From positions 7,899,501 through 7,963,500 of the forward strand of contig OX359193.1 of the NCBI GenBank assembly GCA_947172415.1: a stretch of DNA of 64,000 bases. The letters run 5' to 3'. The notes under the pieces are model-generated. The model saw only the letters and a program-made list of their open reading frames with translations. It did not search any database and was not told where the DNA came from. The translations under genes were made by a program, and so were the position numbers. This DNA is from Chondrosia reniformis (lineage: Eukaryota; Porifera; Demospongiae; Chondrillida; Chondrillidae). Each line of letters starts with the position of its first letter. Position 1 is the first letter of the stretch. Shown one piece after another: positions 1 through 64,000 of the stretch.

Positions 1-3000
1 GATGAGAATTCTCATGATTTTTGTGTGCTACCTCTCTATCTCTGTCAGCAATAGGTTGACATCGTAACCCCCCTTATCACGCGATTCAAAAATTCCTTCA
101 CATTCATCAAAGAATAAGATGGCGTCATTAATTTTTGACTCACGAAAAACAAACTTAAATTCTCGCCAGCTGTCATCTTGCCAAGAGATGGGAAATTGAT
201 AAGCAGAATCTGTATATCAGTCAGAAGAATAACTCAAGATTTGTAAAGGTAATTAGACAAAAATGGCTGCCCTACACTTACATGTAATAAACAATACCGT
301 AATTCAGGAATTTTCGTTGTTAAAATATTTTTGTGGTTGGCTCAAACCACGAAAATTTATCACACGAAATATATTTAACAACGAATAATAACACGAATAA
401 TAACACGTTGTACAATATCGTGGTAACCCCAGACCATGAAAATATTTTAACACGAAAATTTTTCCCACGAAAATTTCCGAACACGAAAATTTCCCGAACT
501 ACGGTACAATGTATTAAGAGTGAAGTACAAAACTTACTATGATTGTGAATACAATGTACCTTTTTATTCAACTTGTTTGCCAGTGCATTGGCCATCATCG
601 TCTTTCCAGTCCCAGGAGGACCATAAAACAACATCACCATCCCGGCTCCGTAGGTAATGATGTCGTCCAAACCCAACCTCTTGCGACACTTCTTGTAGGA
701 TTCAAAGTTACTGACAGTTTCCAAGATCATCTTCTTCTGGTCCTTGCTCAGCACAACCTACGTACAGTAAAACATTGACATTATGCAACACTACCCAAAT
801 CTTATTTCACCTAACAGAGGTCAATTAGAGGTCAATCCTAGGAGGGGAAAAGGATGCTTATGTAATCCATATGTACAATTTATTTCCCATACAGGCTGGC
901 TAGCACATTAGGATACAAAGTCTTTCCTAACCATATGTCAGTTAACAACTCTTACAAAGTGATATATAGTGACTGAGGGCTTGTACTTGATGCACTGAAA
1001 TGTACTTTCCTCTAACACTTGTGGTAGCTGGTAGATTGCAATACAACACTAACACCTTGTAGCCACCAGGCTTCCCTGTCATTACAACACTACATACTAC
1101 AGCATACATACTACAGCATACATACTACAGCATACATACCACAGCATACATACTACAGCATACATACTACAGTACACATACCACAGCATACATACTACAG
1201 CATACATACCACAGCATACATACTACAGCATACATACTACAGTACACATACCACAGCATACATACTACAGCATACATACTACAGCATACATACTACAGCA
1301 TACATCCTACAGCATACATACTACAGTACACATACTTGCTCAAACTTAGTCTTGGGATAGTAGAGATGGGAACCCTCTACTATCTCTGAGAATTCTGTAT
1401 CTAAGCCAACACAGAAGTCAAGCATTCTCCGATCAATCTCAATAGTAGCATTGGCAGGATCGCCATTCAAAGTGACACTAAATAAAAAAGACAACTTAAC
1501 TACCAAAATACAACATTGCATGTTTTCATGGGCCACATGTACCATGCATAGCCATGTGCTGCCGCAACAGTGGTACTAACTACGGCTAACTCTACCTAGG
1601 TATAGTCACATTAATCTAAATATGGCACACCTCTGTTTGACAGGCTACATGTAGCTTACCTCTGGACATTGACCATTCCCTCCCGAACAATGGCAGAACT
1701 CTTGTAAAAGTACTTTCTGTGAGAAATTTGCTCTTCCAATGTATCACAGAACAACCTTAGGAGCATCTTAACAACTGTCCCATTGGCTCCAACTGTTATC
1801 TCAAATGTTGCAAACTGATGAGAAAATAACACATTAATACATTAATTGGTACTCAGGAGGTATACAGGAGGTATACAGGAGGTATACAGGAGGTATACAG
1901 GAGGTATACAAGAGGTATACAGGAGGTATACATTAGGTATACAAGAGGTATACAGGAGGTATACAGGAGATATACAGGAGGTACACAGGAGATATACAGG
2001 AGGTATACATACTTTGCTAGGCTGAATTACTCAGCCTATAAGGGCTACTAGAACATTCTTCTCAAAGTTACAAAGGTTTCTGGACTCTACCATCCTCTCC
2101 AGCCTAGGAATCCAACCTCCACTTTGTTTGGTCAACTACAGGGATTCAGTTAACATCACTTACATACATACCAAACAATACACTAAAATGTGCTTACAAT
2201 ATGGCTTGAAGTGAAGTTTTAACTGAATTGCTATATTTACAATTACCTGGAGTTTCTTTTCACATTTCTTCTGAATCACTTTTAACTTTGACTCAGCCTC
2301 TCTCTAAAGAGTTCAAACAGTCATTGCTGGCACATAATCAGACCTACAACCACAACCATTTAGCTGGCCATACCTTTTGCCTCTTATAGCGGGCCTCGTA
2401 CATCCCACCGTCATCATAATCAGCTTCCATTTCAATCCTTCTTTCAAACTGACGAACTTTCAAGCGTTGTAGGACAAGCTAAAAACATAAGCATATTGTC
2501 TAAAGATGAATATGGTATGGTCAGTGGAGAAGGGGAGTGGTGGAGTGGTCAGTGGAGAAGGGGAGTGGTCAGTGGAGAAGGGGAGTGGTCAGTGGAGAGG
2601 GGGAGTGGTCAGTAGAGAGGGGGAGTGGTGGAGTGGTCAGTGGAGAAGGGGAGTGGTCAGTGGAGAAGGGGAGTGGTGGAGTGGTCAGTGGAGAAGGGGA
2701 GTGGTCAGTGGAGAAGGGGAGTGGTGGAGTGGTGGAGTGGTCAGTGGAGAGGGGGAGTGGTCAGTGGAGAAGGGGAGTGGTCAGTGGAGAGGGGGAGTGG
2801 TGGAGTGGTCAGTGGAGAAGGGGAGTGGTGGAGTGGTCAGGAGAGTAGGGGTGTGGCTTACACTGAGATGGTCATCAAGGTATTCCAAATCTTTCTTATA
2901 AGGTTTAACTTTGTCGTCATCAGCTTCCTATACATATACACAACACAAACATCTATTTGCCATTCTGCCTCCAAACTTGTTCACCAAACATGTATGGCTG

Positions 3001-4973
3001 GGCCCAGCTAGGTGTACCTCTGTGTCTTCTGCTTCTTCTTCCTCTTTTGACTTGCTCTCTTGATGTTGCTTTTCGTGTTTTATCTCCATTTTGAGGATGT
3101 CTGCCAAATCAGTTGGTGCCTCTTCAGTGATCTTAAGTACAGCTGAGATGCAAAGGGACCACATTGGACACTGTTAAGATTAGAAGTGTGGTGTCATTTG
3201 AACATACGTACATACCTCCCTCCACTGGAGTAGAACCATCTTCCTATAGGAGAAACAAATACACCGGGTGCTATAGTTACCAGTTTAGTTATAAATACTA
3301 CAAGTTACCATTCCTTCTGCTCCAGCTGCTCCTCCTGTTTCCAGTGGCTTGGAGTCATTACCTGGGGCTACACAGATAAAATGGAATAGTGTACGATTCA
3401 CAGATAGAAATGTCTGCCATGTGGGAACTCTACAATTGTTGATCAATAAATTATCCAAACACACTTCATATTGGTAAACTTCTAGCTCAACTCTACTTCA
3501 CACTGAATACAACTTACGATTAGGTGTGGAGGGATCTCCCATGTCTTCCCTAAAACTCTCGTTTCCTGGCTCTTCTGCTATAACATCGGCCAAAGCTGTG
3601 TTTTCTATCTTCATAAAGTCACTGCTTGACAGTTTGACGCCCAATAAACCCTTTAAGATGTCACTGTCAAATCTCAAGGCATTGTTCAAGAGAAAGGTCT
3701 GGTTCACGTCAGGAAAGAGTCCCTAGAATATGCAGCAACAAATGCCGACAGCATCTCATCCCAGCAACACAGAGGGTACACCATATTTCCAAACATACTC
3801 ACCTGTTGCATGTGAATCCTCTCAGAATTCAGAAAGTCTAGCATATCAATTATTGATACATCTAGAAGGCCACATATGTAGGTGACATCGTTGCCAAAGT
3901 TTGTTCGGAGCCCAAGCTCAGAAGAAACTCCAAGTGACCCGCACTGCTCAATTAATGAGTAGTACAAGATCTCAGTCTCTACTTCGGTGAGCTTGAACTG
4001 TTGGGCCACCCTGACAACACGGGGAAGATAAACTCTACCCTTTTCCTTCTCTGTAGCAGATAATCGGGTTTTGATAGCTTGCTCCATCCAGTTCTTCACC
4101 TGCACACATATACATAACCAGACTACCCTCATCCACTCCATACATATCATAACAGAGCTAGTGCATACATACATATGCGTATACCCATAACATGCACATT
4201 AACCTGTATGTACTGACTTATTTTGTATACCAATCTCCATTAGTGATCTTAGCTATGAATTTCTTGGATTAAACAATACTCAATTCACTGAAAATAAAAC
4301 TTTGAAAGGAAAACGAAACGCCTTAAACAAAGGAAACAAAAATGAAGCAGAAATTCAAAGTTAGTTTTCATCATTAATGCAACAAGCAATGCAACTGTGA
4401 GGTAACCATGGTAATTAATGATTCATAATTATTATTCTGAGACTTTCATCATTAAAACAATCACACATTACCAATTTACTAGAAGGGGGCGTTTCCCCAT
4501 AACACACCCATGGCCAGCAGACAAATTTATGTCATATAATCTAAAGGAAGAACTTGAATAAATAATATCTTCCCTAAATATCGTGTACAAATTTCACAGC
4601 TCAAAAGGAAAGTATTTGATAATGTAACACTATAGGGATGATATTCAAGTGCGCTTACTTTGATCAAGGAAGCAATCTTAAGGTCGCTCTTGTCGATTTG
4701 TACTTCCTTCGTAGACTTTTCAGGAAGAAGTAGCGATTTCTTCAACTCCCTTTTAATCTCAAATATGTTCAGACGAGTAGTATAAAAGGAAGACAGATCC
4801 TTACAAAATTCGACATTAACGTTTTCGCTATCCTTGCCATAAGCGAGATGGGGTGATGTTTCCAAGAATTGAAGCTGCTTTTGATTCAAGAGTTTAGTGA
4901 TGGACGGACATTCATCCTGCAGTGTTAGCAGAAACATTGCTGGCTCCGCGTTCGCTTCCTTCTCGTCAGCCAT
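1..4973 (-). CDS. AAA+ ATPase gene, 3' end beyond the window
   Basis: AAA-family ATPase; cellular role not known to me. Thirteen exons fit: 4659-4973, 3803-4099, 3518-3722, 3309-3367, 3216-3243, 3018-3142, 2862-2927, 2374-2478, 2247-2297, 1660-1814, 1336-1477, 560-757 and 32-209. Phases agree through exon 12 (582 codons). The protein starts MADEKEANAEP, has a long N-terminal region with an acidic, Glu/Lys-rich stretch (exons 6-8), then Walker A GPPGTGKT in exon 12. The last visible exon carries Walker B (AILFFDECE) followed by an SRDKGG stretch. The two halves of that exon are in different frames: one base appears missing near 155-158. Upstream it reads KILLINFPSLGKM, downstream KFVFRESKINDAIL. 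This is either a sequence error or a disabling mutation. The arginine-finger part is off the edge. Exons 1 and 2 also recur as fragments near 11.5-12.8 and 19.5-20.8 kb. Confidence 0.82.
1093..1332. repeat. CATACTACAG-type 10-bp minisatellite
   Basis: About 24 head-to-tail copies of a roughly 10-bp unit (CATACTACAG, variants with ACC and GTACA) in the intron of the ATPase gene between exons 11 and 12. The array stops only a few bases from the donor of exon 11 (exon end 1336). Confidence 0.9.
1852..2010. repeat. GGTATACAGGA 11-bp minisatellite
   Basis: About 14 tandem copies of the 11-bp unit GGTATACAGGA with few substitutions, in the intron between exons 9 and 10 of the ATPase gene. Confidence 0.9.
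2518..2850. repeat. Purine-rich GGGGAGTGGTCAGTGGAGAA minisatellite
   Basis: Strongly strand-asymmetric G/A-rich array (about 330 bp) of a 20-bp unit GGGGAGTGGTCAGTGGAGAA, with interspersed shorter GGGGAGTGGTGGAGTGGTCA forms. It lies in the intron between exons 7 and 8 of the ATPase gene. The long open frames it contains on the plus strand are by-products of the repeat, not genes. Confidence 0.92.
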
Positions 4974-5156
4974 TTTTGTCGGTCACACGTCCTATACGTA
5001 TATACCCACTAGTATATTGACCTATACACCCATGATTCATACCATTGCAATGTATATATATATGCTATAAGGTACTATATAAGGTACATTTATGAATACT
5101 CGATTGTCTACATAAGCATTTCTGTAAATTGAGTTCAAACTTTAAACTTAAATCTT

Positions 5157-8100
5157 TCAGAGTTCATCATGCTTAGCCTTGAGTGTCTCTCTGGCCTTCT
5201 GAGCTATGTTTGATGGAACCCTAAACCTTGCAAGTGGGCAGTCCCCTTCAATATTCTGACAAAAGAGCTTTTCCAAAGAGGCTGATTTGACAATATCAAA
5301 TCCAACGTTTCCTCCAAATGTTGAAGGCTTCCAGTAATGAGAAGTGGAAATTGGTTCTGCAAAAATACCTTTCAGTGCAAAAGGGGTTACCAATTCAGTC
5401 ATGGTTTGGCCAAATATCTTGTTGGGCATGTGTTTCTCCATAATTATACCAACATAAAAGTCAAGGCCTTCTATGTCTTCATAAATCTCCTCCATATCTT
5501 TAGCCACTTCACTGTCACCTTTGTATGAATATATAGACAATGGAAAATATTATAAATCTTCAATATGCAGTTAACACACCTGTCAATTCTTCAAAAGATT
5601 TATAGGGCTCCATGTTAAAAAATCTCCTGTAATTATTAAAAGACTGCATTCTCAGTTGGCGTTCATATTTAATTAGTTTGGTGCTGACTTCCATTGTGTG
5701 ACTCCCATGGTTATGAGAGGTAACCTATGTGACGAGAGGTAACCTATGTGACGAGAGGTAACCTATGTGACGAGAGGTAACCTATGTGATGGTGAGGGGT
5801 CACCTATGTGACGAGCGGTAACCTATGTGATGAGAGGTAACCTATGTGACAAGAGGTAACCTATGTGACGAGCGGTAACCTATGTGATGAGGGGTCACCT
5901 ATGTGACGAGCGGTAACCTATGTGATGAGAGGTAACCTATGTGACGAGCGGTAACCTATGTGACGAGCGGTAACCTATGTGACGAGCGGTAACCTATGTG
6001 ACGAGAGGTAACCTATGTGACGAGCGGTAACCTATGTGACGAGCGGTAACCTATGTGACGAGAGGTAACCTATGTGACGAGCGGTAACCTATGTGACGAG
6101 CGGTAACCTATGTGACGAGCGGTAACCTATGTGACGAGAGGTAACCTATGTGATGAGAGGTAACCTATGTGACGAGCGGTAACCTATGTGACGAGCGGTA
6201 ACCTATGTGATGAGCGGTAACCTATGTGATGAGCGGTAACCTATGTGACGAGCGACCCACTAGTAATCTATATATATAACAGTAAAATGATGTTTTAGAT
6301 TATTCATGCACTACTATCATAGAGTACGGTAGTACTCTATAAGTAGGGATGGCCGAAAAAAACATGGCCGCCCTATTCAATGTATTATCAATTAACATAT
6401 ACATTCAATTAAATGCACTTGATGTTTACATGTACGTATATATTCTTAAGTAGGTATTAATGTATGTGGCTATTATACAGGTATATAGGCATATATATAA
6501 CCATCTTCATTATATTTCCAGTGCATACTGCGTATATGCTTACCATCCCAGCTAGATTCTTCGACATAGAGTCAACAAACTCACTCATGCCATGTTTCAG
6601 CAATGGTTCCACATTAAACATGAAGTCCTCCATTGTGTAAATTGTTCCAGCAATGTCAAACCTGTCAGGGGCTAGCGGGTGCCAGTGATAGAGGTGATCA
6701 AAAGCTAGATGAATGCGATTACTGGTAGGAATATTCTCCCCAAACATTATTTCTGGCTTGTAGACAAAGTGTAGTTTGAAATTGGCAAGGTGATTAACAT
6801 AATCCTCAACAGTCACCTTAATCATTTCTCCTGGTACATATATAGGTAAAAATACATTACTAAGCTTCCATAAGCACAATATCAAACACAAATATATACC
6901 TAATTATGTAGTCACTAATTCTATTATTAAATGTATTACTAGAAAGATAATATATTACATAATGACGTACATACATTGGAATATAAAAGGACCTGTGTTG
7001 TCATTATATAACAAGCAGTTACATGAACACCCTCAGAGGTTACAATCTTATCACCTTTGTCATTCAATATAATTAATTAAATTGTCAATAAATGATTTTT
7101 CGGTTCCTCTTGAAGCTTTATTATACACCTAATACTTCATGCATGCACTGTACTACTATTTAGTGTAGTCATACCAACCTGTAAGTATTATCTTTGCTGT
7201 CTGATACAGTCTTTCATCGTCCCAAGAAGGGTGTTCCTTCTTCAAAACGGAACATACTCTATTGTGTTCTCTCAGGAAGATGGTACTATACATCAACAGT
7301 CCAGGCAGCAATGCAAAGAAGGGATGACCAAGAGCAAATCTCTTATCTTCTGGGACATTATCCGGATAATGCATAGTAACATTAGCGTCCTTCTGAAATG
7401 GAGGCCATTCCTCTCCATTAATTATCTGAAATAATGAAGGACGCATGATCAGTATCAAGAAAATAATAAAGTTAGTTTTAGGGGAGTTAATTGCACTAAA
7501 GCCTAGACTATATATGATGATAAAATGAATAATTTAATACGATCCCCCATGCAGCCATAAGATTTTGATCTTTTGGTGGGTTAACATACTATATAGTGAT
7601 AGTTCACTTCTTTTTTTTGGTATATATATATTCAAAAGGTTAATTGGCATATTATTATATACCTTCCAGTGATTGATCACTCCTATATTTTGGTATTCAA
7701 GAGGTTAATTGTTCAATCAATATATAATCTATAAGGTGATGTATTAGTCTTAACCTGTGATTTCAGCTTTCCATTAGTGAAGGAACGTAGCAGGTTCTCC
7801 CTCTCCACACTATCGCCATAGACATTGGAGGCATCAATGGTGTGTCGTCCCCAGGTCATTCCAGGTCCCTTTTTAAAATCAGTCTTAAAAAACTGGTGAG
7901 TTAAATGTTGTGCCCAAAATATAAACATGAGACTGGTGTTAAGTGAATCTGGAATGAAATCCTTTCTTTTGAAAAGCTTTTCAGCAACTTCCTCAGGATC
8001 AGGTGGGTTCTTTTTACCTATTATGTGTATGAGTACATGTAAGTTGGGAGAGCATGCAGCTATATACGTATAGCTAAGCTACATGTAAAGACATGCTATC

Positions 8101-9930
8101 CTGATTAAAAATCATGTATCTCTATGAACAACTGCTATGGAAAGCTAAGAGGGAACTGTCGTACTAATTTAAGAGTGTATATATATCCATATACAGAGTA
8201 GATACAGTGTAGCAATTGAACTAACCAGCTATTCCAAATGGCGTGGGACAGTCCTTTGGTACTGGAGGCAGGCACATTGCAAAATAGGATCTGTTCAGTT
8301 GTGCCTCCCTTGTAGTATATTCATGACCGGAATTGTATAGAGGTGGTTCAGCAATGGTTGATATTCCTCCTACATATGTTTATGCATATAAGTATATGTA
8401 CAGATATATATATGCTTACTCTGTAAAAAGCCTATAGGGAACTAAACCTGGAGAGAGCTTTGGATGAAGATACCTATAAGAAAACACCATGGCTCCCTCT
8501 TTTATACTATTACCTGCCTGCAGGATATGAGCAAACTGAAAGTTTAAAAAAACACTCGTTATACATTCAGCTACCCATATCTGTTAAATCACCCTTTTAT
8601 ACACCTTATCCTATATTCACTGAACTGATGGACCATTTCAGAAATTTGTGCCTGCACATGTGACTAGATTACATATATGTATCTAGCCATGGGTGGATGG
8701 ACTGGCAGCCATGGGTGGATGGACTGGCAGCCATGGTGGATGGACTGGCAGCCATGGGTGGATGGACTGGCAGCCATGGGTGGATGGACTGGCAGCCATG
8801 GTGGATGCACTGGCAGCCATGGGTGGATGGACTGGCAGCCATGGTGGATGGACTGGCAGCCATGGGTGGATGGACTGGCAGCCCAAACACTCCAAATTAG
8901 TCTCAGACTGGTACTACTGATAAAATGAATGGCGAACCACAGAGGATATTCTGATGTTTTGTAGCAATAATTTTCTACTTTAACCCATGGCCATAAAGAA
9001 CGTATAAGCACCTATAACCCAGTACTTTTATATAGTCAGTCTGTATAGCTCAGTACTTTTATATAGTGTTTTAAGTAAAAAGTCTCTGAGAAACTCTACC
9101 CTGTTAACAATACTCCAAATCCAGTCAAAATGTTGAAACAAATAGTTAATAGTTTCCCTGCTTGGTCTGAACAAATTGCTCAACCAAGTTGACAAATATG
9201 CTACAACAGGAAGAAGATAAAAAACAAGAATAAAAATACACACCAAATGTGCTGTAGCTATGGTATATGTATATGTATTACTGTCCTCTGTTTTCATTAA
9301 CCTGCCTATCGATGAAGACTGCATCACTCTTACCATGCTCACAGTCAGTCCCATAGTAGCCTGTCTCTGTACAATCACAGGTATAACCATTTCCTTCAGA
9401 CATGCATACTCCTTTGTTCTGGCAAGGAAATGAACAACAAGGATTGCCTATATAGGGTAGAAAGTGAAGCAATACAGCTCTATACATATTATAACAATGT
9501 CATAGCAGCTCATATATATAGGGCAGAAAGTGAAGCAATACAGCACTATACCTATTTTAACGATGTCATAGCTAGCAGCTCAACCAAGTCTAATAGTATA
9601 TAACCACACAATATTCTACACGTATACAAATAAGATATAAATCTAAATATTGTCATAATTCTAGATTGGCGTTACTGACAATCAAACTCGATCCGAGTCA
9701 ATATATATTTTTTAGTGCTACATTGGACTTTTGTAATGTCCTAGCACCTGTTGGTGTGCTGCACTCTAATCATGATATTGATATTGATATACGCGAAGCA
9801 GTTGGTCACAACCTATAATATTATACTCGATATACTACGAGATTGGCTTACTTGAACATGCTAAATGGTAGCACACGATGAACAACAAACAAAACAGTTC
9901 TACTATAATTCGGCTCGACCCTCTGTCCAT
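5157..9930 (-). CDS. PTGS: Prostaglandin G/H synthase (cyclooxygenase), tandem copy 1
   Basis: Cyclooxygenase/peroxidase converting arachidonate-type fatty acids to prostaglandin H2 in the ER lumen. Nine exons join in phase: 9852-9930, 9334-9447, 9057-9200, 8226-8369, 7755-8017, 7179-7425, 6544-6830, 5580-5724 and 5157-5518; 594 aa, about the family's length. Signal peptide 1-25; EGF module 27-64 with the NPCC start; membrane-binding helices about 65-112 including Arg103 (family Arg120); NRS glycosylation site; distal [11 protein letters not shown] with His201 (family His207); LYHWHPL with catalytic Tyr378 (family Tyr385) and heme ligand His381 (family His388); C-terminal HDEL retention signal. 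Oddities: Phe348 where vertebrate enzymes, and copies 2 and 3, have the substrate-gate Tyr355; Ala522 in place of the aspirin-acetylated Ser530. Start chosen because it opens a clean signal peptide whose exon joins the EGF exon in phase. Family assignment is very secure; activity is inferred. Confidence 0.95.
5714..6255. repeat. 19-bp minisatellite spanning the exon 8 splice acceptor, COX copy 1
   Basis: About 28 copies of the unit AGGTAACCTATGTGACGAG. On the coding (-) strand each unit consists of the last 7 intron bases (CACATAG) plus the first 12 bases of COX exon 8 (GTTACCTCTCAT). The array therefore grew by tandem duplication across the splice acceptor and carries about 28 acceptor look-alikes. 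The equivalent arrays in copies 2 and 3 have about 23 and 29 units. Confidence 0.93.
8686..8882. repeat. GGATGGACTGGCAGCCATGG-type minisatellite in COX copy 1 intron 3
   Basis: About nine copies of a 21-22 bp unit (GTGGATGGACTGGCAGCCAT). COX copies 2 and 3 keep only one relic of the unit (GGACTGGCAGCC), so the array expanded in copy 1 only, or was lost in the others. It sits beside a short segment inverted relative to the other copies. Confidence 0.9.
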
Positions 9931-10620
9931 GGCCGCCGCAAACCCAATTGATCAAAGGGAAGGATTTATGAGGTCATCGTCGTCGATTCGAGTACACTAG
10001 TACGACACCGATCGCGACAGGCATATCGGCTAACATGACACGTATGTGAGGATTCATCTTACTAGAAGACAACTTGGAACTACCAGCAAGAGGACAAGCC
10101 AGAAAATCTGCCTCATGTAAGTCCAATTTCATTTTCTATATAGCATGCCAAGATCAAGACTCGCTGATATTAAGACCATGTGATCTTGCAGTATATATAT
10201 ACATGTATAGCATATTTTGATTTATTTATCATGTATTGCAAAGGAATGATAAATGATGTAGGTCCCCCTGTTTATACCAGCCATGGCCGATGGGGCTGTA
10301 CCTCTTGTAAACCAATAATAATAACAGTGACAGTGTGCCAAACCAGTTCAACATCCCCAGAACCAGAAATTTACATCAAAGCCACCACTGACTCTTAATA
10401 AGGACTTGCATTCATTGAGTATCATGATTGTAATACAAACATAGAATCTAATGTTTTTGGTGGAAATATAACATACAATTTATATAGAATTGTCATCCAC
10501 AGCATATATACAATCACACTTATCAAAGAGCATTTCCTATTTCTTTTAATATAGGAAATAATAATAAAACAATGAATCAGCAATATCAGCTTTAAGTTCA
10601 CAAGGTTATCACAGAAGTGT
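9931..10620. other. COX copy 1 upstream region with a retroposon-like tail
   Basis: No gene seen. The block is nearly the same upstream of all three COX genes and again at 49555-50222, so it travels with COX exon 1. At about 10272-10335 it holds a TATACCAGCC...AATAATAATAAC stretch resembling the 3' tail of the insert that interrupts the ATPase exon copies at 12276-12567. This suggests an old copy of the same retroposon family. No convincing TATA box was identified for COX. Confidence 0.6.
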
Positions 10621-12760
10621 TTAATTATGAAAGTGTCTAAATATCTTACAATTATAAGACAATTTAGTTGCTTTGCCTGAAACTGTTACCCATAACACCA
10701 AATCCAATTCCACACAGGTACTGAGTACTCTCGCTGCCATCTGATTTGTCAGTGAGTGGTCCAGTGTGAAGGGGATAGGCTTATAAAATGTAGACTTCCT
10801 GCCATGTTCCATGATCATGTTGTGTATGGGAGAGCCCTTTACTTTCTGACACAAATACCTGTCCTTATCTCTCAGTATCACGTTCATACACACATCCTGC
10901 AGTCTTTGGACACCAATGTACGTATATACAGATATGTGCAACGAATATTAATTACCCTAGCAAGACTATACATTCACATTATGAAGGGGACAGATGAGGC
11001 ACTGTCCTTTTCTGAACTACACAGAATCAACAAATCTTAACATTTTTGTCTACAACTATGTTGAGTTACCCCAATGCAGTATCCTAAAATCTCCTCTCCA
11101 CTTTCTATATCCTCGCTTAGTTCTTGGTATGTCACCAAATCGCATTGTGTTTTGAGGAAAATTTCCTCCAAAAATAATTACTTGAACAGAGTAACCATGG
11201 AAACAGGTAGCTGTGTGCCAATATCTGGGAGCCAATGGAAGTGATACCTGAAGGAGAGACAAACTTAGGAAGATGATTCAAGCAAATTTTAGCAATGAAT
11301 GTAACTCTCTGTTGTCCTTCAATTTTCTTAACATGTGCTTACTTTTTGCCATTTGGGTGTGTCATCACTATCAAGTGTCAATAGCCAGTACCCTATTGGT
11401 GTCCCTCTCCTTTCCCCACAGGAGAAATATTACTTGCTTGACTTCTTCTCCAAAGGCAATCTTTCCAACCATTGCCGGATCAACAAGGCACTGCTCAATC
11501 AATGAGTAGTACAAGATCTCAGTCTCTACTTCGGTGAGCTTGAACTGTTGGGCCACCCTGACAACATGGGGAAGATAAACTCTACCCTTTTCCTTCTCTG
11601 TAGCAGACAATTGGGTTTTGATAGCTTGCTCCATCCAGTTCTTCACCTGCACACATATACATAACCAGACTACCCTCATCCACTCCATACATATCATAAC
11701 AGAGCTAGTGCATACATACATATGCGTATACCCATAACATGCACATTAACCTGTATGTATACTGATTTATTTTGTATACCAATCTCCATTAGTGATCTTA
11801 GCTATGAATTTCGATTAAACAATACTCAATTCACTGAAAATAAAACTTTGAAAGGCAAACAGAACGCCTTAAACAATGGAAACAAAAATGAAGCAGAAAT
11901 AACACAATTTTAAAGTTAGTTTTCATCATTAATGCAACAAGCAACGGAACTGTGAGGTAACCATGGCAATTAAAGGTTCATAATTATTATTCTGAGACTT
12001 TCATTATTAAAGCAATCACACATTACCAATTTAACTAGAAGGGGGCGTTTCCCCATAACACACCCATGGCCAGGAGACAAATTTATGTCATATAATCTAA
12101 AGGAAGAACTTGAATAAATAATATCTTCCCTAGATTGTGTACAAATTTCAGAACTCAAAAGGAAAGTATCAATCTTAAGGTCGCTCTTGTCGATTTGTAC
12201 TTCCTTCGTAGACTTTCCAGGAAGAAGTAGCAACTCCCTTTTAATCTCAAATATGTTCAGACAAGTAGTATAAAATTGAATCCTGTAAGAGTGCGGAGTA
12301 CGTGCGTGTGGATGGAAAGCCAGGTCTCACTATACATCGGGGACTGTGCCGTTTCTGGACACCAATTGTAGTGACCTCAGAGGTGGTCGGAACTGAGCCC
12401 GACTAATCATTGTTTATCTGTAATGATTTTTTTGTGTGTTCAATTTATAAATTATAATAACAATTTAGAACCTGTGTATTATTTCATGTACATGTGTGTC
12501 CTAGTCCTCCATTTATACCAGCCTTGGGCTGAAGGGGTAACCTTAATAATAATAATAACAATAACAATATAAAAGGAAGACAGATCCTTACAAAATTCGA
12601 CATTAATGTTTTCGCTATCCTTGCCATAAGCGAGATGGGGTGATGTTTCCAAGAATTGAAGCTGCTTTTGATTCAAGAGTTTAGTGATGGACGGACATTC
12701 ATCCTGCAGTGTTAGCAGAAACGCTGCTGGCTCCGCGTTCGCTTCCTTCTCGTCAGCCAT
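10621..12760 (-). pseudogene. AAA ATPase-Kelch fusion pseudogene a
   Basis: Tandem-duplication junction. The right part copies ATPase exon 1 (start 12760) and the 5' half of exon 2. At about 11488-11491 exon 2 switches, in frame, into Kelch exon 3 (EQC then LVDPAMVG). The two parents share only GCA there. Kelch exons 4 (within 11056-11262) and 5 follow. Damage: a 292-bp insert in the ATPase exon 1 copy, loss of that exon's donor, an 11-bp deletion near 11391 in the Kelch part, and a missing G in a G-run near 10770 that shifts the last exon. No intact product is possible from this copy. Confidence 0.88.
12276..12567 (+). mobile_element. Short retroposon-like insert with 7-bp target duplication
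   Basis: A 292-bp insert splits the ATPase exon 1 copy. The uninterrupted exon at about 4775-4790 has a single TATAAAA, whereas here TATAAAA flanks both ends (12269-12275 and 12568-12574). The insert ends in an AATAATAATAACAATAACAA tail, typical of SINE/LINE-type retroposition on the + strand. No coding capacity. I could not assign a clear Pol III A/B box or a family name. Confidence 0.75.
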
Positions 12761-12931
12761 TTTTGTCGGTCACACGTCCTATACCCACTAGTATATTGAC
12801 CTATACACCCATGATTCATACCATTTCAATGTATATATATATGCTATAAGAATATAAGGTACATTTATGAATACTCGATTGTCTACATAAGCATTTCTGT
12901 AAATTGAGTTCAAACTTTAAACTTTAATTTT

Positions 12932-15900
12932 TCAGAGTTCATCATGCTTAGCCTTGAGTGTCTCTCTGGCCTTCTGAGCTATGTTTGATGGAACCCTAAA
13001 CCTTACAAGTGGGCAGTCCCCTTCAATATTTTGACAAAAGAGCTTTTCCAAAGAGGCTGATTTGACAATATCAAATCCAACATTTCCTCCAAATGTTGAA
13101 GGCTTCCAGTAATGAGAAGTGGAAATTGGTTCTGCAAAAATACCTTTCAGTGCAAAAGGGGTTACCAAGTCAGTCATGGTTTGGCCAAATATCTTGTTGG
13201 GCATGTGTTTCTCCATAATTATACCAACATAAAAGTCAAGGCCTTCTATGTCTTCATAAATCTCCTCCATATCTTTAGCCACTTCACTGTCACCTTTGTA
13301 TGAATATATACGTAGATAATGGAAAATATTGTACATCTTCACTATGCAGTTAACACACCTGTCAATTCTTCAAAAGATTTATAGGGCTCCATGTTAAAAA
13401 ATCTCCTGTAATTATTAAAAGACTGCATTCTCAGTTGGCGTTCATATTTAATTAGTTTGGTGCTGACTTCCATTGTGTGACTCCCATGGTTATGAGAGGT
13501 AACCTATGTGATGAGAGGTAACCTATGTGATGAGAGGTAACCTATGTGATGAGAGGTAACCTATGTGATGAGGGGTAACCTATGTGATGAGGGGTAACCT
13601 ATGTGATGAGAGGTAACCTATGTGATGAGAGGTAACCTATGTGATGAGGGGTGACCTATGTGACGAGAGGTAACCTATGTGACGAGAGGTAACCTATGTG
13701 ATGAGAGGTAACCTATGTGATGAGCGGTAACCTATGTGATGAGAGGTAACCTATGTGATGAGGGGTAACCTATGTGATGAGCGGTAACCTATGTGATGAG
13801 AGGTAACCTATGTGATGAGGGGTAACCTATGTGATGAGAGGTAACCTATGTGATGAGAGGTAACCTATGTGATGAGAGGTAACCTATGTGATGAGAGGTA
13901 ACCTATGTGATGAGAGATAACCTATGTGATGAGTGTATGTGGGTATTATACAGGTAGGCATATATACGTACAACCATCTTCATTATATTTCCAGTGCATA
14001 CTACATATATGCTTACCGTCCCAGCTAGATTCTTCGACATAGAGTCAACAAACTCACTCATGCCATGTTTCAGCAATGGTTCCACATTAAACATGAAGTC
14101 CTCCATTGTGTAAATTGTTCCAGCAATGTCAAACCTGTCAGGGGCTAGCGGGTGCCAGTGATAGAGGTGATCAAAAGCTAGATGAATGCGATTACTGGTA
14201 GGAATATTCTCCCCAAACATTATTTCTGGCTTGTAGACAAATTGTAGTTTGTAATTGGCAAGGTGATTAATATAATCCTCCACAGTCACCTTCATCATTT
14301 CTCCTGGTACATATATTGGTAAAAATACATTACTAAGCTTCCATAAGCACAATATCAAAACACACATATATGGATGAACTAAGGGGCATCTTAAATATGG
14401 AACAAGAGAGGTATTTTTGAATGTACGTATGTATATAATAGTGAAATATGTACATATCGCATACAGTATATACCTAATTATGTAAACACTAATTCTATTA
14501 TTAAATGTATTACTAGAAAGATATACTACATAATGATGTACATACATTGGAATATCATTTTAATAAATGTTGTCATTATATAACTAGTAGTTACATGAAC
14601 ACCCTCAGAGGTTACAATCTTATCGCCTTTGTCATTCAATATAATTAATTAAATTCTCAATAAATGATTTTTCGGTTCCTCTTGAAGCTTTATTATACAC
14701 CTAATACTTCATGCATGCACTATACTACTATTTAGTGTAGTCATACCAACCTGTAATTATTAACTTTGCTGTGTGATACAGTCTTTCATCGTCCCAAGAA
14801 GGGTGTTCCTTCCTCAAAACGGAACATACTCTATTGTGTTCTCTCAGGAAGATGGTGCTATACATCAACAGTCCAGGCAGCAATGCAAAGAAGGGATGAC
14901 CAAGAGCAAATCTCCTATCTTCTGGGACATTATCTGGATAATTCATAGTCACATTAGCGTCCTTCTGAAATGGAGGCCATTCCTCTCCATTAATTATCTG
15001 AAATAATGAAGGACTCGTGATCAGTGTCAATAAAATAATAAAGTTAGTTTTAGGGGAGTTAATTGCACTAAAGCCTAGACTATATATGATGATAAAATGA
15101 ATAATTTAATAGGATCCCCCATGCAGCCATGTATGATAACATTTTGATCATTTGGTGGGTTAACATACTATATACCTTCTAGTGATAATTCACTTCTTTA
15201 TTTTGGTATATGTTCAAAAGGTTAATTGTTAACATAATATATAGTCTATAAGGTTATATATACCCCGTTGCCGGGGCAACCGCCGGGATATAACAGTATT
15301 TAAGAAGCTATATACTGCCCTCGGATTCTTAAATTCTGTTTAAGAAGCTATATACTGCCCTCGGATTCTTAAAGTCCCGCCAAAATAACGATAAGAAGCT
15401 TTGGAGTATATATCACTTATACCACGGCACTGAGGTGTATATGGGTTTATATACGTACTCGCCCTCGGGCGCTACGCGCCCTCGTGTCTCGTACGTATAA
15501 AACCCATATACACCTCAGCGCCGTGGTATAACTAATACGTATTAGTCTTAACCTGTGATTTCAGCTTTCCATTAGTGAAGGAACGTAGCAGGTTCTCCCT
15601 CTCCACACTATCGCCATAGACATTGGAGACATCAAAGGCATGTCGTCCCCAGGTCATTCCAGGTCCCTTTTTAAAATCAGTCTTAAAAAACTGGTGAGTG
15701 AAATGTTGTGCCCAAAATACAAGCATGAGACTGGTGTTAAGTGAATCTGGAATGAAATCCTTTCTTTTGAAAAGCTTTTCAGCAACTTCCTCAGGATCTG
15801 GTGGGTTCTTTTTACCTATTATGTGTATGAGTACATGTCAGTTGGGAGAGCATGCAGCTATATACGTATAGCTAAGCTACATGTAAAGACATGCTATCCT

Positions 15901-17891
15901 GATTAAAAATCATGAACAACTGCTATGGAAATTGAATATTTTAATTTAGAATGTTTTAATGAGTGTATAAGATCACATCCTTTTGCTGATGAAGACCTTT
16001 GTGGTCGAAACGTTCAATAACTTGTATAAAAATTACTGTTGTTGATATATGAAAACCACTAATCTTATAATGAACCCAACAAGCCATACCATTTCATTAA
16101 AGAGTGTATATATATCCATATACAGAGTAGATACAGTGTAGCAATTGAACTAACCAGCTATTCCAAATGGCGTGGGACAGTCCTTTGGTACTGGAGGCAG
16201 GCACATTGCGAAATAGGATCTGTTCAGTTGTGCCTCCCTTGTAGTATATTCATGACCGGAATTGTATAGAGGTGGTTCAGCAATGATTGATATTCCTCCT
16301 ACATATGCATATAAGTATATGTACAGATATATATATGCTTACTCTGTAAAAAGCCTATAGGGAACTAAACCTGGAGAGAGCTTTGGATGAAAATACCTAT
16401 AAGAAAACTCCATGGCTCCCTCTCCTATACTATTACCCGCCTGCAGGATATGAGCAAACTGAAAGTTTAAATATACATTCAGCTATCCATATCTGTTATA
16501 TCACCCTCTTATGCACCTTACCCTATATCCATCCACCCATGGCTAGATACATATATGTAGTCTAGTCGCATGTGCAGGCACAAATTTCTGAAATGGTCCA
16601 TCAGTTCCGTGAACCGGACTGGCAGCCCAAACACTCCAAATTAGTCTCAGACTCAATACTGATAAAATGAATGGCGAGCCACATAGCATATTCTGATGTT
16701 TTGTAGCAATAATTTTCTACTTTAATTCTACATATAACCCAGTACTTTTATATAGTCAGTCTGTATAGCTCAGTACTTTCATATAGTCTGTACTTTTATA
16801 TAGTACTTTTATATAATCAGTCTGTATAGCTCAGTACTTTCATATAGTCTGTACTTTTATATAGTGTTTTAAGTAAAAAGTCTCTGAGAAATTCCACCCT
16901 GTTAACAATACTCCAAATCCAGTCAAAATGTTGAAACAAATAGTTAATAGTTTCCCTGCTTGGTCTGAACAAATTACTCAACCAAGTTGACAAATAGGCT
17001 ACAACAGGAAGAAGATAGAAAAACAAGTGAAATGTGAATGAGAATGAATAAAAATACACACCAAATGTGCTGTAGCTATGGTATATGTATATGTATTACT
17101 GTCCTCTGTTTTCATTAACCTGCCTATCGATGAAGACTGCATCACTCTTACCATGCTCACAGTCAGTCCCATAGTAGCCTGTCTCTGTACAATCGCAGGT
17201 ATAACCATTTCCTTCAGACATGCATACTCCTTTGTTCTGGCAAGGAAATGAACAACAAGGATTGCCTATATAGGGCAGAAAGTGAAGCAATACAGCTCTA
17301 TACCTATTATAACGATGTCATAGCAGCTCATATATATAGGGCAGAAAGTGAAGCAATACAGCACTATACATATTATAACAATGTCATAGCAGCTCATATA
17401 TATAGGGCAGAAAGTGAAGCAATATGAAGCAATACAGCTCTATACCTATTATAACAATGTCATAGCAGCTCATATATATAGGGCAGAAAGTGAAGCAATA
17501 CAGCACTATACATATTATAACAATGTCATAGCTAGCAGCTCAACCAAGTCTAAGAGTATATAACCACACAATATTCTACACGTATACAAATAAGATATAA
17601 ATCTACAATATTGTCATAATTCTAGATTGGCGTTACTGACAATCAAACTCGATCCGAGTCAATATATATTTTTTAGTGCTACATTGGACTTTTGTAATGT
17701 CCTAGCACCTGTTGGTGTGGTGCACTCTAATCATGATATTGATATTGATATACGCGAAGCAGTTGGTCACAACCTATAATATTATACTCGATATACTACG
17801 TGATTGGCTTACTTGAACATGCTAAATGGTAGCACACGATGAACAACAAACAAAACAGTTCTACTATAATTCGGCTCGACCCTCTGTCCAT
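12932..17891 (-). CDS. PTGS: Prostaglandin G/H synthase (cyclooxygenase), tandem copy 2
   Basis: Nine exons in the same phases as copy 1: 17813-17891, 17152-17265, 16855-16998, 16155-16298, 15553-15815, 14751-14997, 14017-14303, 13359-13503 and 12932-13293; 594 aa with no disablement seen. Distal Gln/His, catalytic Tyr, heme His, membrane-binding Arg and C-terminal HDEL are all kept. Unlike copy 1 it has Tyr at the family Tyr355 gate position (residue 348, HLANYKLQF). Ala replaces Ser530 here too. It is closer to copy 3 than to copy 1: both share a hairpin-rich insert in intron 5 and a 170-bp insert in intron 4. This points to a later duplication of copies 2 and 3. Confidence 0.95.
13495..13935. 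repeat. 19-bp splice-acceptor minisatellite, COX copy 2
   Basis: About 23 units of the same 19-bp repeat as in copy 1, here mostly with GATGAG rather than GACGAG. The array fills almost the whole of intron 7. Confidence 0.93.
15255..15538. mobile_element. Hairpin-rich fold-back insertion in COX copy 2 intron 5
   Basis: Absent from COX copy 1 and present in copies 2 and 3. It contains a GTTGCCGGGGCAAC palindrome (about 15265-15278), two direct copies of a hairpin with TTTAAGAA/TTCTTAAA stems (about 15300-15372), and a long inverted repeat. The arms of that inverted repeat, about 40 bp each, run from TATACCACGGC (15418) to GCCGTGGTATA (15530) around a GC-rich loop. No coding frame. It is best read as a fold-back or MITE-like element. 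The insert ends about 15 bp from the exon 5 donor, yet the exon is intact. Confidence 0.72.
15929..16102 (+). mobile_element. 170-bp insert with a hammerhead-ribozyme-like core, COX copy 2 intron 4
   Basis: Absent from COX copy 1. At 15985-16010 it has CTGATGA, a GACC/GGTC stem with a TTTGT loop, then GAAA. These are the conserved core and stem II of hammerhead ribozymes, with one extra unpaired A before the stem. Stems I and III are weak, so self-cleavage is unproven. Similar cores occur in Penelope-type and other short retroelements (established knowledge). It lies on the strand opposite to COX. Confidence 0.5.
17275..17525. repeat. About 65-bp tandem repeat in COX copy 2 intron 1
   Basis: Roughly four copies of a unit beginning GGGCAGAAAGTGAAGCAATA and ending GTCATAGCAGCTCA. 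COX copy 1 has two copies of the unit (9470-9580) and copy 3 one. The array begins directly upstream of the exon 2 acceptor. Confidence 0.85.
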
Positions 17892-18600
17892 GGCCGCCGC
17901 AAACCCAATTGATCAAAGGGAAGGATTAATGAGGTCATCGTCGTCGATTCGAGTACACTAGTACGACACCGATCGCGACAGGCATATCGGTTAACATGAC
18001 ACGTATGTAAGGATTCATCTTACTAGAAGACAACTTGGAACTACCAGCAAGAGGACAAGCCAGAAAATCTGCCTCATGTAGGTCCAATTTCATTTTCTAG
18101 ATAGCATGCCAAGATCAAGACTCACTGATATTAAGACCATGTGATCTTGCAGTATATATATACATGTATAGCATATTTTGATTTATTTATCATGTATTGC
18201 AAAGGAATGATAAATGATGTAGGTCCCCCTGTTTATACCAGCCATGGCCGATGGGGCTGTACCTCTTGTAAACCAATAATAATAACAGTGACAGTGTGCC
18301 AAACCAGTTCAACATCCCCAGAACCAGAAATTTACATCAAAGCCACCACTGACTCTTAATAACGACTTGCATTCATTGAGTATAATGATTGTAATACAAA
18401 CGTAGAATCTAATGTTTTTGGTGGAAATATAACATACAATTTATATAGAATTGTCATGCACAGCATATATACAATCACACTTATCAAAGGGCATTTCCTA
18501 TTTCTTTTAATATAGGAAATAATAATAAAACAATGAATCAGCAATATCAGCTTTAAGTTCACAAGGTTATCACAGAAGTGTAAGGTAATTATGTGTTTAA
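17892..18600. other. COX copy 2 upstream region
   Basis: Near-identical to 9931-10620, including the TATACCAGCC...AATAATAATAAC tail at about 18232-18295. No gene seen. Confidence 0.6.
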
Positions 18601-18639
18601 TTATGAAAGTGTCTAAATATCTTACAATTATAAGACAAT

Positions 18640-20780
18640 TTAGTTGCTCTGCCTGAAACTGTTACCCATAACGCCAAATCCAATTCCACACAGGTACTGA
18701 GTACTCTCGCTACCATCTGATTGGTCAGTGAGTGGTCCAGTGTGAAGGGGGATAGGTTTATAAAATGTAGACTTCCTGCCATGTTCCATGATCATGTTGT
18801 GTATGGGAGAGCCCTTTACTTTCTGACACAAATACCTGTCCTTATCTCTTAGTATCACGTTCATACACATATCCTGCAGTCTTTGGACACCTATGTACGT
18901 ATATATATACAGATATGTGCAACGAATATTAATTACCCTAGCAAGACTATACATTCACATTATGAAGGGGGCAGATGAGGCACTGTCCTTTTCTGAACTA
19001 CACAGAATCAACAAATCTTAACATTTTTGTCTACAACTATGTTGAGTTACCCCAATGCAGTATCCTAAAATCTCCTCTCCACTTTCTATATCCTCGCTTA
19101 GTTCTTGGTATGTCACCAAATCGCATTGTGTTTTGAGGAAAATTTCCTCCAAAAATAATTACTTGAACAGAGTAACCATGGAAACAGGTAGCTGTGTGCC
19201 AATATCTGGGAGCCAATGGAAGTGATACCTGAAGGAGAGACAAACTTAGGAAGATGATTCAAGCAAATTTTAGCAATGAATGTAACTCTCTGTTGTCCTT
19301 CAATTTTCTTAACATGTGCTTACTTTTTGCCATTTGGGTGTGTCATCACTATCAAGTGTCAATAGCCAGCTATCATCCAGTACCCTATTGGTGTCCCTCT
19401 CCTTTCCCCACAGGAGAAATATTACTTGCTTGACTTCTTCTCCAAAGGCAATCTTTCCAACCATTGCCGGATCAACAAGGCACTGCTCAATCAATGAGTA
19501 GTACAAGATCTCAGTCTCTACTTCGGTGAGCTTGAACTGTTGGGCCACCCTGACAACACGGGGAAGATAAACTCTACCCTTTTCCTTCTCTGTAGCAGAC
19601 AATCGGGTTTTGATAGCTTGCTCCATCCAGTTCTTCACCTGCACACATATACATAACCAGACTACCCTCACCCACTCCATACGTATCATAACAGAGCTAG
19701 TGCATACATACATATGCGTATACCCATAACACATTAACCTGTATGTACTGACTTATTTTGTATACCAATCTCCATTAGTGATCTTAGCTATGAATTTCGA
19801 TTAAACAAAACTTTGGAAGGCAAACAGAACGCCTTAAACAATGGAAACAAAAATGAAGCAGAAATAACACAATTTTAAAGTTAGTTTTCATCATTAATGC
19901 AACAAGCAACGGAACTGTGAGGTAACCATGAGGTAACCATGGCAAATAAAGGTTCATAATTATTATTCTGAGACTTTCATTATTAAAGCAATCACACATT
20001 ACCAATTTAACTAGAAGGGGGCGTTTCCCCATAACACACCCATGGCCAGCAGACAAATTTATGTCATATAATCTAAAGGAAGAACTTGAATAAATAATAT
20101 CTTCCCTAGATTGTGTACAAATTTCAGAGCTCAAAAGGAAAGTATCAAGGAAGCAATCTTAAGGTCGCTTTTGTCGATTTGTACTTCCTTCGTAGACTTT
20201 CCAGGAAGAAGTAGCGACTCCCTTTTAATCTCAAATATGTTCAGACAAGTAGTATAAAATTGAATCCTGTAAGAGTGCGGAGTACGTGCGTGTGGATGGA
20301 AAGCCAGGTCTCACTATACATCGGGGACTGTGCCGTTTCTGGACACCAATTGTAGTGACCTCAGAAGTGGTCGGAACTGAGCCCGACTAACCATTGTTTA
20401 TCTGTAATGATTTTTTTGTGTGTTCAATTTATAAATTATAATAACAATTTAGAACCTGTGTATTATTTCATGTACACGTACATGGTTTTTTGTCTTTGTT
20501 TTATGTATTTCATGTCAGGTCCTCCATTTATACCAGCCTTGGGCTGAAGGGGTAACCTTAATAATAATAATAACAATAACAATATAAAAGGAAGACAGAT
20601 CCTTACAAAATTCGACATTAATGTTTTCGCTATCCTTGCCATAAGCGAGATGGGGTGATGTTTCCAAGAATTGAAGCTGCTTTTGATTCAAGAGTTTAGT
20701 GATGGACGGACATTCATCCTGCAGTGTTAGCAGAAACGCTGCTGGCTCCGCGTTTAATTCGCTTCCTTCTCGTCAGCCAT
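18640..20780 (-). pseudogene. AAA ATPase-Kelch fusion pseudogene b
   Basis: Second copy of the ATPase-Kelch junction. The fusion exon (19324-19638, 105 codons) is open throughout, keeps both splice sites, and joins ATPase residues ending LIEQC to Kelch LVDPAMVGK. Kelch exons 4 and 5 behind it are also open, unlike copy a. The 5' end is damaged: the ATPase exon 1 copy (start 20780) has a 5-bp insertion near 20755, the retroposon-like insert at 20260-20582, and a deletion removing its donor. A transcript from another start could still carry the fusion exon. I call it a pseudogene with an intact fused 3' half. Confidence 0.82.
20260..20582 (+). mobile_element. Retroposon-like insert, second copy
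   Basis: Same insertion, at the same site and with the same TATAAAA duplication, as 12276-12567, so it predates the duplication that made pseudogenes a and b. It is about 30 bp longer than the first copy, which has lost an internal stretch before the CTCCATTTATACC block. Confidence 0.75.
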
Positions 20781-20952
20781 TTTTGTCGGTCACACGTCCT
20801 ATACCCACTAGTATATTGACCTATACACCCATGATTCATATATACCATTTCAATGTATATATGCTATAAGAATATAAGGTACATTTATGAATACTCAATA
20901 TATGTTAATAAGCATTTCTGTAAATTGAGTTCCAACTTTAAACTTTAATTTT

Positions 20953-23900
20953 TCAGAGTTCATCATGCTTAGCCTTGAGTGTCTCTCTGGCCTTCTGAGC
21001 TATGTTTGATGGAACCCTAAACCTTACAAGTGGGCAGTCCCCTTCAATATTTTGACAAAAGAGCTTTTCCAAAGAGGCTGATTTGACAATATCAAATCCA
21101 ACATTTCCTCCAAATGTTGAAGGCTTCCAGTAATGAGAAGTGGAAATTGGTTCTGCAAAAATACCTTTCAGTGCAAAAGGGGTTACCAAGTCAGTCATGG
21201 TTTGGCCAAATATCTTGTTGGGCATGTGTTTCTCCATAATTATACCAACATAAAAGTCAAGGCCTTCTATGTCTTCATAAATCTCCTCCATATCTTTAGC
21301 CACTTCACTGTCACCTTTGTATGAATATATACGTAGATAATGGAAAATATTGTACATCTTCACTATGCAGTTAACACACCTGTCAATTCTTCAAAAGATT
21401 TATAGGGCTCCATGTTAAAAAATCTCCTGTAATTATTAAAAGACTGCATTCTCAGTTGGCGTTCATATTTAATTAGTTTGGTGCTGACTTCCATTGTGTG
21501 ACTCCCATGGTTATGAGAGGTAACCTATGTGATGAGAGGTAACCTATGTGATGAGAGGTAACCTATGTGATGAGAGGTAACCTATGTGATGAGGGGTAAC
21601 CTATGTGATGAGGGGTAACCTATGTGATGAGGGGTAACCTATGTGATGAGAGGTAACCTATGTGACGAGAGGTAACCTATGTGACGAGAGGTAACCTATG
21701 TGATGAGAGGTAACCTATGTGATGAGAGGTAACCTATGTGATGAGGGGTAACCTATGTGACGAGAGGTAACCTATGTGATGAGAGGTAACCTATGTGATG
21801 AGAGGTAACCTATGTGATGAGGGGTAACCTATGTGACGAGAGGTAACCTATGTGACGAGAGGTAACCTATGTGATGAGAGGTAACCTATGTGATGAGAGG
21901 TAACCTATGTGATGAGGGGTAACCTATGTGATGAGGGGTAACCTATGTGATGAGAGGTAACCTATGTGATGAGAGGTAACCTATGTGACGAGAGGTAACC
22001 TATGTGACGAGAGGTAACCTATGTGATGAGAGGTAACCTATGTGATGAGAGGTAACCTATGTGATGAGTGTATGTGGGTATTATACAGGTAGACATATAT
22101 ACGTACAACCATCTTCATTATATTTCCAGTGCATACTACATATATGCTTACCGTCCCAGCTAGATTCTTCGACATAGAGTCAACAAACTCACTCATGCCA
22201 TGTTTCAGCAATGGTTCCACATTAAACATGAAGTCCTCCATTGTGTAAATTGTTCCAGCAATGTCAAACCTGTCAGGGGCTAGCGGGTGCCAGTGATAGA
22301 GGTGATCAAAAGCTAGATGAATGCGATTACTGGTAGGAATATTCTCCCCAAACATTATTTCTGGCTTGTAGACAAATTGTAGTTTGTAATTGGCAAGGTG
22401 ATTAATATAATCCTCCACAGTCACCTTCATCATTTCTCCTGGTACATATATTGGTAAAAATACATTACTAAGCTTCCATAAGCACAATATCAAAACACAC
22501 ATATATGGATGAACTAAGGGGCATCTTAAATATGGAACAAGAGAGGTATTTTTGAATGTACGTATGTATATAATAGTGAAATATGTACATATCGCATACA
22601 GTATATACCTAATTATGTAAACACTAATTCTATTATTAAATGTATTACTAGAAAGATATACTACATAATGATGTACATACATTGGAATATCATTTTAATA
22701 AATGTTGTCATTATATAACTAGTAGTTACATGAACACCCTCAGAGGTTACAATCTTATCGCCTTTGTCATTCAATATAATTAATTAAATTCTCAATAAAT
22801 GATTTTTCGGTTCCTCTTGAAGCTTTATTATACACCTAATACTTCATGCATGCACTATACTACTATTTAGTGTAGTCATACCAACCTGTAATTATTAACT
22901 TTGCTGTGTGATACAGTCTTTCATCGTCCCAAGAAGGGTGTTCCTTCTTCAAAACGGAGCATACTCTATTGTGTTCTCTCAGGAAGATGGTGCTATACAT
23001 CAACAGTCCAGGCAGCAATGCAAAGAAGGGATGACCAAGAGCAAATCTCTTATCTTCTGGGACATTATCTGGATAATTCATAGTCACATTAGCGTCCTTC
23101 TGAAATGGAGGCCATTCCTCTCCATTAATTATCTGAAATAATGAAGGACTCGTGATCAGTGTCAATAAAATAATAAAGTTAGTTTTAGGGGAGTTAATTG
23201 CACTAAAGCCTAGACTATATATGATGATAAAATGAATAATTTAATACGATCCCCCATGCAGCCATGTATGATAACATTTTGATCATATGGTGGGTTAACA
23301 TACTATATACCTTCTAGTGATAATTCACTTCTTTATTTTGGTATATGTTCAAAAGGTTAATTGTTAACATAATATATAGTCTATAAGGTTATATATACCC
23401 CGTTGCCGGGGCAACCGCTGGGATATAACAGTATTTAAGAAGCTATATACTGCCCTCGGATTCTTAAATTCTGTTTAAGAAGCTATATACTGCCTTCGGA
23501 TTCTTAAAGTCCCGCCAAAATAACGATAAGAAGCTTTGGAGTATATATCACTTATACCACGGCGCTTCGGTGTATATGGGTTTATATACGTACTCGCCCT
23601 CGTGTCTCGTACGCATAAAACCCATATACACCTCAGCGCCGTGGTATAACTAATACGTATTAGTCTTAACCTGTGATTTCAGCTTTCCATTAGTGAAGGA
23701 ACGTAGCAGGTTCTCCCTCTCCACACTATCGCCATAGACATTGGAGACATCAAAGGCATGTCGTCCCCAGGTCATTCCAGGTCCCTTTTTAAAATCAGTC
23801 TTAAAAAACTGGTGAGTGAAATGTTGTGCCCAAAATACAAGCATGAGACTGGTGTTAAGTGAATCTGGAATGAAATCCTTTCTTTTGAAAAGCTTTTCAG

Positions 23901-25707
23901 CAACTTCCTCAGGATCTGGTGGGTTCTTTTTACCTATTATGTGTATGAGTACATGTCAGTTGGGAGAGCATGCAGCTATATACGTATAGCTAAGCTACAT
24001 GTAAAGACATGCTATCCTGATTAAAAATCATGAACAACTGCTATGGAAATTGAATGTTTAAATTGAGAAAGTTTTAATGAGTGTATAAGATCATATCCTT
24101 TTGCTGATGAAGACCTTTGTGGTCGAAATGTTCAATAACTTGTATAAAAATTACTGTTGTTGATATATGAAAACCACTAATCTTATAATGAACCCAACAA
24201 GCCATACCATTTCATTAAAGAGTGTATATATATCCATATACAGAGTAGATACAGTGTAGCAATTGAACTAACCAGCTATTCCAAATGGCGTGGGACAGTC
24301 CTTTGGTACTGGAGGCAGGCACATTGCGAAATAGGATCTGTTCAGTTGGGCCTCCCTTGTAGTATATTCATGACCGGAATTGTATAGAGGTGGTTCAGCA
24401 ATGATTGATATTCCTCCTACATATGTTTATGCATATAAGTATATGTACAGATATATATATGCTTACTCTGTAAAAAGCCTATAGGGAACTAAACCTGGAG
24501 AGAGCTTTGGATGAAAATACCTATAAGAAAACTCCATGGCTCCCTCTCCTATACTATTACCCGCCTGCAGGATATGAGCAAACTGAAAGTTTAAAAAAAC
24601 ACTAGTTATACATTCAGCTATCCATATCTGTTAAATCACCCTCTTATGCACCTTACCCTATATCCATCCACCCATGGCTAGATACATATATGTAGTCTAG
24701 TCGCATGTGCAGGCACAAATTTCTGAAATGGTCCATCAGTTCCGTGAACCGGACTGGCAGCCCAAACACTCCAAATTAGTCTCAGACTCAATACTGATAA
24801 AATGAATGGCGAGCCACATAGCATATTCTGATGTTTTGTAGCAATAATTTTCTACTTTAACCCTACATATAAGCACCTATAACCCAGTACTTTTATATAG
24901 TCAGTCTGTATAGCTCAGTACTTTCATATAGTCTGTACTTTTATATAGTGTTTTAAGTAAAAAGTCTCTGAGAAATTCCACCCTGTTAACAATACTCCAA
25001 ATCCAGTCAAAATGTTGAAACAAATAGTTAATAGTTTCCCTGCTTGGTCTGAACAAATTACTCAACCAAGTTGACAAATAGGCTACAATAGGAAGAAGAT
25101 AGAAAAACAAGTGAAATGTGAATGAGAATGAATAAAAATACACACCAAATGTGCTGTAGCTATGGTATATGTATATGTATTACTGTCCTCTGTTTTCATT
25201 AACCTGCCTATCGATGAAGACTGCATCACTCTTACCATGCTCACAGTCAGTCCCATAGTAGCCTGTCTCTGTACAATCACAGGTATAACCATTTCCTTCA
25301 GACATGCATACTCCTTTGTTCTGGCAAGGAAATGAACAACAAGGATTGCCTATATAGGGCAGAAAGTGAAGCAATATGAAGCAATACAGCACTATACCTA
25401 TTATAACAATGTCATAGCTAGCAGCTCAACCAAGTCTAAGAGTATATAACCACACAATATTCTACACTTATACAAATAAGATATAAATCTACAATATTGT
25501 CATAATTTAGATTGGCGTTTCAGCACAAACTGACATTCAAACTCGATCCGAGTCAATAGCTACATATACGCGAAGCAGTTGGTCACAACCTATAATATTA
25601 TACTCGATATACTACGAGATTGGCTTACTTGAACATGCTAAATGGTAGCACACGATGAACAACAAACAAAACAGTTCTACTATAATTCGGCTCGACCCTC
25701 TGTCCAT
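20953..25707 (-). CDS. PTGS: Prostaglandin G/H synthase (cyclooxygenase), tandem copy 3
   Basis: Nine exons in phase: 25629-25707, 25236-25349, 24939-25082, 24273-24416, 23671-23933, 22886-23132, 22152-22438, 21380-21524 and 20953-21314; 594 aa. All catalytic and heme-binding residues, the EGF cysteines, the membrane-binding Arg and the HDEL end are present. It has Tyr at the Tyr355 gate position and Ala at the Ser530 position. It differs from copy 2 by very few residues (for example Lys/Arg changes in the VPED and VCSVL segments). The next gene upstream is the complete Kelch gene K1, which marks the end of the tandem array. Confidence 0.95.
21514..22068. repeat. 19-bp splice-acceptor minisatellite, COX copy 3
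   Basis: About 29 units of the same 19-bp repeat. The order of unit variants differs from copy 2, so unit number and order changed after the duplication. Confidence 0.93.
23393..23655. mobile_element. Hairpin-rich fold-back insertion in COX copy 3 intron 5
   Basis: Copy of the 15255-15538 element at the same site, with a shortened central loop (the GGGCGCTACGCG part is missing) and a few stem changes. Both TATACCACGGC/GCCGTGGTATA ends are kept. Confidence 0.7.
24046..24220 (+). mobile_element. Insert with hammerhead-like core, COX copy 3 intron 4
   Basis: Copy of 15929-16102. CTGATGA is at 24104-24110 and GAAA at 24125-24128, with the same GACC/GGTC stem. The base after GAAA is T instead of C here. 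Confidence 0.48.
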
Positions 25708-26467
25708 GGCCGCCGCAAACCCAATTGATCAAAGGGAAGGATTTATGAGGTCATCGTCGTCGATTCGAGTACACTAGTACGACACCGATCGCGATAGGCA
25801 TATCGGTTAACATGACACGTATGTAAGGATTCATCTTACTAGAAGACAACTTGGAACTACCAGCAAGAGGACAATTGCAAGCCAGAAAATCTGCCTCATG
25901 TAAGTTCAATTTCATTTTCTATATAGCATGCCAAGATCTAGACTCGCTGATATTAAGACCATGTGATCTTGCAGTATATATATACATGTATATATATTTT
26001 TGATTTATTTATCATGTATTGCAAAGGAATGATAAATGATGTAGGTCCCCCTATTTATACCAGCCATGGCCGATGGAGCTGTACCTATTGTAAACCAATA
26101 ATAATAACAGTGACAGTGTGCCAAACCAGTTCAACATCCCCAGAACTAGAAATTTACATCAAAGCCACCACTGACTCTTAATATAAGAACTTGTAGTCAT
26201 TGAGTATCATGATTGTAATACAAACATAGAATCTAATGTTTTTGGTGGAAGTATAACATACAATTTATATAGAATTGTCATGCACAGCATATATACAATC
26301 ACATTCCACACTTATAAAGAGCATTTCCTATTTCTTTTAATATAGGAAATAATTATAAAACAATGAATCAGCAATATCAGCTTTAAGTTCACAAAAAGGT
26401 ATAAGGTTATCACAGAAGTGTAAGGTAATTATGAAAGTGTCTAAATATCTCACAATTATAAGACAAT
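25708..26467. other. COX copy 3 upstream region
   Basis: Same block as 9931-10620 with the retroposon-like tail at about 26055-26118. It is followed by the 3' untranslated sequence of Kelch gene K1. No additional gene seen. Confidence 0.55.
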
Positions 26468-28668
26468 TTAGTTGCTTTGCCTTAAAAAACTGCTACCCAC
26501 AACACCAAATCCAATTCCACACAGGTACTGAGTACTCTCGCTGCCATCTGATTGGTCAGTGAGTGGTCCAGTGTGAAGGGGGATAGGCTTATAAAATGCA
26601 GACTTCCTGCCATGTTCCATGATCATGTTGTGTATGGGAGAGCCCTTTACTTTCTGACACAAATACCTGTCCTTATCCCTTAGTATCACGTTCATACACA
26701 TATCCTGCAGTCTTTGGACACCTATGTACGTATATACAGATATGTGCATACATTGGAAAATACACAATCAAAAGAGAATTTGAATAAGTGAAGGCCAACT
26801 TCAGAGATTCTATTAGGGATGTAGCCACTACATTCACATTATGAAGGGGACAGATGAGGCACTGTCCTTTTCTGAACTACACAGAATCAACAAATCTTAA
26901 CATTTTTGTCTAAAACTATGTTGAGTTACCCCAATGCAGTATCCTAAAATCTCCTTTCCATTTTCTATATCCTCGCTTAGTTTTTGGCATGTCACCAAAT
27001 CGCATTGTGTTTAGAGGAAAATTTCCTCCAAAAATAATTACTTGAACAGAGTAACCATGGAAACAGGTAGCTGTGTGCCAATATCTGGGAGCCAATGGAA
27101 GTGATACCTGAAGGAGGGACAAACTTAGGAAGATGATTCAAGCAAATCTTAGCAATGAATGTAACTCTCTGTTGTCCTTCAATTTTCTTAACATGTGCTT
27201 ACTTTTTGCCATTTGGGTGTGTCATCACTATCAAGTGTCAATAGCCAGCAATCATCCAGTACCCTATTGGTGTCCCTCTCCTTTCCCCACAAGAGAAATA
27301 TTACTTGCTTGACTTCTTCTCCAAAGGCAATCTTTCCAACCATTGCTGGATCAACAAGGCAGTTCAGTGAGTGAAATGTTCTAGGACCTGGCCAAGGCTC
27401 CCCTGGATTGGCCGCTATTGGACCTTTGAAGCTCCGAGGCTGTGGAATGTGAATTCTAGCTCTAAAGTATCCGTGACTTACATATTATTTGTAACAACAA
27501 AATTAGAATCAGTTCATTTTATAACTACTGCACATGCATGGCCATGGACTAGACACATCTATGTACATAACTGAAAATGAAATAGATGTCACCTTCTATG
27601 TATAGGGTCATTTAGCTGTTTCAACATATACAGTTCATCAGTTTATTTTTAAAATAAAAAAGGTCTGTAGCACGAGGATTTAACAAATACACAGTGAAAG
27701 CTTTTGTGAAGGCCAAACACTCAATATATTCTGCTCTTGGCTTTATAATAATCTGCCACATATATAGATGACTTGTAAATGAGCGTACCCAATGATTTGA
27801 GCATACAGTACCTGTGTGTCAAGATTCAAAATGTAGATGCTGTTCGACAGAATCCCATCCTCTCTGCCACCAAACAGAACTGCGCGACTCTCAGTAAAGA
27901 ACACCGCTTCATGGCCTCCCATCGGCTTGGGACGGTTTTCAACAGAAGGCAAACTCCAAGCATCTAAAATTAAAAGAAGAAAAGATAGAGGACTCAAAAA
28001 GACCAAGAAGAAGAAAGAGACTCCTAGGACTCACTGTTGTCTATGTTAAACTCCCAGAAGGCATTGTGGTGGCCATATGAGTGCGGTAGCGGCTCAATTT
28101 CATGATACTTCGCTTCACACCCTGCAAGTCTAGCATCTTCAACCTTTATGCAAATACCACCAAATGTTACCAATCTATTAACATAAGGAAGCAAAATAGT
28201 GCGGTAGACTGGAAATGGCATCAAATCAGTTTTTGGTTGTATCTTCTCCCAGTGCAAGCTTGACAGATTCAGATGATAAAGGTCGTTGCGAAAATGGAAT
28301 TCTCCATATCCTCCAAAATGGTAGATGTGATCATGTAGGACAGCTACACTGGCCCCATAGTCTGGTGGAGGAGCATCTCCTGTGGTGGGGTACTGCCACC
28401 ACAGCTGGCTACAGATGTCGTACACGTCTATCAGCTTCTTCTCCGTGTGAGGAAGATTCTTTCTTGTTCGAATAAGAACTGGCTCCGAGTCTGACTCGCT
28501 CTCCGACTCGTCGTCACTGGAATCCTCTGAATCGTCTCCTCCTCCAATATATTCAGTCTCCACTATGATTCCTCCCCAGAAGTAGATCTTCCCCTCGTAA
28601 TGGACCGCACAGTGCGCCCTTCGCTCAAACAGGGCCAGAGTATCTTCAGATTGTAGGCTAGCAGCCAT
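26468..28668 (-). CDS. Kelch-repeat protein K1
   Basis: Kelch beta-propeller protein of unknown partner, probably a cytosolic scaffold. Five exons in phase: 28035-28668, 27812-27963, 27203-27439, 26930-27107 and 26468-26721; 484 aa. Kelch signatures: AVHYEGKIYFWGG near residue 25, DHIYHFGGYGEFHFRNDLY near 120, NRLVTFGG, RAVLFGGREDGILSNSIYIL, and APRYWHTATCF...VIIFGGNF. A Ser/Asp/Glu-rich acidic loop (about residues 40-65) interrupts the first blade. Its start lies 145 bp downstream of the stop of Z1 on the same strand, an arrangement repeated as Z4-K2 and Z5-K3. The 3' three exons are the source of the Kelch half of pseudogenes a and b. Confidence 0.88.
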
Positions 28669-28813
28669 TTCGAGCCTTTCGTGGAATATTCATGGGGAAA
28701 TCCCATGAGGTCGTCCATCTAATAATTTACATAACAGATTATTCATCAATGGAAATTTACAAACCATAAATCCTCGTTAAAAATGCTGTTAAAACGCAAA
28801 CGTAGCAAGCAAA

Positions 28814-31800
28814 TTAAGTAGTACTTTCAAGCAAGAGGAATATAGCATCAGAGAAACACTGATAAGAGGAGAGAAACTTAATAGCCCCCAACACTTCCGA
28901 GTATTTGGGCGGGATTTCTTGGGCTTTAGCCCAGGTTAGCAGAACTATGTAGGTGCGCTCCTCAGGTAGGTCCTCTGGGAGTATCTGAATCCTTTCCAAG
29001 TGTTGTTCAGCTAATCCCAGGAGTCTACCAAGCATTTTCCAGAACCAAGGATTTATGCGCTTGGCCAAATGAGCAAAAAGCTTGTTTCTTGCATTTTCAG
29101 CTTTCTCCAGTAATTCAACACTTTCCCTTCTCCTGTGACGAATTTGACTGTTATTGTCTGTTGGAGTGGGTGTGTGGGGATTACTAACGGAGAGATTGGG
29201 ATGGGAATACTTGGAGATGATTGTGTGTACTCTCTCTATTAGGTCTTGTCTATGGAGTGTCTGTAGAAGATCAAGAAGGTCTGTAATAGACTCTCCTATA
29301 TAGGTTTGAAACCACATCCTATAAAGCTGAAACTCCTTCTCTTTGAGGGCAGAGCTGACTCCTATTGTAGAATTGATTTGGGTCACATCATGTTCTCTGA
29401 ACCTCAGCTGTCCAGCAAGGTTTTCTGAAAAGTGAGAATGAAAAGAAATATCGACCAAAATCATGCAGTGAATTTTATCAATCACTGATCGGTGATCATT
29501 TTGAAAGAAAGAAACTCTAGCTGACAACACTGCTGGATTGTAATGTAGCTGCTTTTCCCCTGTACATGAGAAATACAGAGCAAAATAGACATATCTGTAA
29601 TATAATGCCATGCAAATTTGATTAACAGTTTATTGTCCAGTGGTTTTGAAAATGGCATGATTGAAGGAACAAGGTCATTTTCATTATTCATTGAAAAAGT
29701 AGTCATTCATCACACATACAATGCAGTGGAGTTTGAAATATTAGAGACACTTCACACATACAATGCAGTGGAGTTTGAAATATTAGAGACACTTCACACA
29801 TACAATGCAGTGGAGTTTGAAATATTAGAGACACTTCACACATACAATGCAGTGGAGTTTGAAATATTAGAGACACTTCACACATACAATGCAGTGGAGT
29901 TTGAAATATTAGAGACACTTCACTCGATGAACAACTGTCCTGCTGACAGAAGCCACATGCATACTAAGAAATGACACCATACTTGTTCCATGTAGCTAAG
30001 CAGAGTGTTTCATGTGATCACATAATGAAAAATGGAAGTCGGACATCTGGCAGTATGCAGTTAGGGATGATAAAATGAGAATTGCATTTGATTGGCCTAA
30101 GTGAATGGCCTTACCGTTTCTTATACTTCTTGTCTCCAGGCACTTGGCAGTTAAGGTACAGCTAGCCACTACCTCCTGTCTACTTCCACAAACCACATCT
30201 ACTGCAGTATTAAGTGTGCCAGCTTCACCTTGACTAGTGACAGATATGGTTGCGCAAGGCCACTCCAGGACATGCTTCAGAGGTTCACTAATTTCTCGTA
30301 TAAAGGGGCGGCCAGACCCCCCCTAAAACGGTTTGCATTTTCATGATTTGCCATACATGCCTTGTTAGGTTGTTCATATACAAACTTACAGGTGCCAACT
30401 TGAAGTTCATGGAACAGGGACTACAAAGTTGAAAGCATTGACCACTAGGTTCTTTGGTAGCTATGAACTGGACGGTTTTCTGGACCTGGAAATGTATATT
30501 CACCACTCTTAATGCAGGTGTTCCGATAAGAGGAGCACTCACCTTCCCATTGACAAACCTCTCCACAGTGACCAGAGTGTAGTCACCTTCAGTCTTGCTA
30601 TGGACACCATCTGTGCTCGGCTGACAGGCAATGTTAGCAATGTGCCCAATTGCAAGCTAATTAAATAGAGAAATGACTCTTACTTAGACACACCATTCTA
30701 AATGTACATGTTTATGACACAACATACGTATATTCAGTAGCACACTTATGGACACCTATCTAGTAATACTATTTATCTTCCATACCTGAAACTGGTTAAC
30801 TAAATTATAATGTCAATGGCTCAATACATATTAAAATAAAAAAAGATGTTTCAAATACCCTTGGGTCTTGTGGTAACTTTATCTCCCAGCCTTCACACCT
30901 CACGTTGTTAGTTGACACAAGTACTTCATCAGAAGGATGAAAGAAACCTCTGACCAGTTGTGAGTCCCATTCACTCTCTCTGTAGTGCCCCATCAGCAAC
31001 TAACAGAATACATGCAAAGTAGTTCATGCATATCTGTGTTGGAGGTCCATACAGTAACCATAGTTACTTAGTTAACAACAAATGAAGCTCTTACTAGACT
31101 GCCTCACTTTTACACATACATAGTTCTACTCACACTACATACATGCACTCCTGATATATGCATGTGCTCACATGCTACACCATACTGTCCTACTCACACT
31201 TAGATAAGAGGGCACCAAGGGAAGTGCCAAGAGGTCAGCATTCCATGCTCTCCTCCAGTGTCTCATACTGGGCTGCTGCAAGGAGATGCAGACATTATTC
31301 ATCGCTGTACTGGACACTGCGCTGCTAGAAACATTAAATTTGACTTTCTCTCCAATAAAATGATCACTGAAGTGATACAAGGGAATTCCCCCATATGGAT
31401 ACCCAAGGGGAAATACCCCATTTGTGTTGGCTACAAATGGCTCACTGTCAGATGACCTGCTGAAGAATACTAATTGAGAGAAGCCGGTTTGGTCCTCCCC
31501 TGGGTTGCAGAAGTGGGGCAGCTCCAACCAGATGGGATGACCACTGGAGACGGTCCATTGTGTGTCACCGAGGACTTGGAAGCGGAAGACAGCACTGTAA
31601 GCTCTCAGAGAAGAGGAGGCTTCATCCAAAGGAATGACATTGAACTTCAGGAGGAGGGGCTCCTGAAGTGTTCCTTGAGGGAAATACAGTGAGACCCCAT
31701 GCTCATAGGAGTACAAGTGGACCCTTCCTGGAGGGACTATATTAATCATCTCTCCATCTTCCCCTTTTGTGTGGCTAGGAGTGAGGTCAACGCTGGCCAT

Positions 31801-32992
31801 GAGTTGAGTTGAAACATACAGTGGTAAAGTATCCCAGGGGGTACTCCTGGGGATATTATTGGGAGCTTTTCTACCGGACACATAGTCGAAATCTGGAAGA
31901 GAATATACATAACCATGAATAACTCTGTATTAGTGGTAAGTCATACACAACAATTTACTTTGGTGATTGGTATACTAGTATGCGTATTGGTATATGTACT
32001 GGTATATGTGTGTAAATATGTAATAATTATATGCATCACAAGCATGGAGTCTGACTGTGCAGTTGATAAAGGTATCTTATGAAAAATCTAAGATATACAT
32101 GCTATGCCTATTCTGTAAAAGAGCCTATAGGGAAACTAAACCTGAAGAGATGTATAGTATATAAATTGATTATTTATTCATTTCATATTTATAGCTGTAA
32201 TACACCACATGTACATATATAGGCATATGTGAAATAGAAAATTAACAACATGCATGTGGTTGAATACATGAAAATGTGTTAGGAGAGAAGGATGTACACA
32301 CATATATACATACCATTGATAGCTGCTCTATCTTGAAACTCAGTAAGTTCTACTATAGAATCATGAGATTGTACAACTACAGGAGAGAGATTATACAGAG
32401 ATGGAAAATCTAATCCTACATGCATACACGCATCACTTCATCACATAATATATATATATATATATATGATTACTATATACTCCATTGCGCTGCCAAATAT
32501 GCTTTATTTGCTAATATGCTAACCTTTTGAAGACACTTGATCTTCCAATTCATCAGCTGTATCATCAGTCATCTTCTGGTTACCTGTACAGCAGACTCAG
32601 TATAGGAGGGACCACAGTACATATATCTATATATAGTATATGGTACCTGATTGGCTCTCTAATTTTTCACAAAGTGAGAACATCAAACGATAAAATATCT
32701 TGTTCATTTCACTTGTAGAAGATTGAAAAAGTGATAAAAGTTGTTCTGAGGTCAACAGAGGAGGGGACTTAGCGGTACCCCAGAACTTGCCCCATAACAA
32801 GCTCCTTTTAACCTCTTGAGATTGCTTCTTGAGAGCTTTATAATCTTTCTTCTTTATATGGCTGCTGGCGTGAAGTAGTTCGAGCAGATCGTCTGGGTCA
32901 GTGCTAGATGGGAACGCATCTTTCACAGCGAATAGGAGCTTCCTAGTCGTTTCCCATTCTTGATCCTTGTACTCAGGATTGAGTTCAGACAT
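28814..32992 (-). CDS. Z1: helical N-domain, ZU5, two Death domains
   Basis: Putative death-fold adaptor with PIDD/UNC5-like architecture. Nine exons in phase: 32647-32992, 32524-32583, 32314-32409, 31198-31892, 30859-30999, 30543-30656, 30390-30485, 30115-30322 and 28814-29559; 833 aa. Residues 1-115 form an all-helical, charged domain (DPDDLLELL, LLWGKFWG), possibly CARD/DED-like. A polar linker follows. ZU5 is at about 210-330 (GVSLYFPQGTL, PIWLELPHFC). About 400-585 may be a UPA-type region. Two Death domains end the protein: about 605-690 (LYRMWFQTY...DLLDLLQTL) and about 745-830 (FWKMLGRLLGL...LLTWAKAQ). No signal peptide or membrane segment seen, so likely cytosolic. Its ZU5 exon is nearly identical to that of Z3, although the flanking exons differ widely. 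Confidence 0.87.
29711..29925. repeat. 42-bp tandem repeat, five copies, last intron of Z1
   Basis: Five near-perfect 42-bp units (starting CACACATACAATGCAGTGGA). The matching introns of Z4 (about 53464) and Z5 (about 60570) have a single unit, so this is a recent expansion. It reads open because 42 is divisible by three, but it lies inside an intron. Confidence 0.92.
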
Positions 32993-33314
32993 GGTCTACG
33001 CAAAGAGACAGAAGAGAGATATAATGACCACTCTCAGCATGATTAGCGAAAGGGATGTCCATTAAATCCTTCACTAGGCCAGTGTCTCTCTTACTAGGTA
33101 ATTAAGAGGAGCTCACCAGATTCCGAAAACGTTTATATTTAGCGAGTCATGGTTTCGATTAGCTAGAGTATTAGACTTCCATCCGACTGCGAATGTGCGT
33201 TCAGAAAAGTTTATTCGACTAAAGGGGTGCCGTCATATAGGGGAAACAGTCTGGGAACGTCCCTAGTGTAATCTACACATGCGGTCTGGAGCGTTGGCTA
33301 CAATTTATGGCTGA
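32993..33314. promoter_or_regulatory. Divergent promoter region between Z1 and the macro-domain gene
   Basis: Head-to-head intergenic region (322 bp). It has a block CCGAAAACGTTTATATTTAG near 33123 and an 11-bp palindromic site GGGAACGTCCC at 33253-33263. Both recur in the regions at 38112-38655 and 56605-57260. The 11-mer fits the NF-kB p50-type pattern GGGRN-N-NYCCC (established consensus); binding is inferred. Confidence 0.55.
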
Positions 33315-35497
33315 ATGATGGATGAAATGAATAATGGCGAAGCGTCTTTCACAATTTTCCTTAGAGATTTATCCGCATCACTGATAGAAGCGTGGGAAAG
33401 CCAGTTTCAGGATGAGATTTACAAAGATAAAGTGGAGGCTAGTGTACATACAATATAGTCTATACCTATACTATCTCCTTATAGTCTATACCTATACTAT
33501 CTCCTTATAGTCTATACCTACACTATCTCCTTATAGTCTATACCTACACTATCTCCTTATACTATAACTACACTATCTCCTTATACTATACCTACACTAT
33601 CTCCTTATATACTATACCTACACTATCTCCTTATACTATAACTACACTATCTCCTTATACTATACCTACACTATCTCCTTATACTATAACTACACTATCT
33701 CCTTATACTATACCTACACTATCTCCTTATACTATAACTACACTATCTCCTTATATACTATAACTACACTATCTCCTTATAGTCTATACCTACACAACAT
33801 CGATATACGTATATATGCATTTCTCTTACATATAAATATAGCTATTCTCAACGAGTTATTAGCCACATGATTCCCGATCACAAATGTGTAGATATCTCAG
33901 GGAGATATATTTAAAGGTGCCCCTCGCGCTGATGCTATTGTGTCTCCTACAAACAGCTTCGGTTTCATGGAAGTAGGGATAGATATGATCTATTCTTTAC
34001 ATTTTGGATTGCAAATGTGAGTTGTGCTGACTGTTGTTTAAAAATACACTCTGCATGCCCATGTATCTCTGTATAGGCAGGACAGATTGCAAAGTCACTT
34101 AAGAAAGTATTGGAATGGAGAACTTCCTATTGTATGTTAATTCTCTAATATGTTCATATTTGTTATCTTTTGTGAACTCTTACGTTTATAGAAGTTACTG
34201 GTAGATCTTCAACTCTAGATCTATGAATTGGGTATGATATGAAGTGTGTAGGTATAGAGATAGCGGAGCGTGGAGTGTCAAGTACTGGGTAGGGAACTGA
34301 TGTTGGACTCTCTAGGTCTAATTTTTAAGCCAGATGAGGATGATAGCATGATGGATATTGGGATAATTTCATTTTAATGCATCTCACAGGGCAATGCTGT
34401 GATCATCCCAGCCTATGACAAGGATCTTTCTGAGATAGATCTAGAAGATGATGTTAACCAGGGTAAACCCATAAAATACCTCATTTCTGCTCCCTCAATG
34501 AGAGTTCCTGAAGATATCTCCAACACTGTTAATTCCTACCTTTCATTCAGAGCGGTATTAAGAACAGGTAAATAGTTTTTTGGGTGATATATGTTCTTAA
34601 ATACAAACTAAATGTTATGCCTATTTAGGCATATAGGTTGTTTGAGTAGAATATTAATATAAGCATTAAAGGAATGTAAAATTCAAATTTTAATTCAAAG
34701 AAATAATTATGACCTATATATTTGGAGTACTATACCTTCAGTATGCAATGATTATATAAAAAAATCAAGAATAGTAATTTTGATTTGTTTTTATTAATAT
34801 TCCAAATCAGTCATTAGCCATAATAGAGAACATGCTGATAATAGAATTAAGACAATTCTCTGTCCTGGTTTGGGTACATCAGTTGGAAGAATGCCACCCA
34901 AGCGAGCTGCAATGCAGGTACGTACGTACACATCCACAATTATGTTCATTTAATTATCTCAAGCACCATTTTCTTTGCCTACTATAATACATGGGATATG
35001 GGGATACAATCAAACCAAATGTGACCACTGATGAAGGAATTCCCAGAAATATTTGATACATTGGCCCTGTAGAGGAGAAAGTTTATATACATGGATATAA
35101 CTATAAATATATGCATATACTCTATGCAGTGTGGCAGTATATGTGTTTAATGTTTAGTGTACTGGACAGGTGTTAAGGTTGCTTTTTATGTGATATTTAA
35201 ACTTTAATTTGTGCTGGCCATTTTAGATGAAAAGTGCTTATAATGCTATTGTTCTTGGGAAAGAAGAAGGTCTAGTAGACACTCCATCTCTTTGGCATGC
35301 AATTAAACACCAGCAGAATATACTGTTGGTAAGTATACTAGATAAATAGACAATTGAATTGTAGAATAGGTTAATAAGAGTATACATATTAGAGTATTAT
35401 AGCAAGAAAAATACAGAAATAATTAACAGATTAATGTTTAATTTGTCATCTATATTTAATGCTTGTTCTCTGCTCTCCCTTGTAGCCAGAACTGTAA
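33315..35497 (+). CDS. Macro-domain protein (ADP-ribose-binding type)
   Basis: Small macro-domain protein expected to bind or hydrolyse ADP-ribose derivatives. Seven short exons, none above 180 bp, join in phase: 33315-33443, 33892-34016, 34077-34131, 34390-34567, 34811-34917, 35227-35328 and 35486-35497; 235 aa. Motifs in order: SQGDIFKGAPRADAIVSPTN, then SFGFMEVGID (family usually NSFGFMDGGID, so the second Asp-Gly is altered), GNAVIIPAYD, KPIKYLISAPSMRVPED, NTVNSYLSFRAVL, and TILCPGLGTSVGRMPP. These follow the order of stand-alone Appr-1''-p-processing-type macro proteins. The first intron acceptor could also lie 9 bases downstream. The stop is 15 bp from the stop of the converging ankyrin-Kelch gene, so 3' UTRs must overlap. 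Confidence 0.85.
33455..33795. repeat. CTATACCTACACTATCTCCTT minisatellite
   Basis: About 15 copies of a 21-25 bp unit (ACTATCTCCTTATACTATAA and variants) in intron 1 of the macro-domain gene, pyrimidine-rich on the coding strand. Confidence 0.9.
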
Positions 35498-35512
35498 AGA
35501 AATGCATGATAG

Positions 35513-38111
35513 TTATAATTCACAACTTTCCACTACTTTTAGGTGTGCACGATTGTAACCTCCAATAATAAACATTTCTGTTTTCTGATCATGCATATAA
35601 CATGATTTCACAACAGCTGGATGTCTTCTTGTATAGTTCATCTTGCTTATCTCAGACCATTTTTGGGTAATTTGATCATAAAGAAAGATGGCTGAAGTAT
35701 CTTTGTATTTGTTGTCAAACCCTCCTACTGCTAAGAGGCAGCCATTAATAAAAACCAGACCACTCCTACTCAAAGGTGCCTTGGGCAACTCTTTCCAAAA
35801 AGACTGAGAAGTAGGATTACCAGTAGAGTTTTCCTTAGCTTTATAAATGCCTGCAAGATTACCTGCAAACAGGCGATTACTAGTGTCATGCCCAAATCCT
35901 ACTATCAATTCATTCTGGGTAACTACACACTGCATGTAGGTAGACTTAAGAGGAAGATTACTGATTTCAAACCAAGTAGATCTTTTATGAGCAGTGTTAA
36001 GTACTTCCACAGATGACATCAGACCGTCTCTGTTCCAACCACCTGCAACAACTACATAGTCATTGAAAGATGTTGATGCTGCAGCATGTCTACCAATATT
36101 TAGTTTTGGAAAATCAGTTTTCCACACCAACTGTTTGGGTGCCTGAACATTCCCTTCAGTCAAAGACAGGACTTCCTGGGAGAATGATACCTTGACCCCT
36201 TTTACCCACTCCCCGCCAATTAGGAGGAGGAAATCAGTTGTGGCTGTTAAAGTATAACGATGCATTTCACGAGAATCATAGAAAGGAATCTCTGACCAGC
36301 AGCCAAATTTGACATCAAACACAGATAAATGTGTATTAAAGGGCCAATCCTGTTCTCCTACAAAAAGTTTACCACTATAGTAAGCTGCTGTTGTAATCGT
36401 AATGCCATTAGGCATGTCTGGCTCAGTTCTCCAGTGACAATTTTGAAGCTGCAACTTTCGATCTTGGTACACCTGTATTACAATCACATTTAATTTTAAA
36501 GAGTGCACATACATATTACTATACATGCAATACATCTACAACTACAATCAAGTACATATAATTGCAAAATATTCTGACTTCTGGCATGGGATGACTACAA
36601 TCGACAAGTAAAATAATAACGTGTCAAAATGAAGTTAGAAGCAGGGATGGCAGTGCTATGTAAATAAGGTACATTTGAAAAAGTAGCAAAACAAGAAAAT
36701 GTTGACCATATAGTTATATCATCCTATATACATATGCAGCGTATATATATAGTCTTACTTACCAAATATTCCTCAAGAACGTGCACCACTTCCTTATGAT
36801 TCATGGACTTTGCCATTTCTACAGTATCAGGACGGTAGATAGGAATGCAGCTCCCAGGATCATCCAGATATATCAAAAGAGAGGGATCTGCCCCATACTT
36901 TAATAGTATATTCACCATTTCAGCTTTGCCTTTTGCAGCAGCCATTTGAAGGGGTGTGAAGTAGGGGTAGGTATGCGCCCTTGCATCCACCTCAGCATGT
37001 CCTTCCTCAACCAGTACTGGTACTATTTCTGCATAGTCACACAGTATAGCATAATGAAGTGGACTATGGTATATGTGATATTTGTTGGCATATTCCTTTG
37101 ATGTATTCACAGGAGCTCCTTCCTTGATAGCCACACAAACCCATTCTAGTTCTTTCCATCCAATGAATATAACAAGGTCACGGTGCTTTATCACCTCTAA
37201 TGGCTCCTTCAGTTGGCACTCTTTGGATAGATTAAATACCAAACTGGGGGGTGGTCCTGCAGAATAAGAAACTAAAACTATGTACAAACAGTTAAGGAGC
37301 ATGCTAGCCATATTATGAGGTGGGACAGCTTGAGGTTGAGACGGAGGTGAAGAGGATCGAGGAGGGAAGAAAGAATAAGTAAGGAATGCAATATGGTGTG
37401 ATGAAGTGTAAGTCTGTATTCTAGATGTAGCTATCAAGGAGAGGACAGTTGGAAGGCGCCTGAAGAAGATGTGGGAGTCTCAGAAAAGGTTTCAATGAAT
37501 TAACTTATTATATAAGAACTGCAATCTTGAATAATAATAACATATATTTACATAAAGGACATATTATCTGTACCTCACCTAACACAAACATATGTTTCTT
37601 TTCACTTTGCACTATATTGTCATGAGATTCTATATAAATATGAGGAGACAAAATATAAGATTATTTATAAGATATACATACAAATAAATACATTATTATT
37701 TGTTAATTTATTGCTGCAGCAGCAATAAACAAATGTACGTATACTGTATAGGTGTACTAGCAGGTAAGTATAGTATATGGTACCTGATTGGCTCTTTAAT
37801 TCGGGTTTGTCACAAAGAGAGAACATGTAACGATAAAATATCTTGTTCATTTCACTTGTAGAAGATTGAAAAAGTGATAGAAGTTGTTCTGAGGTCAACA
37901 GGGGAGGGGATTTAGCGGTACCCCAGAACTTGTCCCATAATAAGCTCCTTTTAACCTCTTGAGATTGCTTCTTAAGAGCTTTATAATCTTTCTTCTTTAT
38001 ATGGCTGCTGTCGTGAAGTAGTTCGAGCAGATCGTCTGGGTCAGTGCTAGATGGGAACGAATCTTTCACAGCGAATAGGAACTTCCTAGTCGTTTCCCAT
38101 TCTTTATCCAT
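35513..38111 (-). CDS. Helical N-domain, ankyrin and Kelch fusion protein
   Basis: Four exons in phase: 37784-38111, 37579-37629, 36763-37256 and 35513-36472; 610 aa. Residues 1-109 are the same N-terminal domain as in Z1 and Z4 (LLFAVKDSFPSSTDPDDLLE), about 90 percent alike. A 17-residue linker exon matches part of the Z1 linker (ESHDNIV). Residues about 127-290 hold ankyrin-like repeats (SPLHYAILCDYAEIVPVLVE, TPLQMAAAKGKAEMVNILLK). Residues 291-610, one large exon, form about five to six Kelch blades (VVVAGGWNRDG, LLAVGGFDNKY, EMFIIGGYN). This Kelch part is unlike K1-K3. The domain mix implies exon shuffling of the N-domain onto an ankyrin-Kelch body. It is probably a cytosolic adaptor; function unknown. 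It starts 544 bp from divergent Z3. Confidence 0.87.
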
Positions 38112-38655
38112 GTTCTGAAGGGATGTCCATTAAATCTATCACTTGACCAGTGTCTTTCCTACTAAGTAATTGAGAGGAGCTCACCAGATTCCGAAAACGT
38201 TTATATATTTAGCGAGTCATGTGGTTTCGATTCCATCCAATTGTGATGTGCGGCCATAGGGGAAACAGTTTGGGAACGTCCCTAGTGTAAATTATATGAG
38301 ATCATTAATTGGTTGCACGTCCCTGTTGGCTGGCTGAATATAAGGTTTCTCGTCGTGCCATAACAGTGAGACTAGTTTTCAGACTGAACACAATTAGAGT
38401 TATCATCGAAAGGTGAATCGTGGCGATTTCACGCATATCTTGAAGTTTACGAAATACCATAAATAGATATATTGTAATTGTGTCTTAGAATTTTAGTATT
38501 GAAACTTATGTAAAATATATAGATACGAGTGTATCCAATACTGGTAGGTAGAAATCTCTATGCTATTATGTTGTCAGGCTAAGTCTACTTGTACATGCAT
38601 GTAGTAACTATCCTAGGCTCTTTTTATGTTATTCAAATGGTCCACAGAATGCATC
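38112..38655. promoter_or_regulatory. Divergent promoter region between the ankyrin-Kelch gene and Z3
   Basis: Contains the shared CCGAAAACGTTTATA block near 38190 and GGGAACGTCCC at 38272-38282. The right half (from about 38290 to Z3) is nearly identical to 56890-57260 upstream of Z5. Confidence 0.55.
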
Positions 38656-41600
38656 ATGACTGAACACAGCCCTCAGTTTGCTGAGAGAGAGCCTGAAGGA
38701 GCAAAGAGGCTATTGTATCAAGTCAAGGACTCTTTTCACTCTATACTCGATCCAGATGACCTTATAGATGTGTTAGCTAATAAAAAGTATCTCAAAAAGA
38801 GAGAACAGAGACAAGCTAAAAAATTGAGACCTGAGCTTAAAGTAAGTTATCTTTGGTCACGTCTATGGGAATACTCCAGTAGACTATCTGAAGATGAGAT
38901 TAAGGCTGTATTCAGTGACTGTACTAGCGAGAAGAATCAGAAGTTATACAAATATATACTATCCCATGACAAACAGAAGATTTATTCAAGTTAGTTGAAG
39001 TTGACTGTTTATGTATGTAGTGTGTATGTATATAGCACAAACTGAACCATATAATGATCAGTGAAAACATTCTTTTGTAGGAACTGTTATTTGTTTTTTT
39101 TTGTTGGGGTAAGATTTCATATTGCAATTGTGTGATATCTCTACAGAGACAATCTGCCATGAAGAGATTAGTAATGTGACAGAGGATGTGAGTACTGAAA
39201 CAGATATCAAGCAAGATGATCAGTCAGTGATCATTGACAAGCAAGATGATCAGTCAGTGATCAAGCAAGATGATCAGTCAGAGATCAAGCAAGATGATCA
39301 GTCAGGTATATACACATATTGTGTTGATGAGTAATATTCTGCATAACACATTTTACTTAATTTCCTTCAGTAGTATGAAATGTTTTTTGTTGTTGTTGAG
39401 TTTTTAACACATCTCTCCAGTACATATCATCTTAACATCTCCACAGATGCACCTGGTGGTAGTGGGTTGGTCCCATCAGATGGGCTGCCTCCTGAAGCCC
39501 CCAGTTACTGGTTCACTGTACAGCTCTGTACTACCTTTGGAAGCTATATAACATGCAATGGGACTGACAAGTTCCACACAAGAGGGGAAGATGGAGAGAT
39601 GATTAACATAGTCCCTCCAGGAAGGGTCCACTTGTACTCCTATGAGCATGGGGTCTCACTGTATTTCCCTCAAGGAACACTTCAGGAGCCCCTCCTCCTG
39701 AAGTTCAGTGTCATTCCTTTGGATGAAGCCTCCTCTTCTCTGAGAGCTTACAGTGCTGTCTTCCGCTTCCAAGTCCTCGGTGACACACAATGGACCGTCT
39801 CCAGTGGTCATCCCATCTGGTTGGAGCTGCCCCACTTCTGCACCCCAGGGGAGGACCAAACCGGCTTCTCTCAATTAGTATTCTTCAGCAGGTCCTCTGA
39901 CAGTGAGCCATTTGTAGCCAACACAAATGGGGTATTTCCCCTTGGGTATCCATATGGGGGAATTCCCTTGTATCACTTCAGTGATCATTTTATTGGAGAG
40001 AAAGTCAAATTTAATGATTCTGGCAGTGCAGTGTCCAGTACAGCGATGAATAATGTCTGCATCTCCTTGCAGCAGCCCAGTATGAGACACTGGAGGAGAG
40101 CATGGAATGCTGACCTCTTGGCACTTCCCTTGGTGCCCTCTTATCTAAGTGTGAGTAGAACAGTGTGATGTAGCATGTGAGCTCATGCATATATCAGGAG
40201 TGTATTTATATTCCCTTGTATAGTGTCTCCACTACCATTACAAGGAGCAGGAATGGGATGCTCAGATGTTAACGGCTGCTCTTCATTCATCTGACCAATT
40301 GCTCATCTGCACCAATGAATCGCCACAATCATGGGATATACAGTTACCTCAAGAGAGAAAGGTACTTGTGTTCCATACTGCACATAGCAGGACATTTGAG
40401 TTCCTCATTCCTCTTACTTGTAAGTTTAGTTGGATTTATCTAAAGTTGCTAACATCCGAGGCCAGCTCGAGTCAGACGATGATGATGACATTTTCTTGGA
40501 AATAATTATCAATGAAAGGAGCAAAAGAACTGTAAGTGACTCAAATTCTCTTTTAGTTATATTAATAAGTCTCATCTACTGATCAGGATGTCAGCTCAAC
40601 TTGTTTCCTTATTTAGCAGTATCTCCCTTATTATAAGGATTGTTATTATAAGTATAAGGACTCTTATTATAAGGATAAGGTCTCATATTATAAGGATAAG
40701 GTCTCATATTATAAGGATAAGGTCTCATATTATAAGGATAAGGTCTCATATTATAAGGATAAGGTCTCATATTATAAGGATAAGGTCTCATATTATAAGG
40801 ATAAGGTCTCATATTATAAGGATAAGGGCTCTTATTATAAGGATAAGGACCTATGTATTGGAGGATGTATTATGTGTATTTGCAGGGACATTTAAAGAAG
40901 TCTCAACGTTTTCAAACCAACAAGCACCAAGCAGGAGAGGTAGTAGAGGTTGCCCAAAGACTCTGTCAAATGATAAAAGGATCTTCCACCAAAGAGACTG
41001 CAAAAGTAATGTTAATGATGCTTTCTGGTATATACATGTATGTGTTGTTAGTATGAACCTTTTTGTATCCTCTGGTATATGCCATGCAGCAGTCAGACAC
41101 TGTGCTTCCATTCAGTGAGGAAGTTTGTTCTTCTAAACATGCACTGCAATGGCCCTCAATATCAATAGCGATCCATAGAAAGATGTCAGATCAACTGCAG
41201 ACTGAGGATATGAGTGTTCCTCTGATTCTGGTCAAAGAGAGAGGACATTTAGAGATGGGGAGGTGCTACATTACAGCCAGGTGCTTGGCGGAGGAAATGA
41301 CATGTTCAAAAGGTTTACATATAAGTTTATAATAGAACATTAGATGATTGGGATTTCTTCTACCTATGCCAAATTAACCTATCTTTGAGATGGTTTATCT
41401 TTCTTCTTTTCGAGTGTCTAAGATGCTCTGTTTGATTTTTGAGAAGTTGAACATTTTGACCACAGGGCTCTTCTTCAACTATGCCTTTAGACACTCAAAG
41501 ATTAAGATGAAACATCTCAAAGACAACATATTAAACGTTATACTGTATAATTTTCAATGGACCCTCTTTTTAAAGAATTAATAATGTCCACCAACAACAG

Positions 41601-42440
41601 CTCCTGAAATTAAACACTTTCCTACTCTGCATATACCATATAATGCCAACGACCTCTTGCATGTACGTATGATACATATATGTACCTATAACTGTAGATT
41701 GCCTTCTGAGTCCAGAGATAATGATGAGTCCTGTAAAGTTCTTTGAAAGCCGTGATCAGAATTGGATCGACAGGATGCACTGCATGATTCTAGTAGATCT
41801 GTCCTTTCAAGAGCAGTTCTCTGAGCAGCTTATGACAGACATGTGTCTGGAGAGATCAGACATATTGAAAATAAACAGTATGCCTTCTTCCACCATCAGA
41901 GAAAAGGAATATCAAATGTACTGCCTGTGTTTTCAAAGCAAGAGATGTTCTACCATCCAGGATTTGGTAGACATCTTTAACCGGATTGGCAAGGAAAACT
42001 TAGTTGAGGGAATAAATGATATTATCAAGAAACATACTCCCACTGCCACAAGGCAAGCTCCCCCAGAATCCAGCTCGGAAAGAGAGAAGACTGTCAGGGT
42101 GAGGGATAGAAAGAGCCAGGAAATGATTGCCAAAGTGATGCAGTCAACTGATAAACTCCTGCTGTGTCTAAAGAGTCGTATTAGTCCGTTGTACTGGAAG
42201 ATGCTAGGCCGTCTCCTTGGGTTATGTGAACAAGATTTAGATGGAATATTCACTAGAGTGACCCAGAGTAAAGATCTAGCAGATGAGTATACTATTCAAG
42301 TGCTCAAGTGTTGGGCCATGTTTCAGGAAGGCTTTCCAAACTACAGTGAACTTATGAAGGCCATCACATTCCTCTCCACATATTTCAACTTTTCGGATGC
42401 ATTATATTTTATGCTAAGCCAAATGCTATCGAATGATTAA
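38656..42440 (+). CDS. Z3: helical N-domain, ZU5, two Death domains
   Basis: Paralogue of Z1 in the opposite orientation. Eight exons in phase: 38656-38989, 39147-39305, 39447-40150, 40224-40361, 40430-40531, 40886-41005, 41090-41312 and 41698-42440; 840 aa. The N-domain (DPDDLIDVLANKKYLKKRE) is clearly related to but distant from that of Z1. Exon 2 encodes an acidic linker with four KQDDQS repeats. Exon 3 carries ZU5, nearly identical to Z1 at DNA level from GEDGEM onward. The two Death domains (MHCMILVDLSFQEQF...; YWKMLGRLLGLCEQ...) are only moderately similar to Z1. I chose the second possible Met (38656) because paralogues start at the equivalent position; an in-frame ATG 30 bp upstream is an alternative. 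No disablement seen. Confidence 0.88.
39209..39305. repeat. 24-bp coding repeat, four copies, Z3 exon 2
   Basis: Four units encoding KQDDQS plus VI or EI. The same repeat is expanded to 26 units in Z5. Confidence 0.9.
40650..40856. repeat. 21-bp AAGGATAAGGTCTCATATTAT minisatellite
   Basis: About nine copies of a 21-bp unit (AAGGATAAGGTCTCATATTA plus one base) in the Z3 intron between exons 5 and 6. It reads open in several frames because the unit length is divisible by three. It is intronic by splice-site and homology evidence. Confidence 0.9.
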
Positions 42441-44740
42441 CACTCACACTCACACAAACTTTTTAAAAAACTATAGCTACCTATACAAAGTTTAATGTAC
42501 TGTAGCTGTAACATTTTAGATCATGCAAGTCAGATGGGTTATTCCTAATGATTTTCTGTGGCAATTGCTTGCATGGCTGTTATTCTGAATGGAGGTTTGT
42601 GTGAATTGTTGTCATATATACAGTATGGCCATATATGGTAAATCTTGGCTGAATGAACTGTTCCTCTGACAATGTCATTGGATTGCTAATTGCCAGTGAG
42701 TTGTATAGAGCTTGATTGTCCCTGCTATATATAGTTTCCTTTGTTATTGCACATGCTGTATATACTCATATCATTTCCTAACTTACTAAGTATATATACC
42801 TCAACTAGAAGAAACTTCTCTAATCACGTGCACTATATATCACTGTTAAATTATAGTGATACATTCTCATCTATATAGATGTACTTATCATGGCAATGTT
42901 GCACCACATTTTCCATAATATATAAGTATCCCCTAATTATATAAGGTGTAAACATTCAACTTTGAATTCATTTCTAACAAATAGGCAATCACAAACAATC
43001 AAAATAGCAGAAATTGTCATATTTTATATACCATTTCTTATGTACAAGCAAAGAGAAGACAAACATTTGACTGTAACAGTTATTGCCATATAGGTAGTTG
43101 GAATAGCAACACATGCATGTACAATGCATGATTAAGTATACATAAAATAAAGATTTTGTCTGATAATTTTGAAATAAGGGAAATTACTACTGTTCAAAGA
43201 AGGAACTGTTTCCATGGCAATTGAAATCGCTTACACCTGTTATTCTGATTCTATATGAATGGAGTTACAAACCGTTGCCATATATGGCCATAAATGAGCT
43301 ACAAGAGGATTGACATTGCACGAGTTGTTTTGAACATGATGTACATGACCCTGCTATACAGCTCTCTTGTTATTGCCCAAAACAGTAATAACAATCACAA
43401 CCAGAACATTCTAGCCAAGTTCTGCATGATCACTGCATGTGCACTGTCAAAAATAATGTGAGACATTCTCATCTATATAGATGTACTGATTGTGCATGGC
43501 AATCACTTTTGCCATAAGTTGTACCTTAGGTTTGAACGGCTCACATTAATTCTAACAGGGTAAGCAATCACAAACAATAATATGCATCACCCATGCACAC
43601 GTACGTATACAGCTAGCTACTCTTAACAGGAACAGCCACACACCAAATTTTCATGACATATAGAGACACTACTATATAGATAACTCCAATTAAGAACAAT
43701 TCAAATGGTTCGAGTCTGACCATATAGCAGGAAAGTTGTCAAATCATTAAAGAAAAACAACATTCATCTATAGGGTAAAATTAGCCAAATAGAACACAAT
43801 ATTAGCTGTCAAATAAGCCTAAAAGTGTACAGAATCAAGTAATAATATTTCCACTGGTCTGGACTTGTCATACACATGTGATAAAATACAGCTAACACAG
43901 GAACAGATAAACTTTAGAAAGTAGTGGATTCAAACTTATTGCATGCCATACAAAAAACGTACAAGTTGCAATCTCTCTGTCAGGTAGCCATCGTTCATGA
44001 TGTATTTTTCTGTGAAACTTTCAGCCGAATCGGAGTGCTACGCTAAAAAGGAATAACAATCAACGTTGTCAACAGTTATAGGCAATATAACAAACAAGTT
44101 GGGAATGTCGTATAAATCTTCGAAAGTGAACAGCTAGAAAACAACTTTAATTTCATAAAAATAAACATTCTATATCACTAAAAAGCTTCGCCTTTAAAAA
44201 AATACTTAATACCAAAACGCTTAAACTTTCGGGCTGCCATTTTCTATATAGCATCAATACATTGCGCATCTCTTTCCATTTGGTTACATGCCGTGTCAAC
44301 TTAAAGAGATCTTCAATCCCCACTGGGTAAAATATGCTATCCCAAGTGTGAAGATCTCAATGTCTAAATGCCAAATTTGAGCAGGTGTACGTAGCTACAA
44401 TGAATGGTGCCAACACTAGTATTTAAACATACAGTTATACCAAGAGTTAGAGAGAATTTTTAACTGGCACTGTTCAATACTTCATTGTACATAATTTTCC
44501 TAAATTAATAAAATAATAATTTGTGTTAAACTGCATGGGTGCAATAGCCACGGAAGAAACATGAGTCTGTATAGAGATCGTGGCTGAGTTGTTGTGACTT
44601 TCGCCTGAAGATGTTCTTTCAATGGAGGAAGGTTTTGCTGAGCTGTTTTGACTATTCTTTGCTGAATAGCTGAATGGATGTACTACACGTACTCATTGTT
44701 CTCGAACTTGCCACCAGAAAATCGTTCGAAAAAAATACGT
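42441..44740. other. AT-rich intergenic region with an old local duplication
   Basis: No gene could be supported. Segments around 42550-42990 and 43210-43610 resemble each other in order (CTGTTATTCTGA, CCATATATGGCCA, CATTCTCATCTATATAGATG, CACAAACAAT). This indicates a diverged direct duplication of roughly 650 bp. A 33-codon open stretch on the minus strand at 43936-44037 is noted under rejected items. Confidence 0.55.
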
Positions 44741-45240
44741 TTAATATAAATAGACCCTAGCAAATTTCATTCTTTGGCCTTCGGGCCCCACTCCGTTCCA
44801 GCGCCGGAGTATACGGTTCGCCAGCCTCCGGGAATTTGGTGCGACAACCATGGCTTGGAGTACGGTCATGGGACCATGTGCTGCTGAAGGACCTGAGGTT
44901 TCTCTGAGGGGGATGGTCTTCTCCAATATGGCCTAGGATCCGGGGTTGTTCCTCCCTACAAACTCGCCTTTGTGCGTTTGTTCTCCCAAAGATCGAGGCT
45001 GATGGTCTGGAAGCAGTGCGTGGGACCAGTACCCACCGACTCGGCGAAGAGAAGCTCTGACCGGAGTCCCTGTTTTAGGCAGCCCGTTTTAAGGTAATTG
45101 CATTGCATACACTTCAGGCATTTGGTTATCATTTGGGCATTTTTTTCAAGATTGGCATTTTTTTGAATGGTCACTGATTAATTTTATTCTCTAAAGATTT
45201 TGTGTGTGTGATTTAAGGGTAGTAGATATGTGGAGTTAAG
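44741..45240 (+). other. GC-rich hairpin island with TATA box, possible non-coding RNA first exon
   Basis: In AT-rich surroundings a TATAAATA (44747) is followed after about 30 bp by a GC-rich stretch. It contains a GGCCTTCGGGCC hairpin with a cUUCGg tetraloop (about 44777-44788) and a CCGGAG/CTCCGG stem (about 44803-44830). Two good splice-donor contexts, TTAAG|GTAATTG near 45093 and TTAAG|GTAAGTG near 45240, end the island. No long frame is convincing. A Pol II non-coding transcript is a reasonable inference, but I do not recognise a known RNA class. Confidence 0.4.
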
Positions 45241-45253
45241 GTAAGTGACATTT

Positions 45254-45416
45254 TTCAAGATTTGCATTTTTTCAAGATTTGCATTTTTTCAAGATTTGCA
45301 TTTTTCAAGATTTGCATTTTTCAAGATTTGCATTTTTCAAGATTTGCATTTTTCAAGATTTGCATTTTTCAAGATTTGCATTTTTCAAGATTTGCATTTT
45401 TCAAGATTTGCATTTT
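45254..45416. repeat. TTTTTCAAGATTTGCA 15-16 bp minisatellite
   Basis: About ten copies of TTTTTCAAGATTTGCA, immediately after the GC-rich island. The open frames on either strand are repeat by-products. Confidence 0.9.
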
Positions 45417-45639
45417 TGCGTTGTAAGAAAATATGGCCGACTTTGAATGGTCACTTATTAAAAATACTAACTTAAATGAAAAAAATTTACTCTTAACTGT
45501 AAAGATTGGATGCCAGTGTTCAAATAGAGTAAAGAAAATACGAAACCAAAAAATCAACTGAACTTCAATTCATGACTTCAGAACCAAAAAATCAACTTCA
45601 ATTCATGACTTCAGAACAATAATTTATCACTAAGGCAAC

Positions 45640-48175
45640 CAGATCTTCGCCTTTTGAAGGTTTGTCATGTTTATATATACATTATTCAGTTATATTATAT
45701 TATTTTTCTACATTCTACAGGTTCTGCAATCTTTGAAATGGCAATCTTTCGGACTCATTTTCTGACTTCATTTAGTTGCAACTTTGAACTGGCTGCCTGG
45801 CTGCCCTAGCTGTTCCATTTTTGACTTGCCACTGAGCTGGCAGTCCCTGGTCTGTTTTTGACTTGTTACTTTGAAATAGCTCTAAATATCCTGTTTTTCA
45901 ACTTGAGCTGGCTGTTGATTTTAAAAGACTGGCCACTTTGAGCTGGTTATCGATTGATTATTATAGTTAATTCAAGCATGCATACGAGGATTAATTTAGA
46001 CTTGTGCATTGCATCGGTTAATTTGCTCTGACATTGGCACTTGGCTTAATACACTCAGCAACTTGCATTTATAAATTCAGCAAGATTGGCATTTTTGCAT
46101 TTTATTTCTAACAATTCAGCAAGAAGGCATTTTGCATTTTATTTTCTAATAATTCATCAAGGTTGGCATTTTTACCAATTCTTTTGCTTTAAGAAAACAT
46201 GGATGACTTAAGAATGGTCACTTATAAATTTCATCTTTTGAATTTACAATAACTGCTACATTATTCAATGACATATACTTCAACTTAATGCCAGTAGTAG
46301 AGTAAAACTAAAACAAGAAAAAAAGAAATCTCAACTCTTATAACTGAAAACGACAAAGGAAGAAAACATGGCTAACTTTGAATGGTTATTTAATTTCATC
46401 TTCTAAATTAAAATAACTTAGAAATTTCAATTCAACTTGAACAGAAATTTAACTTCAGAACTGTTACAGAAATTTAACTTCAGAACAGAAATTTAACTTC
46501 AGGATAGAAATTTAACTTCAGAACAGAAATTTAACTTCAGGATAGAAATTTAACTTCAGAACAGAAATTTAACTTCAGGATAGAAATTTAACTTCAGAAC
46601 AGAAATTTAACTTCAGGATAGAAATTTAACTTCAGAACAGAAATTTCAACTGAACTTGAACAGAAATCTTCAAGAACAGAAATTTCAACTCAACAGAAAT
46701 TTAGAATTTTAATTCAACTTAACAATTTTTCAACAGAAATTTTTCAACTTGAACAGAAATTTAACTCCTCAAGAACAGAAAGATGCACCAAGCAATCTTT
46801 TAAATTAAGGTTTGGCACATTTATATATGCATACAGTTCAGTTCTATTTATTATATTTTTCTACATTCTTCAGGTTAATTCTGCACATGCAAACTTTCCA
46901 TTGGGTATGACAATTTTGGACTCTTTCTTCGACTTGGACTTCATTGTGCTACATCCGAAGTTTTTTGAAGTTACAACTTTGAACTGGCTGCGCCGATTCC
47001 ATTTTTGACTTGCCACTGAGCTGGCAGTCCCTGGTCTGTTTTTTGAATTGCCGCTTTGAGCTGGCTGTCTGTTCTGTTTATTTAAATTGCCACTTTGAGC
47101 TGACTGTCTGTTCTGTTTTTTTTTGAATTGCCGCTTTGAACTGAATTGCAACAGTTTGCTTGATTTGCCCTTTGTATTGTAACCGTTTGTTCAAGACATT
47201 AGTATTTGGCATTAAATACACTAAGCAAGTCTTAGATTGGTATATGGCATTTTTGCGTTAATGTCTTAAGACATTTGGTATATATTCAGCAAGATTGGCA
47301 ATTTGCTTTATAGGAAGAAAACATGGAGGACTTTGAATAGTCACTTAATGTCATCTTTGGAATTTAAAATAACATCCTTTCTACTTCAACTTAGTGCCAG
47401 TAGCAAGAAATACAAGTCACAGAACTTACAAGTAAACTGTTAAGATAGTTTGCCACTGTTAAAATGGAGTAATGTAAATTCCGAACCAAAAATCAATTTA
47501 ACTTCAGAACGGAGAGATATGTTAATTCTACTACGTTTAACTTCTTCAGAACAGAAAAGATATCAAGCAACCAGCTGGATCTTTGTCATGAAGGTTTGAC
47601 ATGTTTATATATGTACATTATTCAGTTTCATGCATTATAGTATTTTTTTACATTCTACAGGTTCTGCAAGGCTTATATTTGACTTGGCAAATTTTCTACT
47701 TTCTTCAATTTGAGCTGGATATATATCCTATTTATCTTGGATTCTGCAAATTTCCTCTACACTCCCACATTTCATCTTTGAATGTAAAATTACATTCTTC
47801 GTACATTGATGTAATGCCAGGAGCAAGAGTAAAAATAACAAAAAATTACAAAACAATTTAACAGTGAAGAAATAGAGATATCAGCACTTGATCTTGTCTT
47901 TCAAAGGTTTGCCATATTTACATGTACAATATTCAGTTGTATTTATAGTATTTCCTACATTCCACAGGTTTTCCCTTTCAATTCCTGACTATACTTCATC
48001 TACTTTCATCCATTTAACTTGTCATTTTGAGCGTGGTTCCTGTTCCTGGTCTATTTTTGGATTTACAACTATGAGCTTGCTTGTGGCAGTCCCTATAATC
48101 ACTTTGTGCGAGTTGTTACTGGTCTATTTAGTCATGTTTATAGCTGGTTGTCATGTCCTATAAATTTTCTCCTAC
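45640..48175 (+). repeat. Decayed repeat ladder with recurring splice-acceptor-like boxes
   Basis: A box of pattern (C/G)ATGTTTATATAT...CATTCTACAGGTTCTGCAA occurs at about 45668, 46810, 47600 and 47910. After each box comes a segment with GAGCTGGCTG/CTGGCAGTCCCTGGTCTG-type words (45790, 46985 and weaker near 48030). Between them lie TTTAACTTCAGAACAGAAAT-type stretches. Every box ends in pyrimidines plus ACAG, like a 3' splice site. No protein-coding frame is credible. Either a diverged tandem array or repeated exons of a long non-coding RNA. Confidence 0.5.
46440..46650. repeat. 19-bp AGAAATTTAACTTCAGAAC tandem repeat
   Basis: About ten copies alternating between AGAACAGAAATTTAACTTC and AGGATAGAAATTTAACTTC, giving a 38-bp dimer periodicity within the larger ladder. 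Confidence 0.85.
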
Positions 48176-48299
48176 CATGCATAGTGTGTTAGACTGTGTA
48201 CATTCTACCCAACAGTGTGTTGTTTAGCCATATTTTACTTGTATATATAATGTACATGCTTAAGTTTACCATTGTTTAGTATGATATCCTTTCCATTCC

Positions 48300-48620
48300 T
48301 TTAGTGGTCCCTATCTCATACGAAGGCAGGTCTGATTTGAGGTAAAGTGACGCGCTGTTCTCTGGTGCTACGCCGGCGTGTCATGATTCTCAATGAAGAA
48401 GGTTTGAGGTCCGCCAGGGTCGGGTCATTGTACACGTAGCATTTGTACCTTGATCTAGTAACTGGTCAATGGGCGGCTAGGTACGCCGAGCCGTTCCCGC
48501 GCATCTTCCTCCCCTCCTAGCTGGGAACGTGGAGCACTACTGGGCGGAGTGGGGGGCACGATGTACTCCCACCTCCGCGTGGTGTGCCCCGGATTCAACT
48601 TTTCCATGGTTGAAGTTGAT
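48300..48620. other. Second GC-rich island with long stem potential
   Basis: A GC-rich, non-coding stretch closing the repeat ladder. GGGGCAC/GTGCCCC complementary segments near 48555 and 48590, plus a GGTACGCCGAGCCGTTCCCGC part, suggest folded RNA or an element end. I see no homology to the first island. No RNA family recognised. Confidence 0.4.
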
Positions 48621-49400
48621 ACAAAGAGGAGTACACAATATTCTCGAGAAATTATTTAAGTGAGTTTAGATCCATATTTTATGATCCTTGTATATTTGAA
48701 AGCATAATTTCTCTTATATACATACTGCAGTTCATCAAATGTTCATCAAATGTCCCCTACTTGAAGAAGGCTGCAATGTATACATGGACGATATCTCAAG
48801 GAAAGTAACCAAAGAAAATTCTGCTAGTAGTTTAACTCAGCAATTTTTTGAAAACTGTTTTTTGAAGTAAGTTAGCAAAGAAGTCATCTGGAAAACAGGA
48901 AATCTTTGACTAATTTAAATTTCAGTCATCATTCTCCATGTAATGTATTCTTTAATGCTTGTAAATTTGTCATTCTAGCTTATATTATTTATTTATTCTA
49001 CTCCATGCAGATTTGATGAAAAGTGACTAAAAACTGGTGGATACACTGAACTGGAAACTGATGAATGTTTTGGATTATCCCAGGTTTATAGACAGTTAAC
49101 TTGACTTAAACTGACATTAATTTTGATCTACAAATCTTTCAATCCTTTTTTATTCTATATCAAATACTTTAATTCTGTATTGTAATTGTTTATCTGTATT
49201 TCATGTGTCTCAAGTAAAAGTCTCATTATTATAATTATATTCTTTCACTCAGTTACAGACCATTTTATAGATTGCATGTGAACAGCAAATATTTATTAAT
49301 ACAGCTAACTTAACTTAGTACATGACATGTTTTTCAAAACCTCTATGGGAATTCCCTGAATGACATCATATAGATATAAACCAGCAATTTTTTTAAGATC
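48621..49400. other. AT-rich spacer
   Basis: No gene, repeat array or element was recognised here. Near 49400 the sequence becomes homologous to COX intron 1, the left end of the duplicated block that runs to about 56870. Confidence 0.5.
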
Positions 49401-49475
49401 AATATATATACGCAAAGCAGTTGGTCACAAACTATAATATTATACTCGATATACTACGAGATTAAATTGGCTTAC

Positions 49476-49554
49476 TTGAACATGCCAAATGATAGCACAC
49501 GATGAACAATAAACAAAACAGTTCTACTATAATTCGGCTCGACCCTCTGTCCAT
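49476..49554 (-). pseudogene. Orphan COX exon 1 (signal-peptide exon)
   Basis: The 79-bp first exon of COX, with its ATG (49554), signal-peptide reading frame and GTAAG donor intact. It is followed by only about 70 bp of intron 1 before homology stops near 49400. No EGF or catalytic exon follows within 5 kb. It marks the breakpoint of the block duplication that produced K2 and Z4. The promoter may still be active and splice into the sequence to its left. Confidence 0.85.
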
Positions 49555-50222
49555 GGCCGCCGCAAACCCAATTGATCAAAGGGAAGGATTAATGAGGTCA
49601 TCGTCGTTGATTCGAGTACACTAGTACGACACCAATCGCGACAGGCATATCGGCTAACATGACACGTATGTAAGGATTTATCTTACTAGAAGACAACTTG
49701 GAACTACCAGCAAGAGGACAAGCCAGAAAATCTGCCTCATGTAGGTCCAATTTCATTTTCTATATAGCATGCCAAGATCAAGACTCGCTGATATTAAGAC
49801 CATGTGATCTTGCAGTATATGTTTATACCAGCCATGGCCGATGGGGCTGTACCTCTTGTAAACCAATAATAATAACAGTGACAGTGTGCCAAACCAGTTC
49901 AACATCCCCAGAACCAAAAATTTACATCAAAGCCACCACTGACTCTTAATAAGGACTCGAGTATCACGATTGTAATACAAACATAGAATCTAATGTTTTT
50001 GGTGGAAATATAACATACAATTTATATAGAATTGTCATGCACAGCATATATACAATCACATTCCACACTTATAAAGAACATTTACTATTTCTTTTAATAT
50101 AGGAAATAATTAAAACAATGAATCAGCAATATCAGCTTTAAGTTCACAAAAAGGTATAAGGTTATCACAGAAGTGTAAGGTAATTATGAAAGTGTCTAAA
50201 TATCTTACAATTATAAGACAAT
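49555..50222. other. COX upstream block, fourth copy
   Basis: Same sequence as 25708-26467, slightly shortened (the stretch between GCAGTATAT and TTTATACCAGCC is missing). It includes the retroposon-like AATAATAATAAC tail near 49870. No gene seen. Confidence 0.6.
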
Positions 50223-52420
50223 TTAGTTGCTCTGCCTGAAACTGCTACCCACAACACCAAATCCAATTCCACACAGGTACTGAGTACTCTCGCTGCCATC
50301 TGATCGGTCAGTGAGTGGTCCAGTGTGAAGGGGGATAGGCTTATAAAATGTAGACTTCCTGCCATGTTCCATGATCATGTTGTGTATGGGAGAGCCCTTT
50401 ACTTTCTGACACAAATACCTGTCCTTATCCCTTAGTATCACATTCATACACATATCCTGCAGTCTTTGGACACCTATGTACGTATATACAGATATGTGCA
50501 TACATTGGAAAATACACAATCAAAAGAGAATTTGAATAAGTGAAGGCCAACTTCAGAGATTCTATTAGGGATGTAGCCACTACATTCACATTATGAAGGG
50601 GACAGATGAGGCACTGTCCTTTTCTGAACTACACAGAATCAACATTTTTGTCTACAACTATGTTGAGTTACCCCAATGCAGTATCCTAAAATCCCCTCTC
50701 CACTTTCTATATCCTCGCTTAGTTCTTGGTATGTCACCAAATCGCATTGTGTTTTGAGGAAAATTTCCTCCAAAAATAATTACTTGAACAGAGTAACCAT
50801 GGAAACAGGTAGCTGTGTGCCAATATCTGGGAGCCAATGGAAGTGATACCTGAAGGAGAGACAAACTTAGGAAGATGATTCAAGCAAATTTTAGCAATGA
50901 ATGTAACTTTATGTTGTCCTTCAATTTTCTTAACATGTGCTTACTTTTTGCCATTTGGGTGTGTCATCACTATCAAGTGTCAATAGCCAGCAATCATCCA
51001 GTACCCTATTGCTGTCCTTCTCCTTTCCCCACAAGAGAAATACTACTTGCTTGACTTCTTCTCCAAAGGCAATCTTTCCAACCATTGCTGGATCAACAAG
51101 GCAGTTTAGTGAGTGAAATGTTCTAGGACCCGGCCAAGGCTCCCCTGGATTGGCCGCTATTGGACCTTTGAAGCTCCGAGGCTGCAAGGAAGAAATGTGA
51201 ATTCTAGCTCTAAAGTATCCGTGACTTACATATTATTTGTAAAAACAAAATTAGAATCAGTTCATTTTATAACTACTGCACATGCATGGCCATGGACTAG
51301 ACACATCTATGTACATAACTGAAAATGAAATAGATGTCAAAAAAGGTTCAATGTATAAGGTCATTTAGCTGTTTCAACATATACAGTTCATCAGTTTATT
51401 TTTAAAATAAAAAAGGTCTGAGATTTAACAAATACACAGTGAAAGCTTTTGTGAAGGCCAAAAGTCTCAGAAACACTCAATATATTCTGCTCTTGGCTTT
51501 ATAATAATCTGCCACATGGATGACTTGTAAATGAGCGTACCCAATGATTTAAGCATACAGTACCTGTGTGTCAAGATTCAAAATGTAGATGCTGTTCGAC
51601 AGAATCCCATCCTCTCTGCCACCAAACAGAACTGCACGACTCTCAGTAAAGAACACCGCTTCATGGCCTCCCATCGGCTTGGGACGGTTTTTAACAGAAG
51701 GCAAACTCCAAGCATCTAAAATTAAAAGAAGAAAAGATAGAGGACTCAAAAAGACCAAGAAGAAGAAAGAGACTGCTAGAACTTACTGTTGTCTATGTTA
51801 AACTCCCAGAAGGCATTGTGGTGGCCATATGAGTGCGGTAGTGGCTCAATTTCATGATACTTTGCTTCACATCCTGCAAGTCTAGCATCTTCAACCTTTA
51901 CGCAAACACCACCAAATGTTACCAATCTATTAACATAAGGAAGCAAAATAGTGCGGTAAACTGGAAATGGCATCAAATCAGTTTTTGGTTGTATCTTCTC
52001 CCAGTGCAAGCTTGACAGATTCAGACGATAAAGGTCGTTGCGAAAATGGAATTCTCCATATCCTCCAAAATGGTAGATGTGATCATGGAGGACAGCTACA
52101 CTGGCCCCATAGTCTGGTGGAGGAGCATCTCCTGTGGTGGGGTATTGCCACCACAGCTGGCTACAGATGTCGTACACGTCTATCAGCTTCTTCTCCGTGT
52201 GGGGAAGATTCTTTCTTGTTCGAACAAGAACTGGTTCCGAGTCTGACTCGCTCTCCGACTCGTCGTCACTGGAATCATCTGAATCGTCTCCTCCTCCAAT
52301 ATATTCAGTCTCCACTATGATTCCTCCCCAGAAGTAGATCTTCCCCTCGTAATGGACCGCACAGTGCGCCCTTCGCTCAAACAGGGCCAGAGTATCTTCA
52401 GATTGTGGGCTAACAGCCAT
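50223..52420 (-). CDS. Kelch-repeat protein K2
   Basis: Block-duplicate of K1. Exons 51787-52420, 51564-51715, 50945-51181, 50672-50849 and 50223-50473 are in phase; 483 aa, one Leu shorter than K1 near the C-terminus (SSFRQSN versus SSFLRQSN). Kelch blades and the acidic Ser/Asp/Glu loop are as in K1. Changes are few (for example AVSPQ for AASLQ at the N-terminus). It lies 145 bp downstream of the Z4 stop, as K1 lies from Z1. No disablement seen. Confidence 0.88.
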
Positions 52421-52565
52421 TTCGAGCCTTTTGGGGAATATTCATGGGGAAATCCCATGAGGTCGTCCATCTAATAATTTACATAACAGATTATTCATCA
52501 TTGGAAATTTACAAACCATAAATCCTCGTTAAAAATGCTGTTAAAACGCAAACGTAGCAAGCAAA

Positions 52566-55500
52566 TTAAGTAGTACTTTCAAGTAAGAGGAATATAGCAT
52601 CAGAGAAACACTGATAAGAGGAGAGAAACTTAATAGCCCCCAACACTTCCGAGTATTTGGGCGGGATTTCTTGGGCTTTAGCCCAAGTTAGCAGAACTAT
52701 GTAGGTACGCTCCTCAGGTAGGTCCTCTGGGAGTATCTGAATCATTTCCAAGTGCTGTTCAGCTAATCCCAGGAGTCTACCAAGCATTTTCCAGAACCAA
52801 GGATTTATGCGCTTGGTCAAATGAGCAAAAAGCTTGTTTCTTGCATTTTCAGCTTTCTCCAGTAATTCAACACTTTCCCTTCTCCTGTGACGAATTTGAC
52901 TGTTATTGTCTGTTGGAGTGGGTGTGTGGGGCTTACTAACGGAGAGATTGGGATGGGAATACTTGGAGATGATTGTGTGTACTCTCTCTATTAGGTCTTG
53001 TCTATGAAGTGTCTTTAGAAGATCAAGAAGGTTTGTAATAGACTCTCCTTTATAGGTTTGAAACCACATCCTATAAAGCTGAAACTCCTTCTCTTTGAGG
53101 GCAGAGCTGACTCCTATTGTAGAATTGATTTGGGTCACATCATGTTCTCTGAACCTTAGCTGTCCAGCAAGGTTTTCTGAAAAGTGAGAATGAAAAGAAA
53201 TATCGACCAAAATCATGCAGTGAATTTTATCAATCACTGATCGGTGATCATTTTGAAAGAAAGAAACTCTAGCTGACAGCACTGCTGGATTGTGATGTAG
53301 CTGCTTTTCTCCTGTACATGAGAAATACAGAGCAAAATAGACATATCTGTAATATAATGCCATGCAAATTTGATTAACAGTTTATTGTCCAGTGGTTTTG
53401 AAAATGGCATGATTGAAGGAACAGGTCATTTTCATTATTCATTGAAAAAAGTAGTCATTCATCACACATACAATGCCGTGGAGTTTGAAATATTAGAGAC
53501 ACTTCACTCGATGAACAACTGTCCTGCTGACAGAAGCCACATGCATACTAAGAAATGACACCATACTTGTTCCATGTAGCTAAGCAGAGTGTTTCATGTC
53601 ATCATATAATGAAAAATGGAAGTCGGACGTCTGGCAGTATGCAGTTAGGGATGATAAAATGAGAATTGCATTTGATTGGCCTAAGTGAATGGCCTTACCG
53701 TTTCTTATACTTCTTGTCTCCAGGCACTTGGCAGTTAAGGTACAGCTAGCCACTACCTCCTGTCTACTTCCACAAACCACATCTACTGCAGTATTAAGTG
53801 TACCAGCTTCACCTTGACTAGTGACAGATATGGTTGCGCAAGGCCACTCCAGGACATGCTTCAGAGGTTCACTAATTTCCCGTATAAAGGGGCGGCCAGA
53901 CCCCTCCTAAAACGGTTTGCATTTTCATGATTTGCCATACATGCCTTGTTAGGTTGTTCATATACAAACTTACAGGTGCCAACTTGAAGTTCATGGAACA
54001 GGGACTACAAAGTTGAAAGCATTGACCACTAGGTTCTTTGGTAGCTATGAACTGGGTGGTTTTCTGGACCTGGAAATGTACATTCACCACTCTTAATGCA
54101 GGTGTTCCGATAAGAGGAGCACTCACCTTCCCATTGACAAACCTCTCCACAGTGACCAGAGTGTAGTCACCTTCAGTCTTGCTATGGACACCATCTGTGC
54201 TCGGCTGACAGGCAATGTTAGCAATGTGCCCAATTGCAAGCTAATTAAATAGAGAAATGACTCTTACTTAGACACACCATTCTAAATGTACATGTTTATG
54301 ACACAACATACGTATATTCAGTAGCACACTTATGTGCATTCAACACACCTATCTATTTTGGATAGTTTTATAGTTATATATCTAGTAATACTATTTATTT
54401 TCCATTACTTAAACTGGTTAACTAAATGATAATGTTAATGGCTCAATGCATATTAAAATACAAAAAAGATGTTTCAAATACCCTTGGGTCTTGTGGTAAC
54501 TTTATCTCCCAACCTTCACACCTCACGTTGTTAGTTGACACAAGTACTTCATCAGAAGGATGAAAGAAACCTCTGACCAGTTGTGAGTCCCATTCACTCT
54601 CTCTGTAGTGCCCCATCAGCAACTAACAGAATACATGCAAAGTAGTTCATGCATATCTGTGTTGGAGGTCCATACAGTAACCATAGTTACTTAGTTAACA
54701 ACAAATGAAGCTCTTAAGTTACTAGACTGCCTCACTTTTACACATACATAGTTCTACTCACACTACATACATGCACTCCTGATATACGCATGAGCTCACA
54801 TGCTACATCACACTGTTCTACTCACACTTAGATAAGAGGGCACCAAGGGAAGTGCCAAGAGGTCAGCATTCCATGCTCTCCTCCAGTGTCTCATACTGGG
54901 CTGCTGCAAGGAGATGCAGACATTATTCATCGCTGTACTGGACACTGCGCTGCTAGAAACATTAAATTTGACTTTCTCTCCAATAAAATGATCACTGAAG
55001 TGATACAAGGGAATTCCCCCATATGGATACCCAAGGGGAAATACCCCATTTGTGTTGGCTACAAATGGCTCACTGTCAGAGGACCTGCTGAAGAATACTA
55101 ATTGAGAGAAGCCGGTTTGGTCCTCCCCTGGGGTGCAGAAGTGGGGCAGCTCCAACCAGATGGGATGACCACTGGAGACGGTCCATTGTGTGTCACCGAG
55201 GACTTGGAAGCGGAAGACAGCACTGTAAGCTCTCAGAGAAGAGGAGGCTTCATCCAAAGGAATGACACTGAACTTCAGGAGGAGGGGCTCCTGAAGTGTT
55301 CCTTGAGGGAAATACAGTGAGACCCCATGCTCATAGGAGTACAAGTGGACCCTTCCTGGAAGGACTATATTAATCATCTCTCCATCTTCCCCTTTTGTGT
55401 GGCTAGGAGTGAGGTCAACGCTGGCCATGAGTTGAGTTGAAACATAGAGTGGTATAGTATCCCAGGGGGTACTCCTGGGGATATTATTGGGAGCTTTTCT

Positions 55501-56604
55501 ACCGGACACATAGTCGAAATCTGGAAGAGAATATACATAACCATGAATAACTCTGTATTAGTGGTAAGTCATACACAACAACAATTTACTTTGGTGATTG
55601 GTATACTATGCGTATTGGTATACGTACTGGTATATGTGTGTAAATATGTAATAATTATATGCATCACAAGCATGGAGTCTGACTGTGCAGTTGATAAAGG
55701 TATCTTATGAAAAATCTAAGATACCATTTTCCTACATGCTATGCCTATTCTGTAAAAGAGCCTATAGGGAAACTAAACCTGAAGAGATGTATAGTATATA
55801 AATTGATTATTTATTCATTTCATATTTATAGCTGTAATACACCACATGTACATATATAGGCATATGTGAAATAGAAAATTAACAACATGTGGTTGAATAC
55901 ATGAAAATGTATTAGGAAAGAAGGATGTACACACATATATACATACCATTGATAGCTTCTCTATCTTGAAACTCAGCAAGTTCTACTATAGAATCATGAG
56001 ATTGTACAACTACAGGAGAGAGATTATATAGAGATGGAAAATCTAATCCTGCATGCATACACACATCACTTCATCACATAATATATATATGATTACTACT
56101 TCATTACGCTGCCAAAATATGCTTTATTTCTGCTAACCTTTTGAAGGTACTTGATCTTCCAATTCATCAGCTGTATCATCAGTCATCTTCTGGTTACCTG
56201 TACAGCAGACTTAGTATAGGAGGAACCATAATACATATCTATATATAGTATATGGTACCTGATTGACTCTCTAATGTTTCACAAAGTGAGAACATGTAAC
56301 GATAAAATATCTTGTTCATTTCACTTGTAGAAGATTGAAAAAGTGATAAAAGTTGTTCTGAGGTCAACAGAGGAGGGGATTTATCGGTACCCCAGAACTT
56401 GCCCCATAATAAGCTCCTTTTAATCTCTTGAGATCGCTTCTTGAAAGCTTTATAATCTTTCTTCTTTATATGGCTGCTGGCGTGAAGTAGTTCGAGCAGA
56501 TCGTCTGGGTCAGTGCTAGATTGGAACGAATCTTTCACAGCGAATAGGAGCTTCCTAGTCGTTTCCCATTCTTGATCCTTGTACTCAGGATTGAGTTCAG
56601 ACAT
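52566..56604 (-). CDS. Z4: helical N-domain, ZU5, two Death domains (duplicate of Z1)
   Basis: Block-duplicate of Z1 with the same nine-exon layout. Exon 1 is 56259-56604, the ZU5 exon lies in 54808-55510, and the last exon with both Death domains ends at 52566. Exon frames are open, and the codon that is a stop in Z5 is Lys here (GEKQLHHNP). Differences from Z1 are scattered substitutions (for example SFQSSTD for AFPSSTD; DLLKTLHRQ for DLLQTLHRQ). The intron lacks the 42-bp expansion of Z1. Likely functional, with the same PIDD/UNC5-like adaptor prediction. Confidence 0.86.
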
Positions 56605-57260
56605 GGTCTACGCAAAGAGAAGGAAGAGAGATATAATGCATATGACCACTCAGCGAAAGGGATGTCCATTAAATCCTTCACTTGGCCATTTGACCAGTGT
56701 CTTTCTTACTGGGTAATTAACAAGATTCCGAAAACGTTTATATTTAGCGAGTCATGGTTTCGATTAGAGTATTAGACTTCCATCCAATTGCGAATGTACG
56801 TTCAGAAAAGTTTATTCGCCTCAAGGTGCGGGTCATAGGGGAAACAGTTTGGGAACGTCCCTAGTGTAATCAACTAGTGTAAATTATATGAGATCATTAA
56901 TTTGGTTGCACGTCGTACGTCCCTGTTGGCTGGCTGAATATAAGGTTTCTGTAAGCATTAAGGTACACAGTGAGACTAGTTTTCAATTTAGAGCAGACTG
57001 AACACAATTAGAGTTATCATCGAAAGGTGAATCGTGGCGATTCCACGCATATCTTGAAGTTTACGAAATACCATAAATAGATATATTGTAATTGTGTCTT
57101 AGAAATTTAGTATTGAAACTTGTATAGATACGAGTGTATCTAATACTGGTAGGTAGAAATCTCTATGGTATTAGGTTGTCAGGCTAAGTCTACTTGTACA
57201 TGCACGTAGTAACTATCCTAGGCTAATTTTATGTTATTCAAATGGTCCACAGAATGCATT
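56605..57260. promoter_or_regulatory. Hybrid divergent promoter between Z4 and Z5
   Basis: The left part matches the region upstream of Z1 and the right part matches the region upstream of Z3. The join is at about 56868-56878, where CTAGTGTAA appears twice within 20 bp. GGGAACGTCCC lies at 56851-56861 and the CCGAAAACGTTTATATTTAG block near 56728. This is the centre of the inverted arrangement Z4(-)/Z5(+). Confidence 0.6.
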
Positions 57261-60200
57261 ATGACTGAACACAACCCTCAGTTTGCTGAGAGAGAGCCTG
57301 AAGGAGCAAAGAGGCTATTGTATCAAGTCAAGGACTAGCTCTTTTCACTCTATACTCGATCCAGATGACCTTATAGATGTGTTAGCTAATAAAAAGTATC
57401 TCAAAAAGAGAGAACAGAGACAAGCTAAAAAATTGAGCCCTGAGCTTAAAGTAAGTTATCTTTGGTCACGTCTGTGGGAAGACTCCAGTAGACTATCTGA
57501 AGATGAGATTAAGGCAGTGTTCAGTGACTGTACCAGCGAGAAGAATCAGAAGTTATACAAATATATACTTTCCCATGACAAACAGAAGATTTATTCAAGT
57601 TAGTTGAAGTTGACTGTTTATGTATGTAGTGTGTATGTATATAGCACAAATTAGTTAATATTGAACCATATAATGATCAGTAAAAAACATTCTTTTGTAG
57701 GAACTGTTATTTGTTTTTTTGTTATTGGGGTAAGATTTCATATTGCAATTGTGTGATATCTCTACAGAGACAATCTGCCATGAAGAGATTAGTAATGTGA
57801 CAGAGGATGCGAGTACTGAAACAGATATCAAGCAAGATGATCAGTCAGAGATCAAGCAAGATGATCAGTCAGAGATCAAGCAAGATGATCAGTCAGTGAT
57901 CAAGCAAGATGATCAGTCAGTGATCAAGCAAGATGATCAGTCAGTGATCAAGCAAGATGATCAGTCAGTGATCAAGCAAGATGATCAGTCAGTGATCAAG
58001 CAAGATGATCAGTCAGTGATCAAGCAAGATGATCAGTCAGAGATCAAGCAAGATGATCAGTCAGAGATCAAGCAAGATGATCAGTCAGAGATCAAGCAAG
58101 ATGATCAGTCAGTGATCAAGCAAGATGATCAGTCAGTGATCAAGCAAGATGATCAGTCAGTGATCAAGCAAGATGATCAGTCAGTGATCAAGCAAGATGA
58201 TCAGTCAGTGATCAAGCAAGATGATCAGTCAGTGATCAAGCAAGATGATCAGTCAGAGATCAAGCAAGATGATCAGTCAGAGATCAAGCAAGATGATCAG
58301 TCAGAGATCAAGCAAGATGATCAGTCAGTGATCAAGCAAGATGATCAGTCAGTGATCAAGCAAGATGATCAGTCAGTGATCAAGCAAGATGATCAGTCAG
58401 AGATTAAGCAAGATGATCAGTCAGAGATCAAGCAAGATGATCAGTCAGGTATATACACATATTGTGTTGATGAGTAATATTCTGCATAACACATTTTACT
58501 TAATTTCCTTCAGTAGTATGAAATGTTTTTTGTTGTTGTTGAGTTTTTAACACCTCTCCCCAGTACATATCACTTACCATCTCCACAGATGCACCTGGTG
58601 GTGGTGGGTTGGTCCCGTCAGATGGGCTGCCTCCTGAAGCCCCCAGTTACTGGTTCACTGTACAGCTCTGTACTACCTTTGGTAGCATTATAACATGCAA
58701 TGGGACTGACAAGTTCCACACAAGAGGGGAAGATGGAGAGATGATTAACATAGTCCCTCCAGGAAGGGTCCACTTGTACTCCTATGAGCATGGGGTCTCA
58801 CTGTATTTCCCTCAAGGAACACTTCAGGAGCCCCTCCTCCTGAAGTTCAGTGTCATTCCTTTGGATGAAGCCTCCTCTTCTCTGAGAGCTTACAGTGCTG
58901 TCTTCCGCTTCCAAATCCTCGGTGACACACAATGGACCGTCTCCAGTGGTCATCCCATCTGGTTGGAGCTGCCCCACTTCTGCACCCCAGGGGAGGACCA
59001 AACCGGCTTCTCTCAATTAGTATTCTTCAGCAGGTCCTCTGACAGTGAGCCATTTGTAGCCAACACAAATGGGGTATTTCCCCTTGGGTATCCATATGGG
59101 GGAATTCCCTTGTATCACTTCAGTGATCATTTTATTGGAGAGAAAATCAAATTTAATGTTTCTGGCAGCGCAGTGTCCAGTACAGCAATGAATAATGTCT
59201 GCATCTCCTTGCAGCAGCCCAGTATGAGACACTGGAGGAGAGCATGGAATGCTGACCTCTTGGCACTTCCCTTGGTGCCCTCTTATCTAAGTGTGAGTAG
59301 AACAGTGTGATGTAGCATGTGAGCTCATGCGTATATCAGGAGTGCATGTATGTAGTGTGAGTAGAACTATGTATGTGTAAAAGTGAGGCAGTCTAGTAAC
59401 TTAAGAGCTTCATTTGTTGTTAACTAAGTAACTATGGTTACTGTATGGACCTCCAACACAGATATGCATGAACTACTTTGCATGTATTCTGTTAGTTGCT
59501 GATGGGGCACTACAGAGAGAGTGAATGGGACTCACAACTGGTCAGAGGTTTCTTTCATCCTTCTGATGAAGTACTTGTGTCAACTAACAACGTGAGGTGT
59601 GAAGGCTGGGAGATAAAGTTACCACAAGACCCAAGGGTATTTGAAACATCTTTTTTTATTTTAATATGTATTGAGCCATTAACATTATCATTTAGTTAAC
59701 CAGTTTAAGTAATGGAAAATAAATAGTATTACTAGATAGGTGTCCATAAGTGTGCTACTGAATATACGTATGTTGTGTCATAAACATGTACATTTAGAAT
59801 GGTGTGTCTAAGGAAGAGTCATTTCTCTATTTAATTAGCTTGCAATTGGGCACATTGCTAACATTGCCTGTCAGCCGAGCACAGATAGTGTCCATAGCAA
59901 GACTGAAGGTGACTACACTCTGGTCACTGTGGAGAGGTTTGTCAATGGGAAGGTGAGTGCTCCTCTTATTGGAACACCTGCATTAAGAGTGGTGAATGTA
60001 CATTTCCAGGTCCAGAAAACCACCCAGTTCATAGCTACCAAAGAACCTAGTGGTCAATGCTTTCAACTTTGTAGTCCCTGTTCCATGAACTTCAAGTTGG
60101 TACCTGTAAGTTTGTATATGAACAACCTAACAAGGCATGTATGGCAAATCATGAAAATGCAAACCGTTTTAGGAGGGGTCTGGCCGCCCCTTTATACGGG

Positions 60201-61507
60201 AAATTAGTGAACCTCTGAAGCATGTCCTGGAGTGGCCTTGCGCAACCATATCTGTCACTAGTCAAGGTGAAGCTGGTACACTTAATACTGCAGTAGATGT
60301 GGTTTGTGGAAGTAGACAGGAGGTAGTGGCTAGCTGTACCTTAACTGCCAAGTGCCTGGAGACAAGAAGTATAAGAAACGGTAAGGCCATTCACTTAGGC
60401 CAATCAAATGTAATTCTCATTTTATCATCCCTAACTGCATACTGCCAGACGTCCGACTTCCATTTTTCATTATATGATGACATGAAACACTCTGCTTAGC
60501 TACATGGAACAAGTATGGTGTCATTTCTTAGTATGTATATGGCTTCTGTCAGCAGGACAGTTGTTCATCGAGTGAAGTGTCTCTAATATTTCAAACTCCA
60601 CTGCATTGTATGTGTGATGAATGACTACTTTTTTCAATGAATAATGAAAATGACCTTGTTCCTTCAATCATGCCATTTTCAAAACCACTGGACAATAAAC
60701 TGTTAATCAAATTTGCCTGATTACAGATATGTCTATTTTGCTCTGTATTTCTCATGTACAGGAGAATAGCAGCTACATCACAATCCAGCAGTGCTGTCAG
60801 CTAGAGTTTCTTTCTTTCAAAATGATCACCGATCAGTGATTGATAAAATTCACTGCATGATTTTGGTCGATATTTCTTTTCATTCTCACTTTTCAGAAAA
60901 CCTTGCTGGACAGCTGAGGTTCAGAGAACATGATGTGACCCAAATCAATTCTACAATAGGAGTCAGCTCTGCCCTCAAAGAGAAGGAGTTTCAGCCTTAT
61001 AGGATGTGGTTTCAAACCTATAAAGGAGAGTCTATTACAAACCTTCTTGATCTTCTACAGACACTTCATAGACAAGACCTAATAGAGAGAGTACACACAA
61101 TCATCTCCAAGTATTCCCATCCCAATCTCTCTGTTAGTAATCCCCACACACCCACTCCAACAGACAATAACAGTCAAATTCGTCACAGGAGAAGGGAAAG
61201 TGTTGAATTACTGGAGAAAGCTGAAAATGCAAGAAACAAGCTTTTTGCTCATTTGGCCAAGCGCATAAATCCTTGGTTCTGGAAAATGCTTGGTAGACTC
61301 CTGGGATTAGCTGAACAGCACTTGGAAAGGATTCAGATACTCCCAGAGGACCTACCTGAGGAGCGCACCTACATAGTTCTGCTAACTTGGGCTAAAGCCC
61401 AAGAAATCCCGCCCAAATACTCGGAAGTGTTGGGGGCTATTGAGTTTCTCTCCTCTTATCAGTGTTTCTCTGATGTTATATTCCTCTTGCTTGAAAGTAC
61501 TACTTAA
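57261..61507 (+). pseudogene. Z5: hybrid ZU5-Death gene, disrupted
   Basis: The 5' half is Z3-like (N-domain from 57261, KQDDQS exon 57768-58448). From within or after the ZU5 exon (58589-59292) it is Z1/Z4-like: LLMGHYRESEW exon from 59496, then Death-domain exon to 61507. Two disabling changes. A 4-bp insertion near 57335 brings TAG into the N-domain frame. A Lys AAG to TAG change at 60767-60769 truncates the protein before both Death domains. Remaining exons look intact, and the ZU5 exon is nearly identical to the other three. A shortened ZU5-only product from an internal start is conceivable but unsupported. Confidence 0.82.
57830..58447. repeat. 24-bp coding minisatellite, 26 units, with higher-order pattern
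   Basis: 26 units encoding KQDDQS followed by EI or VI (618 bp; the last unit lacks the final two codons). Variants are ordered EI2, VI6, EI3, VI6, EI3, VI3, EI2. The best period is nine units (216 bp), which indicates block duplication of nine units on top of single-unit growth. Z3 has four units. Confidence 0.93.
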
Positions 61508-61652
61508 TTTGCTTGCTACGTTTGCGTTTTAACAGCATTTTTAACGAGGATTTATGGTTTGTAAATTTCCAATGATGAATAATCTGTTATGTAAATTATT
61601 AGATGGACGACCTCATGGGATTTCCCCATGAATATTCCCCGAAAGGCTCGAA

Positions 61653-63481
61653 ATGGCTGTTAGCCCACAATCTGAAGATACTCTGGCCCTGTTTGAGCGA
61701 AGGGCGCACTGTGCGGTCCATTACGAGGGGAAGATCTACTTCTGGGGAGGAATCATAGTGGAGACTGAATATATTGGAGGAGGAGACGATTCAGAGGATT
61801 CCAGTGACGACGAGTCGGAGAGCGAGTCAGACTCGGAACCAGTTCTTGTTCGAACAAGAAAGAATCTTCCCCACACGGAGAAGAAGCTGATAGACGTGTA
61901 CGACATCTGTAGCCAGCTGTGGTGGCAATACCCCACCACAGGAGATGCTCCTCCACCAGACTATGGGGCCAGTGTAGCTGTCCTACATGATCACATCTAT
62001 CATTTTGGAGGATATGGAGAATTCCATTTTCGCAACGACCTTTATCGTCTGAATCTGTCAAGCTTGCACTGGGAGAAGATACAACCAAAAACTGATTTGA
62101 TGCCATTTCCAGTTTACCTTACTGTATTACTGCCCTTTGCTAACAGTCTTATTACCTTTGGTGGAATGTGTCCCGAGGTCCCGTCAAATGTGCTGAGTGA
62201 AGTAGAATCAGAGTATTTTCAGCTCAAGTCAATCCCCTCATCCTCTGGCTCTCATAATGCATTTTGGGAGTTCAATACTGATCACAGTAAGGCATCGACA
62301 TTATTAGTTTAAAGGGTCTCCATACAATATGAAGCTATGTTTTAAGAACCACATATCTAGTTTCTATGTACTCCGCTTTTTGCATTATGATATGATGATC
62401 ACTAATTTAGTGCTTATTTATGTCAATTACTTGCTGTATGTGTCTTGTATTGTATATATAGTGAAATGGAGCCATCATTCAGTGGCTAATCGTATTAAAC
62501 CGATTTATGGTCACCAGGCTACATGCTTTCACAAACAAGATGTATTAGTTTTTGGTGGCAAAATTTGTGATGTATTTTCGAATCACATCTATTTGTTGGA
62601 TATGCAAGCAAAGGTAAGAGGCTCTTGGTTATATAGCTAGCTATTGGATCGTGACACATATTTAGATTCTTCTTTACAGGTTTTTAAGGGCCCTATTCAG
62701 CCACCAGACGAGACATTTCCATGGCCCAACCCAAGAATACTCTTCTCTCTGTCCTGCCTTGTTGAGCCTGACCTAGTAGGAACTGAGATTAATGGGAAGG
62801 AGGTTAAGCAGAACCTCTTGGTGGTGTGGGGGAAAGGTCCAGAGGTCAGAGATGATTGTTGGATCTTGACTGTGGACCAAGACTTGGAGGTCATCCATTG
62901 GACAAAGGTTTGGCGATGGGATGGCGGTTGCATGTATATATATACGTATATGTACTGAGTATTTTTCCTTTGAATTGTACAGGTGTTGCTCCCTTTAGCT
63001 CCACGATATTGGCACTCTGCCACTGTGTGGTTAGATGCTGGCCTTGCAAAAGTGTTCTTGTTTGGAGGAAACTTTCCATCTAGCAGTGAAAGATTTGGAG
63101 ATATGCCAAGGACTGAAGGTGGCTACAGAAAGTGGAGAGGGGACTTCCGAGTACTTCAGTTTGGTGGGTTGTCTTGATTGGTCCTTTGGATGTCACATGC
63201 CCTTTTGAGGTACATCTCGTGTTTCTGTAGGAGTTCAGTCATTGTGGTCGCTATGTGCTAATGTGGTATGGAAGAATGGTCATATCAGACAGCATGCACT
63301 AAGAGTTATGAAGAAAGATTCTGCTATCTGTAAAAAAGTACTTGAGTTTGGTAGAAAATCAAGCTACTATAAACCAATTGGAATTCTTTCTGGTCTCCCT
63401 AAAGATCTCTCAGATGGGAGGGATGATCTCCAGCACCTCACTGGTGTAGGGTTTGGATGGAGGGAAATAATTATCAAATAA
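61653..63481 (+). CDS. Kelch-repeat protein K3 (chimeric)
   Basis: Five exons in phase: 61653-62286, 62462-62613, 62680-62907, 62983-63163 and 63231-63481; 481 aa. Up to MPFPVY (about 62119) it is almost identical to K2. Beyond that point it is an older paralogue, alignable throughout with the same blades (NSLITFGGMCPEV, DVLVFGGKICDVFSNHIYLL, KVFLFGGNFPSSSERFGDMP) but with many substitutions. The switch is abrupt and inside exon 1, consistent with a gene-conversion or crossover end. It keeps the acidic loop and is 145 bp downstream of Z5. No disablement seen. Confidence 0.86.
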
Positions 63482-63749
63482 TAGTAGATGTGAGAAAGTC
63501 CACCCCCTAGTTCTTACATCATTTGTACATGTTGTAGTGACTTGTGTCTCCTGGATACTTCAAAGTATTTTCAAATGTAAATTGTACATCCTCCAGATGT
63601 TTTGGTATTAATATACATGAAACATTGTAATGTAATTCCAATATGTATTTCCTTTGTAATTACAATAAAAATATACTAATTAAAGGATTATTGATGAAAA
63701 TTATGTACTACATATGAAAAAGTGAAAGAATTTCTTAGCTGTGACAGAT

Positions 63750-64000
63750 TTAGTTCACATCGTTATTTTTCCTCTTGTTTGTTTTAACGCAAAAGATCAG
63801 CATTAGCAACCCAATAAAAGGCAGTGACCCAGTTAATAGGTAGAATCCAAACCATCCGATGGTAGGTAGGAGAAGTGAAGTTGTGAGTGCTGCAAAAAAG
63901 CTTGAGACACTGTACCCAACACACATAAGCCCATAGTTGGCTGTGGCATGCTTGCTACCAAAGAGCTCCTTCAACAGGACAATGTTAAGACTAATGAAGC
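63750..64000 (-). CDS. MFS transporter, C-terminal part
   Basis: Last exon of a major facilitator superfamily membrane transporter, cut by the right edge. It reads ...FISLNIVLLKELFGSKHATANYGLMCVGYSVSSFF... with two hydrophobic segments visible (about CVGYSVSSFFAALTTSLLL and FGFYLLTGSLPFIGLLMLIF) and a basic tail KTNKRKNNDVN. The KELFGSKHATANYGL motif is typical of oxalate/formate-antiporter and monocarboxylate-type MFS members. Substrate unknown. It converges on K3, about 270 bp apart. Confidence 0.78.
   Translation of the reverse strand, partial: FISLNIVLLKELFGSKHATANYGLMCVGYSVSSFFAALTTSLLLPTIGWFGFYLLTGSLPFIGLLMLIFCVKTNKRKNNDVN

Follow-up and report, generated by a model that had tools for sequence, protein, structure and literature searches.

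Gene structure of the COX array

The window (the whole 64,000-nucleotide stretch of Chondrosia reniformis DNA that was analysed) contains three cyclooxygenase (COX) genes in tandem on the minus strand and the relic of a fourth copy. The features are as follows:

5157..9930, minus strand: COX copy 1, class A, 594 aa, spliced with GT-AG introns and no internal stop; exons 5' to 3': 9930-9852, 9447-9334, 9200-9057, 8369-8226, 8017-7755, 7425-7179, 6830-6544, 5724-5580, 5518-5157
12932..17891, minus strand: COX copy 2, class B, 594 aa, spliced with GT-AG introns and no internal stop; exons 5' to 3': 17891-17813, 17265-17152, 16998-16855, 16298-16155, 15815-15553, 14997-14751, 14303-14017, 13503-13359, 13293-12932
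20953..25707, minus strand: COX copy 3, class B, 594 aa, spliced with GT-AG introns and no internal stop; exons 5' to 3': 25707-25629, 25349-25236, 25082-24939, 24416-24273, 23933-23671, 23132-22886, 22438-22152, 21524-21380, 21314-20953
5715..6254, minus strand: 19-bp minisatellite at the intron 7/exon 8 boundary of copy 1, 28 acceptor units
13492..13933, minus strand: 19-bp minisatellite of copy 2, 23 acceptor units
21513..22068, minus strand: 19-bp minisatellite of copy 3, 29 acceptor units
49476..49554, minus strand: relic of a fourth copy, made up of COX exon 1 and the region upstream of it, with its end placed at the match to the exon-1 boundary of copy 3

The gene models of copies 1 and 2 were obtained by mapping the copy-3 exons onto each. 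Every copy contains nine exons with a 1785-nt CDS (594 codons and a stop) that is free of internal stops, all 24 introns (eight in each of the three copies) are of the GT...AG type, and HDEL, an ER-retention C-terminus, ends all three proteins. The initial annotation had placed three complete tandem COX genes here, each splicing to a 594-aa protein with an HDEL end; the models agree with it, and the interval from the copy-1 stop to the copy-3 start is exactly 5157..25707. The description of the triplet as near-identical applies to copies 2 and 3, which differ at 2 of 594 residues and 5 of 1782 coding nucleotides, but not to copy 1, a distinct type that lies 18 residues from copy 3 and 20 from copy 2. 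The array consists of two classes (copy 1; copies 2 and 3) rather than three equal genes.

The exon-8 splice acceptor is the minisatellite unit nearest the exon, which is the last unit of the array. None of the upstream units gives an open frame as an alternative acceptor (0/27, 0/22 and 0/28 in copies 1, 2 and 3, respectively). A genome search returned 54 matches, of which 27 are the nine exons of the three copies, one is the relic and the remaining 26 are weaker (best E 1.1e-8); this search detected no other COX locus except the exon-1 relic at 49554. The relic sits inside a second duplication that starts near 49403, and no COX exon besides exon 1 was matched at the relic locus.

Each COX gene is embedded, with pieces of both neighbouring genes, in one of three head-to-tail units of ~8 kb:

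3941..11490, no strand: unit A, 7550 b, ATPase-type gene piece, COX copy 1 and kelch-type gene piece (self-BLAST, unit alignment)
11488..19482, no strand: unit B, 7995 b, hybrid, with COX copy 2 (informative-site counts)
19480..27361, no strand: unit C, 7882 b, with COX copy 3 (self-BLAST, unit alignment)
11479..11500, no strand: A/B unit junction, where the kelch-type piece meets the ATPase-type piece (unit alignment, open frames)

The junction sequence of A/B recurs at the B/C junction (~19471-19492). The units differ by 1.9-4.7% substitutions, with ~2% between those of copies 2 and 3. The left part of unit B, including COX exons 2-9, resembles unit C, and its right (upstream) part resembles unit A. 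The informative sites to the left of the change point comprise 136 B=C, 18 A=B and 17 A=C, and those to the right comprise 7 B=C, 29 A=B and 13 A=C. The best change point is located at 17554-17582 in intron 1 of copy 2 (support interval 17522-17642). The first fit used 190 of the 220 filtered informative sites (the 30 A=C sites left out) and 300 shuffles in which every third split was scanned; a repeat fit over all splits with 200 shuffles gave 66.0 against a shuffle maximum of 13.7, and 73.8 against 20.2 when the A=C sites were included. In the proximal upstream region, exon 1 has no informative sites, positions 9931-10270 hold 4 A=B, 4 A=C and 2 B=C sites, and a clear A=B excess (23/36) appears only beyond 10270. 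This hybrid pattern is what one unequal crossover would leave. The head-to-tail arrangement of the triplet is retained with one correction, namely that the middle copy lies in a recombinant unit. The intron-by-intron divergence (11-21% in introns 3-5 between copy 1 and copies 2/3) was not relied upon, since MAFFT was judged to have aligned non-homologous insertions; two self-BLAST segments of copies 1 and 3 in this region are 95.3 and 96.7% identical.

Family membership of the sponge proteins

In phmmer comparisons, the sponge COX matches mouse COX-2 (1pxx) with an E value of 1e-186 and human COX-1 (6y3c) with 3.8e-186, sharing 256/563 and 260/549 aligned residues, respectively (45-47% identity). 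Among the best 60 PDB matches listed, the top 35 are all COX (E < 1e-180), and the next is Peroxinectin A (2.9e-22). Residues 16-579 of the sponge query align with residues 7-572 of the mouse COX-2 chain, with the EGF, membrane-binding and catalytic domains in COX order. Pfam at E<=0.01 reports An_peroxidase only and no EGF model; the sponge EGF-like module nevertheless aligns with the COX EGF module, including the cysteines, as had been annotated, and the annotated signal peptide is recognized by eye only. The catalytic Tyr385, the distal His207 and the proximal His388, also claimed previously, were found in all three copies, together with Gln203. Other families were also searched: MAPEG has two matches, which are candidate frames only as regards a prostaglandin E synthase role, lipoxygenase has one partial match, and cytosolic PLA2 (PF01735) has none, but its control matched nowhere either. 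An NCBIfam search gave no matches.

A tree was calculated from the three sponge copies, human COX-1, mouse COX-2 and six peroxidases of the same sponge genome. The five COX rows are split from the six peroxidases with 100/100 support, human COX-1 and mouse COX-2 pair at 99/99, and the sponge COX form a group at 92/93. The phylogenetic check suggested with the initial annotation thus groups the triplet with COX-1 and COX-2, the vertebrate proteins being the only COX references, and not with the sponge peroxidases. A misidentified peroxidase was set aside on this split and on the PDB matches. Judged by sequence, domain order and tree, the sponge triplet is animal-type COX.

The substrate channel

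The two classes differ in the residues of the channel. Class A (copy 1) carries Val349, Phe355, Leu205, Ile228 and Glu524, and class B (copies 2 and 3) carries Ile349, Tyr355, Phe205, Phe228 and Asp524. Four of the 18 differences between copies 1 and 3 (205, 349, 355 and 524) fall among 28 lining residues of the 563 aligned (hypergeometric p 0.009), with the lining list assembled from the available part of PMC13049297 and the differences already known when the enrichment tests were made. Three alternative lists of channel residues give p values of 0.0002, 0.0014 and 0.011. Exons 5-7, which make up 45% of the CDS, hold 15 of the 18 differences (binomial p 0.0013). The ratio of nonsynonymous to synonymous codon changes in these exons (15/7) is not significantly different from that in the rest (3/8; Fisher p 0.061). 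The dN/dS values are 0.30 (copies 1 vs 3), 0.36 (1 vs 2) and 0.17 (2 vs 3) by NG86, and 0.35 (1 vs 3) and 0.44 (1 vs 2) by YN00; with dN/dS below 1 in all copy pairs, there is no sign of positive selection. The intact frames and these values suggest that the genes have been retained, although copies 2 and 3 may be too young to show loss because only 5 of 1782 nucleotides differ.

The array had been taken to reflect dosage or specialisation of oxylipin signalling. Dosage fits copies 2 and 3, and the substrate-channel differences between copy 1 and copies 2/3 lend specialisation some support. A recent tandem amplification for dosage alone, with functionally equivalent copies and near-neutral residue differences in copy 1, is a plausible account that we hold to be somewhat improbable. 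The closeness of copies 2 and 3, the conservative nature of several channel differences (V/I, E/D, Y/F) and the non-significant Fisher test are consistent with it; the joint change of the four published lining positions between the classes argues against it.

Position 349 is Ile in copies 2 and 3, a feature of the 15R-specific Plexaura-type COX, and Val in copy 1; 349 is taken to be the position of the coral Val/Ile switch, with support from the title of a 2002 paper by Schneider that names serine 530 and valine 349. Given their channel residues, copies 2/3 (Ile349, Phe228, Asp524) and copy 1 (Val349) probably act with different regio- or stereochemistry.

Other changes are common to all copies. 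Position 530 is Ala in place of Ser530, the aspirin site, which is characteristic of the family and not required for membership, and position 526 is Val in place of Gly526; of the ring-closure residues, Leu384 is retained and Gly526 is replaced. Position 120 is Gly with Arg at 119 and no gap relative to mouse COX-2 there; this Arg could take on the function of Arg120 at the channel mouth if the chain were shifted locally by one residue. The designation as complete COX thus holds for the gene structure and the catalytic and haem residues, but not for Ser530, Gly526 and the aligned Arg120, none of which any copy retains; neither classical PGH2 synthesis nor sensitivity to aspirin should therefore be assumed. 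The three replacements could yield a weak or non-cyclising enzyme. According to section 10 of PMC13049297, in the part available, replacements at Leu384, Phe518, Gly526, Ser530 and Leu534 could raise side products.

These shared changes bear on the possibility that the proteins are COX-derived fatty-acid dioxygenases that form hydroperoxides from arachidonic or long sponge acids and no longer make prostaglandin endoperoxides, somewhat like the cyanobacterial and fungal dioxygenases. The Val526 and Ala530 pair points in this direction, as do the side products attributed to Gly526 replacement and the description, in the same part of PMC13049297, of Ile and Ala in 10S-DOX and Val at 526 in 10R-DOX. 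However, Leu384, Tyr348, Trp387, Phe381, Gly533, Leu531 and Phe518 are kept, the best 35 PDB matches listed are all COX (in a comparison with PDB entries), and prostaglandins are reported from another demosponge, Phakellia ventilabrum, in the accessible text of PMC9012834. We regard loss of cyclisation as possible but rather unlikely.

An assembly artefact, with alternative haplotypes or a single locus laid out as tandem copies, is very unlikely. The ~2% difference between the units of copies 2 and 3 could occur between alleles of a polymorphic sponge, and the primary k-mer completeness of 69.43% given in the consulted part of PMC12181767 can be read as high heterozygosity; against this, the window contains no N, copy 1 shows clear divergence, the mixed make-up of unit B agrees with recombination, and the same part gives a QV of 69.8, 4 haplotypic duplications removed in curation and, if it describes the same assembly, a mean read of ~12.9 kb (10.31 Gb in 0.80 M reads), longer than the ~8-kb unit. 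An origin in an alga or a bacterial symbiont, by horizontal transfer or as contamination, is scarcely credible: Chondrosia is a high-microbial-abundance sponge (PMC12181767, part available) and COX is present in red algae (PMC13049297, likewise), but each gene has eight spliceosomal introns on a chromosome-size contig, four exon lengths equal those of human PTGS2, and a bacterial and archaeal genome scan with a single-protein query, which reaches close relatives only, gave 13 pattern matches and 0 confirmed.

Proposed function and comparison with known systems

We consider it likely that this sponge COX locus of the PTGS family is functional and has grown by tandem duplication. One unequal crossover would have added a third copy to an earlier pair, copy 1 and copy 3, and would have left the class-B enzyme with two different upstream regions, a copy-1-like one at copy 2 and its own at copy 3. 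Each protein would enter the ER and be retained there by HDEL, with the membrane-binding helices seating it in one membrane leaflet; the haem (His388/His207) would then generate the Tyr385 radical with which the oxygenation of a polyunsaturated fatty acid begins. Since the pocket is rebuilt (Ala530, Val526, Thr527, Thr523, and Arg at 119 rather than 120), the enzymes would be expected not to respond to aspirin and to make a mixture of products shifted away from the 15S-PGH2 of vertebrates. A more specific version is offered tentatively and is doubtful as a whole: one locus would encode two catalytically distinct classes (Val349/Phe355 and Ile349/Tyr355/Phe228) on a common aspirin-proof Val526/Ala530 pocket, yielding products with opposite configuration at C15 or oxylipins that are not cyclised, the substrates perhaps being long demospongic acids, with the Ile349 enzyme behind two upstream regions and a COX gene already in the sponge-vertebrate ancestor.

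In this version, the common intron layout would date a complete COX gene to the last ancestor that sponges and vertebrates share. In 2015, Havird et al. reportedly detected no COX homologues in the genomes of poriferans and ctenophores accessible at that time, which put the emergence of COX at the level of cnidarians and bilaterians. Unless more recent surveys of sponges have already pushed the date back, a sponge COX gene that has introns and exon sizes like those of vertebrates would shift this emergence to the animal stem. The locus is also a natural setting in which to compare pocket residues 349, 355, 524, 526 and 530, and it provides a COX that lacks the aspirin serine; the triplet makes the early history and chemistry of COX testable. 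Sponges contain prostaglandins, according to the portion of a review available to us (PMC6669704), and a sponge COX is not wholly new, given the ptgs2 annotation and prostaglandins of Phakellia ventilabrum (PMC9012834, part available). In the literature searched, as far as the accessible texts go, this annotation is the only sponge COX gene; the accessible portions of a diatom COX paper (PMC7096440) and a Daphnia one (PMC2483973) contain no exon data and no sponge sequence.

Like vertebrate PTGS1 and PTGS2, the sponge proteins contain a signal peptide (by eye), an EGF module, membrane-binding helices and a haem-peroxidase domain in the same order, and have Tyr385, His207, His388, Gln203, Trp387, Leu384 and Tyr348 in common with them. 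Exons 2-9 of human PTGS2 measure 117/144/144/182/84/247/287/148, and the sponge exons measure 114/144/144/263/247/287/145; the lengths 144, 144, 247 and 287 are identical, and the differences match three one-residue alignment gaps and one extra vertebrate intron. In contrast to vertebrates, the sponge has three tandem copies at one locus, and from vertebrate to sponge the residues change as Ser530Ala, Gly526Val, Ala527Thr, Val/Ile523Thr, Ser353Ala, Val344Thr and Leu359Phe, with Gly120 beside Arg119. The vertebrate C-terminus is of the STEL type, whereas the sponge proteins end in HDEL.

The Val/Ile difference between COX forms is shared with the 15R- and 15S-COX of Plexaura homomalla, in which a Val/Ile point mutation underlies 15R-PGH2 (PMC12966737, part available). 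However, the sponge classes also change at 205, 228, 355 and 524, and all copies at 526 and 530; the sponge product is not readable from 349 alone because these other channel residues change too. The sponge pocket resembles, by description, that of cyanobacterial 10S-DOX (Ala at the 530 place, Ile at the 526 place) and of 10R-DOX (Val at the 526 place), both as given in the available part of PMC13049297, but the sponge protein differs from the DOX enzymes in its EGF module and in its best 35 PDB matches listed, which are COX. A parallel by host is Phakellia ventilabrum, also a sponge, whose ptgs2 is known by annotation name and from which PGD2, PGE2, PGF2a, PGE3 and PGF3a are reported in the accessible text of PMC9012834.

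Three tandem COX genes and their active site

The window is placed on contig C5 (8,804,818 b) of the 117.4-Mb genome. The published Chondrosia reniformis assembly is odChoReni1.1, built from HiFi and Hi-C data with QV 69.8, according to PMC12181767. Exon bounds were set by hand in copy 3 and carried over to copies 1 and 2 by local alignment. The tandem COX triplet reported in the initial annotation is right, and its span of 5157-25707 and 594-residue length are matched exactly by our gene models; the observation is also open to sharper statement. All three spliced genes lie on the minus strand, and each has nine exons (79, 114, 144, 144, 263, 247, 287, 145 and 362 nt), GT-AG introns and a product of 594 residues that ends in HDEL:

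5157-9930, minus strand, COX copy 1
12932-17891, minus strand, COX copy 2
20953-25707, minus strand, COX copy 3

Sponge residues were given ovine COX numbers via an alignment with mouse COX-2. All copies retain Tyr385, His207, His388, Gln203, Trp387, Leu384, Tyr348, Phe381, Phe209, Phe518, Leu531 and Gly533. An N-glycosylation motif at residue 138 corresponds to ovine 144. The replacements common to all copies include Ser530 to Ala, Gly526 to Val, Ala527 to Thr, 523 to Thr, Ser353 to Ala, Val344 to Thr, Leu359 to Phe, 513 to Met and Leu534 to Ile. Position 120 is Gly, with an Arg one place earlier, at 119. The exon-4 acceptor is a TAG/GAG tandem in all three copies (8369, 16298 and 24416), through which a minor splice form could add or drop the Gly beside the channel-mouth Arg.

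Two protein classes and the exon-8 acceptor repeat

Two residues separate copy 2 from copy 3, and 18 separate copy 1 from copy 3 (ovine 123, 198, 199, 205, 227, 228, 230, 274, 330, 334, 336, 341, 349, 355, 358, 433, 524 and 578). Position 349 is Val in copy 1 (class A) and Ile in copies 2 and 3 (class B). Four of these 18 differences (205, 349, 355 and 524) fall within a lining set of 28 residues, compiled from Table 2 and the text of PMC13049297 (p 0.009, a post hoc test); three other lining lists, likewise tested after the differences were seen, give p 0.0002, 0.0014 and 0.011. Exons 5-7 hold 15 of the 18 (p 0.0013), whereas the nonsynonymous/synonymous contrast for these exons is weaker (p 0.061). 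The dN/dS between copies 1 and 3 is 0.30.

In all three copies, exon 8 takes its acceptor from a 19-bp tandem repeat, namely from the unit on the exon side:

5715-6254, minisatellite of copy 1, 28 units
13492-13933, minisatellite of copy 2, 23 units
21513-22068, minisatellite of copy 3, 29 units

The units repeat the AG acceptor together with the first exon bases, and the minisatellite has grown out of the splice acceptor. An exact two-unit query returned 15 genome matches, all in copies 2 and 3, the copy-1 array being missed because of sequence variation; variant arrays elsewhere in the genome would likewise have escaped this query. No open frame results from splicing at any of the acceptor units further upstream (27, 22 and 28 in copies 1, 2 and 3), so the last unit alone would be able to make the enzyme.

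Origin of the array

Self-comparison of the window delimits three duplication units:

3941-11490, unit A, holding copy 1
11488-19482, unit B, holding copy 2
19480-27361, unit C, holding copy 3

The A/B and B/C junctions are the same in sequence, an ATPase-type gene piece joined to a kelch-type piece, which points to one founding duplication. These names come from nearby frames that match AAA (E 5.4e-8) and kelch (E 1.9e-18); the junction pieces themselves reach winged-helix or kelch models only with scores below the curated cut-offs. At 11371-11745 and 19309-19752 (minus strand), an open frame runs in phase from the ATPase-type exon (weak winged-helix match) into the kelch-type exon, possibly a chimeric gene produced by tandem duplication.

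From the left end to COX intron 1, units B and C share 136 sites, versus 18 for A and B and 17 for A and C; right of intron 1, A and B share 29, versus 7 for B and C and 13 for A and C. The best change point in unit B lies at 17554-17582 (support interval 17522-17642), with a 2dlnL of 66.0 against a shuffle maximum of 13.7 (n=200). A two-copy array followed by one unequal crossover would give the observed hybrid middle unit. Exon 1 has no site informative on unit affinity, and over the next 340 bases upstream the signal is mixed (4 A=B, 4 A=C and 2 B=C); the A=B excess is clear only further upstream (23 of 36 sites). By this site-sharing pattern, copy 2 encodes a predicted copy-3-type enzyme behind a copy-1-like upstream region, the likeness to copy 1 being clear only beyond the proximal 340 bases.

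A second set of segmental duplications is also present: a copy of approximately 25561-33276 lies at 49403-56874 (94-96% identity in the main pieces), and 58716-62164 holds a further, inverted copy of part of this sequence. The 49403-56874 duplicate takes in the first COX exon with the region upstream of it. Beside the kelch-type gene, within the duplicated stretch, an open frame at 28814-29629 (minus strand) matches the Death domain (Pfam E 3.8e-7).

Family placement and comparison with vertebrate COX genes

In a PDB search, prostaglandin G/H synthases account for all of the best 35 among the matches listed (E below 1e-180), followed by Peroxinectin A (E 2.9e-22). A tree was built from the three sponge proteins, mouse COX-2, human COX-1 and six peroxidases of the same genome. 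Membership of the COX clade, which the initial annotation had put to phylogeny, is kept: COX and the genome's own peroxidases split with support of 100/100. The COX-1/COX-2 pair (99/99) excludes the sponge proteins; with vertebrates as the only other animals, all this establishes is that the sponge lineage branched off before the vertebrate COX-1/COX-2 split.

Of the 54 matches to the COX protein in a genome search, 27 represent nine exons in each of the three genes and one an exon-1 relic at 49554; the other 26 are weaker (best E 1.1e-8), including several An_peroxidase genes and stretches that match the N-terminal/EGF part only. A second multi-piece An_peroxidase gene (contig C1 of the genome, G000:C1:43168-45532, minus strand) is absent from these matches. 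Another candidate oxylipin enzyme of the same genome is locus L031 (G000:C6:5795960-5796745), which matches lipoxygenase in part and contains one in-frame TAG. Scanning the collection of bacterial and archaeal genomes with a single-protein query, which reaches only close relatives, led to no confirmed relative.

Exons 2-9 of human PTGS2 measure 117, 144, 144, 182, 84, 247, 287 and 148 nt; a literature search on these sizes found no paper. Their sponge counterparts measure 114, 144, 144, 263, 247, 287 and 145 nt, the 263-nt exon equalling 182 plus 84 less 3, and the three 3-nt shortfalls are single-residue gaps in the protein alignment. Provided that these human sizes are right, each of the eight sponge introns lies at a vertebrate intron position and one vertebrate intron is absent, which favours inheritance from an animal ancestor over transfer. 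Since this is a known family with an existing ptgs2 annotation from a sponge, the locus is not new in kind; what makes this predicted COX variant worth testing is its pocket, its two classes and its recombinant middle unit.
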